From: Deltaproteobacteria bacterium | Lineage (GTDB): Bacteria > Desulfobacterota > Desulfarculia > Desulfarculales > Desulfarculaceae | DNA length: 39,956 nucleotides | Reading direction: 5' to 3' | Assembly: GCA_020444205.1 (NCBI GenBank) | Contig: JAHLLJ010000021.1 | Location: forward strand, 1-39,956 | Shown: positions 1-39,956 of the stretch, piece after piece | How positions within the stretch are numbered: the stretch's first letter is position 1 | Layout: every line of letters starts with the position of its first letter | Position numbers and translations under genes: made by a program | Notes under the pieces: model-generated | The model's input: only the letters and a program-made list of their open reading frames with translations | Databases searched by the model: none | Told to the model about the DNA's origin: nothing

Positions 1-1
1 C

Positions 2-505
2 ACGGTCAAGAAGGTCATGGTCAACTCGGCGGTCACCAGCGCCACCCTGTTGATAATCGTGGCCGGGGCCACCTGTTTCGGCCGCTACCTAACCATGGAG
101 GCCATCCCCAGCAAGATATCCGAGGCGGTGGTCAGCTCCATCACCCAGCCCTGGATATTCCTGCTGACCATCAACGTCCTGCTGCTGATCATCGGCATGT
201 TCATGGACATCATCAGCGCCACCTTGATCCTGGGCCCCATCTTCCTGCCTATGCTGGACAGCTACGGGATCAACGCGGTGCACTTCGGTCTGTTGATGAC
301 CGTGAACCTGGCCATCGGCTACTGCACCCCGCCATTGGGGGTGAGCCTGTACATAACAGGAGCACTGGTCAACCGAGATTTACTTTACGTGTCACGGGCG
401 GTCGCGCCCTGGCTGGCCATTCAGATCGGAGTGCTTTTGCTCATGACCTATTGGCCCGACGCGGTGCTGTGGCTGCCTCGCCTGATGGGCTGGAACGTGG
501 ATTAA
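2..505 (+). CDS. TRAP transporter large permease (DctM), C-terminal part
   Basis: This is the C-terminal 167 residues of a DctM/TRAP-T large membrane subunit; the reading frame is open to the window edge, so the gene starts upstream. The visible part has at least four hydrophobic segments and the family's signature NLAIGYCTPPLG (about residues 103-114 of the visible part), followed by the last helix. DctM forms the Na+-coupled substrate channel that works with a small DctQ subunit and a periplasmic DctP binding protein, usually for organic acids. The partner genes should lie just to the left; substrate cannot be read from this fragment. A strong terminator follows 24 bases after the stop, so this is the last gene of its operon. 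The family call is secure. Confidence 0.93.
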   Translation, partial: TVKKVMVNSAVTSATLLIIVAGATCFGRYLTMEAIPSKISEAVVSSITQPWIFLLTINVLLLIIGMFMDIISATLILGPIFLPMLDSYGINAVHFGLLMTVNLAIGYCTPPLGVSLYITGALVNRDLLYVSRAVAPWLAIQIGVLLLMTYWPDAVLWLPRLMGWNVD

Positions 506-528
506 AAGCTCCGTTACCCGAACAACCC

Positions 529-564
529 GCGCCCGCCGGTTATCCCGGCGGGCGCTTTATTTTT
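529..564 (+). terminator. rho-independent terminator after the TRAP permease
   Basis: An 11-bp perfect GC-rich stem (GCGCCCGCCGG / CCGGCGGGCGC) with a 5-base loop is followed by TTTATTTTT. It lies 24 bases after the permease stop codon. Confidence 0.9.
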
Positions 565-671
565 GCCGCAAGGCTTGGCCGTCCCTGCTGTTGGAGCGCG
601 CCTACCTGGCATGGCCTTCCGGCTCGCCCACAGCTTGGCCGCCGCCCGCGTTCCCCGCACGCTCGCGCCAA

Positions 672-700
672 CAAAAAAGGCCGCTCCCGTGGGAGCGGCC
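672..700 (-). terminator. rho-independent terminator for the MltD-like gene
   Basis: Read on the minus strand, GGCCGCTCCC pairs with GGGAGCGGCC and is followed by six Ts, 25 bases beyond the stop of the leftward transglycosylase gene. Confidence 0.85.
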
Positions 701-724
701 TTGTGATGTGCTTTTAATTTACGT

Positions 725-2341
725 CTAGCGCTTGACGGTCAGCTTATCGCCGGGGGCGATGGCGCTGGAGCGCAGGTTGTTCCAGCGCTTGAGCTGGTTG
801 GGGGTCACGCCATAGCGGCGGCCGATGGTCCAGAGGTTGTCGCCCCGGCGCACCACGTAAATCACATGACCGGTGGAGGTGTCCACCCTGCCCTCGGCCT
901 TGGCGCTGGGCACGTAAAGCACCAGGTGTTGGCCTGGCTTCAGGCGGCTGCTGCGGCGGCCGTTCCAGCGCAGGATGTCGCGCCAGTTGATGTTGTAGGA
1001 GCGGGCAATGTGCCACATGGTGTCGCCGCGCCTGACGGTGTGGTGAATCTTGCGAGTGCCCCTGGGGCTGCTGGCCAAGGTGCGGTGGGTTCGCGGATTG
1101 GAATGCCGGGCGACCCGGGTGGAGCGGGAGCCGCTTCCGGGCGGTACCACCACTTTTTGGCCGATCCGCAGGCGGCGGGGGTTCAGGTTGGGGTTCATGG
1201 CCATCAAGTCCCTGAGCCCCACACCATGAATCCTGGCGATGCGCCCCAGGGTGTCGCCCCGGTGCACCCGCACGGTGATGGCACCCACCCTGGCCTTGCG
1301 CTGGCGCAACGGCAGCTTGGCATAAGCCGTCTCAAAGGAGGCCTTTTTGCCCGGCGGTATACGCAGGGCGTACATGCCCCTGGTGGGGGGAACCGCCCAG
1401 CGGCGCAGCTCGGGGTTCAGGTCGTTAAGCTCCCGGGACTTGATTCCCGCCAACTTGGCCGCCACGCCCAGGGAGGTCCCCGGGTGTACCTTCACCACGT
1501 CATACTTAAGAGGCTCTTGGTATTTGATATCGGTAAAGCCGTACTTCTCCGGTTCCTTGGCGATGAGCGCCGCGGCGATCATCTTGGGAACATACTGACG
1601 GGTTTCACGCTTTAGGTAATAGCGCCGTCCCTGGCTGATGGACCAGAAATTGTCCGCCTTGTAGCGCTTGAGGGCCCGGCGAATCTTGCCCTCCCCGGCG
1701 TTGTAGGCCGCGGCGGCCAGATACCAGGAGCCGAACTCCTCATGCAGGTCCTTCAGGTAGTTGGCCGCGGCGTGGGTGGCCTTCACCGGGTCGCGGCGCT
1801 CGTCCACCCAGTAGTTGATGGTCAGGCCGTAGCGCTTGCCCGTACCCCGGATGAATTGCCAGGGGCCCACCGCGTGGGCCCGGGAATAGGCCTGGCAGGA
1901 GAAGCCGCTCTCGATGAGGGCCAGGTAGACCATGTCCTCGGGCAGGCCGTGCTCTTTTAAGATGGCCCGCATCATGGGCAGATAGCGGCCCGAACGGGAC
2001 AGCCATATGCGGAAGCGCTTGGGCACCCGGGTCTGGAAGTAATCGATGAAATACTCCACCCGGGAGTTGATGACGATGGGAATGTCGTAGGTGACGGTCT
2101 CCGGCTCGTCCGGCTGGGCAGCCGGCTGCTTCTTCTCGGTGACCATCTCCTTTTCGCCCAGGTCCCTGAGCTCCTGAGCCACCTTGGCGGATATTTCCTC
2201 CTGCGGCGGCTTGAGGGGTTTGGCAGTGAGAACCACTGGTTTGGAGGGACCGGTCTGGCTGGTTTGGGAGGAAGTGGTGGCGCAGCCGGCGGCGGCCAGC
2301 AGGGCCAAGCAGGCAACGGCTAAAACTGATTTCAAATGCAT
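725..2341 (-). CDS. mltD: MltD-like membrane-bound lytic transglycosylase with LysM repeats
   Basis: A 538-residue lipoprotein that should cleave the MurNAc-GlcNAc bond of peptidoglycan. From the chosen ATG at 2341 it has an export signal with lipobox LAAAGC (lipidated Cys about residue 20). A family 1 SLT domain follows, with catalytic Glu in ALIESGF (about residue 144) and the AVGPWQFI motif, then one degenerate and three clear LysM domains in the C-terminal 200 residues (RGDTL, RGDTM and RGDNL starts). The frame extends upstream to an ATG at 2380, but that start has no ribosome site and would bury the signal peptide. Domain order matches E. coli MltD, which carries two LysM; copy number varies in the family. 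It is transcribed alone, away from the DsbD-like gene, and ends at its own terminator. Confidence 0.92.
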
Positions 2342-2407
2342 ACATCCATCCGCTGGAGCGCAATTAATACGCCCAAACATATTTGGGCTAAGATAGCAGA
2401 GCTGGGC

Positions 2408-2435
2408 TTGTCTGTAAAGTGCCTGTTTATATAAA
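2408..2435 (+). promoter_or_regulatory. possible sigma70-type promoter for the DsbD-like gene
   Basis: TTGTCT, 16-base spacer, TATAAA in the divergent intergenic space, about 120 bases before the start at 2554. The match is partial and unsupported by other data. Confidence 0.25.
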
Positions 2436-2553
2436 CGTTTGCGTCACCCCGTCCCTTGGAATTATATGGTTTGACCCCCTGGCCGGCCTCGGGTATTTTT
2501 TTAGACGCGAGGGGATGACGATTACACCCTTCCCGGGAGCTTAATTCAGCATA

Positions 2554-3876
2554 ATGACAACATCTTCAATCCTTAAGCGGCTTGGCGCGGCTGTGGCCGT
2601 CCTTGCGGTGTCCTCCCCTGCCATGGCCCTGGCCGCGGGCGGGCCCGCCGCCTCCGATCCCTTTGCCGGACAGAGCTTCTGGTGGGTGCTGGGGCTGGTT
2701 TTCGTGGGCGGTCTGGGGCTCAACCTCACCCCCTGCGTGTATCCCCTGATCCCCATTACCATCGGCTACTTCGGCGGACGCTCCACCGGCAAGGGCGGGC
2801 TGATCATCGATGCCCTGGCCTACTGGCTGGGCATGGCCATCATGTACGCCGCCCTGGGCAGCCTGGTGGCCCTGGGCGGAGCCTTCCTGGGAGAGGCTCT
2901 CAGCCACCCGGCGGTGATCTTGTTCCTGGTGGCGGTGCTGTTGTTCATGGCCGCCAGCATGTTCGGCCTATGGGAGCTGCGCCTGCCCGCCTCGCTCAAC
3001 AAGCTGGCCGCATCCAACCGGGCCGGGGTGCTTGGGGCGCTTATCATGGGCCTGACCTTGGGGTTGTTGGCCGCCCCTTGCGTGGGCCCTTTTGTGGTTG
3101 GGCTAATGGCCCACGTGGCCCGCGAAGGTTCGGTGGGCTATGGCCTGCTGGTGTTCTTCATCCTGGCCGCCGGCCTGGGCCTGCCCCTGGCGGTGTTGGC
3201 CGCCTTCAGCGGCTCCATCCAGCGCTTGCCCGGGGCGGGCGAGTGGATGATCTGGGTACGCAAATTCTTCGGCCTGGTGCTGGTCATCATGGCCATCAAC
3301 ATCGCCGAACCACTTCTGGGCGCGGGCCTGAGCCGCTGGCTGATGATCTTCACCGGCCTTATTGGGGGCATCTATCTTGGCTTCTTGGAAAAAAGCGGCA
3401 AAGGAGGCTTCGTGAGTTTCAAGCGTGTGATAGGCATAATCATCCTTGCCGCGGCTGCCAGCTTCTGGTGGTTCTGGACCCCGGGCGGCGCTCCGGACAA
3501 GACCGCCTGGGTGCACTTCAGCCCACAGGTGTTGCAGGAGGCCCAGGCCCAGAACAAGCCGGTGGTTCTTTTCTTCACCGCCGACTGGTGCAACCCCTGC
3601 AAGAAGCTCAAAAGCGAAACCTTGCCTCAGCCGGAGGTGCAGAAGCTGCTGGCCCACTTCGTGCCGGTCAAGGCCGACTTCACCAGCGACCCGGGCCCGG
3701 AGGCCCAAAACCTGATGCGCCAGTACCGGGTGCGGGGGGTGCCCACCATGATCTTCCTGGACGGCCAGGGCAATGAAATAAGCGAAAGCCGCATGGTGGG
3801 CTTTGTCCCGCCGGAGCGTTTCATACCTTTACTTAAAATGGCGGTGGCCCGCACTTCGGCCTCGCCGGGGAGTTAG
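2554..3876 (+). CDS. DsbD-like thiol:disulfide interchange protein lacking the alpha domain
   Basis: A 440-residue inner-membrane protein that should carry reducing equivalents from cytoplasmic thioredoxin to the periplasm. A signal-like N-terminus (residues 1-28) leads to a CcdA/DsbD-beta membrane core with about eight helices and its two paired cysteines, in NLTPC (C61) and AAPC (C176). The C-terminal thioredoxin (gamma) domain has the active site WCNPC (C346, C349). E. coli DsbD is about 565 residues because it also has an N-terminal alpha domain of roughly 120 residues that hands electrons to DsbC/CcmG. That domain is absent here, so the protein resembles the short DsbD forms. The start is weakly supported, since GGGAG lies 14 bases upstream. 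It is followed four bases after its stop by the deaminase-like gene, suggesting co-transcription. Confidence 0.9.
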   Translation: MTTSSILKRLGAAVAVLAVSSPAMALAAGGPAASDPFAGQSFWWVLGLVFVGGLGLNLTPCVYPLIPITIGYFGGRSTGKGGLIIDALAYWLGMAIMYAALGSLVALGGAFLGEALSHPAVILFLVAVLLFMAASMFGLWELRLPASLNKLAASNRAGVLGALIMGLTLGLLAAPCVGPFVVGLMAHVAREGSVGYGLLVFFILAAGLGLPLAVLAAFSGSIQRLPGAGEWMIWVRKFFGLVLVIMAINIAEPLLGAGLSRWLMIFTGLIGGIYLGFLEKSGKGGFVSFKRVIGIIILAAAASFWWFWTPGGAPDKTAWVHFSPQVLQEAQAQNKPVVLFFTADWCNPCKKLKSETLPQPEVQKLLAHFVPVKADFTSDPGPEAQNLMRQYRVRGVPTMIFLDGQGNEISESRMVGFVPPERFIPLLKMAVARTSASPGS

Positions 3877-3879
3877 TAC

Positions 3880-5655
3880 ATGGCCTTCCACCCGCGTCTC
3901 CTGGAGCCTGCCGAGGTAACCCGTCTAACCCAGGTAGCTTTGGGGGTAGAAGCGGCCGACGCCGTGATTCGCCGGGCAAGGGTGGTCAACGTCTTTGATT
4001 ACAGCATCAGTGAACCCATCAGCGTGGCCCTGGCCCTGGGCCGGGTGGCCGCCCTGGGCGAGGAAGCCCCGGGCTGGCTGGGCCCGGACACCAAGGTGTT
4101 CGACGCGGCCGAAAGCTATCTCATCCCCGGCCTGATCGACGCCCACACCCACCTGGACTCCATCTTCGAACTGGGGCCCTTTGCCGAGCAGGCATTGGCC
4201 AGCGGCAACACCACCGCCGTCAGCGAGATGGCCATGATGGCCGGGGCCTGGGGCATCGAGGGCCTGTGGCACTTCATCCGCGCGGCCCAGGCCTCACCCC
4301 AGCGGGTGTTTCTCACCGCCCCACCCCTGGTGCCGCCCTTCCCCCAGTGGGAAACCAGCGCCGGGCTAGACCGCGAAGGCTTCCAGGAAATTCTGGAGCA
4401 TCCCGCCTGCCTGGGGGTTGGCGAAACTTACTGGCCGGCCATCACCAGCGGCGAGGAGCGGGCGGCCATCAACTACGCCCAGGCCATGGCTCTGGGCAAA
4501 CGCCTGGAAGGCCACGCCGCCGGGGCCCGGGGGCACCGGCTCATGGCCTATGCCGCCGCCGGCACCACCAGCTGTCACGAATCCATCTCCGGCGAGGACG
4601 CGGCCCAACGCCTGGCCCTGGGCCTGGCGGTGCAGGTGCGCGAGGGTTTCGTGCGCAGGGAGATGGCCGAGGTGGTGCCCACTCTGGCCGCCCTGCCCGA
4701 GAGCGGCCAGGTGATGCTGGTCACCGACCTGGCTGAGTTCGAGGACCTCATGTCCTGGGGGGCCATGAATCCTCTTCTGGCGCGGGCGGTGAAGCTGGGC
4801 GTGGAGCCCGCCCGGGCAGTGGCCTGGTGCAGCCTCAACCCGGCGCGTTACTTCGGCCTGGAGCGCCTGGGCGCGGTGGCCCCCGGCTGGGTGGCCGACC
4901 TGGTGCTGGTGGCCGACCTCAAGGAGTTTCGCGCCCAGCAGGTATGGTTGGAAGGCCGCCAGGTGGCCGAAAGCGGCAAGCTCACCGTGCCGGCCCCGGC
5001 TTTTGCCTACCCGCCCGAAGCCATGCAGACCATGCAGTGCCCTCCCCTGAAGCCCTCGGACTTCGCGGTGAGCGCCCAGGGCGACAAGGCGGTGGTCCGG
5101 GTGGTGGAGGCCAAGGACGCCACCATCACCCAGGAGGGAGAGGCCACCCTGTCCATTGTGGAGGGCAACGTGCGCCCCGACCCGGACCAGGGAATAGTGA
5201 AGATCGCCCAGATCAACCGCCAGAGCCCGGAGCTCAAGATGGCCGTGGGCTTTGCCCGGGGCTGGGGCCTGAGCCAGGGCGCCCTGGCCAGCACCGTGAT
5301 CTGGGACACCACCAACATCTTCGTGGCCGGAGCCAGCGAACAGGAAATGGCCGTGGCCGCCGAGGCGGTGCGGGCCATGGGCGGCGGCTGGGCCGTGGCC
5401 CGGGGCGAAGAGGTGGTGGCCTCTCTGCCCCTGCCGGTGGCGGGCATCATCTGCACCCTGCCCTTCCCCGAGATTCAGCGCACCGCCGAGACCTGCCGCG
5501 AGGCACTAAAGGAAATGGGCTGCCCCTTGCCCCGGCCCTTTTTGACCGCCCAGACCTTTTGCTTCACCGGCCTGCCCTTTATCCGCCTCACCGATAAGGG
5601 CTTGGTAGACATCCGCAAGCGGCAATTCGTGGAGGTGGTCAAGTCTTGCGCCTAA
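3880..5655 (+). CDS. adenine deaminase-family amidohydrolase
   Basis: A 591-residue protein with the two-part layout of Ade: an amidohydrolase TIM-barrel with flanking beta domain, then the adenine-deaminase C-terminal domain (from about residue 400). The metal-binding HxH is in GLIDAHTHLDS (about residues 85-95), and a further metal/active-site segment is EGHAAGARGH. True Ade enzymes deaminate adenine to hypoxanthine. Several landmark motifs differ from those I remember for Ade: HTH instead of HVH, and TDLAEFEDL where Ade normally has TDD. A paralogue with another purine-like substrate is therefore possible. The start ATG at 3880 has GGGGAG eight bases upstream. The next gene begins ten bases before this stop. 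Confidence 0.78.
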   Translation: MAFHPRLLEPAEVTRLTQVALGVEAADAVIRRARVVNVFDYSISEPISVALALGRVAALGEEAPGWLGPDTKVFDAAESYLIPGLIDAHTHLDSIFELGPFAEQALASGNTTAVSEMAMMAGAWGIEGLWHFIRAAQASPQRVFLTAPPLVPPFPQWETSAGLDREGFQEILEHPACLGVGETYWPAITSGEERAAINYAQAMALGKRLEGHAAGARGHRLMAYAAAGTTSCHESISGEDAAQRLALGLAVQVREGFVRREMAEVVPTLAALPESGQVMLVTDLAEFEDLMSWGAMNPLLARAVKLGVEPARAVAWCSLNPARYFGLERLGAVAPGWVADLVLVADLKEFRAQQVWLEGRQVAESGKLTVPAPAFAYPPEAMQTMQCPPLKPSDFAVSAQGDKAVVRVVEAKDATITQEGEATLSIVEGNVRPDPDQGIVKIAQINRQSPELKMAVGFARGWGLSQGALASTVIWDTTNIFVAGASEQEMAVAAEAVRAMGGGWAVARGEEVVASLPLPVAGIICTLPFPEIQRTAETCREALKEMGCPLPRPFLTAQTFCFTGLPFIRLTDKGLVDIRKRQFVEVVKSCA

Positions 5656-6872
5656 AAGCTCTGCGCCTGACCGCAACCCTGCTGTTGGTCCTGCTGGCCG
5701 CCGCGCCCGCGGTGGCCTTCACTGTGGCGGGCAAAGTGGTGGGGCCCACGGGCCGGCCCGTGGCTGGGGCCTACATCAGCGATGGAGTGAGTATCGCCCG
5801 CAGTGGACCGGAAGGAGCCTTCAGCCTGGAGAGCCGTCCGGGCCGGGTGTTGGCCCTCACCGCCCCACCGGGGATGGGCGACGGTCCCCGCTGGTGGTGG
5901 CCCGTGGAGCAGGCGGCTAAAAGCAAGGCGTTTCGCCTGAGCGCCGAGCCGGGGCCAAGCCGGGACCGCCTGCCCCTGGCGGTGCTCAGCGACCCTCATC
6001 TCTATGATGCCCAGGCCGCGCCCACTTGGTCGGGAAAGCTGGACCCCGCCGTGCCCATGCGGGCCTGGCAACACACGGTGACCGAGGTCAAGGCTCTGAA
6101 GCCCGCCCTGTGCCTGGTGCTGGGCGATTTGGCCATGAACGCCGATCGTGGAAAGCCGCCTTCTGCCCGCGCCCAAATGGCCCTGGCCGGGCGGGCCGCG
6201 GCCATGTTGCCAACCCTCTGGCGGGCCTGCCCCGGCAATCACGATGTGCGCTACTCCGGAGGTCAGGTGGATTACTCCTTGTGGCGTGAGTTCCTGGGCC
6301 CGGTGCGCAGCCTCAGCTTTGTGGGGCCGGTGGCCGTGGTGCTCTTGGACAACCCCGGCATCTCCACCCGCCCTAACGGCAAGCCCCGAGAATGCGGCAT
6401 CCTGCCCCAGGAGGCCCTGGCCTGGCTCAAGGCGCTACTGGCCCTGCTGCCCGCCGACACCCCGATCATGGTGGGCAGCCACTATCCCCTGGCCTCGCCC
6501 TTGGTGGGAGTTAATCCCCTGCGCAAGGGCGCCCTGGTCAAGGCTCCTTCGCCTACCGGCCTGGGCCTGCGCAACGTGGACCAAAACGGAGCCCTGGCCA
6601 TGACCCTGCTGGCCGCCCGGCCCCTGGTGGCCCTGGTAAGCGGGCATCTGCACGCTTATAATCGCTCGGTGCTGGTGGGCCGCGACGCCGTGGTTCGCCT
6701 GTGGGGCGCTCCGGCCCTGTGCGGCCGCTGGTGGCAGGGAGATATGGACTACGGCCCGGTGAGCTTTCCCCCGGCCTATCTGCAAGGCGAGCTAGTGCAA
6801 GACAAATCCCGGGGGTGGCGGCTGGACTTGAGCCAGCAAATCATTGCACCGGTCGCGCCATCAGGCAACTAG
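5646..6872 (+). CDS. exported calcineurin-like metallophosphoesterase
   Basis: A 408-residue protein with a Sec signal (hydrophobic stretch then APAVAF, cleavage near residue 25), a short Ig-like/carboxypeptidase-regulatory domain (about 27-95) and a metallophosphoesterase domain. The full set of metal motifs is visible: DPH in LSDPHLY, GDLAMN, GNHD, GSHYP and GHLH. This predicts a periplasmic dinuclear-metal phosphodiesterase or phosphatase; the substrate is unknown. The TTG start at 5646 overlaps the deaminase-like gene by ten bases and is chosen because it is the only start giving a complete signal peptide. Overlap with the upstream gene suggests translational coupling and possibly a joint role in nucleotide scavenging, which is inference. 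Confidence 0.88.
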   Translation: MRLKALRLTATLLLVLLAAAPAVAFTVAGKVVGPTGRPVAGAYISDGVSIARSGPEGAFSLESRPGRVLALTAPPGMGDGPRWWWPVEQAAKSKAFRLSAEPGPSRDRLPLAVLSDPHLYDAQAAPTWSGKLDPAVPMRAWQHTVTEVKALKPALCLVLGDLAMNADRGKPPSARAQMALAGRAAAMLPTLWRACPGNHDVRYSGGQVDYSLWREFLGPVRSLSFVGPVAVVLLDNPGISTRPNGKPRECGILPQEALAWLKALLALLPADTPIMVGSHYPLASPLVGVNPLRKGALVKAPSPTGLGLRNVDQNGALAMTLLAARPLVALVSGHLHAYNRSVLVGRDAVVRLWGAPALCGRWWQGDMDYGPVSFPPAYLQGELVQDKSRGWRLDLSQQIIAPVAPSGN

Positions 6873-6929
6873 GGCATAGCCGCCAGCATATATCTTCTGT
6901 TAAATTAAAGACATCGGAGGTCAAAAACA

Positions 6930-7577
6930 TTGACGGGAGTTAACGACTTCGCGGTGCGCCGCCGCCGTATGGTGCAAGACCAGATCGCGGCACGCGGCAT
7001 TAGGGACCAGCGCCTGCTGGCGGTCATGCAGGATATCCCCCGCCACCTATTCATGGAGCAGGCTCTGTGGCGCCGTGCCTACGAGGACCATCCCCTGCCC
7101 ATCGGCGGCGGCCAAACCATTAGCCAGCCATTTATGGTGGCCCTGATGACTGACGCCCTGGGCCTCAACGGTACTGAAAAGGTGCTGGAGATCGGCACGG
7201 GCAGCGGCTACCAGACCGCCATCCTGGCCAAGCTGGCTGACTGGGTTTTTTCCATCGAACGCCTTCCCGAGCTCAGCCGCAAGGCCCAGCTGGTGCTGGA
7301 AGAACTCAAGCTGTTCAATGTGAACCTCATCGTGGGCGACGGCACCAAGGGCTGGCCCGAAGAAGCCCCTTACGACGCCATTATCGTAACCGCCGGAGCC
7401 CCGGTCACGCCCAGGCCCCTGGTGGAGCAGCTTGCCGAGGGCGGGCGCTTGGTGGTGCCGGTGGGCCGCAAGGGGGTACAGTCTTTGCTGCGCCTAACCC
7501 GGCGGGGCGACAAAGTCATGGAAGAAGACCTTGGCGGTTGCCGTTTTGTGGACCTGGTGGGCGAGTACGGATGGTAG
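6930..7577 (+). CDS. pcm: protein-L-isoaspartate O-methyltransferase
   Basis: A 215-residue enzyme that methylates isoaspartyl residues in aged proteins with S-adenosylmethionine, starting their repair. It shows the family hallmarks GGGQTISQPFMVALM and the SAM-binding loop EIGTGSGYQ, plus DQIAARGI near the N-terminus; length matches typical Pcm (about 210). The TTG start at 6930 is supported by TCGGAGG nine bases upstream; a GTG or ATG start further in would cut into the conserved N-terminus. The stop overlaps the start of the TIGR00725 gene, so the two are translationally coupled. The by-product SAH could be handled by the deaminase genes nearby, although they are in other operons. Confidence 0.96.
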   Translation: MTGVNDFAVRRRRMVQDQIAARGIRDQRLLAVMQDIPRHLFMEQALWRRAYEDHPLPIGGGQTISQPFMVALMTDALGLNGTEKVLEIGTGSGYQTAILAKLADWVFSIERLPELSRKAQLVLEELKLFNVNLIVGDGTKGWPEEAPYDAIIVTAGAPVTPRPLVEQLAEGGRLVVPVGRKGVQSLLRLTRRGDKVMEEDLGGCRFVDLVGEYGW

Positions 7578-8032
7578 AGGCGGCGCGGCTCATAAGCGTA
7601 ATTGGAGCGGGGGTTGCCGACCAGCGGCAAAAGCAAGACGCCTTCCAGGTGGGCGAGCTCTTGGCCCAGGCCGGATGGGGGGTGGTCTGCGGCGGGCTGT
7701 CCGGGGTAATGACCGAGGCCTGCCGGGGTTGCGCCTCGGCTGGGGGCCTCACCGTGGGCCTGTTGCCCGGCACTGAGCGTGAAGCGGCCAACCCCTGGTG
7801 CCGGGTGGTGCTGCCCACCGGCCTGGGCCAGGCGCGCAACGCCCTGGTGGTCTTGGCCGGACGGGGAGCTATCGCCATAGGCGGCGGGGGCGGCACCCTC
7901 AGCGAGATCGGCCACGCCCTCAAGGCGGGCCGCCCGGTGATAAGTTTTGGTTCTTGGCAGTTAGAGGGGGTGCCCCAGGCGGCGAACCCCGGCCAGGCGG
8001 TGGAGATGCTTTTAGGCCTGGTGGGAGGTTAA
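7571..8032 (+). CDS. TIGR00725-family Rossmann nucleotide-binding protein (LOG/MoCo-carrier-like)
   Basis: A 153-residue protein of the SLOG/lysine-decarboxylase-like superfamily. It begins with a dinucleotide-type loop (SVIGAG) and contains the superfamily signature as GGGGGTLSEIGHA (about residues 106-118), matching TIGR00725 proteins in length. Relatives include molybdenum-cofactor carrier proteins and cytokinin riboside monophosphate phosphoribohydrolases; a specific activity cannot be assigned here. The ATG at 7571 overlaps the pcm stop, and a strong terminator follows, so pcm and this gene form a two-gene operon. An upstream in-frame ATG at 7538 inside pcm is rejected because it adds residues foreign to the family. 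Confidence 0.85.
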   Translation: MVEAARLISVIGAGVADQRQKQDAFQVGELLAQAGWGVVCGGLSGVMTEACRGCASAGGLTVGLLPGTEREAANPWCRVVLPTGLGQARNALVVLAGRGAIAIGGGGGTLSEIGHALKAGRPVISFGSWQLEGVPQAANPGQAVEMLLGLVGG

Positions 8033-8070
8033 AGCTCAAATCCCAACCACTCATCCCCCGGATGAGCGCC

Positions 8071-8100
8071 ATGCCCCGCGTTGACGGGGCATTTGTATTT
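8071..8100 (+). terminator. rho-independent terminator after the pcm operon
   Basis: ATGCCCCG and CGGGGCAT form an 8-bp stem with a 6-base loop, followed by TTTGTATTT. Confidence 0.85.
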
Positions 8101-8143
8101 ATGCCATTCTTACGGCTGTTTCAGTTCTAGGGGGTTCCTCGTC

Positions 8144-9490
8144 ATGCACAATTTCAAGAATACCCAGGACGACTGGGAGCTGATCCTGGCCAAGCTCCAT
8201 CTGCTGGACAAGCTCAAGGAGTTCTGGGATTCGGTGGGCAATTGGGTGACCCAGGACCTGCTGGAGGTGGACACCCTGTACGAGCTGGGGGTGCTGGCCG
8301 CCATCTTCGCGGTGTCCTGGCTGTTGGCGCGCTGGCTGCGCGGCATCCTGTCGCACAAATGGGCCAAGACCCTTGAACGCGGCGACCGCCCGGCTCAATG
8401 GCGCCGGGATTTCTTGCGCCTGCTGGGCCCGGTAATTTCTTTGGCCTTCCTCTGGCCGCTTTACATCTTCTCCACCGAAGCAGGCATGGACAACGATTTG
8501 GTGAGCCTTTGCGCCAACACGGTAGGGGCTTGGGTGGTCATTCGCCTGGTCGCTGCGGTGCTGTTCAGGCCCTTCTGGGCTCGTTTTTTCGCCGTGTTCA
8601 TCTGGGTCATCGCCGCCCTGAGCATCTTCGGCTTGCTGGGCAGCGTGGTTCAGCTTTTGGATGCCGTAAAATTGACCGTGGGCAGCCTCAAGCTCTCCCT
8701 GTTGGAGGTGCTGGAGTCGCTGCTGTTTTTCATCGTCCTGCTGCGCCTGGGCATCCGGGCGGGTTCCTACCTGGAAGACCGCCTGGCGGCCAGCGGCGAG
8801 CTGGAGCCATCCACCCGCACCCTTATCGGGCTGCTGAGCAAGACCGTCATCATAGTAATAGTGGCCATCCTCTCCCTGGAGATCATCGGGGTGGACATGG
8901 ACATGCTCACCGTGTTCTCCGGGGCCCTGGGCTTCGGGTTGGGCATCGGACTGCGCACTGTATTCAGCAACCTGATCAGCGGCATCATCATTATGATGGA
9001 CAAGTCCATCCGCCCCGGCGACGTCATCTGGATCGGCGACGTTTTCGGCAAGGTAAGCGCGCTCAGGGCCCGCTACGCCTCGGTGGTCACCCGCGACGGG
9101 CAGGAATACCTGATCCCCAACGAGGACCTCTTGTCCCGCCAGGTCATCAATTGCTCCTACTCCTCCCGGGAGGTGCGCCTCAAGGTGCCCATTGACATCG
9201 CTTTTGGCAGCGACGTGGAGTTGGCCATGTCCCTGGCTGAGCAGGCGGCCCAGGGCATACCGCGCATTTTGCAACACCCTGCCCCGGCCTGCCGCCTGGT
9301 GGCCTTGGGCCATTTTTCCATCAACCTGTCACTGCGTTTTTGGATAGCAGACCCGGAGCACGGCGTGTCCAATGTGACCACCGAGGTGCTCAAAAAGGTG
9401 CTCAAGCTGTTTGCTGAAAACGGGGTGGAGATCCCCTATCCCCAACAGGACGTGCACATCAAGGACCGGGAATTAACGAAAACAACTTAG
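8144..9490 (+). CDS. MscS-family mechanosensitive channel
   Basis: A 448-residue inner-membrane protein that should open under membrane tension and release solutes during osmotic downshock. Five to six hydrophobic segments precede the MscS core. Its pore helix is Gly/Ala rich (GALGFGLGIGLRTVFSNLISG, about residues 265-285), followed by the beta domain (KSIRPGDVIWIGDVFGKV) and the PNEDLLSRQVINCSY signature, then the alpha/beta cytoplasmic cage. It is larger than E. coli MscS (286 residues) because of extra N-terminal helices, as in the YbdG/YjeP-like groups. The start ATG at 8144 has AGGGGG about ten bases upstream. The preceding terminator indicates its own transcription unit. It is convergent with the deaminase pair, with only one base between the stops. 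Confidence 0.93.
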   Translation: MHNFKNTQDDWELILAKLHLLDKLKEFWDSVGNWVTQDLLEVDTLYELGVLAAIFAVSWLLARWLRGILSHKWAKTLERGDRPAQWRRDFLRLLGPVISLAFLWPLYIFSTEAGMDNDLVSLCANTVGAWVVIRLVAAVLFRPFWARFFAVFIWVIAALSIFGLLGSVVQLLDAVKLTVGSLKLSLLEVLESLLFFIVLLRLGIRAGSYLEDRLAASGELEPSTRTLIGLLSKTVIIVIVAILSLEIIGVDMDMLTVFSGALGFGLGIGLRTVFSNLISGIIIMMDKSIRPGDVIWIGDVFGKVSALRARYASVVTRDGQEYLIPNEDLLSRQVINCSYSSREVRLKVPIDIAFGSDVELAMSLAEQAAQGIPRILQHPAPACRLVALGHFSINLSLRFWIADPEHGVSNVTTEVLKKVLKLFAENGVEIPYPQQDVHIKDRELTKTT

Positions 9491-9491
9491 C

Positions 9492-10802
9492 TCAGACCGG
9501 CCCTCCCAGCTTGGCGGCCAACTCCCGCACCTTGGCCATGACCTCCCCCAGGTCCATGGTGAGCAAGGCGCGCTCACGCACCACCTGCCGGCCGTTCACC
9601 ACCACGTGCCGCACCTGCCCGCCGGTGGCCGCGTAGACCAAATGAGAGGGAGCCTCAAAACAGGGGTTGAGGCGCGGGGCGGTGAGATCCATAACCACCG
9701 CGTCGCAGGCGTAGCCCGGGGCCAGGCGCCCCACCACGCCGTCCAAACCCAGGCAGGCGGCCCCCCCGCTCAAGGCCAGATCAATGGCGGCTTCAGCGGG
9801 CAGGGCGGCGGGATCTTTGGTCTTCACCTTGGCCAGCCGAGCGGCCAGGCCGATCTCGCCGAAGAGGTCCAAATTATTGTTGGAGGCTGCGCCGTCGGTG
9901 CCCAGGCCCACCTTAACTCCGGCGTCCAGCAGCTCGGGCACATGGGCCCATCCCGAGCCCAGCTTGCTGTTGGAGCCGGGGCAGGCGGCCACAGCCACCT
10001 CGCGCCGGGCCAGTAGCTCGGGCTCGCCGGGCTGCAACCACACGCAGTGCACAGCGGTGTCCAGACGCTCCAAAAGCCCCAGCCCTTCCAAATAGGCCAC
10101 CGGCGAGACGCCATTGGCCTTGACGCTGTTGTCCACCTCATCGGAGGTTTCGGCCAAATGGGTGTGCCACAGGCAGCCCATTTCTTGGGCCAGCTCGGCC
10201 ACGCCTTTAAGGGTGTCCTTGGAGCAGGTGTAGGTGCTGTGGGCAAACACGCCCGGGGTCAGCAGGGGGCTGTGTTCTTGCCAGCGCTCAAGGAAGCGCC
10301 GGGCGGTAGACAGGTTGTCGGCCGGGTCGGGCACCCCTGGCGCCGGAAAGTCGATTACCCCGTGGTAAAGCGCCGCCCGGATGCCCGCCGAGGCATAGGC
10401 CTTGGCCGCGCCGTTCAGACAGAAGTAGGAGTCGCCCACCGTGGTGGTGCCGGAAAGCAGCATCTCCGCCGCGGCCAACCGGCTGCACAGCTCCACCATC
10501 TCGTCGCTGACCCAGCGGGCCTCGGCCGGGAACATATGCTCCTCCAGCCAAACGCGCAGGGGGAGGTCGTCGGCCAGGCCGCGAAAAAGCACCATGGCTC
10601 CATGGCAATGGGCATTGACCAGGCCGGGCATTATCAGCCCACCCCCGGCGTGGACCACCTCGGCCTGGGGCGGCTTGGGCGCGCCCTCGGCCGGTCCGGC
10701 GTAGGTGATCACCCCGTCTACCGCGGCCACCGCGCCCACGGGCCAGTAGCTGCCCGATCCAGCCCACAGGGGCCCGCCGGTGATGAGCAGTCCTTGGGAC
10801 AT
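9492..10802 (-). CDS. MTA/SAH deaminase-type amidohydrolase, copy 2
   Basis: A 436-residue member of the TRZ/ATZ-MtaD branch of the amidohydrolase superfamily. These enzymes deaminate S-adenosylhomocysteine, 5'-methylthioadenosine or related adenosine derivatives. Visible metal and catalytic motifs are NAHCHGAM (HxH), HTHLAETSDE, and GTDGAASNNNLD with the catalytic Asp; RGLADDLPL near the N-terminus is typical of the family. The gene follows its paralogue with a TGATG one-base overlap, so the two are co-translated. A longer frame reaching 10916 only adds low-complexity sequence inside the upstream gene. Substrate differences between the copies cannot be read from sequence. Confidence 0.88.
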   Translation of the reverse strand: MSQGLLITGGPLWAGSGSYWPVGAVAAVDGVITYAGPAEGAPKPPQAEVVHAGGGLIMPGLVNAHCHGAMVLFRGLADDLPLRVWLEEHMFPAEARWVSDEMVELCSRLAAAEMLLSGTTTVGDSYFCLNGAAKAYASAGIRAALYHGVIDFPAPGVPDPADNLSTARRFLERWQEHSPLLTPGVFAHSTYTCSKDTLKGVAELAQEMGCLWHTHLAETSDEVDNSVKANGVSPVAYLEGLGLLERLDTAVHCVWLQPGEPELLARREVAVAACPGSNSKLGSGWAHVPELLDAGVKVGLGTDGAASNNNLDLFGEIGLAARLAKVKTKDPAALPAEAAIDLALSGGAACLGLDGVVGRLAPGYACDAVVMDLTAPRLNPCFEAPSHLVYAATGGQVRHVVVNGRQVVRERALLTMDLGEVMAKVRELAAKLGGPV

Positions 10803-12121
10803 CACAACACCCGGCACCCGGTGAGGGCACTGGCCTGTTCCTTGGCCCTGGCCATCACCTCTTCGCTGTCCATGGACTCCACCTTGCCCTCGGCCATGAG
10901 CACCTCGCCGTGACACACGGTGTGCAGCACGTCGGAGCCGCGCGCCGCGTAGACCAGGTGACTAAGGGGATTGTACATGGGCGTCAGGTGGGGCTGGTTG
11001 GTGTCCACCACGATGACGTCGGCCAGGGCGCCGGGCTTCAAGACTCCCAGTTCACCGGGGCGGCCAAAAGCGGCCGCGCCCAAGCTGGTGCACAGCCTCA
11101 CCACCGCCTCGGCAGGGGCTACGGTGGGGTCCAGGCGCGAGGCCTTGGCCAGCTTGGCGCAGGAGTCCATCTCGCCGAATAGGTCCTGGTCGTTGTTGCT
11201 GGCACAGCCATCGGTGCCCAGGCCGACCTTTACCCCGGCGGCCAGCAGCTCGGGCAAGGGGGCCACTCCGTTGGCCAGCTTCATGTTGGACTCGGGGCAG
11301 TGGGCCAGCCGCGCTCCGGCGGCGGCCAGGCGCTCAATCTCCTGCTGGTTCAGGTCCACCCCGTGGTTTATCCACAGACGCTCATTGACCAGGCCCAACT
11401 CCTCCAGCACCGCCAGGGGCCGCGCGCCCCACATCTTTTGCACCTGAGCGGTCTCATCTTGATTCTCGGCCAAATGTATGTCCAGGGCCGCCCCGGTCTC
11501 GGCGCTGATAGCCCCGGCCTTGCTCATCAGGGAGCGGGAGCAGGTGTACAGGGCATGGGGCATTACCGCCGCGTCCAGGCGGGAATGCGGGGCCAGCTTG
11601 TCTATCAGCTCCCTGGTTATGGCCAGGCCGTTGTCGATCTTGCCATAGGAGGGGGAGTCAAAGTCATAAAGCACCTCACCCACCACGGCCCGCAGCCCGG
11701 TGTCGTCGGCCGCCTGGGCCACCTGGTCGGCGAACAAATACATGTCGCAAAAACTGGTAGTGCCCGAACGGATCATTTCCAGGCAGGCCAACATGGCCCC
11801 CCAGTACACCGCCTCGGAGGTGAGCTTGGTCTCGGCCGGAAAAATGTGCTGATTCAGCCATACGTCCAGAGGCAGGTCGTCGGCCAGGCCGCGCATCAGG
11901 GTCATGGATACGTGGGTGTGGCCGTTGATGAGCCCCGGCATTATCAGCCCGCCGTGGGCGTCCAGCACCCGCCGCTCCGGCCCGGCGGCCATCTCCCCGG
12001 CCTGGGCCGGGCCACAGTAGGTGATCCGTGAGCCCTGGATGAGTAGCGTGCCGCCTTGGATGACTGCACCCGCCTCGTCCATGGTCAGGATGGTGCCGTT
12101 GGTTATGCAGAGCTCTTTCAA
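10802..12121 (-). CDS. MTA/SAH deaminase-type amidohydrolase, copy 1
   Basis: A 439-residue enzyme of the same family as the gene downstream, with NGHTHVSM, RGLADDLPLDVW, HLAENQDE and GTDGCASNNDQD motifs. Together these supply the metal-binding histidines and catalytic Asp of MtaD-type deaminases. The likely role is recycling of SAM by-products (SAH to S-inosylhomocysteine, or MTA to methylthioinosine). The TTG start at 12121 is supported by AAGGAG eight bases upstream. It is the promoter-proximal member of a tandem pair; the paralogues are clearly related along the whole length but not near-identical, so the duplication is old. Confidence 0.88.
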   Translation of the reverse strand: MKELCITNGTILTMDEAGAVIQGGTLLIQGSRITYCGPAQAGEMAAGPERRVLDAHGGLIMPGLINGHTHVSMTLMRGLADDLPLDVWLNQHIFPAETKLTSEAVYWGAMLACLEMIRSGTTSFCDMYLFADQVAQAADDTGLRAVVGEVLYDFDSPSYGKIDNGLAITRELIDKLAPHSRLDAAVMPHALYTCSRSLMSKAGAISAETGAALDIHLAENQDETAQVQKMWGARPLAVLEELGLVNERLWINHGVDLNQQEIERLAAAGARLAHCPESNMKLANGVAPLPELLAAGVKVGLGTDGCASNNDQDLFGEMDSCAKLAKASRLDPTVAPAEAVVRLCTSLGAAAFGRPGELGVLKPGALADVIVVDTNQPHLTPMYNPLSHLVYAARGSDVLHTVCHGEVLMAEGKVESMDSEEVMARAKEQASALTGCRVL

Positions 12122-12228
12122 CTACCCGGCTCCTTGTTGGGTGAGTTTCGCTGGCCATATAAGGTAGCACAGGAACCAGAGCCCGGCGAAGGGCGAGCGA
12201 ACTCCTCCGGCCTTGTCAGAGGCACTAC

Positions 12229-12702
12229 CTACCGGGAATAGGCGCACTCCGCGTCGTAAATACCGGGGATCACACCTTGCTTCCTGGTCACGGTCACCGT
12301 GAAGCTGTCGCCCGCTTTCATGTAACCTCGCCCCAGCACCGAGGAGATGCCTTGGGAAAAGCCGCCGGGGCCGCAGGTTTCGCTGCCGTCGGAGTTCATG
12401 GAACTGTCCGGGCTGGATATCCTGAGACCCTTGTCCAGATAAAGTTGATCGCCGCCGCTCAGCGGAGGCCAGGAGTTAAAGGTGCCCGAGCTGCCGATGG
12501 AAACGGTGGTGCCGCTGCCTTGGCGGGTGCTGGAGCCGTTGACCACCTTGTAGCTGGCGTAGCCGAAGTTGATGCTGGCATAGGTTGAGTTGTTGACCAC
12601 CTTTACGGTCGGTCCGTTGGGTCCGGCCAAGCTGCCCTCCCCGTTGAAAACGATAGCGCCAAGGGCAAATAGCAATACAGCGGCCAAAGCAATTTTACGC
12701 AT
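12229..12702 (-). CDS. secreted protein of unknown function
   Basis: A 157-residue protein with an N-terminal export signal (KIALAAVLLFALGAIVF, cleavage probably before AGPNG). The mature part is rich in Ser, Gly, Asn and Thr with alternating hydrophobic residues (VKVVNNSTYASINFGY), which suggests an all-beta fold. It has two cysteines, one mid-way (ETCGPGG) and one near the end (AECAYSR), which could form a disulfide outside the cytoplasm. A good ribosome site (GGAG) precedes the ATG. The opening NNS-beta pattern is reminiscent of aegerolysin-like or lectin-like sandwiches, but I cannot identify a family. It stands alone, with no obvious link to neighbours. Confidence 0.72.
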   Translation of the reverse strand: MRKIALAAVLLFALGAIVFNGEGSLAGPNGPTVKVVNNSTYASINFGYASYKVVNGSSTRQGSGTTVSIGSSGTFNSWPPLSGGDQLYLDKGLRISSPDSSMNSDGSETCGPGGFSQGISSVLGRGYMKAGDSFTVTVTRKQGVIPGIYDAECAYSR

Positions 12703-12876
12703 CTGGTGACTCCAGGTTCTCGGTTGTAAATACCAATGAAAGCGGACCTATCGTAAACGGGGCAGTGCCAAGGTTTTTAATAGAATTAACCCTAAAGATC
12801 AAGCAGCTAATTTGCGCAGAAAAATTGTAGTCTAGCGGCGCGCCGCCCCCGGCTTTCGTCTGCCATGGTTTGGGCA

Positions 12877-12906
12877 TTGACATCATTTTTTAAAACCCGT
12901 GACAAT
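12877..12906 (+). promoter_or_regulatory. possible sigma70 promoter for the GNAT gene
   Basis: A perfect TTGACA, 18-base AT-rich spacer and GACAAT lie about 115 bases before the acetyltransferase start, inside the 318-base space between divergent genes. Nothing else was recognised in this space. Confidence 0.45.
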
Positions 12907-13020
12907 TAATTTAGGCCTAGCTTGCGCAACCGGATGCATCCCCAAGGCCGAACGAGGCGGCTAACCGCTTCTCCCTCGCTGGAACGGAGCCGTGCTAGGC
13001 TCCTGGAGAAAGGATGCTTC

Positions 13021-13473
13021 ATGGGCCAAGAAGCCATTAAGATTCGTCTGATGCGTGCCGACGACTTCGACGCGGTAGTGGAAGTCGACCGCAAGATCAT
13101 GCGGGATGCCAGGCCGGATTACTATGAGCTGAAGTTCGACAAGCTTTTCAAGTCAAAGGACTACGTGCCCGCCTCCCTGGTGGCGGAAAGCGCCGACAGC
13201 GCGGTGGTGGGGTTCGTCATGGGCGAGCTTTACCTAGGGGAGTACGGCATGCTGCAGGAATCGGCCACCTTGGACACTATCGGGGTGGACCCGGATTTTC
13301 AGCATCAGGGCATTGGTGAACGTTTGATGCAGGAGTTCGTGGAGCACATGCGCAGCCTGGGGGTGGAAAAGATACACACCCTGGTGCACTGGAACGATTC
13401 CAACCTGATCCGCTTTTTCAGCGCCAACAGCTTCAGCCCCTCCAAAACCATCAACCTGGAGCTAAACCTCTAG
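13021..13473 (+). CDS. GNAT-family N-acetyltransferase
   Basis: A 150-residue acetyl-CoA-dependent transferase. The GNAT core is clear: an N-terminal IRLMRADDFDAVVEVDR opening, a central beta strand (ATLDTIGVDPDF), the acetyl-CoA pyrophosphate loop QHQGIGERL (about residues 97-105), and a C-terminal segment HWNDSNLIRFFSANSF typical of RimI-like members. The ATG at 13021 has GGAGAAAGGA just upstream and gives the normal family length; an in-frame ATG at 12922 would add a basic tail without a ribosome site. Substrate is unknown. It appears to be a single-gene unit with its own promoter. Confidence 0.88.
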   Translation: MGQEAIKIRLMRADDFDAVVEVDRKIMRDARPDYYELKFDKLFKSKDYVPASLVAESADSAVVGFVMGELYLGEYGMLQESATLDTIGVDPDFQHQGIGERLMQEFVEHMRSLGVEKIHTLVHWNDSNLIRFFSANSFSPSKTINLELNL

Positions 13474-13984
13474 GCGTCCGTCAACCAGGAGGCGTATCCG
13501 CTGTATCACTCCGCCCGTAGGTCGTAGTGTATATCAGCCCAGACGTTAGAGCCCCGCGAGTTGCGGCCCACACGCACCGAGAGCCAAATCTCCAGCCGGG
13601 GCGGCCCGAAAAGCGACCGGCCCGCAGCCACGGTGCCGCGCCCACCGTCAAGTGCCGAGGGCATCGTTGGGAATATAAATATTGTAGACAAGGCCAAGCC
13701 ATAATTGCCACCAATGGCGCCTATCCCGGCACGATGGTTGATGGTTGCCGGAGCCGCTCATCCCATTATTTTACTTGGCAATAAGTCTCAATTGCAGGCA
13801 GTATAGTGAGTCAGGGCGACCGCCCGCCTGCCCTTGTATTCCGCTATATCTTTCAGGCGAGAGGCCCGCCCGGACAAAACGCAGGTTTCAGACCACTTGG
13901 GCCTTAACCATCCAGAGTGCTGGGTTTGGCGGGCAAGGGCGGCCCAAATGTAAATGCGGCGTCGATCATCAAAAGGGTTTTCCA
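13474..13984 (+). other. 511-base gap with no convincing gene
   Basis: This gap separates the GNAT gene from the glycan operon. On the minus strand at 13506-13697 there is a 63-codon frame (TTG start, no ribosome site) whose end, GSNVWADIHYDLRAE, looks protein-like. It may be the tail of a decayed gene, but I could not identify it. No terminator or strong promoter stands out. The plus-strand frame of the next gene stays open through part of the gap, but its residues there look non-coding. Confidence 0.4.
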
Positions 13985-14926
13985 TTGGATAGCGCAGTAT
14001 CCCACAAAGCGGTTTTTGCAAGTAAGTCGCCATTCCCGGAGCAATCTGAACTGCCGCGGCTTACCCTTTCCGACCGTATCAATTACGTGGCCTTTTTCCT
14101 GACCTTGCGTTGTCTGCAAAACTGCGCTTATTGCCTGGTGGAGCAAGGCAGAGGCCGAGCGGACGGAAACGCCGGCCCGGCCATGTCGCCGCAGGACTGG
14201 CTGCGCGCCGCCAACCGCATTCCCACCCGCATGGACCTTCCCATAACCCTGCAAGGCGGCGAGCCTGCCCTTTCGCCCGCCTTGCCGGTTCTGGCCACCC
14301 AGACCGCTCCCCAGACCAAGCTGGACATGCTCTCCACCCTGCCGCCCCAGGCCCTGGACATCCTGCTGGGCATGCCCCCCTCCCGCTTCATCCGCCAAGC
14401 GCCCTACGCCCCCATAAGGGTGACCTTCCATGCGGGCAACGGCTCTTTGGACGAATTCATCAAGCGGGTAACCGCCTTGATAGACGCAGGCTTCCAGGTG
14501 GGGGTGTATGGCCTGGAATACCCCGATCCGGCGTTGCGAGAGGAAATCGCCCATGCCCAGGAACGCTGTCTGGCCCTGGGCCTGGACTTCCGCACCAAGG
14601 AATTCCTGGGCAACTGGCAAGACACCTTGCACGGGACCTACTCTTATCAAGACGCGGTGGACGCTTCGCAAACCTCCTCGGTCAGTTGCCGCACCAGCGA
14701 GTTGCTGGTGGCGCCGGATGGATTTATCCATCGCTGCCACTCCGATCTTTACAGCGGAAGCGATCCCATCGGCCACATCCTGGACCCCGGCTTCACCGGC
14801 GAGGAGCTGGAAGAGTTCCGCCCCTGCGACCAGTTTGGCCGCTGCAATCCCTGCGACGTGAAGCTAAAGACCAACCGCCGCCAGATTTTCGGGCACACCA
14901 GCGTGGAAATAATTTTCAATGCCTGA
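13985..14926 (+). CDS. radical SAM / SPASM-like protein, first gene of the glycan operon
   Basis: A 313-residue radical SAM protein. The [4Fe-4S] motif CX3CX2C is in LRCLQNCAYC (C43, C47, C50 from the chosen start), followed by the GGE-like LQGGEP. Near the end a cysteine cluster (SCRTSELL, HRCHSDLY, RPCDQFGRCNPCD) with the typical LLVAPDGFIHRC strand indicates a SPASM/Twitch auxiliary-cluster domain. The reaction is not predictable; relatives oxidise or modify peptides, sugars or aminoglycosides. The TTG start at 13985, with AAAAGGG seven bases upstream, is preferred over an open frame back to 13745, but this is uncertain. The next radical SAM gene overlaps its stop by eight bases, so the two probably work together. 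Confidence 0.8.
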   Translation: MDSAVSHKAVFASKSPFPEQSELPRLTLSDRINYVAFFLTLRCLQNCAYCLVEQGRGRADGNAGPAMSPQDWLRAANRIPTRMDLPITLQGGEPALSPALPVLATQTAPQTKLDMLSTLPPQALDILLGMPPSRFIRQAPYAPIRVTFHAGNGSLDEFIKRVTALIDAGFQVGVYGLEYPDPALREEIAHAQERCLALGLDFRTKEFLGNWQDTLHGTYSYQDAVDASQTSSVSCRTSELLVAPDGFIHRCHSDLYSGSDPIGHILDPGFTGEELEEFRPCDQFGRCNPCDVKLKTNRRQIFGHTSVEIIFNA

Positions 14927-16010
14927 GCAGGCCATGATCCGGGACCGCTTTCATCTGGACGGCCACAAGCTGTGGTGGCATCTGGACCGCTTGGCCGCCT
15001 GGCAGCGCGGGGAGTTGATCGCCCCCATCTACCTGGAGGTGTCGCCAACCACGGTTTGCAACCACCGCTGCATTTTCTGCGCCCTGGACTTTGCCCAGGA
15101 CCGGCCCATGTATCTGGATGCGAAAGCCTTTACCGCTCACGCGCCGGAGCTGGCCGCCCTGGGGGTGCGCAGCATGCTCTTTGCCGGGGAGGGCGAACCC
15201 CTGCTGCACAAGGATCTGCCCCAAATGATAAGCGCCGCCCACCAGGCCGGGCTGGACGTGGCCCTTAACACCAACGCCTCGGTAAGTGAAGAAAAGTTGT
15301 GGCCGGAGATACTGCCCCAACTTACCTGGATGCGCATAAGCCTGGACGCGGGAAGCGAAGAAATCTACTCCCTGGTGCACGGAGCGCCCCAAAACGCTTT
15401 CTCCCAAACCCTGCAAAACATCGCCGCCGCCTTGGAGGCGCGTAGCAACTTGGGAGCCGAGGTCACCATCGGGGCCCAGTACGTATTGGTGCGAGCCAAC
15501 GCCGGAGATCTGGAAAAGGCCTTGAAGCTCTGCGCCGAGCTGGGACTGGAATACCTGTCGGTGAAGCCCTTTTCCCAACACCCCCTGATGCGCAAGCAGG
15601 TGGATGCCTCCTTTGGGGCTCAAGAGTTGGCCGGGTTGGAGAAGCTCTGCCATGAATACCATGGGAAGGGTGCAATGAAGGTCATATTCCGCCGCCGCTC
15701 TTTTGACGCCGAGCTGGACGGTGAGTTGGCCTTTAGCCGATGCCGGGCCATGCCCTTTTTCGGTTATGTGTCCACTGATGGTGCCTTGCACACCTGCAAT
15801 GTGCTGCTTAACGACCCACGCTTTAGGGTGGGCGTGTTGGGCCGGGACTCCACGCAAGAGCTCATCCTGGGCCAGGCCCGGCAGCGGGCCATTGAGCTGG
15901 GCCAGAGCATGGACCTGGATCCGGCCTGCCGCCGCAATTGCCGGGCCGCACGCATGAATGAGTTTCTGGAGCAGCTCGCCCAGCCGCCCCAGCATGTAAA
16001 TTTCATTTAA
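14919..16010 (+). CDS. radical SAM / SPASM protein, second gene of the glycan operon
   Basis: A 363-residue radical SAM protein with the cluster motif CNHRCIFC (C47, C51, C54), an AGEGEPLLHKDL segment for SAM binding, and a TNASVSEE/SLDAGSEE strand pattern typical of the partial TIM barrel. The C-terminal part has FGYVSTDGALHTCN and DPACRRNCRAARMNEFL, the usual SPASM arrangement for extra iron-sulfur clusters. Such proteins often occur in surface-polysaccharide loci, but their chemistry there is mostly unknown. The ATG at 14919 overlaps the upstream gene; an ATG at 14934 is an alternative with no better ribosome site. The downstream GT9 gene begins ten bases after the stop. Confidence 0.88.
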   Translation: MPEQAMIRDRFHLDGHKLWWHLDRLAAWQRGELIAPIYLEVSPTTVCNHRCIFCALDFAQDRPMYLDAKAFTAHAPELAALGVRSMLFAGEGEPLLHKDLPQMISAAHQAGLDVALNTNASVSEEKLWPEILPQLTWMRISLDAGSEEIYSLVHGAPQNAFSQTLQNIAAALEARSNLGAEVTIGAQYVLVRANAGDLEKALKLCAELGLEYLSVKPFSQHPLMRKQVDASFGAQELAGLEKLCHEYHGKGAMKVIFRRRSFDAELDGELAFSRCRAMPFFGYVSTDGALHTCNVLLNDPRFRVGVLGRDSTQELILGQARQRAIELGQSMDLDPACRRNCRAARMNEFLEQLAQPPQHVNFI

Positions 16011-16019
16011 GGTCCTTAC

Positions 16020-16991
16020 ATGACCAGGATCGGCATCATAAAACTAGGCCTATCGGAAACCCTGGACGATGCCGACAGGGGCGTGGGTGGACCCCCCAGT
16101 TTGGGGGACGTGCTGCGGGCCACGCCCCTGCTACCCGCCCTGGCCGAGCTTTATCCCCATAACCATCTAACCTGGATGACCACTCCCCAGGCCGCGCCCT
16201 TATTAGCCGGGGGGCCGGGCATCGACCGCCTGATAACCTGGGACGGCGGCCCTGAGCAAGCGCCCAAGGCCCAAGACCTGGGCGCCATGGATTTGGTCAT
16301 CAACCTGGAGAAGGCGCGCTCCATCTGCGACTGGGCTGATGGAATTCCCGCCCAAAAGCGCCTGGGCTTTTTTCGCCGCAATGGCCAAGTGGCCTGCCGG
16401 GAGCAGGATGGAAACCGCCGGATAATGACCTATCTGGCCGCCCGGCGCAACGGCGGCCCCAGGCAGCCCTGGCAAAGCCTGCTCCTGGAGATGGCTGGAG
16501 CCTCCTGGCTAGGCCAACCTTATGTGCTGGGCGATATTGCCACTGCCGAGCCTGCCCATGACGTGGGGCTCAACTATGCGGTGGGCGGCAAGTGGCCCAC
16601 CAAGGCCATGCCTCAGGCCATGTGGCAGGAGCTTGCCGAGCGGCTCAACGCGGAGGGCCTCACGATATCCTGGCAACGCGGGCACAATGATTTGCGAAAA
16701 TACCTGAATTGGATCGCAAGCTGCCATCTGCTGGTGACCCACGACAGCCTAGGCCTGCACGCGGCCCTGGCCCTGGGGCGCCGGGTGGTGGGCTTGTTCG
16801 GCCCCACTTCGGCCCAAGAGATACACGGCTACGGCCTGGCCACCTTCATCAGCGCGAATGCGGGCTGCCCTGCGCTGCCCTGCTATGCCGAGTGCTGTGC
16901 ACATGAGCGGCATTGCATGGAAATGATGGATCTGAACCAAATACGCCGGGCGGTCCTGCGCGGGCTGCCAAAGGGCGGGCGGGCGAAGTAA
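16020..16991 (+). CDS. GT9 family (heptosyltransferase-like) glycosyltransferase
   Basis: A 323-residue protein of the ADP-heptose:LPS heptosyltransferase family, which adds heptose or related sugars to lipopolysaccharide core on the cytoplasmic face. It begins RIGIIKLGLSETL, has the acceptor-domain segment SLGDVLRATPLLPALAELYP, and carries the donor-binding motif HDSLGLHAALALGRRVVGLFGPT (positions roughly 240-262) with the Cys-rich end (CPALPCYAECC...HCM) common in GT9. It is somewhat shorter than WaaC/WaaF (about 320-350) but complete. AAGG precedes the ATG. Its stop codon overlaps the transketolase N-half start (TAATG). Confidence 0.88.
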   Translation: MTRIGIIKLGLSETLDDADRGVGGPPSLGDVLRATPLLPALAELYPHNHLTWMTTPQAAPLLAGGPGIDRLITWDGGPEQAPKAQDLGAMDLVINLEKARSICDWADGIPAQKRLGFFRRNGQVACREQDGNRRIMTYLAARRNGGPRQPWQSLLLEMAGASWLGQPYVLGDIATAEPAHDVGLNYAVGGKWPTKAMPQAMWQELAERLNAEGLTISWQRGHNDLRKYLNWIASCHLLVTHDSLGLHAALALGRRVVGLFGPTSAQEIHGYGLATFISANAGCPALPCYAECCAHERHCMEMMDLNQIRRAVLRGLPKGGRAK

Positions 16992-17749
16992 TGAAGCAAG
17001 AGCAATGGCACCAGCTGTCGCGGCGCTTGCGGCGGCGGGTGATCGAGCGGGCCCATGCCGCCCGCTGCCCTCACGTGGGCTGCGCCATGTCCTGCCTGGA
17101 TATCATGGCCGTGCTGTTCGGGAATTATCTGCGCCTGTCCCCCTGGGAGCAGCGCGACGTCTTTTTGTTGAGCAAGGCCCACGCCCACCTGGCCCTCAAC
17201 TCCATCCGCGATTTTTATCCTCACGGCGCATCCTCCGGGGATTCGCTTCCCGTTTGGGATGTGGAGGACCGGGTGGAGGACGCCATGCATTCCCTGGGCC
17301 ATGGCCTGGGCATGGGTCAGGGCCTGGCCTACGGTTTTAAGCTGCAAGACTCACCGCGCCGGGTGGTGGTGCTCATGGGCGACGGTGAAACCCAGGAGGG
17401 CTCGGTGTGGGAGGCGGCCCAGTTCGCGGCCCGCCTGGGCCTGGACAACCTCACGGTCATCGTGGACAGCAACGACCTTCAGGGCTACGGACGCCCCCGG
17501 GAGGTATGCGGACAAAAGCCGTCAACCGATAAGTGGCGGGCCTTTGGCTGGCAGGCGGTGAGCGTGGACGGCCACGACCACCAAGCCGTGCTGGACGCCC
17601 TGCACACCCCCACTCAGGGCAAGCCCCTGGCCATTGTGGCCGAAACGGTCAAGGGCAAGGGCGTCTCCTTCATGGAAGACCAGTTGCATTGGCACTACTA
17701 CATCGTCACTGACGAGCGCAGGCAGCGGGCCCTGGAGGAGCTGTCATGA
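16991..17749 (+). CDS. transketolase-like, N-terminal (TPP-binding) subunit
   Basis: A 252-residue protein equal to the pyrophosphate-binding half of transketolase. The thiamine-diphosphate motif is GDGETQEGSVWEAAQF (GDG at residues 130-132) ending with the conserved Asn in VDSNDLQG (N161). SLGHGLGMGQGLA is the usual substrate-side segment. With the downstream C-half it should form a heterotetramer transferring two-carbon ketol units. Split transketolases of this type are frequent in archaeal and anaerobe metabolism but also in surface-sugar loci. Lying between GT9 and GT2 genes, this pair probably makes a modified sugar rather than serving central metabolism, which is inference. The ATG overlaps the GT9 stop. 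Confidence 0.92.
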   Translation: MKQEQWHQLSRRLRRRVIERAHAARCPHVGCAMSCLDIMAVLFGNYLRLSPWEQRDVFLLSKAHAHLALNSIRDFYPHGASSGDSLPVWDVEDRVEDAMHSLGHGLGMGQGLAYGFKLQDSPRRVVVLMGDGETQEGSVWEAAQFAARLGLDNLTVIVDSNDLQGYGRPREVCGQKPSTDKWRAFGWQAVSVDGHDHQAVLDALHTPTQGKPLAIVAETVKGKGVSFMEDQLHWHYYIVTDERRQRALEELS

Positions 17750-18666
17750 GGCCCTCGGTGTGCTCGGTGCTCAGCGAGGCCTGCGCGCGGCGGCGGGAGG
17801 TGGTGCTCATCACCGGGGACGCGGGCTACGGGGTGTTCAACGAATTTCAGGAGCGCTTCAGCGACCGCTTCCTCAACCTGGGCATCGCCGAACAGTTCAC
17901 CACCAGCTTTGCCGCCGGGCTGTGCCTGGCCGGCTTTAGGCCGGTGCTCTACAACATCATCCCCTTTCTGCTTTACCGGCCCTACGAGCAGGTGCGCAAC
18001 GATGTGTGCACCCCCAAGATGCCCGTGGTCATGGTGGGCACCGGCGCGGGGGTTACCTACGCACCTCAAGGCATGTCCCACTACGCCCTGGAAGACCTGG
18101 GCCTGGCCCAAACCCTGCCCGGCCTCACTGTGTTTTCCCCAGCCGATCCCCTGGAAACCAAAGCAGCCTTACGCCTGGCCTTGGAAAGCGAGGGCCCAGT
18201 CTATCTGCGCATCACCGGGACCGGAGAGCCGGACCTGGGCGAGGCGCCCCAAGACATAAGGCTTCCCCGCCTGCTGGCCGAGGGCAGCGACCTGGCCGTT
18301 TTGTGCCACGGGCCCATCACCACCGAAGCCCTGGGTGCCCGAGAAATAGTGGCCAAGCAGGGCCTTTCCCTGCGAGTGATCAGTGTGCCCTGCATCCAGC
18401 CCCTGGCCACAGATTGGCTATGGTACAACCTGGGCGACCTGGACCGCGTCCTGGTGCTGGAGGAGCACTTCAGCCCTAGCGGCTTGGCAGGACGTGTACA
18501 AGATGCCGCCTGCGCGCACGGGGTGTGGGGGCGCTGGTCCTTCCAGTTCCGCGGCGTGCCCCAAGACCCGGTGCCCCAGGGCCTAAATCAGGCTGAGCTG
18601 CGGCGCTTGTGGGGGCTTGACGCCCAAGGCTTGGCCCAGAGCATCGCGGCCTTTATGCGGGAGTAG
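17746..18666 (+). CDS. transketolase-like, C-terminal (pyrimidine-binding) subunit
   Basis: A 306-residue protein equal to the Pyr and C-terminal domains of transketolase. The catalytic Glu that activates thiamine diphosphate lies in FLNLGIAEQF (E49), followed by AAGLCLAGFRP, GVTYAPQGMSHYALED and the C-terminal Rossmann-like domain starting about residue 180 (SDLAVLCHGPIT). The ATGA overlap with the N-half gene indicates tight translational coupling, as expected for an obligate complex. The next gene again overlaps (TAGTG). Related DXS-like/1-deoxy enzymes exist, but the split form with these motifs fits transketolase best. Confidence 0.92.
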   Translation: MRPSVCSVLSEACARRREVVLITGDAGYGVFNEFQERFSDRFLNLGIAEQFTTSFAAGLCLAGFRPVLYNIIPFLLYRPYEQVRNDVCTPKMPVVMVGTGAGVTYAPQGMSHYALEDLGLAQTLPGLTVFSPADPLETKAALRLALESEGPVYLRITGTGEPDLGEAPQDIRLPRLLAEGSDLAVLCHGPITTEALGAREIVAKQGLSLRVISVPCIQPLATDWLWYNLGDLDRVLVLEEHFSPSGLAGRVQDAACAHGVWGRWSFQFRGVPQDPVPQGLNQAELRRLWGLDAQGLAQSIAAFMRE

Positions 18667-19391
18667 TGCGTCAGGTGCCTTCCCAGCCACCCCCCCACAC
18701 CATCAGCGTGGTGGTGGCCTGCCACAACGAGGCCGACAACCTGGAGCCCCTTTATCATGGGCTCATCCGCGCGGTTGCCGCCTCACCCTTTAAAGACTGC
18801 GAAATATTGATCATTGATGACGCCAGCACCGACGCCACCTATGACAAGGCCCAAGCCCTGGCTTCCAAGGACAGCCGGGTCAGGGTGATACGCAACGCCA
18901 CCAACCAGGGCTTTGGGGCCAGCTTGCGGATCGGCCTGAGCCAAGCGCACGGCACCCATCTCACGGTGCTGCCGGGAGACAACGAGATCGCCGAGGAGTC
19001 GGTGGCCTCCCTGTTGAACACTGTGGGCCGGGCCGACCTGGTTACCTGCTACAGCGCCACTCCCCAGGCCAGGCACCTTGTGCGCCGAATTCTCTCGCGC
19101 GCTTTTACCGAAACCAACAACCTGCTCTTTGGCTGTGGCCAAAAATATTTTAACGGCCCCAACCTCTTTCGGGTGGATCAGTTGCGCGCCCTGCCCTTGC
19201 GCTGCCGCAGTCTGCTTTTCAACGCTGAAGCGGTTATCCGCCTGGTGCGCCGAGGATGCAGCTTATATCAGATGGGCATGGTCACCCGGCCGCAGCCCCA
19301 GATCCGCACCAGCGCCCTGCGCCTGACCAATCTGCGGGCGGTAATCTCCGACACAGCCAAGTTGTTTTGGGAGCTGAGAATGCGGGGCTAG
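18666..19391 (+). CDS. GT2 family glycosyltransferase (DPM1-like)
   Basis: A 241-residue cytoplasmic or peripheral glycosyltransferase with a GT-A fold. It shows TISVVVACHNEADNL at the start, the nucleotide-sugar site IDDASTDATYD, and RNATNQGFGASLRIGLSQA, the pattern of dolichol/polyprenyl-phosphate mannose synthases and related enzymes. The usual DxD is replaced by LPGDNEI. There are no membrane helices. The GTG start at 18666 overlaps the transketolase stop. It is the last gene of the plus-strand operon and overlaps the end of the convergent membrane protein gene by four bases. A polyprenyl-phosphate sugar made here could feed the GT-C-like membrane protein next door. Confidence 0.88.
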   Translation: MRQVPSQPPPHTISVVVACHNEADNLEPLYHGLIRAVAASPFKDCEILIIDDASTDATYDKAQALASKDSRVRVIRNATNQGFGASLRIGLSQAHGTHLTVLPGDNEIAEESVASLLNTVGRADLVTCYSATPQARHLVRRILSRAFTETNNLLFGCGQKYFNGPNLFRVDQLRALPLRCRSLLFNAEAVIRLVRRGCSLYQMGMVTRPQPQIRTSALRLTNLRAVISDTAKLFWELRMRG

Positions 19392-20860
19392 TTAGCCCTG
19401 CCGTCTTGGGCTGGCCGCCGCCGATACAACGCCAGAACCAAAATCAGGACCGGCTGCATGGCCACCAGCCAGGAGCAGCGGGACTGGTAGCGGGTGTGGT
19501 CGCCCACCGCGGCGTACATGATGAGGGCGTTGGCCAGGGTGAACGCCAGGCAAAAGGCGGCCAGCCGCGCCCAGTGAAAATATTTTTCAGGGAGCCTGCT
19601 CACAAGCCTCCGGCCCAGGAGCAGCACAATAAGCCCAACCAGGCTTACCGCCCCGCCCAGCCAAACCAAGGGCAAGAGGTAGCCATTGAAAAACTCCAGC
19701 CGCAGAGTCCCCTTGACCGTGCGGGCGTCTTTAAAATCCCGGTAATTATTGATTGGAAAGAACCGCTTGATTATTCCGGCGGTTGCCAGTTTGCCGTTAA
19801 TAAACGGCGAGATCACCGAGTTGCCATAGATGTCCCAGGTTCCCTTAATGACCGCCTTCACATGCCCCCAGGGGTGGTAGAGCAGGCTGTCCCAAAGGGT
19901 CCGTCCGGCATCGGTGGCCCCCTCTTTAACATATGCGTCGCGCAGCGGAGCGATTCTGCCGAAGTTCAAAATCCAAGTCACGAAGCCTTCTTGCGAGCAA
20001 GGGCAGTAATTGGTCGGGTTTTTTTCCGGAGGCAAGGAGAGTAGCTTTTCAAGCGGCTTCAGATGCGCGCACAAAGAATATTGGTAATAGGCGGGGTCGC
20101 CGCAACGCTCCTGGAGCATGTCCAGCAACAGGCCGTCCACGGCCACCCTGGCCAGGGCCAGGCGGGCCGCCCCAGTGGCGGGAGCGGCGGTCTGGTGCTG
20201 CCACAGGTTGGCCACCGGGAAGAACAGCCCTCCAGCGATCAAGGCGGCGCAAACGGTTATGGCCCCTGCACCGCGAATTTTCAGGCGCGTTCCTCCCAGC
20301 AGGCGGCCGGCGCCCCCAAGCAAGGCCAGCAGGCCCAGGGTGGCCGCCAAAATGAGCACCGCAGATATATGGCTGACCAGGCCCAGGAGCAGCACCAGGG
20401 TCAGGGCCACCCGCTCGGCCCGGCCTACTCCGCCCCAATGAAAAAGCAGCATATAAGCAGCCAAGGCAATAAGAGAGGCCCACAGATCGGACATAACGGT
20501 CACCACCCACCAGGGCAAGGTGGTGAACAGGCACAGCCCCAGCACCGCGGTGAGCGATCTCCAGGGGCCGAAGTTCAGCTCCAGGCGCAACAGCCTCAGC
20601 AGCAGCCAGGCGGTTACCCCAGCCTGTAGCCAAAGCAGGGGCCACAGGCCACCGGCCCACAAGGCGGGCAGCAGGAGCAAAGGATAGCCGCTGGGCCGGT
20701 AGGACAGTAGGTTGCATGTTTGGGCGGAAAGCAAATACTGCCCGCTGTCGCCATAAAGGATCGGGCCGCCGTTGTATGCCCAGACCCATTGCAGCATCAG
20801 GGCCGCCGCCAGCCACTGTGCCAAGCCAAGGCCCAGAAACTTGGCCGATCCCTGGTTCAT
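19388..20860 (-). CDS. multi-pass membrane protein, GT-C/GT39-like
   Basis: A 490-residue integral membrane protein with about ten hydrophobic segments. The N-terminal part has a helix, then a loop with acidic residue and GPILYGDSGQYLLSA, followed by YRPSGYPLL, the layout of ArnT/PMT-like GT-C glycosyltransferases that use polyprenyl-phosphate sugars. A large periplasmic loop (about residues 225-370) with several cysteines (CGDPAYYQYSLC, YCPCSQ) sits before the last helices. I recognise the class but no exact family. It starts inside the end of the methyltransferase gene (ATGA overlap), so these two form one unit. Confidence 0.7.
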   Translation of the reverse strand: MNQGSAKFLGLGLAQWLAAALMLQWVWAYNGGPILYGDSGQYLLSAQTCNLLSYRPSGYPLLLLPALWAGGLWPLLWLQAGVTAWLLLRLLRLELNFGPWRSLTAVLGLCLFTTLPWWVVTVMSDLWASLIALAAYMLLFHWGGVGRAERVALTLVLLLGLVSHISAVLILAATLGLLALLGGAGRLLGGTRLKIRGAGAITVCAALIAGGLFFPVANLWQHQTAAPATGAARLALARVAVDGLLLDMLQERCGDPAYYQYSLCAHLKPLEKLLSLPPEKNPTNYCPCSQEGFVTWILNFGRIAPLRDAYVKEGATDAGRTLWDSLLYHPWGHVKAVIKGTWDIYGNSVISPFINGKLATAGIIKRFFPINNYRDFKDARTVKGTLRLEFFNGYLLPLVWLGGAVSLVGLIVLLLGRRLVSRLPEKYFHWARLAAFCLAFTLANALIMYAAVGDHTRYQSRCSWLVAMQPVLILVLALYRRRPAQDGRAN

Positions 20861-21702
20861 CTGCGGGCCACCACCACGGCTATGCCGCCTTGGAGGCCTT
20901 TTAAGGCCCAGTCCACCACCAGATAGACAGGCAGGAAAAAGCGCAACGCCCAGTAAACCCCCGCATAGGGCGGACGGCCGATCTCCTGGTGCTCGCCGCT
21001 AAAGGCCAGGTTATTTTCTTCCAAGGAGCCGTGTTTCAGGTTGCCCAGCCGGTGAAAGAAAAAGGGCCGCACCAATTCCTGTATGAGCGAAGACTGGATG
21101 ATCTGCACTTGGGAGAAATCCTGGAACAGACGCCGCAAAGAGGCCAGGGAATAGCGGCGATAGTGCCCCACCGCATGATCCCATTGGTTGTACATGCCTG
21201 GGCCAAGCACAGTGGTGCACAGCATGAGCCCCCCCGGCTTGAGAAGTTCACGGGTCTTTTGCATAAACCCCTGGTCGTCTTTGAGATGCTCCACCAAGGC
21301 GTTGGCAATGACGCAGTCAAAGCTCTCCGGCAACAGAGCGGGGCACCCGTCCTGGGTGATGTCGCAGCAGATGGTGCGCACCGGCAGGGCTGCCAACTGA
21401 CGCCGCGCCCGCTCCAGGGCATCCTCCACATAATCCACGATGGTGATGGAGTTCAGAACGCTGGTGTCCAAATGGGCGATCATGGTGTCTGAGCCCGGGC
21501 CGATCTCCAACACGTCGCGCGCGCCGAACTTTGCCGTCGCCGCCCGGTTTATGAGTATCTCCATGTAGCGGAACGGCGAGATGGGGTTTTGAGGCGCCAA
21601 GTCGCCGCCGTAGGAGAATAGGTCCGCCAGGGTAAGAATAATGATCTCCACGCTGCTGCCGGCCAGCGCCGGTGATTGACAAGTGTTCCTATTTTGGCAC
21701 AA
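20857..21702 (-). CDS. class I SAM-dependent methyltransferase
   Basis: About 280 residues with the SAM motif VLEIGPGSDTMIAHL, the acidic strand end ITIVDY, FDCVIANALVEHL (motif IV region) and LLKPGGLMLCTTV, typical of glycan or lipid methyltransferases. A hydrophobic stretch near the C-terminus (VYWALRFFLPVYLVVDWAL) may anchor it to the membrane. The start is uncertain: the longest form uses TTG at 21702, and a GTG at 21651 is equally plausible; neither has a good ribosome site. Its position in the glycan region next to a GT-C-like gene suggests it methylates a sugar or lipid-linked intermediate, which is inference. Confidence 0.85.
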   Translation of the reverse strand: MCQNRNTCQSPALAGSSVEIIILTLADLFSYGGDLAPQNPISPFRYMEILINRAATAKFGARDVLEIGPGSDTMIAHLDTSVLNSITIVDYVEDALERARRQLAALPVRTICCDITQDGCPALLPESFDCVIANALVEHLKDDQGFMQKTRELLKPGGLMLCTTVLGPGMYNQWDHAVGHYRRYSLASLRRLFQDFSQVQIIQSSLIQELVRPFFFHRLGNLKHGSLEENNLAFSGEHQEIGRPPYAGVYWALRFFLPVYLVVDWALKGLQGGIAVVVARR

Positions 21703-21852
21703 ACAACGCCATTCATGGGCAACGAAGACACAGGCTTTTTAAGCGGGGCAAAAGCTTAATGCCCATGGGCGGACGTGCTGAAAGGCAGTTTAATTGCAGG
21801 GGCGGAGGGACACCGTAGGGCACAACCAAAGGAGGCCCAAGTTGCGCTTTGG

Positions 21853-22743
21853 TTAAAACCTGTAGACCAATCGCAGCATTGCGCCCATGGCGTTATCCAC
21901 GTCTTGTTCGTTTTCGTTGTTGCCGTCGTCGTCATAGGTGGTGAAGGTGCGGTTGATGGTGTAGCTGAGGCTGGCCTCCAGGCTCAGATGCTCCATGGGG
22001 GAGTAATCCAACTGCACTCCCGCGATCATGTCGTCAACCTTCACGTAGCCCGAAGGCTCCACATCGCTGTCGTCGGCCAGACGATAGGTGTATTGGTTGA
22101 ACTCGATCATCTTCAGGTGCAAGGCAAGGCTTTTGCTAAAGCGGTAGGAGAGGCTGGAGCGCGGGAAGCCGATCTGGGCGGAAAAGCCCTGGGGGGTGTG
22201 CTCATTCCAAGACAGGCCCACCATGGGCAACACCAGCGACTCCACCGGATGGTAGCGGCCGGCCACGCCCAACATCAGGCTCCATTGGCCGTTGATACGG
22301 TAGCGCGCCCCGCCCATGGCGCCCACGCCAAAGGAATCGTCCATTTCGCTCTCAAAGGCGGAGAAGACGCGCAGTCTGCCGAACCAACTCCAATCCTGGT
22401 TTATCTTGCCGCCACGGCGGTAGCCCAGGCTGGCCACCTGCAGGGTCTCCCAGGGATCGTCCTTGCCGTTGCCAAAGGGCAATCCAGCCTGGTCGTCCCA
22501 GTAATACGCCGATCTCTGATAGAAAAAGGAGAAGCCCGCGTAGGAAACCCTGGCGCGGGCCGAGGCTACGGCTACCTGCCCCGAGCCCACGTCACTCTCG
22601 GCCAAATATCCTGCCCATACATTCACAGCGAGGCCACCGGGACGGCCAGGGCTGGTTTGCGCCCAGGCGGCATGCCCCACCAGGACTAGGCAGGCGGCAA
22701 ACAGGGCGGCAGCCGCCAGAAAACGGCAATAAATAAAACGCAT
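21853..22743 (-). CDS. outer-membrane beta-barrel protein (DUF6268-like)
   Basis: A 296-residue exported protein with a signal peptide ending in GHAAWAQ and a mature part of alternating beta strands rich in aromatic residues (SYAGFSFFYQRSAYYW, LGYRRGG, RLRVFSAFESE), finishing in the outer-membrane signature LRLVYRF with terminal Phe. The predicted barrel has about 12 strands. A textbook ribosome site (GGAGGAA, six bases) fixes the start, and a fair promoter lies upstream. The resemblance to DUF6268 barrels is from memory of the pattern and not certain. Transport or structural role unknown. Confidence 0.8.
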   Translation of the reverse strand: MRFIYCRFLAAAALFAACLVLVGHAAWAQTSPGRPGGLAVNVWAGYLAESDVGSGQVAVASARARVSYAGFSFFYQRSAYYWDDQAGLPFGNGKDDPWETLQVASLGYRRGGKINQDWSWFGRLRVFSAFESEMDDSFGVGAMGGARYRINGQWSLMLGVAGRYHPVESLVLPMVGLSWNEHTPQGFSAQIGFPRSSLSYRFSKSLALHLKMIEFNQYTYRLADDSDVEPSGYVKVDDMIAGVQLDYSPMEHLSLEASLSYTINRTFTTYDDDGNNENEQDVDNAMGAMLRLVYRF

Positions 22744-22800
22744 GGATGTTCCTCCACAGAAGGCGATGTCAACGGCCGTGTAACCTTTTGCCGTCGCTTA

Positions 22801-22828
22801 ATTATGACAAAAGTTGCGTTGGCCTCAA
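22801..22828 (-). promoter_or_regulatory. likely sigma70 promoter for the outer-membrane barrel gene
   Basis: On the minus strand, TTGAGG, 16-base spacer, CATAAT lie about 58 bases before the ATG of the barrel gene. Confidence 0.45.
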
Positions 22829-22916
22829 GCGGTGTTTTGGGAGCCTAAGGGCAAATTAACGGTTACCGCAAGCTCCCGGTGGGGCGGTTCAGAGCCTTTA
22901 TTATACCGCCGTGGGC

Positions 22917-23150
22917 TTAAGACGCCCTTGGGGCGATGTACAGGCCCAGAGCGAAACCCTGTACATTCACAGAGCGGTGCCCCTGTACAAAAGGCTCGAA
23001 TAAGGTTTCCAACTCCTTGGGCTCCACGCCCGGGCCCCGGCCGGAAACGGCGATAAGGAAGCTTTCCTCGTCCCATTGGGGTGTTACCTCAAGGCGCACC
23101 GTTTTCCTGGAGGCGGAATGACGCGCGGCGTCATGCACCGCGTTTTCCGG
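22917..23150 (-). pseudogene. remnant of a histidine kinase ATPase domain
   Basis: About 78 codons that keep the order of a HATPase_c domain: N-box-like ENAVHDAARHSA, a beta segment, a G1 box SGRGPGVEPKE (normally DxGxG, here the Asp is Ser), the F box LFEPFVQG and a G2-like GFALGLYIA. The histidine, dimerisation and sensor parts are missing. Upstream, the frame runs into unrelated sequence near 23150-23200. The stop is at 22917. The domain alone cannot signal, so this is a decayed gene end rather than a working protein. Confidence 0.65.
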
Positions 23151-23156
23151 GGCCCG

Positions 23157-23290
23157 GCGCCAAAGCCCCGCATTGCCTTTACCGTGGGATGCTCCTTGCG
23201 AGACCTCTCCTCCGTGTTGGCCTCTACCTTCACCACGTAAAACTGCCCCTCAAACTGGGCGTTGTTGGCCTCTGCCTGGGCCGGGCTCGC
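23157..23290 (-). pseudogene. unidentified decayed coding fragment
   Basis: Between the kinase remnant and the radical SAM gene, the minus strand has a short protein-like stretch without start or stop of its own, including FEGQFYVVKVEANTEERSRK and HPTVKAMRGFG. A plausible continuation (DLPVPLWFTREPG) lies just upstream in another frame, which suggests a frameshift. I do not recognise the parent family. Confidence 0.35.
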
Positions 23291-23329
23291 GGGTGAACCA
23301 CAAAGGAACCGGCAAATCGGCTTGGCGGT

Positions 23330-24328
23330 TCACCGGGAAAGCACCGACTTGACCGCCTGGAGCTTCAAGCCGAACACCCGCTTGCGCTCGGTGAAATAGG
23401 GGTGCCAACAATCCGCGCAGGTATGGTGCCTGGCATGCTCCAGGGATTTCCGCAGTCCGTGAGCCACCACGTTTTGGGGGGTAAAGCTGGAAAGCTGATT
23501 GTTGCAGGGGAAGACGCCGCCGTCCGGTTCGATGTGCACGTAATGGCGCCCCGCAAAGCAGTTGGAGGGCTTGTCGCCCATGCGGTTGAGTTGGTCGTAA
23601 TCATCCCAGTCCAGCACGCGCAGGTAGGTTTCAACTGAAAATAGTACCGGTCGGCCCTGCTGCTTGTAGACGGCCAGTTGCCGGTGCATCTCGCGGGACT
23701 CTTCCACGCTTAGCTGCATGTCCCTGGCCGACTCGTCGAAAAGGCGTTCACCGAAAATCACCGGCTGGGCATGCATGACAATCCCCCGCTGCTCGCAGAA
23801 GCGCAGCATGGGCTCCACCTCGTGCAGGGTCGGGCGGCCCACCACCATGTTGATGAAGACGTTTTTGCCCTTGGCCAGGGCCAGCTCCAGGGAGTTCATT
23901 ACTCCTTGATAGCTACCCGCGCCCCGCAGATGGTCGTTGGTGTCCTCGTCCAGCGAATCCAGGCTGAGCACCAACTCGTCGATGTGCTTGATCAGCTCGG
24001 GGTTCTTGGGGATCAGGGTGCCGTTGGAGGTGACCGCCGACAGCATGCCTGCTCGTTGCACCGAGGCGGCCAGCTCGGCAAAATCCTTGCGCAGGGTGGG
24101 CTCACCACCTTGGAACTTGAAGCGAAGGCAGCCCAGAGACCTCACCCCGTCAATCACCTCTTGCCACTGCCCGGTGGTCAGCTCCTCAATTTGCCGCGAG
24201 GGGCAAAAGCAGTACCGGCACTTCAGGGTGCATTTGTAGGTAAGGCTGGCTTGCACCTCAAAGGGATGCAAGCGGGCCGGATAGTGCCGGGCATACCTGG
24301 CGATCATGCTTAGTTTGCTCAGGGGCAT
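23330..24328 (-). CDS. radical SAM / SPASM protein paired with a GT2
   Basis: A 332-residue radical SAM protein: CX3CX2C in YKCTLKCRYC (C33, C37, C40), GGEPTLRKD for SAM binding, TSNGTLIP and LSLDSLDEDTND barrel motifs. The C-terminal SPASM-like cysteines lie in NCFAGRHYVHIEPDGGVFPCNN and TCADCW. It looks complete and is close in build to HpnH/PqqE-type proteins. The strong ribosome site GGGAGGAAG and TAATG overlap couple it to the upstream membrane glycosyltransferase, hinting that both act on the same substrate. Chemistry cannot be predicted. Confidence 0.88.
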   Translation of the reverse strand: MPLSKLSMIARYARHYPARLHPFEVQASLTYKCTLKCRYCFCPSRQIEELTTGQWQEVIDGVRSLGCLRFKFQGGEPTLRKDFAELAASVQRAGMLSAVTSNGTLIPKNPELIKHIDELVLSLDSLDEDTNDHLRGAGSYQGVMNSLELALAKGKNVFINMVVGRPTLHEVEPMLRFCEQRGIVMHAQPVIFGERLFDESARDMQLSVEESREMHRQLAVYKQQGRPVLFSVETYLRVLDWDDYDQLNRMGDKPSNCFAGRHYVHIEPDGGVFPCNNQLSSFTPQNVVAHGLRKSLEHARHHTCADCWHPYFTERKRVFGLKLQAVKSVLSR

Positions 24329-25476
24329 TACTTCCTCCCAGACTGCCGGTTTTGTTTTCCGGAAGAGATGAGCAACATTGAGTAACCGTCAATAGCCATC
24401 ATGCGCATTAAAGTAAGGAGCAAGGCGGCCAAGCTATCTGCCCGGGACTGGTCGCGCCTATATGCCAAGACAATGGCCGAGGCAGAGGCAAGGAAAGCAA
24501 GCGCCACCAAGGCCGGGGCCATCCATGCCCCGCCGGCCAGCAGCCCCAGCCCGGCGGCGGCCGCCACCAGGGCCGCCAAAGGCATCCCGCGAATTTGCCA
24601 CCGGTTGGCGCGCAGGCTGGCCCCACCGGGCCTGTGCGCAACTGAGCCGCTATGGTAATGCCGCAACTCGTGCAAATAGGCGGCGCCTCGTTTCAGGCGA
24701 AACTCCAGCATCTCCCGCCTGGTGTGGGGCACCCTGACTTCCCAGGCGCGGGCAGAGCGCAGAATGCCCACCCGGTAGCCCCTGCCATATGCCTTGGTAG
24801 CCATATGCAGGTCATCCCCCCTGGTGCCCGAGCTAAGGGGCAATACCAGGCTACGGCGGCAGGCGAAACAAACCCCGGTGATCTTGGCCGCGCCCCAAGC
24901 CCGTCCTTCCAGCCACCACATCAGGTTAAGCAACCACCAGTGCAGCTTTTCCTCCGGCAACTCGGTGGAAGGCTCCACCCGCGCTCCCAGCACCGCCAGG
25001 CCGGGGTCTTGCCGCAGCCCCAGGATCAAGCGCCTTATGCAATCAGGCGCAAGGCGGGCGTCGGCGTCGTTGAATACTAGAAACTCCTGCCCGATGTTGG
25101 CCAAGGCAAAGTTGATCTGATCGCTTTTGCCATTTGCCCCATCGGCCCGGAGCAGATGGATGGCTGGAAAGCGCGAGGCTGCCTCCTCCACCCTACGGCG
25201 GGTATCATCGTGGGAGCCTCCGTCCACCACCCATATGCTCAGCAGCTTTTGGGGATAATCCTGCGCAGCCAGATCGCTCAGCTTGTCGAGGATGTTACCG
25301 TCCTCGTTGAGCACCGGCACGATCACCGCAACTGGGGGCAACTCAACGACAGGAGACCGGGGCGCTGCCGCTGCCTTGCCCCTTGCCGACCACAGCAAAT
25401 AACCCAAATAGCCGAAAGAAAGCATCCAAACAAAGGATGCGGCGGCGATGAAGAGGACCAATAAAAAGGCCTGCAT
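24328..25476 (-). CDS. membrane-bound GT2 family glycosyltransferase
   Basis: A 382-residue processive-type or polyprenyl-linked GT2. One N-terminal helix (residues 1-29) precedes the GT-A domain with VAVIVPVLNEDGN, VVDGGSHDDT, the metal-binding NDAD and a GDDLHM acceptor motif; two or three helices close the protein (about 300-370). A QxxRW-type motif is not clear; RLKRGAAYL takes its place. AGGA lies six bases before the ATG. It heads the minus-strand pair with the radical SAM gene. Products of such enzymes range from glycolipids to exopolysaccharide. Confidence 0.9.
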   Translation of the reverse strand: MQAFLLVLFIAAASFVWMLSFGYLGYLLWSARGKAAAAPRSPVVELPPVAVIVPVLNEDGNILDKLSDLAAQDYPQKLLSIWVVDGGSHDDTRRRVEEAASRFPAIHLLRADGANGKSDQINFALANIGQEFLVFNDADARLAPDCIRRLILGLRQDPGLAVLGARVEPSTELPEEKLHWWLLNLMWWLEGRAWGAAKITGVCFACRRSLVLPLSSGTRGDDLHMATKAYGRGYRVGILRSARAWEVRVPHTRREMLEFRLKRGAAYLHELRHYHSGSVAHRPGGASLRANRWQIRGMPLAALVAAAAGLGLLAGGAWMAPALVALAFLASASAIVLAYRRDQSRADSLAALLLTLMRMMAIDGYSMLLISSGKQNRQSGRK

Positions 25477-25802
25477 AAAGTTCCTAGATGATTTACCCGG
25501 CTACAAACCAGCTTTGCTGTGAACCCCGCCAATATGACTTGGTGATCCAGAGAGCCGATGCCAGAGTGGGGGCAAGACTCAAAGGACCCGCCGCTTTGGC
25601 CGCGGCCGCTCTGTTGACTTGCCCCAGTTAATGTATCATTTTTAGGGTCAGCTTCGTTCCCTTTAAAGTTTAAGATTCCGGTCAGGTTCTCCCGGATCCC
25701 CATATTTTCATGACCCGGGCAACTTGCCGGGCCGATTTAAAAAAATGTAATCTTGTAAGGCAAATAAAGGGGTGAGGTTTTTTCTAGGCGAAGCGAGTCC
25801 CT
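25477..25802. other. 326-base divergent intergenic region
   Basis: It separates the leftward GT2/radical SAM pair from the rightward small membrane protein and must hold both promoters. A TTGACT at 25614 and TATCAT at 25634 are present, but the 14-base spacing is too short. A minus-strand frame through 25600-25703 has no ribosome site and runs into the GT2 gene out of frame; I do not support it as a gene. Confidence 0.4.
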
Positions 25803-26138
25803 ATGTTTCGCATTTTTATAGGTATGCTGGGCATATTTGGGTTCAGCGTCATAATCACCGAAGTCATCAATGGCTTTCACCTGTTCAATTTCCGCATAAA
25901 AATACCTTTTGTTGCCATACCTGCTTTGCTCGTTTTCCTGTTCTATTTATTCACTGATAAGTTAATAAAGAAACAAGAGGAGAACCTCGGCACTAAAGAT
26001 TACAAAAAATTGATCCTATGTAGCAGGATATTCTTCTTATTGCTGTTCATGGCCCTATTGGTTTTTGTGCCTATTTTGTGGTGGGGCACAATCCAAAAAC
26101 TGGCAACCGTGGCCAACCAAGGCGGGATCGCTCATTAG
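25803..26138 (+). CDS. small membrane protein of unknown function
   Basis: A 111-residue protein with three predicted membrane helices (about residues 4-22, 34-51 and 72-93) separated by a short charged loop (DKLIKKQEENLGTKDYKK). Its DNA is noticeably AT-richer than the glycan genes on its left, which suggests separate acquisition. The ribosome site is weak. No family recognised, no partner gene beside it. Confidence 0.6.
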   Translation: MFRIFIGMLGIFGFSVIITEVINGFHLFNFRIKIPFVAIPALLVFLFYLFTDKLIKKQEENLGTKDYKKLILCSRIFFLLLFMALLVFVPILWWGTIQKLATVANQGGIAH

Positions 26139-26411
26139 ACTGGGCGCACCCCCACCCATGGCCAAGCCGTCCGTGGCCTATCCCGGCCCTAGCCTACCCG
26201 GCCAAGCCGCCTATTCTGTTCGGGGCCACCTAGCCGTCACTCAAGGGCTGCTCGCGGTGTCCATTTAACCAAAATAGATTAATTTGGGCCGAAAACTTGT
26301 AGCCGTTGCCAAGGCTGCCGCATACTAAAGCACAGGGCAATGGCTTTGTTCCTCTGTTTTAGAATTACCCGCAAATGCCTATGACCGTTGCCGGAATGGG
26401 AAATTATCGGC

Positions 26412-26490
26412 ATGGACCCAGGACAGCACCTTTCTATCGCGCTTGCGGTTCGCCCTGACCACCATGTTCCACATCATTTGGCCCCCGGCC
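26412..26490 (+). pseudogene. cydA (cytochrome bd oxidase subunit I) N-terminal scrap
   Basis: The sequence starts MDPGQH and, after a one-base shift, continues FLSRLRFALTTMFHIIWPP. This is the conserved start of CydA, where the first helix begins with an LSRLQFA-type motif and a FHI-type histidine segment. Only about 25 residues remain before the frame joins transketolase-like sequence. It cannot be functional. Confidence 0.6.
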
Positions 26491-26717
26491 CTCGCCACCC
26501 AGGCCAAGCTGCATCAGGAGGGCCTGGCCGTCTGAGTGGTGAGCCTGGGATGGCGCTCCTACCCGCGGCCCAGCCCCCTGGTGGAGGTCATAGGCGTGGA
26601 CACCTGCGGGGCCTCGGCGCTGGGGGCGAGGTGATGGAGCATTACGGGTTTAACCTGGACGAGGTTTGCCGCAAGGCGCGAGAACTGGTGGAACGGACAA
26701 GCCGGTTCAGCAAGTGA
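26491..26717 (+). pseudogene. tkt: transketolase C-terminal remnant
   Basis: Reading TQAKLHQEGLAV, a TGA stop (26533-26535), VVSLGWRSYP, then VEVIGVDTCGASALGA, a frameshift near 26628, and VMEHYGFNLDEVCRKARELV recovers the last 75 residues of a transketolase, including the family's IDTFGAS and VMEHYGF motifs. One nonsense mutation (probably CGA to TGA) and one indel are visible, and everything upstream is lost. The end lies ten bases before the HAD gene, so it was once the first or second gene of the same operon. Confidence 0.8.
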
Positions 26718-26726
26718 GGAGAGAAT

Positions 26727-27344
26727 ATGCCGGAGCCGCAAATAGACACCCTGCTGCTGGACATCGGGGGCGTGGTTCTCACCAACGGTTGGGACCGGCA
26801 TAGCCGCCGCAAGGCCGCCGAAAAATTCGGATTCGACCATGACGAGATGGACGAGCGGCACCACCTCACCTTTGACACCTACGAGGAAGGCAAGCTGACC
26901 CTGGACCAATACCTGGACCGGGTAGTGTTCCATCAAGAGCGGGCCTTTGGACGCGACGAGTTCAAGCAGTTCATGTACGCCCAGTCTCAAGCCAAGCAGG
27001 ACATGCTGGAGTTGGTGCGCGGGCTCAAAGAGCGCTACGGCCTGCACGTGGTGGCGGTGAGCAACGAGGGCCGCGAACTGACCGAGCACCGCATCGCTAC
27101 TTTTCATCTGCATGAGATTTTCGACTTTTTCGTTAGCTCCTGCTTTGTGCACTACCGCAAACCCGACGAGGACATGTATCGCCTGGCTCTGGATGGTGTG
27201 CAGAGCAAGGCCGAGGAATCCATCTACCTAGACGACCGTTTGATGTTCGTCCAGGTCGCCGAGGCCCTGGGCATACGCGGGCTGCACCACACCAGCTACG
27301 AAACCACTCGGGAGCGTCTGGCCGAACTGGGCCTCAAACTGTAA
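26727..27344 (+). CDS. HAD-family hydrolase
   Basis: A 205-residue haloacid-dehalogenase-like phosphatase. Motif I is LLLDIGGVVL (nucleophile Asp kept, second Asp replaced by Gly, as in the epoxide-hydrolase/YihX type), motif II is VSNEG, motif III the Lys in YRKPDEDMY, and motif IV YLDDR. The ribosome site GAGGAGA fixes the start. It sits between a dead transketolase and gnd, so a sugar-phosphate substrate is likely, as inference. The intact motifs suggest it is still active. Confidence 0.88.
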   Translation: MPEPQIDTLLLDIGGVVLTNGWDRHSRRKAAEKFGFDHDEMDERHHLTFDTYEEGKLTLDQYLDRVVFHQERAFGRDEFKQFMYAQSQAKQDMLELVRGLKERYGLHVVAVSNEGRELTEHRIATFHLHEIFDFFVSSCFVHYRKPDEDMYRLALDGVQSKAEESIYLDDRLMFVQVAEALGIRGLHHTSYETTRERLAELGLKL

Positions 27345-27353
27345 GGGGGGAAA

Positions 27354-28783
<1,430 letters not shown>

Positions 28784-28787
<4 letters not shown>

Positions 28788-28912
28788 GACCCTAGCAAAA
28801 ACCCGACCCCGCCTTTTTCTGCATCTCCGGCGCGGCGAACGACCTGGCCCAGCGCAAGCTGTTGCCTTTCTTTGCGGCCTGTTCCTGGGTAGCCGTTGGA
28901 TTAAACCGCTGA
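28784..28912 (+). pseudogene. zwf: zwf (glucose-6-phosphate dehydrogenase) N-terminal stub
   Basis: An ATG overlapping the gnd stop (ATGA) opens a frame reading M R P, stop (TAG), then QKPDPAFFCISGAANDLAQR and KLLPFF. Zwf enzymes begin with just this pattern: a short variable head, then a nucleotide-binding FGASGDLxxRKLxP motif. After about 30 residues the match ends, and the frame stops at 28912. The in-frame start overlap shows it was once co-translated with gnd. Confidence 0.75.
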
Positions 28913-28994
28913 ATAATCCAAAGGAAACCGCCAGGATATGCCAATCTCCAGCGCGCCGGTAGGTTACAATGAAAGAAAAAGAAAGGGAATCGCC

Positions 28995-29927
28995 ATGGCC
29001 GTTCATGAAACCCAATGGCCCAAGCTGCCTTTAGGTCAGTGGCAAGACACCTACCAGACGCTCCACCTTTGGAGCCAAATCGTGGGAAAGATTCGCTTGC
29101 GGCAGATGCCATGGATAAACCATTCCTGGCACGTACCCCTTTATGTAACCGCCAACGGCCTCACCACCTCCCTGGTTCCCCACGGCGCGCATGCTTTCCA
29201 AATCGATTTCGACTTTGTTGACCACAGGTTGTGGATCACCTCCACGGATGGGCAGCGTCTATCCTTTGACCTGCGGCCCATGTCGGTGGCCAGCTTTTAT
29301 CATCAAATCATGCAGGCCCTGGGCGAGATGGGCCTGGAGGTGCATATATTGCCCAGGCCGGTGGAGATACCCGATCCCATCCAGCCCTTTTACGAAGACG
29401 AGGAACATGCAGCTTATGACGCCGAGGCGGTCAATCGCTTTTGGCGGGCTTTGGTGCCCATAAGCGCCGTCTTCACCGAATTCCGATCCCGCTTTATAGG
29501 CAAGGTGAGCCCGGTGCATTTTTTTTGGGGCGCCTTTGACCTGGCCGTGACCCGCTTCTCGGGTCGCACCGCGCCCAAGCACCCTGGCGGAGCCCCCAAC
29601 TGCGCTGACTGGGTGATGGTGGAAGCCTACTCCCACGAGCTGGCCAGCGTGGGATTCTGGCCGGGCATGGGCTTGGGCCAAGCCGCTTTCTATGCCTACG
29701 CCTACCCCGAGCCGGAGGGTTTCAGCGGGCACAGCGTGTTGCCGGACGCGGCTTACTACAACCAGGACCTAGGTGAGTACATCCTGCCTTATGAGGCGGT
29801 GAGAACCGCCAAGGAGCCCGAGGCCGAGCTCATGCAATTCCTGCAAAGCACCTATGAGGCCGCCGCCGACCTGGCCAACTGGGACCGCAAGGCCTTGGAG
29901 CGTGTGGGGAGCATTGGCAAGGCATGA
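28995..29927 (+). CDS. DUF5996 family protein
   Basis: A 310-residue protein that I match to the DUF5996 family from WPKLPLGQWQDTYQTLHLWSQIVGKIRL near the start, the NHSWHVPLYVTANGL segment, and FFWGAFDLAVTRFSGR with the Pro/His-rich acceptor APKHPGGAP. The family has no known function; its conserved His, Trp and Asp residues suggest an enzyme. The ATG at 28995 has AAAGGGA upstream; an earlier in-frame ATG at 28938 lies in the zwf debris. No clear tie to neighbours. Confidence 0.82.
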   Translation: MAVHETQWPKLPLGQWQDTYQTLHLWSQIVGKIRLRQMPWINHSWHVPLYVTANGLTTSLVPHGAHAFQIDFDFVDHRLWITSTDGQRLSFDLRPMSVASFYHQIMQALGEMGLEVHILPRPVEIPDPIQPFYEDEEHAAYDAEAVNRFWRALVPISAVFTEFRSRFIGKVSPVHFFWGAFDLAVTRFSGRTAPKHPGGAPNCADWVMVEAYSHELASVGFWPGMGLGQAAFYAYAYPEPEGFSGHSVLPDAAYYNQDLGEYILPYEAVRTAKEPEAELMQFLQSTYEAAADLANWDRKALERVGSIGKA

Positions 29928-29980
29928 TCTGTCCGGGGCGATGTCCCGGGGAATGTAGACACCTACCACGGGGAGGAGCC

Positions 29981-30598
29981 ATGTTCCCACGTCTATTTTC
30001 CGTTACCCTTTTCCTCGCCCTGCTGCTGGCGGTTAGCACAACCCTGGCGGCCAAAACCGACAATCCCGCCATGTCGGCCCTGAAGCAAGCGCAAGGCAAT
30101 TTGGAGCAAGGCAAGGCCATGGAGGCCTACAAGGCCACCGACCGGGCCATGTTTTACCTGTGGGACCAGGTTCCTTTCACCTTAGGGGTCGCGGTTTTAA
30201 CCAAGGGTCCCAACGAAGGCTACGGTTTGTTCACCCCCCGCCAGGGAAACGTCTACCATGAAGGGCAAACCCTATACGTCTACCTTGAACCAATGGGCCA
30301 ACGGATCAAACGGATCAGGGATGGATTGTTCGCCTTTTCCCTGAGCATGGACGTAGCCCTCCTGAAGCCGGACGGCACCATTTTATGGGGCAAGGACAAG
30401 TTTCAGGAATGGAAGTTCACCAGCCGCAGGCCCAATCGTGAATTCTTCATCAACCTTCGGCTGAAGCTTAGAAACGTGCCAGATGGCCAGTACCTTCTCT
30501 CTCTGCGGGTGCACGACCGTCTTTCCGGCCGAATAGCCGGCCGCCAGCTCAAGGTGGCCTTCAAAAAAGGGGCCGCGACCGGCGCATCAAAGCCATAG
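29981..30598 (+). CDS. exported protein of unknown function
   Basis: A 205-residue protein with a signal peptide (FSVTLFLALLLAVSTTLAA) and a mature domain with beta-rich segments: YVYLEPMGQRIKRIRDGLFAFSLSMDV, DGTILWGKDKFQEWKF and PDGQYLLSLRVHDRLSGR. The last part resembles the beta-sandwich seen in proteins that bind or display ligands, but I do not recognise a family. GGGGAGG lies close before the ATG. About 290 bases without a gene follow it, where base composition changes to the AT-richer accessory zone. Confidence 0.72.
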   Translation: MFPRLFSVTLFLALLLAVSTTLAAKTDNPAMSALKQAQGNLEQGKAMEAYKATDRAMFYLWDQVPFTLGVAVLTKGPNEGYGLFTPRQGNVYHEGQTLYVYLEPMGQRIKRIRDGLFAFSLSMDVALLKPDGTILWGKDKFQEWKFTSRRPNREFFINLRLKLRNVPDGQYLLSLRVHDRLSGRIAGRQLKVAFKKGAATGASKP

Positions 30599-30891
30599 GA
30601 CGAGCCGCGGCCTGGGTTGGGGGCCGGAGGTTGTCGGGTCAAACAACCAAATTTTTTATTTCAGACCTCTTTGCCTGAGGAGAGAGTCGCCTCTCGCGAT
30701 CACCCTATGTATCTGTTCGGGGGTAGATCACTATCGCGCGGGCCGCTTGATTTGGGCTAATCTCATCAGATAGAAAAACAATCTGTTATGCTTACATTAA
30801 AGGAAAAATAATAGTTTAAGCTGTGGGGATCTTTGATGCTTTGTTTAACAAAAAGTAAGTTTCCGACCCCTCTGCTTGTAGGACCAAATCG

Positions 30892-31623
30892 TTGAACATC
30901 CATGTGTTCGGCAACCAAGGGCAGAGTGTGCTCTATCAACAATTCTTCCGGACGTCTTTACGCGACGATTGGAACATTATCTACCACGAGTTACAGACCA
31001 AGGCGGCCGCTGATTTTGCCACTCAATCCTTCAAGCGGATTATCCACGAGAAGGTTTCACGGCTGGTCACTGAAATCCTGAGCAGCGAAGACCCGGAGGG
31101 CGCGTTTCTCCTGAGTGACATTGATATACAGTTCTTCGGGCGATGCGAACCCGTGGTGCGTCAAAGACTCGTGGACCATGACATTGTGTTCCAAAAGGAA
31201 GACGCGCTCAGTCCTGAGGTGAACACGGGCTTCATTGCGATGCGGCCAACCTCGCAAGTGAAAGATTTGTGGTCCGAGGTGGAACGTCGCCTCGCCCAGT
31301 GTCTGGAAGACCCCGAGTTCGTGAACGAACAACAGATCGTCAATATGCTGTTGCCAACGCGCACCTCTCTCAAATGGTCTACTTTTCCCGATGAGATCTG
31401 GGCCTGGAGCAACTCCAAAATCCACCTGAACTCTGAAAACTTCCCCAATATCCTGCTTCATCATGCCAACTGCACAGCTCCGGGAGAAAACAAGACGAGC
31501 CTTGAACTGAAAGTCGAACAGATGAATCTGGTCAAGCAGAGGTATGAGCAGTGGAGCGACACGGTCCTATCTCGCGCGCGTCGGCTGGGGATTCGGTTGC
31601 TCTCCAGACGACACCTCAAGTGA
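30892..31623 (+). CDS. nucleotide-diphospho-sugar transferase (PF03407-like)
   Basis: A 243-residue protein whose centre matches PF03407-type GT-A transferases: a DxD site in FLLSDIDIQFFG (D76, D78), QKEDALSPEVNTGFIAMRPTS and the EQQIVNMLL segment. These enzymes transfer sugars to glycans or glycoproteins. The TTG start at 30892 has AGGA eight bases upstream; no better start is visible. It stands alone at the left border of the repeat-rich zone, and its codon use differs from the GC-rich genes on its left, so transfer is likely. Confidence 0.72.
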   Translation: MNIHVFGNQGQSVLYQQFFRTSLRDDWNIIYHELQTKAAADFATQSFKRIIHEKVSRLVTEILSSEDPEGAFLLSDIDIQFFGRCEPVVRQRLVDHDIVFQKEDALSPEVNTGFIAMRPTSQVKDLWSEVERRLAQCLEDPEFVNEQQIVNMLLPTRTSLKWSTFPDEIWAWSNSKIHLNSENFPNILLHHANCTAPGENKTSLELKVEQMNLVKQRYEQWSDTVLSRARRLGIRLLSRRHLK

Positions 31624-31746
31624 ACAGCCCCGGTCTTTCCATAGGCTCTTTTGTTTGAGTCAGGCCGCCATGGCCAATCCCGAATCCCGCGGGAAGCTCT
31701 CGGGTAGCTGACCGCTTAATTTCCCGACAAAATTTCCTTGATAGCC

Positions 31747-31824
31747 TCTAACTCACCACCTACTTCGCCAAAACAGGGCCCAGCCCCAAGGCTGAACCCC
31801 GCCAAAATACTGTGGCGGCCCCAA
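31747..31824 (-). repeat. tRNA-tail/terminator repeat, copy 1
   Basis: First of four same-orientation copies. Read on the minus strand it has a degenerate tRNA-like 3' end (TTGGGGCCGCCA at 31813-31824), then a terminator hairpin and a GGTGAAGTAGG-like tail (here GGCGAAGTAGG). It is the most diverged copy. It lies left of the PF04909 amidohydrolase. Confidence 0.7.
31769..31800 (-). terminator. terminator hairpin in repeat copy 1
   Basis: Minus strand stem GGGGTTCAGCC / GGCTGGGCCCT with loop TTGG, then TTTTGG. It pairs through G-U wobbles only as minus-strand RNA. Confidence 0.55.
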
Positions 31825-31885
31825 GGGGCGAAGGGTGTGGGTCGCTTCGGCGGTGGGCTCGGACAGGGGGTAACATGTTAGTTCA

Positions 31886-31894
31886 TGTTATAAT
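31886..31894 (+). promoter_or_regulatory. extended -10 promoter for the PF04909 amidohydrolase
   Basis: A perfect extended -10, TGTTATAAT, ends 37 bases before the TTG start. No -35 is seen. The palindrome TAACATGTTA and a direct repeat CATGTTA-gtt-CATGTTA (31874-31890) overlap it and could be an operator. Confidence 0.5.
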
Positions 31895-31931
31895 TGAATA
31901 AATTTTAAGAAATTGAGCCGAGGAGGCGAAC

Positions 31932-32810
31932 TTGATTGACTGCCACATGCATCTGCATGAATCCATGGTTTCCTTGCCAGGGATTGTTGCCAGCATGGAC
32001 AAGTTCGGAATTCAGCGCACAGCCCTTATACCCAGATTGAATCCTCCCATATATGCAATGCCTCTATTACTCAGGATGACAACGCCTCTGCTTCGTAAGA
32101 TTCTATATTCAGATGGAGGATGGCTACATGGGTTGGCGTTGAAGATGTATGAAAGCTGGTCCCGCGACGACGGAACCGTTCTAATCGGTTTAAAGCGATA
32201 TAAAATTATCGCGGCTCCCGACAACACTGAGGTCACATCGGCCTTAAAACATTATCCAGACCGCTTTTGGGGTTGGATTTTCGTTAATCCACGTTGTTCG
32301 ACTGACCCATTGGCTGAAATAGAAAAATACTGTCATGTGCCAGGAATGATCGGGGTGAAGGCTCATCCTTATTGGCATAATTATCCGATACAAGAACTTA
32401 TAAAAACGGCGGAATTGTGTACGGAAAATAATTTACCCATGCTCATTCATCTGGGTGTGAAGCAGCATGGTGACTATAATTTTTTGCCGAGCATGTTTCC
32501 CAAGCTAAAAGTGATTTATGCCCATGCCGGGGTGCCTTATGGCCACAGTGTCTGTGAACTTGCCGGAGAAATGAAAAATGTCTTTATCGATCTATCCTCA
32601 CCAGCCTATATGGATATTAAAACGGCCCACCGCGCCATAGCAAAAGCCGGTGCGAATAAGTGCCTATTCGGTTCTGACGGACCTTACCTCAATACCTCGG
32701 GCGACCGTTACGATTACGGCCCGATTACCAGTATCGTAAAAGCTTTGGATCTGTCCGAGGATGATCGCGCAAGAATTGAGCGCTTGAATTTCATCGATAT
32801 TTTACAATAA
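31932..32810 (+). CDS. amidohydrolase-2 (PF04909) family protein
   Basis: A 292-residue TIM-barrel metal-dependent hydrolase or decarboxylase of the Amidohydro_2 group. Metal ligands: HxH in DCHMHLHE (H5, H7), Lys-bearing IGVKAHPYW, LIHLGVK, YAHAGVPYG and the catalytic Asp in LFGSDGPY. Related enzymes decarboxylate aromatic or tetracyclic acids or hydrolyse small cyclic amides; substrate unknown. The TTG start at 31932 has a perfect AGGAGG five bases upstream. It is the sole gene between repeat copies 1 and 2, with lower GC than the chromosome to the left, and has its own promoter. Confidence 0.85.
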   Translation: MIDCHMHLHESMVSLPGIVASMDKFGIQRTALIPRLNPPIYAMPLLLRMTTPLLRKILYSDGGWLHGLALKMYESWSRDDGTVLIGLKRYKIIAAPDNTEVTSALKHYPDRFWGWIFVNPRCSTDPLAEIEKYCHVPGMIGVKAHPYWHNYPIQELIKTAELCTENNLPMLIHLGVKQHGDYNFLPSMFPKLKVIYAHAGVPYGHSVCELAGEMKNVFIDLSSPAYMDIKTAHRAIAKAGANKCLFGSDGPYLNTSGDRYDYGPITSIVKALDLSEDDRARIERLNFIDILQ

Positions 32811-32921
32811 AAATACAGCATCGTCGTACAGGTAATGCTAAGCGACTTCATCCTGCACACGGCTACGTCGAAATAGTAAGTCCGTCGAGTGCTTCCAGCC
32901 GGAAGCCAAGCCGTCAAATTC

Positions 32922-33027
32922 AATCTACTTCACCAAAACAAAACGGGGCCCAGCCAAATGGCTGAACCCCTCAAAAATGCTATGGCATCCCCAAAGTGAC
33001 CGCTCAAGAACACCTTGTTGCGATAAG
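32922..33027 (-). repeat. tRNA-tail/terminator repeat, copy 2, with extra arm
   Basis: Minus strand: tRNA-like end TTGGGGATGCCA (32983-32994), then the terminator hairpin and GGTGAAGTAG tail. It shares a further 33 bases (32995-33027) with copy 3 only. These lie on the side where the tRNA body would be, so they probably come from related elements. Confidence 0.75.
32933..32970 (-). terminator. terminator hairpin in repeat copy 2
   Basis: Minus strand stem GGGGTTCAGCC / GGCTGGGCCCC, loop ATTT, followed by GTTTTGTTTT. Confidence 0.7.
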
Positions 33028-33079
33028 CAGTTCTAGGGGCTTGCTAAATCAGTCGAGGCCTCTCGAGGACCAGGCAAGC

Positions 33080-33235
33080 CTACCACTCAATACCTGGCCA
33101 CGGGAAGGGCATGGGGTCCCAGATTGTCCAGGTGGACCCGGTGCCTACATCGCCCTGGTTTTTTCCGCCTGAAGCGAAGGCCAAAGAACCAAACAGGAAC
33201 AGGATAACCAGCGTCATCACGATGATTTTTTTCAT
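33080..33235 (-). CDS. 51-residue secreted Trp/Pro-rich peptide
   Basis: A short gene encoding a classic signal peptide (MKKIIVMTLVILFLFGSLAF, cleavage likely after AFA) and a 30-residue mature part. That part has a Gly-rich stretch (SGGKNQGDVGTGS) and ends in TWTIWDPMPFPWPGIEW, with four tryptophans, four prolines and Trp as last residue. There is no cysteine. The ribosome site is weak (GCGAG). The -10 TATAAT at 33295-33290 lies about 55 bases upstream. It is the only gene between repeat copies 2 and 3. A role as a secreted signal, toxin or binding peptide is open; I know no family. Confidence 0.6.
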   Translation of the reverse strand: MKKIIVMTLVILFLFGSLAFASGGKNQGDVGTGSTWTIWDPMPFPWPGIEW

Positions 33236-33289
33236 AACTCAACTCGCTTCGAAGGGTTAAAGCAGACGCCATAGGTATGGTATATGTCT

Positions 33290-33295
33290 ATTATA
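33290..33295 (-). promoter_or_regulatory. -10 box for the 51-residue peptide gene
   Basis: TATAAT on the minus strand in an AT-rich stretch; -35 is not clear. A partial Fur-like sequence (TTGATAATCATTTA) lies where the -35 would be, around 33308-33321. Confidence 0.35.
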
Positions 33296-33433
33296 TTAAA
33301 CGGTTTTATTGATAATCATTTAAAAATAATATTCACCTATAGTCAATGGTTATTTGTTACCGCCTTGGTAGGTCTTTGGGGAAAGATATCGGCGCCTATT
33401 GCCACTTACCGCCTTCCCGGCACACTCACCAAA

Positions 33434-33546
33434 TCTACTTCGCCACCTACTTCAGCAAAAAAACGGGGACCAGCCAAATGGCTGAACCCCGCAAAATACT
33501 ATGGCGTCCCCAAAGTAACCGCTACAGGACACCCTGGTGCGATAAG
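33434..33546 (-). repeat. tRNA-tail/terminator repeat, copy 3, with extra arm
   Basis: Minus strand: tRNA-like end TTGGGGACGCCA (33502-33513), then a hairpin with one U-U mismatch and seven Ts, then a tail with two CTACTTC-type units on the plus strand. It shares the extra arm of copy 2 (23 of the last 28 positions match). Confidence 0.75.
33457..33491 (-). terminator. terminator hairpin in repeat copy 3
   Basis: Minus strand stem CGGGGTTCAGCC / GGCTGGTCCCCG, loop ATTT, followed by TTTTTTTG. Confidence 0.7.
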
Positions 33547-33560
33547 GGGAAAACCCCTTA
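33543..33560. repeat. perfect 7-bp hairpin next to repeat copy 3
   Basis: TAAGGGG, loop AAAA, CCCCTTA. It directly joins the end of the copy 3 arm and may be part of an integrase-arm site or leader of the next gene; no T tract follows. Confidence 0.5.
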
Positions 33561-33648
33561 CGGAGTTTTCAGGGAAAAGCTACAATAGGCATTATCAATG
33601 CGTGGCGGTGTCTGAGTCCTCATATAAATTCTTACAAAGGGGATAACC

Positions 33649-33936
33649 GTGAAGAAGCTAGTTTGCATCGCACTGGTGCTGTCTTTTGTGTTCGCAGCTC
33701 TGCCGGTAATGGCTGGGGACCAAGGAAGATACGTGATTGTGCGGCCTACCGATTCAAAGGTCCCAGGGCTTTTGATTGACTCACAAACAGGCAAGGCTTG
33801 GGCGGTAGTGGTGAATACCAACTGGAAAGAAAACAAAGCACCTCAAATCTATATGATGCCAATTCCCTACGATACGAGGCCTAAAGCTAATCTTGGCGAC
33901 GTAAGAGGCTTCAAGTACACACCCGGCCAAAACTAA
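33649..33936 (+). CDS. small secreted protein of unknown function
   Basis: A 95-residue protein with signal peptide KKLVCIALVLSFVFAALPVMA and a mature part with the strand pattern GRYVIVRPTD, GLLIDSQTGKAWAVV, PQIYMMPIP. The LIDSQTGKAW motif is like single-blade or beta-sheet secreted domains in which a D-x-x-T-G-K-x-W turn is conserved. The GTG start has AAAGGGG seven bases upstream. First gene to the right of repeat copy 3. No known family assigned. Confidence 0.7.
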   Translation: MKKLVCIALVLSFVFAALPVMAGDQGRYVIVRPTDSKVPGLLIDSQTGKAWAVVVNTNWKENKAPQIYMMPIPYDTRPKANLGDVRGFKYTPGQN

Positions 33937-34090
33937 AAGATTCACCACGCGTGTCCGGTTAGGGTTGGGTGGTAAGGGCAACCGTTTAGATGTCCTAGTC
34001 ACTAATTGCGTTTACAGATTGGCCTTCCGGCAGATGGTCTAGGTTGTAACTTGTCTACCCTCACTTGATGTTTAGACCATATATATTTTC

Positions 34091-34996
34091 TCAATGCTTG
34101 GTGCCTCCAACAACCAAGCCGCGGGCACGCTGGCAGGCCGTGCGGGGGTTGTCCTTTATCAAATCCATTAATGCGGCAACCTCCTTAGAGTTGGCTTGGC
34201 GGCTTGCCTTTAACTGCTCCAGCCAGGCGGCCTCCAGCTTTTTCAAGGAAAGCCCGTAAACTTCCTGCCAAGCGCGCCCACCGTCCCGTGCCAGGCGGCA
34301 AAGCCTTTTCATTCTATTTATGCCGTGGGTTTTAATCAGGTACTCCCCGAATGATCCTGATTCCACGTAAGCTGCATGTTGCCTGGCTCGGTCAGAGACA
34401 AAGGGCTTCTGGCCTCTGAACTCCATCCCCCAGTCGCCGTGATCCGGGCCCAAACTGGTCAAGGGAATATAAGAGCCTAGGCTGATAAGGGCTTGCACCC
34501 ATAGATCGTTATTATGCCCGCACATGGGAAAGGATTTGCGGCTGCCGAACCGGTTTTCGGAATATATGCCCATCATATTGCGGATCAGCTTGTCCCGGCT
34601 GGGGAAAACGGCGTGGGTCAGTTTGTGCGCCAGGCCATAGGGCTGCCCCTGGGCTCCGAAGACTCGCACAATACGCACTCGGCGCCCTTCGTCCTGCGAC
34701 CAAAAGAAAATCGAGGTACGGGTGGTATCGTTTAAAGGGCGGCGGAACTCCAGCTTTATCTTGCCGAACCGTTCTACCTTGGCACTGATTTGCCATGTTT
34801 GCAGTATCTGCTCTAGAGTCTGCTCTGCCTGGCCGGCCAATTCCTGCAATCGCGCAGAAGACACTACACTGGGTGCCCCGCTGACTGTTAGATGTTGGGT
34901 CTGAACAACCTGGCTTGTTTCACTTGCGACAGCGCCAGAGGTGATCAACAACATGGCTGCAAGTGCAGCCACCTCGGCCTTTAATCTGATTCGCAT
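34091..34996 (-). CDS. exported peptidase-MA-like protein with altered zinc motif
   Basis: A 301-residue exported protein (signal ending GAVASE). The build resembles gluzincin/peptidase-MA-like proteins: a hydrophobic strand, then GLAHKLTHAVF where the family has HExxH, and later SGSFGEYLIKTHG, the usual downstream helix with the third-ligand region. The catalytic Glu of HExxH is Lys here (HKLTH, residues 124-128), so the protein is probably not a working peptidase, though both His ligands remain. ATG at 34996 is chosen over GTG at 35002 because AGGGGG lies six bases before it. Convergent with the small secreted protein. Confidence 0.68.
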   Translation of the reverse strand: MRIRLKAEVAALAAMLLITSGAVASETSQVVQTQHLTVSGAPSVVSSARLQELAGQAEQTLEQILQTWQISAKVERFGKIKLEFRRPLNDTTRTSIFFWSQDEGRRVRIVRVFGAQGQPYGLAHKLTHAVFPSRDKLIRNMMGIYSENRFGSRKSFPMCGHNNDLWVQALISLGSYIPLTSLGPDHGDWGMEFRGQKPFVSDRARQHAAYVESGSFGEYLIKTHGINRMKRLCRLARDGGRAWQEVYGLSLKKLEAAWLEQLKASRQANSKEVAALMDLIKDNPRTACQRARGLVVGGTKH

Positions 34997-35014
34997 GAGC
35001 ACCCCCTGTTATTA

Positions 35015-35305
35015 GGATCATGTCACCTTTATGCCGGATGCCGCTAAACCAGTAAGCAGGTTTTCCGCTATGCCTGTCCCGGGACCAAGTGTGAACCCCA
35101 GCTTTGACCTCACCTAAGTAATTTTCGACACTTCATCGGTGGTTCGCTTGCGCTCATCTTCCTGACACACACCTGTCACGGACCACTACCGTGACTTTTC
35201 CTTAACGCTTACCACCCCTAGCTCTTTACCAGCGCAGTTTAAGGGGGTTGGAGCCTGTTCCCGCAGACCGACTCCCAGGGGCCTCCCCTCATCACTTTCA
35301 TAGTT
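35015..35305 (-). mobile_element. truncated group II intron-like RNA (5' domain)
   Basis: On the minus strand this 290-base stretch looks like structured RNA rather than coding DNA. It has a hairpin GTCACGG/CCGTGAC, a GCAA tetraloop hairpin (GAGCGCAAGCGAACC), the run GCGTTAAGGAAAAGTC and a GTGAGGTCAAAGC segment, all of which I associate with the 5' part of bacterial group II introns. No reverse transcriptase follows; instead the peptidase-like gene starts just downstream. The identification is from pattern memory only. Confidence 0.45.
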
Positions 35306-35314
35306 ACATTCAAC

Positions 35315-35584
35315 TTATATTATGGGCGGATTTGGCGCCGAAGGGGTTGTTTTTCTAATTTTGGGTTTGGTCCCCTTTAGCCGTGGGCTGTTCAGGCTAT
35401 ACCACCTCCGGCTGGCCTCATACCAGGCCTTCTTGCGCCAGGCATGCAGGCGAGATTCGTGCAGCCCCAGCTGCTTGGCCGCGTCGGCCACTTCCACCTG
35501 TTCGGCCAGACTAAGGGCCTCTGACTTGAATTCGGGAGAGTAGCGCCTGCGGGTCGTCTTGGTCTGCTTCTGCTTTAGGGGCAT
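35315..35584 (-). pseudogene. truncated IS3-family transposase OrfA
   Basis: An 89-residue frame starting PLKQKQTKTTRRRYSPEFKS, followed by EALSLAEQVEVADAAKQLGL and HESRLHAWRKKAWYEASR. This is the helix-turn-helix DNA-binding start of IS3-type OrfA, with Leu-zipper and OrfB missing. After YEASR (about residue 59) the sequence no longer matches, and the frame runs on for 30 unrelated residues up to the group II intron-like stretch. The element cannot move by itself. Confidence 0.75.
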
Positions 35585-35918
35585 GGATCATCTCCGCCAT
35601 GCAATCTTCTCGCTTAACGAAGTGTCCGTCAAAAATGGGCTCATGATCAGGGCATCTAGGAAATCAGCGGCTACTGAACGTAATTTGGAGAAGACGTTCT
35701 CGCAGATTTTGCCTGGCTGGCAGGCTAGAGCAGTAATACTTCCTATTGACTGGTGAACATTTCGATAGCAGTATGGATATATAAGTAGTGAATATCATTA
35801 TCTACGCCTCTGCCGAAACCTTGCAGCACCTTGTCTACATCCTTAGAACGTATCGGAAGAGGCCCTTTGCCGATTCCGTCCGATCCTCAGGTTTTCTTTG
35901 CATGATTTGGATAAGGTC
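35585..35918. other. 334-base gap before the PAS-LuxR gene
   Basis: Probably leftover IS end (GTGTCCGTCAAAAATGG near 35622) plus the upstream region of the regulator. TTGACT at 35746 could be a -35, but the -10 at normal spacing (CAGTAT) is poor. No gene supported. Confidence 0.4.
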
Positions 35919-37607
35919 ATGAAGCAAAAACCTACCTATGAAGAACTTTTAAAAAGAGTACACGAATTAGAATCGAATGAATATGAAAACAATAAACGCT
36001 TAGCTTGCGTTAACGAACAAATTGAAGATTTAAAAAACCTATTAGATTGCGTTACTTTCGTGGTTTATATGAAGGATGATAAAGGAGTTTACACCTATAT
36101 AAATAAGGGGTTCGAAAATTTATCCCAGTTAAAGCAAGAAAATGTACTCGGAAAAACGGATCTAGATTTGTTTCCTGAAAAAGGTGCAGAAAAAACCTCT
36201 CAAAATGACAGGATTGTAATGGAAACTGGTCACCCCCTGGAAATAGAAGAAATCGGGCCTGTGCATGGGGAAATGCATAGATTTTCCTCTTTAAAATACC
36301 CACTGAGGTCCCAACATGGTGATATTCATGGAGTATTCGGAATATCAACAGACATCACCGCGCAAAAGCAAGTAGAAAAAGAATTAATACTTTTGCGGAA
36401 CGTCGTTGAACAGAGTGTAGATGGTCTAGCCGTGGTTGATATGGAAGGGAATTTGCAATATCTCAATGCTGCTTTTGCACAATTGCATGGTTATGACCCC
36501 AAAGATTTAATTGGAAAAAATTTAACAATTTTTCATAGTAAAGATCAACTGGCAGAGGTAGAAGCAGCCAATCAGCAAACCAAAAATACTGGAAAATTTT
36601 ATGGAGAGATTTGGCATGTTAGAAAAGACGGTACTGCATTCCCTGGTTTGATGCACAACAGCCTTATAAAAAATGCTCAGGGGAAGCCGGTTGGAATGAC
36701 GGGGACCCTGCGGGACATAAGCAATTTAAAGAAAATAGAAAAAGAACTCAGGGAAAGTGAAGAACGCTTTAAGACGACATTTGAAAATGCTCCAGTTGGA
36801 ATAATACTTGCTGATTTTGATGGAACTTTTAAATCGGCAAATAAAAAAATGTATGAAATGTTCGGTTATGATTATAATCTTGATGCAGAAGAAAACATTG
36901 TTATTGAAAAAATAACCCATAAGGATGACGAACATACAATAGAATGGTTTAGAAAATTAACGTCACACGAAATTGATAATTATACAATTGAGAAACGCTA
37001 TGTCCGTAAAGATGGGTCAACAATGTGGGGTCGTGCCACTGTGGTGGCTATTTATTCACAAACCAACCAGCCGAAGTATATTTTAGTAATTATAGAAGAC
37101 GTCTCTCGCGTCAAAAAATTTGAAAAGGAGCTTAGGTCAGCCAACTACATGCTTGAGAAGAGAGTTCGTGAACGTACTGATGAATTAGAAAAGCTCAACG
37201 TTGCCTTGCGGGTATTACTAGACCACAGGGAAAAAGAGAAGGAGGCCCTAGAAGAAACCATCGCTTCGACAGCTACTGTCCAGATCACGCCATTCATTGA
37301 TCGTCTGAAAAAAAACAACCTAAGCGAGAGCCAGAATTCGCTTCTTACGATGATCGAAAATGGCCTCAAGGAGATGGTTTCTCCATTTTCAGGCAAACTT
37401 AATACAAAACTATCGGGACTGACTCCCAGAGAAAAAGAAGTGGCTCTTTTGATAAGAGACGGTTTCACCAATGCTGCAGCGGCAGACGCCTTGGCGATCT
37501 CTGAACATTCAGTGGCATTTCACAGACAAAATGTGAGACGCAAGCTCGGCCTCAAAAACACTAAAGCCAATCTTACCAGCTACTTACAGGACTTACCAGA
37601 GCTCTAG
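35919..37607 (+). CDS. PAS-domain sensor with LuxR-type DNA-binding domain
   Basis: A 562-residue soluble one-component regulator. A short coiled N-terminus (PTYEELLKRVHELE) precedes three PAS domains: about 40-145 (VYMKDDKGVYTYINKGFE), 160-270 (AVVDMEGNLQYLNAAFAQLHGYD, with PAC GTLRDIS) and 280-395 (GIILADFDGTFKSANKKMYEMFGYD). A coiled coil (RVRERTDELEKL) leads to a C-terminal LuxR/GerE helix-turn-helix (LTPREKEVALLIRDGFTN, ISEHSVAFHRQNVRRKLGL). No membrane helix and no kinase. The ATG at 35919 is preceded by GGATAAGG; a TTG seven codons earlier is less likely. Strongly AT-richer than the chromosome, typical of transferred DNA. Target genes and signal are unknown. Confidence 0.88.
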   Translation: MKQKPTYEELLKRVHELESNEYENNKRLACVNEQIEDLKNLLDCVTFVVYMKDDKGVYTYINKGFENLSQLKQENVLGKTDLDLFPEKGAEKTSQNDRIVMETGHPLEIEEIGPVHGEMHRFSSLKYPLRSQHGDIHGVFGISTDITAQKQVEKELILLRNVVEQSVDGLAVVDMEGNLQYLNAAFAQLHGYDPKDLIGKNLTIFHSKDQLAEVEAANQQTKNTGKFYGEIWHVRKDGTAFPGLMHNSLIKNAQGKPVGMTGTLRDISNLKKIEKELRESEERFKTTFENAPVGIILADFDGTFKSANKKMYEMFGYDYNLDAEENIVIEKITHKDDEHTIEWFRKLTSHEIDNYTIEKRYVRKDGSTMWGRATVVAIYSQTNQPKYILVIIEDVSRVKKFEKELRSANYMLEKRVRERTDELEKLNVALRVLLDHREKEKEALEETIASTATVQITPFIDRLKKNNLSESQNSLLTMIENGLKEMVSPFSGKLNTKLSGLTPREKEVALLIRDGFTNAAAADALAISEHSVAFHRQNVRRKLGLKNTKANLTSYLQDLPEL

Positions 37608-38041
37608 CCTATTTCTAAAAACATATAGTTGGCACTAGTAAGTAGGTTTAACCTACTTGTAATCCATTTAAACCCTATCTTACCAAAAAACTAAAATTAT
37701 AATATATTTTATATAGTTGTACGTTTCTGCCATGTTTCCGAGGTGCTTGTGTAAACGACAATTAATTTCTCTTCGGCATTCTCCACGGGGCATGAAATAA
37801 ATTGACACCATCATCTAAGGCAGCTTTCCCTGGTGGCGGTAGCGCAACCGCTGATGAAAGTTTGCGATCATCTGCCGATCTTCATTATCAGTGTCGCACC
37901 AGAACTGGGCTCAAGTTCAGTAACTCTGATGGATGCCAAGCAGCTCGTGCCAGAATTGAGGAAAATCCAAGCTATATTGACATGTTAGGATGTCGCAAAT
38001 GCTCGGGCCCCTTACCATTAGCAGAAAATGGAGAGCAAACG
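37608..38041. other. 434-base gap after the PAS-LuxR gene
   Basis: Holds a palindrome (37640-37658). A 44-codon plus-strand frame (37854-37988) and an upstream extension of the zinc-ribbon gene frame (from 37802) compete in the same stretch; neither has a ribosome site and I support neither. Confidence 0.4.
37640..37658. repeat. 19-base perfect palindrome
   Basis: AAGTAGGTT, one central T, AACCTACTT. No T tract follows, so it is more like a protein-binding site than a terminator. It lies 33 bases after the PAS-LuxR stop. Confidence 0.5.
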
Positions 38042-38458
38042 ATGTCTAGCAATGAGGATGATGCCCACAGAACCGTAAAACCTCCTTCTGAACCTGAGAT
38101 GTGCAAGTGCGGCCGTGGGCCTGTAGCTATCCGAAAGAATGGCACCTCTGCTGGCAGATGCAGGCAATGCATGTCTGACGTTGCTAAAAAATGGCCCAGG
38201 GGAAGAAAGCAATCTAAGAAAAAAAAGGACGATAAATCAACAGAAGTTGGTGCCGTGTTGGATACACATGTTTTGCTTGGGTTGCTAAAGGAAAGAAAAG
38301 AAGAGGCCGAAAGTTTAGTAAACAATTTGATTGAAAAAGGTGCGCTAAACGGGGACAAGGATCTCTCCCAGGCAATCATATCCTTTATTAAATTCATGGC
38401 AACTATGGATGTTGTACTAAAAACTGAAACGCTGGAAAACAATAATATCAAGAATTAG
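38042..38458 (+). CDS. zinc-ribbon protein of unknown function
   Basis: A 138-residue protein. An N-terminal acidic part precedes a four-cysteine zinc ribbon (CKCGRGPVAIRK then GRCRQCMSDV), a very basic run (RGRKQSKKKKDDK) and a helical C-terminus (LLGLLKERKEEAESLVNNLI). The layout suggests nucleic-acid binding. GGAGAG lies six bases before the ATG. AT-rich like the PAS-LuxR gene, so probably the same incoming segment. No family recognised. Confidence 0.55.
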   Translation: MSSNEDDAHRTVKPPSEPEMCKCGRGPVAIRKNGTSAGRCRQCMSDVAKKWPRGRKQSKKKKDDKSTEVGAVLDTHVLLGLLKERKEEAESLVNNLIEKGALNGDKDLSQAIISFIKFMATMDVVLKTETLENNNIKN

Positions 38459-38519
38459 CTTCAACTGTTTAATAGTGTTCTAATAATTAAGTTTCCTATG
38501 GGGTTTGTACTTGGCGAGC

Positions 38520-38692
38520 TGACCCGCCCCCCCCTTAAACCGTTCCAGATTTTAAGGTAGGTTTTTTGCCCTAAAAAGGGAGGGCGATTATGACCAGGAA
38601 ACGCAATTAGGCCGAGCAGACCATCGGCAAGTTGCGTGAGGCAGAGATTTTAAGGGGCCAAGGGCCAGCTAACTGTCTTTTGGGGTATAGGT
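38520..38692 (+). mobile_element. IS3-family (IS407-like) left-end remnant with dead orfA
   Basis: A terminal-repeat-like TGACCCGCCCCCCCCTTAAA is followed by an orfA start at 38590 reading MTRKRN, stop (TAG), AEQTIGKLREAEILRGQG. This matches the beginning of IS3-type OrfA (MKRxRFTEEQI...LREAE) with one nonsense codon. The rest of the element is gone. Confidence 0.6.
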
Positions 38693-38706
38693 AAACCCAC
38701 TCCCAA

Positions 38707-38789
38707 TATACTTCACCTCCTACTTCACCAAAACAAAACGGGGCCCAGCCAAATGGCTGAACCCCGCAAAAATGCTATGGCGTCCCCAA
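38707..38789 (-). repeat. tRNA-tail/terminator repeat, copy 4
   Basis: The best preserved copy. Minus strand: CCCGTTGGGGACGCCA (38778-38793), which looks like T-stem, acceptor strand and CCA of a tRNA (E. coli tRNA-Glu ends GGGGACGCCA), then TAGCATTTTT, the terminator hairpin and a GGTGAAGTAGG tail. The tRNA body does not continue to the right of it. Confidence 0.8.
38730..38766 (-). terminator. terminator hairpin in repeat copy 4
   Basis: Minus strand stem CGGGGTTCAGCC / GGCTGGGCCCCG (12 pairs including two G-U), loop ATTT, followed by TTTTGTTTTGG. Confidence 0.8.
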
Positions 38790-38841
38790 CGGGTGCCGGA
38801 AAACTGCTTTGGGCGATGGCTGAGCTGAAGATGGCCGGCTA

Positions 38842-39768
38842 TCAATTCAATGAAAAATATCCCTGATCCTCTTTGGCTCTTCCATTGGCGATCAAGCGTT
38901 CCAAATGCTTTTTCATGATGGCCCACTCGGCCACCATGTAAGACTCAATAGGCTGGCGCGGTTTTCGATAGGCGATCCAGGCGTTGATTATCTCTTCACG
39001 GGTGCGGGGCCGGGCCAGAAATTCGATCAACTTTGCTTCCCGTTGGTCGATTACTTCCAAGAACTGTTGCCAAAGAGGCCCAGGGTTTTGCGTGAAGACA
39101 CCGGTCTCATGGCTGGTGAGCCACACCTTGGCCGGGATGTGGCTCAGGTATTCGACTGAGTCTCTTACCGCCTGGATGTCGGCGTGAAGCTCTCCATAGT
39201 AGGGCCCAAAGGGGGTAAGGTCATAGTCCCCCAGGAAGAGGACTTCGGGCTCCTTGAAAAAAAAGCTCAGATGACCGGGTGTGTGCCCAGGCGTAGCCAG
39301 CACCTCCACGGTAACCGTTTCCAGATTAATCGTCTCACCCGGGGTAAGGAAGCCACTGGGCACGCGAGGCCGGTAGTGAAAATACTCGCGCAATTGCTTC
39401 CGCCAAGCTTGCCGAGTACCGGCTTCATCCATTCCGTACCAATCTAAAAAAATTTCTATGTCGGTCAGTGGAGGAGCGTCCTTTGAGGACATCTTCAGGG
39501 GCAAGTCGTCGAAGAGATCCAAGTAGGCCAGGTGGTCCTCGTGCCAGTGGCTAAGCCAGACTTCACGCACCCCCGGCCCTTCCCTTAGCTGTGTCAGGAT
39601 TTGCTTGTCAGAGGCCGGGTCAATCAGTATTCCGGCGCCCTCTATATAGATGGAATGGCATCGTGGGTACTTGCCCCGATTTCTCCCAGGCACGAACCAC
39701 ACGGGCCCGAAATGATGTATTTTATCCAAGGCTTTTTCCTTTTCACCCACTGGGCAACGTCGTTTCAT
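38842..39768 (-). CDS. MBL-fold metallo-hydrolase
   Basis: A 308-residue beta-lactamase-fold hydrolase with the metal motif SHWHEDH (H74, H76, D78, H79), the second His in LATPGHTPGHLSF, and GDYDLTPFGP for the bridging Asp. The opening HFGPVWFVPGRNRGKYPRCHSIYIEG resembles proteins that act on glyoxalase-II-like or lactone substrates, and a C-terminal helical extension (about 240-308) is present. ATG at 39768 has no ribosome site; a TTG at 39729 with AAGGA eight bases upstream is a real alternative and would give 295 residues. Nothing clear lies between it and the window end. Confidence 0.85.
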   Translation of the reverse strand: MKRRCPVGEKEKALDKIHHFGPVWFVPGRNRGKYPRCHSIYIEGAGILIDPASDKQILTQLREGPGVREVWLSHWHEDHLAYLDLFDDLPLKMSSKDAPPLTDIEIFLDWYGMDEAGTRQAWRKQLREYFHYRPRVPSGFLTPGETINLETVTVEVLATPGHTPGHLSFFFKEPEVLFLGDYDLTPFGPYYGELHADIQAVRDSVEYLSHIPAKVWLTSHETGVFTQNPGPLWQQFLEVIDQREAKLIEFLARPRTREEIINAWIAYRKPRQPIESYMVAEWAIMKKHLERLIANGRAKEDQGYFSLN

Positions 39769-39956
39769 TTATTTGAAGTGGTAGGCTATTTTCCTATACG
39801 GCCATCATCACCCCGTTCTTGGCCCAAATCCTAACTTAAAATTTCAACCTGGTTAAGGGTGGCCTCTCAAATATGACCTTCTCCCAAATCCTTTACCAGG
39901 AAAAGAATTAGGATTTTGGCCCATCGCGATCATGGGTATGGGTTCGGGAGGCTCCA

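Follow-up and report, generated by a model that had tools for sequence, protein, structure and literature searches.

A probable tandem accretion array at tRNA-Glu(TTC) in a Desulfarculaceae bacterium

Results

Modules and intervals of the window

The window, i.e., the whole stretch of DNA that was analysed (39,956 nucleotides), is the entire contig C135 of assembly G000, a MAG of 4.44 Mb in 342 contigs and 82% complete; the contig ends at 39956. A repeat search of the window gives four modules in one shared orientation. The features considered are the following.

1..13461: flank whose reversed sequence runs collinear with G006 593.3-606.8 kb, a region 67 kb downstream of the G006 tRNA-Glu(TTC)
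31748..31828, minus strand: module copy 1, with tRNA-Glu tail 31813-31828, hairpin 31772-31803 and decayed repeats 31748-31769
31829..32924: interval between copies 1 and 2 (1.1 kb), with one amidohydrolase gene, 31932-32810 (plus strand)
32925..32994, minus strand: module copy 2, with tail 32983-32994 (by eye), hairpin 32945-32970 and a single repeat unit 32925-32934
32995..33027, minus strand: left arm of copy 2, probable tRNA-side end of an element, resembling the arm of copy 3
33028..33435: interval between copies 2 and 3 (0.4 kb), with one small ORF, 33087-33272 (minus strand)
33436..33513, minus strand: module copy 3, with tail 33502-33513 (by eye), hairpin 33463-33492 and tandem repeat 33436-33456
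33514..33546, minus strand: left arm of copy 3, resembling the arm of copy 2
33547..38708: interval between copies 3 and 4 (5.2 kb), with ORFs 33649-33936, 34091-35002 (minus strand) and 37802-38458, a fragment of a transposase-type HTH protein, 35315-35584 (minus strand), and a PAS-LuxR protein, 35898-37607
38709..38793, minus strand: module copy 4, with tail 38778-38793, hairpin 38738-38767 and tandem repeat 38709-38729
38794..38836, minus strand: left arm of copy 4, resembling the left arm of the G006 546-kb copy
38837..39956: interval to the right of copy 4, truncated where the contig stops, with an MBL-fold hydrolase, 38842-39768 (minus strand)

Read on the minus strand, each module opens with a tail of 12-16 nt from a tRNA 3' end; a linker leads on to a hairpin, behind which come a T tract and then a 12-bp tandem repeat. 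A first-pass annotation of the sequence had described four such modules in the same orientation, and this is borne out: all four are recovered both by the repeat search and by an HMM built from the relatives' copies alone (E values 1.2e-25, 5.2e-20, 9.5e-18 and 3.7e-16, the best match in the reversed window having E 0.64). The tail is identical to that of tRNA-Glu(TTC) over 16/16 nt in copy 4 and 14/16 in copy 1, and, as read by eye, over 12/12 in copy 3 and 11/12 in copy 2. The same annotation held that the tRNA body is missing at every copy; indeed, a tRNA scan of the window finds no tRNA gene.

It had also been claimed that the hairpin is fully paired only as minus-strand RNA. This holds in part: copies 1, 2 and 4 are fully paired as minus-strand RNA and copy 3 has one internal mismatch, with folding energies from -21.6 to -26.1 kcal/mol on the minus strand vs. 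-13.0 to -19.3 kcal/mol on the plus strand. Since the plus strand also folds, and better than nearly all shuffles, the strand preference is a matter of degree. Base changes in the hairpin give a weak signal, 2 of the 13 pairs being altered on both sides, and were set aside as evidence.

The intervals had been described as holding single orphan genes and no integrase. The description fits the two short intervals, and the lack of an integrase stands; the 5.2 kb interval holds several ORFs. None of the ten places in G000 that match Phage_integrase (PF00589) is on C135, no integrase C-terminal remnant was found in the window (one of eight sequences searched for them), and the interval ORFs that were scanned include no recognisable gene for integration, phage structure or transfer. 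The ORF 33087-33272 (at most 61 aa) has an N-terminus that is signal-peptide-like by eye and no match in a family scan. The DNA of the MBL-fold hydrolase finds a match at 77% in G005; no module is listed for the G005 contig concerned. Defence cargo was considered and rejected, the sole match being a weak one to the PAS-LuxR protein.

Source of the tail

Searched against 98 genomes, copy 4 finds module matches in 7, i.e., G000 and six of its seven congeners; there is no match in G002 and none outside the genus. In G006, which is a single contig, an intact tRNA-Lys(TTT) and tRNA-Glu(TTC) lie at 525834-526001 and the module follows directly, with no gap. Copy 4 matches the end of this tRNA-Glu gene and its terminator at 93% over 84 nt. 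An intact tRNA-Glu(TTC) was found in four of the eight genomes of the genus (G004, G005, G006 and G007). It is followed by the full module in G006 and G004, by a related hairpin without the tandem repeat in G007, and in G005 by a different terminator and then, by eye, an apparent large serine recombinase.

A tRNA with this 3' end had been expected to the right of 39956, where the contig ends, or elsewhere in the genome. The relatives supply it as an intact tRNA-Glu(TTC), which is absent from the 21 tRNA matches of G000, where Glu(CTC) is included; a strict pattern of T-arm plus tail has no match in G000 either. A first DNA search of G000 returned the four window modules and no others. A shorter query and a trained model recover one more copy, which follows a fragment of tRNA-Glu(CTC) where C317 ends; weaker module places in G000 are on C44, C237 and C249. 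The proposal of integration at one tRNA gene is made more precise by the identity of that tRNA, Glu(TTC), and qualified by the repeat that also follows the Glu(CTC) fragment.

Tandem repeats and left arms

The unit of the tandem repeat is approximately GGTGAAGTAGGA and lies beyond the T tract. The repeat is intact in copies 3 and 4 and decayed in copies 1 and 2, one unit remaining in copy 2. This 12-bp feature was absent from the first-pass annotation. The pattern GGTGAAGTAGGWGGTGAAGTA, with at most 2 mismatches, occurs at 13 places in six of the eight genomes of the genus (0 places for the backward control), 11 of them inside modules and the other two at 1531 kb in G006 and on C183 of G000. 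Exact matches of the tandem repeat in the named genome collection amount to five stretches; two are G003 C434 and G004 C8, and the remaining three, in a Clostridia MAG and a Lentisphaeria MAG, were taken as chance. The 12-bp repeats are probable arm sites, to which an integrase would bind.

The extra 33-base arm that had been noticed in copies 2 and 3 is confirmed as common to both: with the tail included they are 85% identical over 54 nt, and the score of the arms alone is matched by 5 of 5000 random pairs. Window positions 38709-38836 match the G006 546-kb copy at 86%, and the score of the two left arms (copy 4 vs. G006 546.2) is equalled by 1 of 5000 random pairs. This counterpart in G006 is the far end of an interval that bears an integrase. 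The remaining pairs among the seven left arms are unremarkable, the next best being G006 546.2 vs. 3152.9 (0.015). A likeness of the copy 4 left arm to G006 3152.9 kb was rejected as not significant, 0.075 of random pairs being equal. The length of tRNA retained at the junction is 12-16 nt in the window copies and at G006 546.2 and 3152.9, and about 10 nt at G004 C87. Because left arms are alike, some of these short junctions look like the ends of related elements and not like random decay.

Array and recombinase in relatives

G006 encodes a 348-aa tyrosine recombinase (527138-528184), antisense to the tRNA and starting 1.1 kb past tRNA-Glu. It belongs to PF00589, and the catalytic R, HxxRH and Y are seen by eye. 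Further modules follow downstream of tRNA-Glu(TTC) on the same strand, at 546.2, 549.4 and 550.5 kb (about 20, 23 and 24 kb on). A weak one at 567.3 kb (about 41 kb downstream) scores 23 bits and is missing from the matches of the trained model. The intervals of this array measure about 20.2, 3.2, 1.1 and 16.9 kb, and just one of the 19 PF00589 places of G006 is within the array, in the first interval. G007 has a weak module 14 kb downstream of its tRNA, on the same strand (26 bits, or 41 bits with the trained model).

Integron membership and a viral origin were considered for the G006 recombinase and rejected: (i) it scores 38.3 bits as an integron integrase vs. a cut-off of 265; (ii) the best phage proteins among the matches listed (10 of 242) are about 26% identical to it. 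One distant viral contig is 24% identical, and the nearest solved chain is XerA.

Seven displaced pieces of tRNA-Glu(TTC) were found, in G003 (C434, C492, C141 and C305), G005 (C35), G001 (C17) and G006 (549 kb). Their matches to the gene span 34-49 nt and range in identity from 39/49 to 42/42, and by our own reading of the 78-nt gene each piece extends into the anticodon arm. The anticodon arm is a usual crossover place. The displaced piece on G003 C492 is followed by a recombinase that shares 41% identity with the G006 enzyme. C-terminal integrase remnants lie near modules in three of the eight sequences searched (G004 C8, G001 C17 and G004 C87), so integrase loss does occur in the setting of the module.

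Position of the window relative to the tRNA

The flank 1-13461 is reversed with respect to G006; therefore the minus strand of the window corresponds to the plus strand of G006, which carries tRNA-Glu(TTC). By our own arithmetic, chance alone would place a spot within 67 kb of the tRNA, correct in both side and strand, less than 1% of the time. The flank recurs on G005 C35, and about 3 kb beyond its edge there is a displaced piece of tRNA-Glu in the same orientation. G007 does not have the flank downstream of its tRNA, and in G001, G002 and G003 pieces of the flank are on contigs without a listed module. G004 C87 was considered as the far end of an array and rejected, its module and flank being in the wrong relative orientation.

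In G000 itself, the flank upstream of the tRNA is on C15; judged by G006 spacing, about 2.7 kb separate the end of C15 from the tRNA. C135, too, breaks off, at 39956, and we infer that it would continue to tRNA-Glu(TTC). A fifth module just past the contig end was considered on the basis of 39873-39953, a sequence that is adjacent to a module in G005; the prediction was dropped because this sequence is a dispersed repeat in several genomes.

Discussion

Proposed accretion at tRNA-Glu(TTC) and its alternatives

The window is very probably part of a tandem accretion array at tRNA-Glu(TTC) of this Desulfarculaceae bacterium, with an inferred join to the tRNA. Elements with a tyrosine recombinase would integrate into the 3' part of the tRNA-Glu gene. 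Each incoming element would bring a tRNA 3' end of its own together with a terminator and repeats, by which the gene would be restored, and the older 3' end would be displaced downstream. Repeated rounds would leave, on the same strand, copies of tail, terminator and repeat separating the elements, and the window would hold four such junctions; this is a putative order of events. Serial integration at one tRNA gene, as first proposed for this locus, is supported by G006, where the tRNA is followed by tail and terminator, by a recombinase and by same-strand copies, and by the collinear flank with its orientation. The features of a tRNA island, i.e., an intact tRNA with a displaced 3' fragment in the same orientation and a tyrosine recombinase adjoining the tRNA, are all found in G006, and the window shows the displaced tails only. 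As no integrase or transfer gene was recognised in them, the window intervals are read as remnants of cis-mobilizable type or as mini-elements.

Several observations stand against accretion at tRNA-Glu(TTC): (i) the window tails measure just 12-16 nt vs. 34-49 nt in the seven displaced pieces of relatives, so that the crossover point of the window copies is left imprecise; (ii) two of the five strong displaced copies in G006, at 3148.97 and 3152.9 kb, are on opposite strands and far from tRNA-Glu; (iii) a copy on G005 C106 adjoins tRNA-Met; (iv) no Glu(TTC) was found in G000, and an intact one was found in just half of the genus genomes. The short tails, together with the similar left arms of copies 2 and 3, would also be explained if, instead of site-specific integration, segmental duplication or homologous recombination between repeats had produced the copies at a tRNA hot spot, and the integrase remnants make deletion evident. 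Against this, no long repeat links one interval to another in the window repeat search, an integrase stands beside the G006 tRNA, the seven displaced pieces reach the anticodon arm, and the G006 interval that bears an integrase has, at its far end, a counterpart of the copy 4 left arm. Such an origin is therefore considered unlikely.

The outlying G006 pair and the copy beside tRNA-Met would suit an ordinary dispersed repeat derived from a tRNA (REP- or MITE-like) and unrelated to integration at tRNA-Glu, as would the copies on contigs where no tRNA-Glu is seen (G004 C87 and C27, G003 C305 and C434, G001 C17). Yet, of the five strong displaced copies in G006, three are located at most 42 kb downstream of tRNA-Glu(TTC) and on its strand (with the weak copy counted, four of six), and the module stands directly behind the intact gene in both G006 and G004; moreover, the outlying pair lies between duplicate IS-like ORF pairs, a possible carrier, and the proteins compared between the duplicates are identical. 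A dispersed repeat is considered very improbable. That the modules are ordinary terminators with a chance likeness to a tRNA is hardly credible: a hairpin and T tract are present in 4/4 copies, but the match of copy 4 to the G006 gene runs through the tRNA end as well as the terminator.

An array outside the genus was sought with an RNA model, R1, trained on 21 copies including the four of the window. It gives 23 places outside the genus, of which 22 were scanned for tRNAs; a tRNA gene is present at 19 (Glu at 17, Asp and Arg at one each), three of the 22 are without a tRNA, and at one locus the tRNA is about 170 nt from the match. With a tRNA gene at 19 of 22 loci, R1 mostly finds an ordinary tRNA plus terminator outside the genus, and its matches there were rejected as evidence for the array.

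Comparison with known systems

Tycheposons of Prochlorococcus are tRNA-targeted elements with tyrosine recombinases and cargo; the array at tRNA-Glu is likened to them by general description. The nearest published analogue found, with the same logic, is the set of ssrA islands of Dehalococcoides, which lie in tandem downstream of one RNA gene and are bounded by repeats of its 3' end (PMC3146451). Fifteen of these islands are described there as being without an integration module, and the authors suggest that they might be cis-mobilizable elements (PMC3146451). In that system the target is tmRNA, the repeat is of 20 bp and the recombinase is a serine recombinase (PMC3146451), whereas the tRNA-Glu array has a tyrosine recombinase and its repeat carries a terminator and tandem repeats.

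CIMEs have lost integration and transfer genes, kept attL and attR, and become stacked by site-specific integration (PMC5704250). The window intervals resemble them in having no recognised integration or transfer genes among the scanned ORFs. As for putative att sites, tail and tandem repeat are present at copies 3 and 4, with decay at copies 1 and 2. Unlike in the CIME/ICE/IME accretion of that review (PMC5704250), no parent with transfer genes was identified for the window, and intervals go down to about 0.5 kb. The tRNA-gene islands of Islander have their ends marked by a regenerated tRNA gene and a displaced fragment (PMC4383910); in the window, the displaced part is just 12-16 nt and is present four times. 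With respect to an integron cassette array, the window repeat is a tRNA tail plus terminator, and the G006 recombinase is below the integron cut-off.

Accretion at RNA genes is already known, and what is seen here is probable accretion of very small pieces at tRNA-Glu. A limited literature search found no description of an accretion hot spot at a tRNA in Desulfarculaceae, and the present locus adds a well-marked one for this family. Because the repeated unit includes the terminator and the probable arm sites, old and new junctions are readable. The tiny integrase-free intervals allow the question to be asked whether a tRNA gene can collect single genes in trans. On a doubtful reading, the intervals of 0.5-1.2 kb might be movable single-gene mini-elements, made of a tRNA-tail core, terminator and arm sites and gathered at tRNA-Glu in trans by resident recombinases, instead of products of decay, and the tRNA gene would then be the collecting site of a cassette array, integron-like in function. 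Other tRNAs of the family are followed, by eye, by a terminator and then by different tandem repeats of 10-13 bp.

Hot spots at tRNA-Glu genes

A second hot spot is located at tRNA-Glu(CTC) (extracted loci L161, L162, L157-L160 and L115). A recombinase gene adjoins this tRNA gene in the genome to which the window belongs (G000) and in the congeners G002, G006 and G007, and displaced pieces of it are found 28-48 kb further on in these three congeners. In G000, displaced tRNA-Glu(CTC)-like pieces are localized at the ends of contigs C44 and C317 (loci L188 and L059); such repeats may thus have caused assembly breaks in this genome.

In the congener G005, contig C96 (locus L080/L150) carries an intact tRNA-Glu(TTC) followed by a terminator unlike that of the module, and past it an apparent gene for a large serine recombinase. 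Because of this different terminator and of the putative serine recombinase, a second element type may use tRNA-Glu(TTC) as target. On contig C35 of the same genome, the linker and terminator behind a displaced tRNA-Glu piece form a palindrome, with about 25 bp per arm as judged by eye (locus L056, 9960-10038).

Repeats and element ends

Both outlying modules of the congener G006 (3148.97 and 3152.9 kb) are flanked by an IS-like ORF pair, present in two copies (locus L048, 188-1407 and 18888-20000) whose compared proteins are identical.

Dispersed repeats of the window, each found at several places in the genus genomes
31617-31675, dispersed repeat
33544-33625, dispersed repeat
33988-34045, dispersed repeat
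38517-38671, dispersed repeat; by eye, its sequence resembles the beginning of an IS3-type element
39873-39953, dispersed repeat; it runs up to the contig end

Asp, Gln, Asn and Arg tRNAs or tRNA pieces of the family (loci L187, L189, L190, L193 and L201) are followed, by eye, by a terminator, beyond which lie tandem repeats (10-13 bp) different from that of the module. A terminator plus tandem repeats is perhaps a general layout of element ends in this family.
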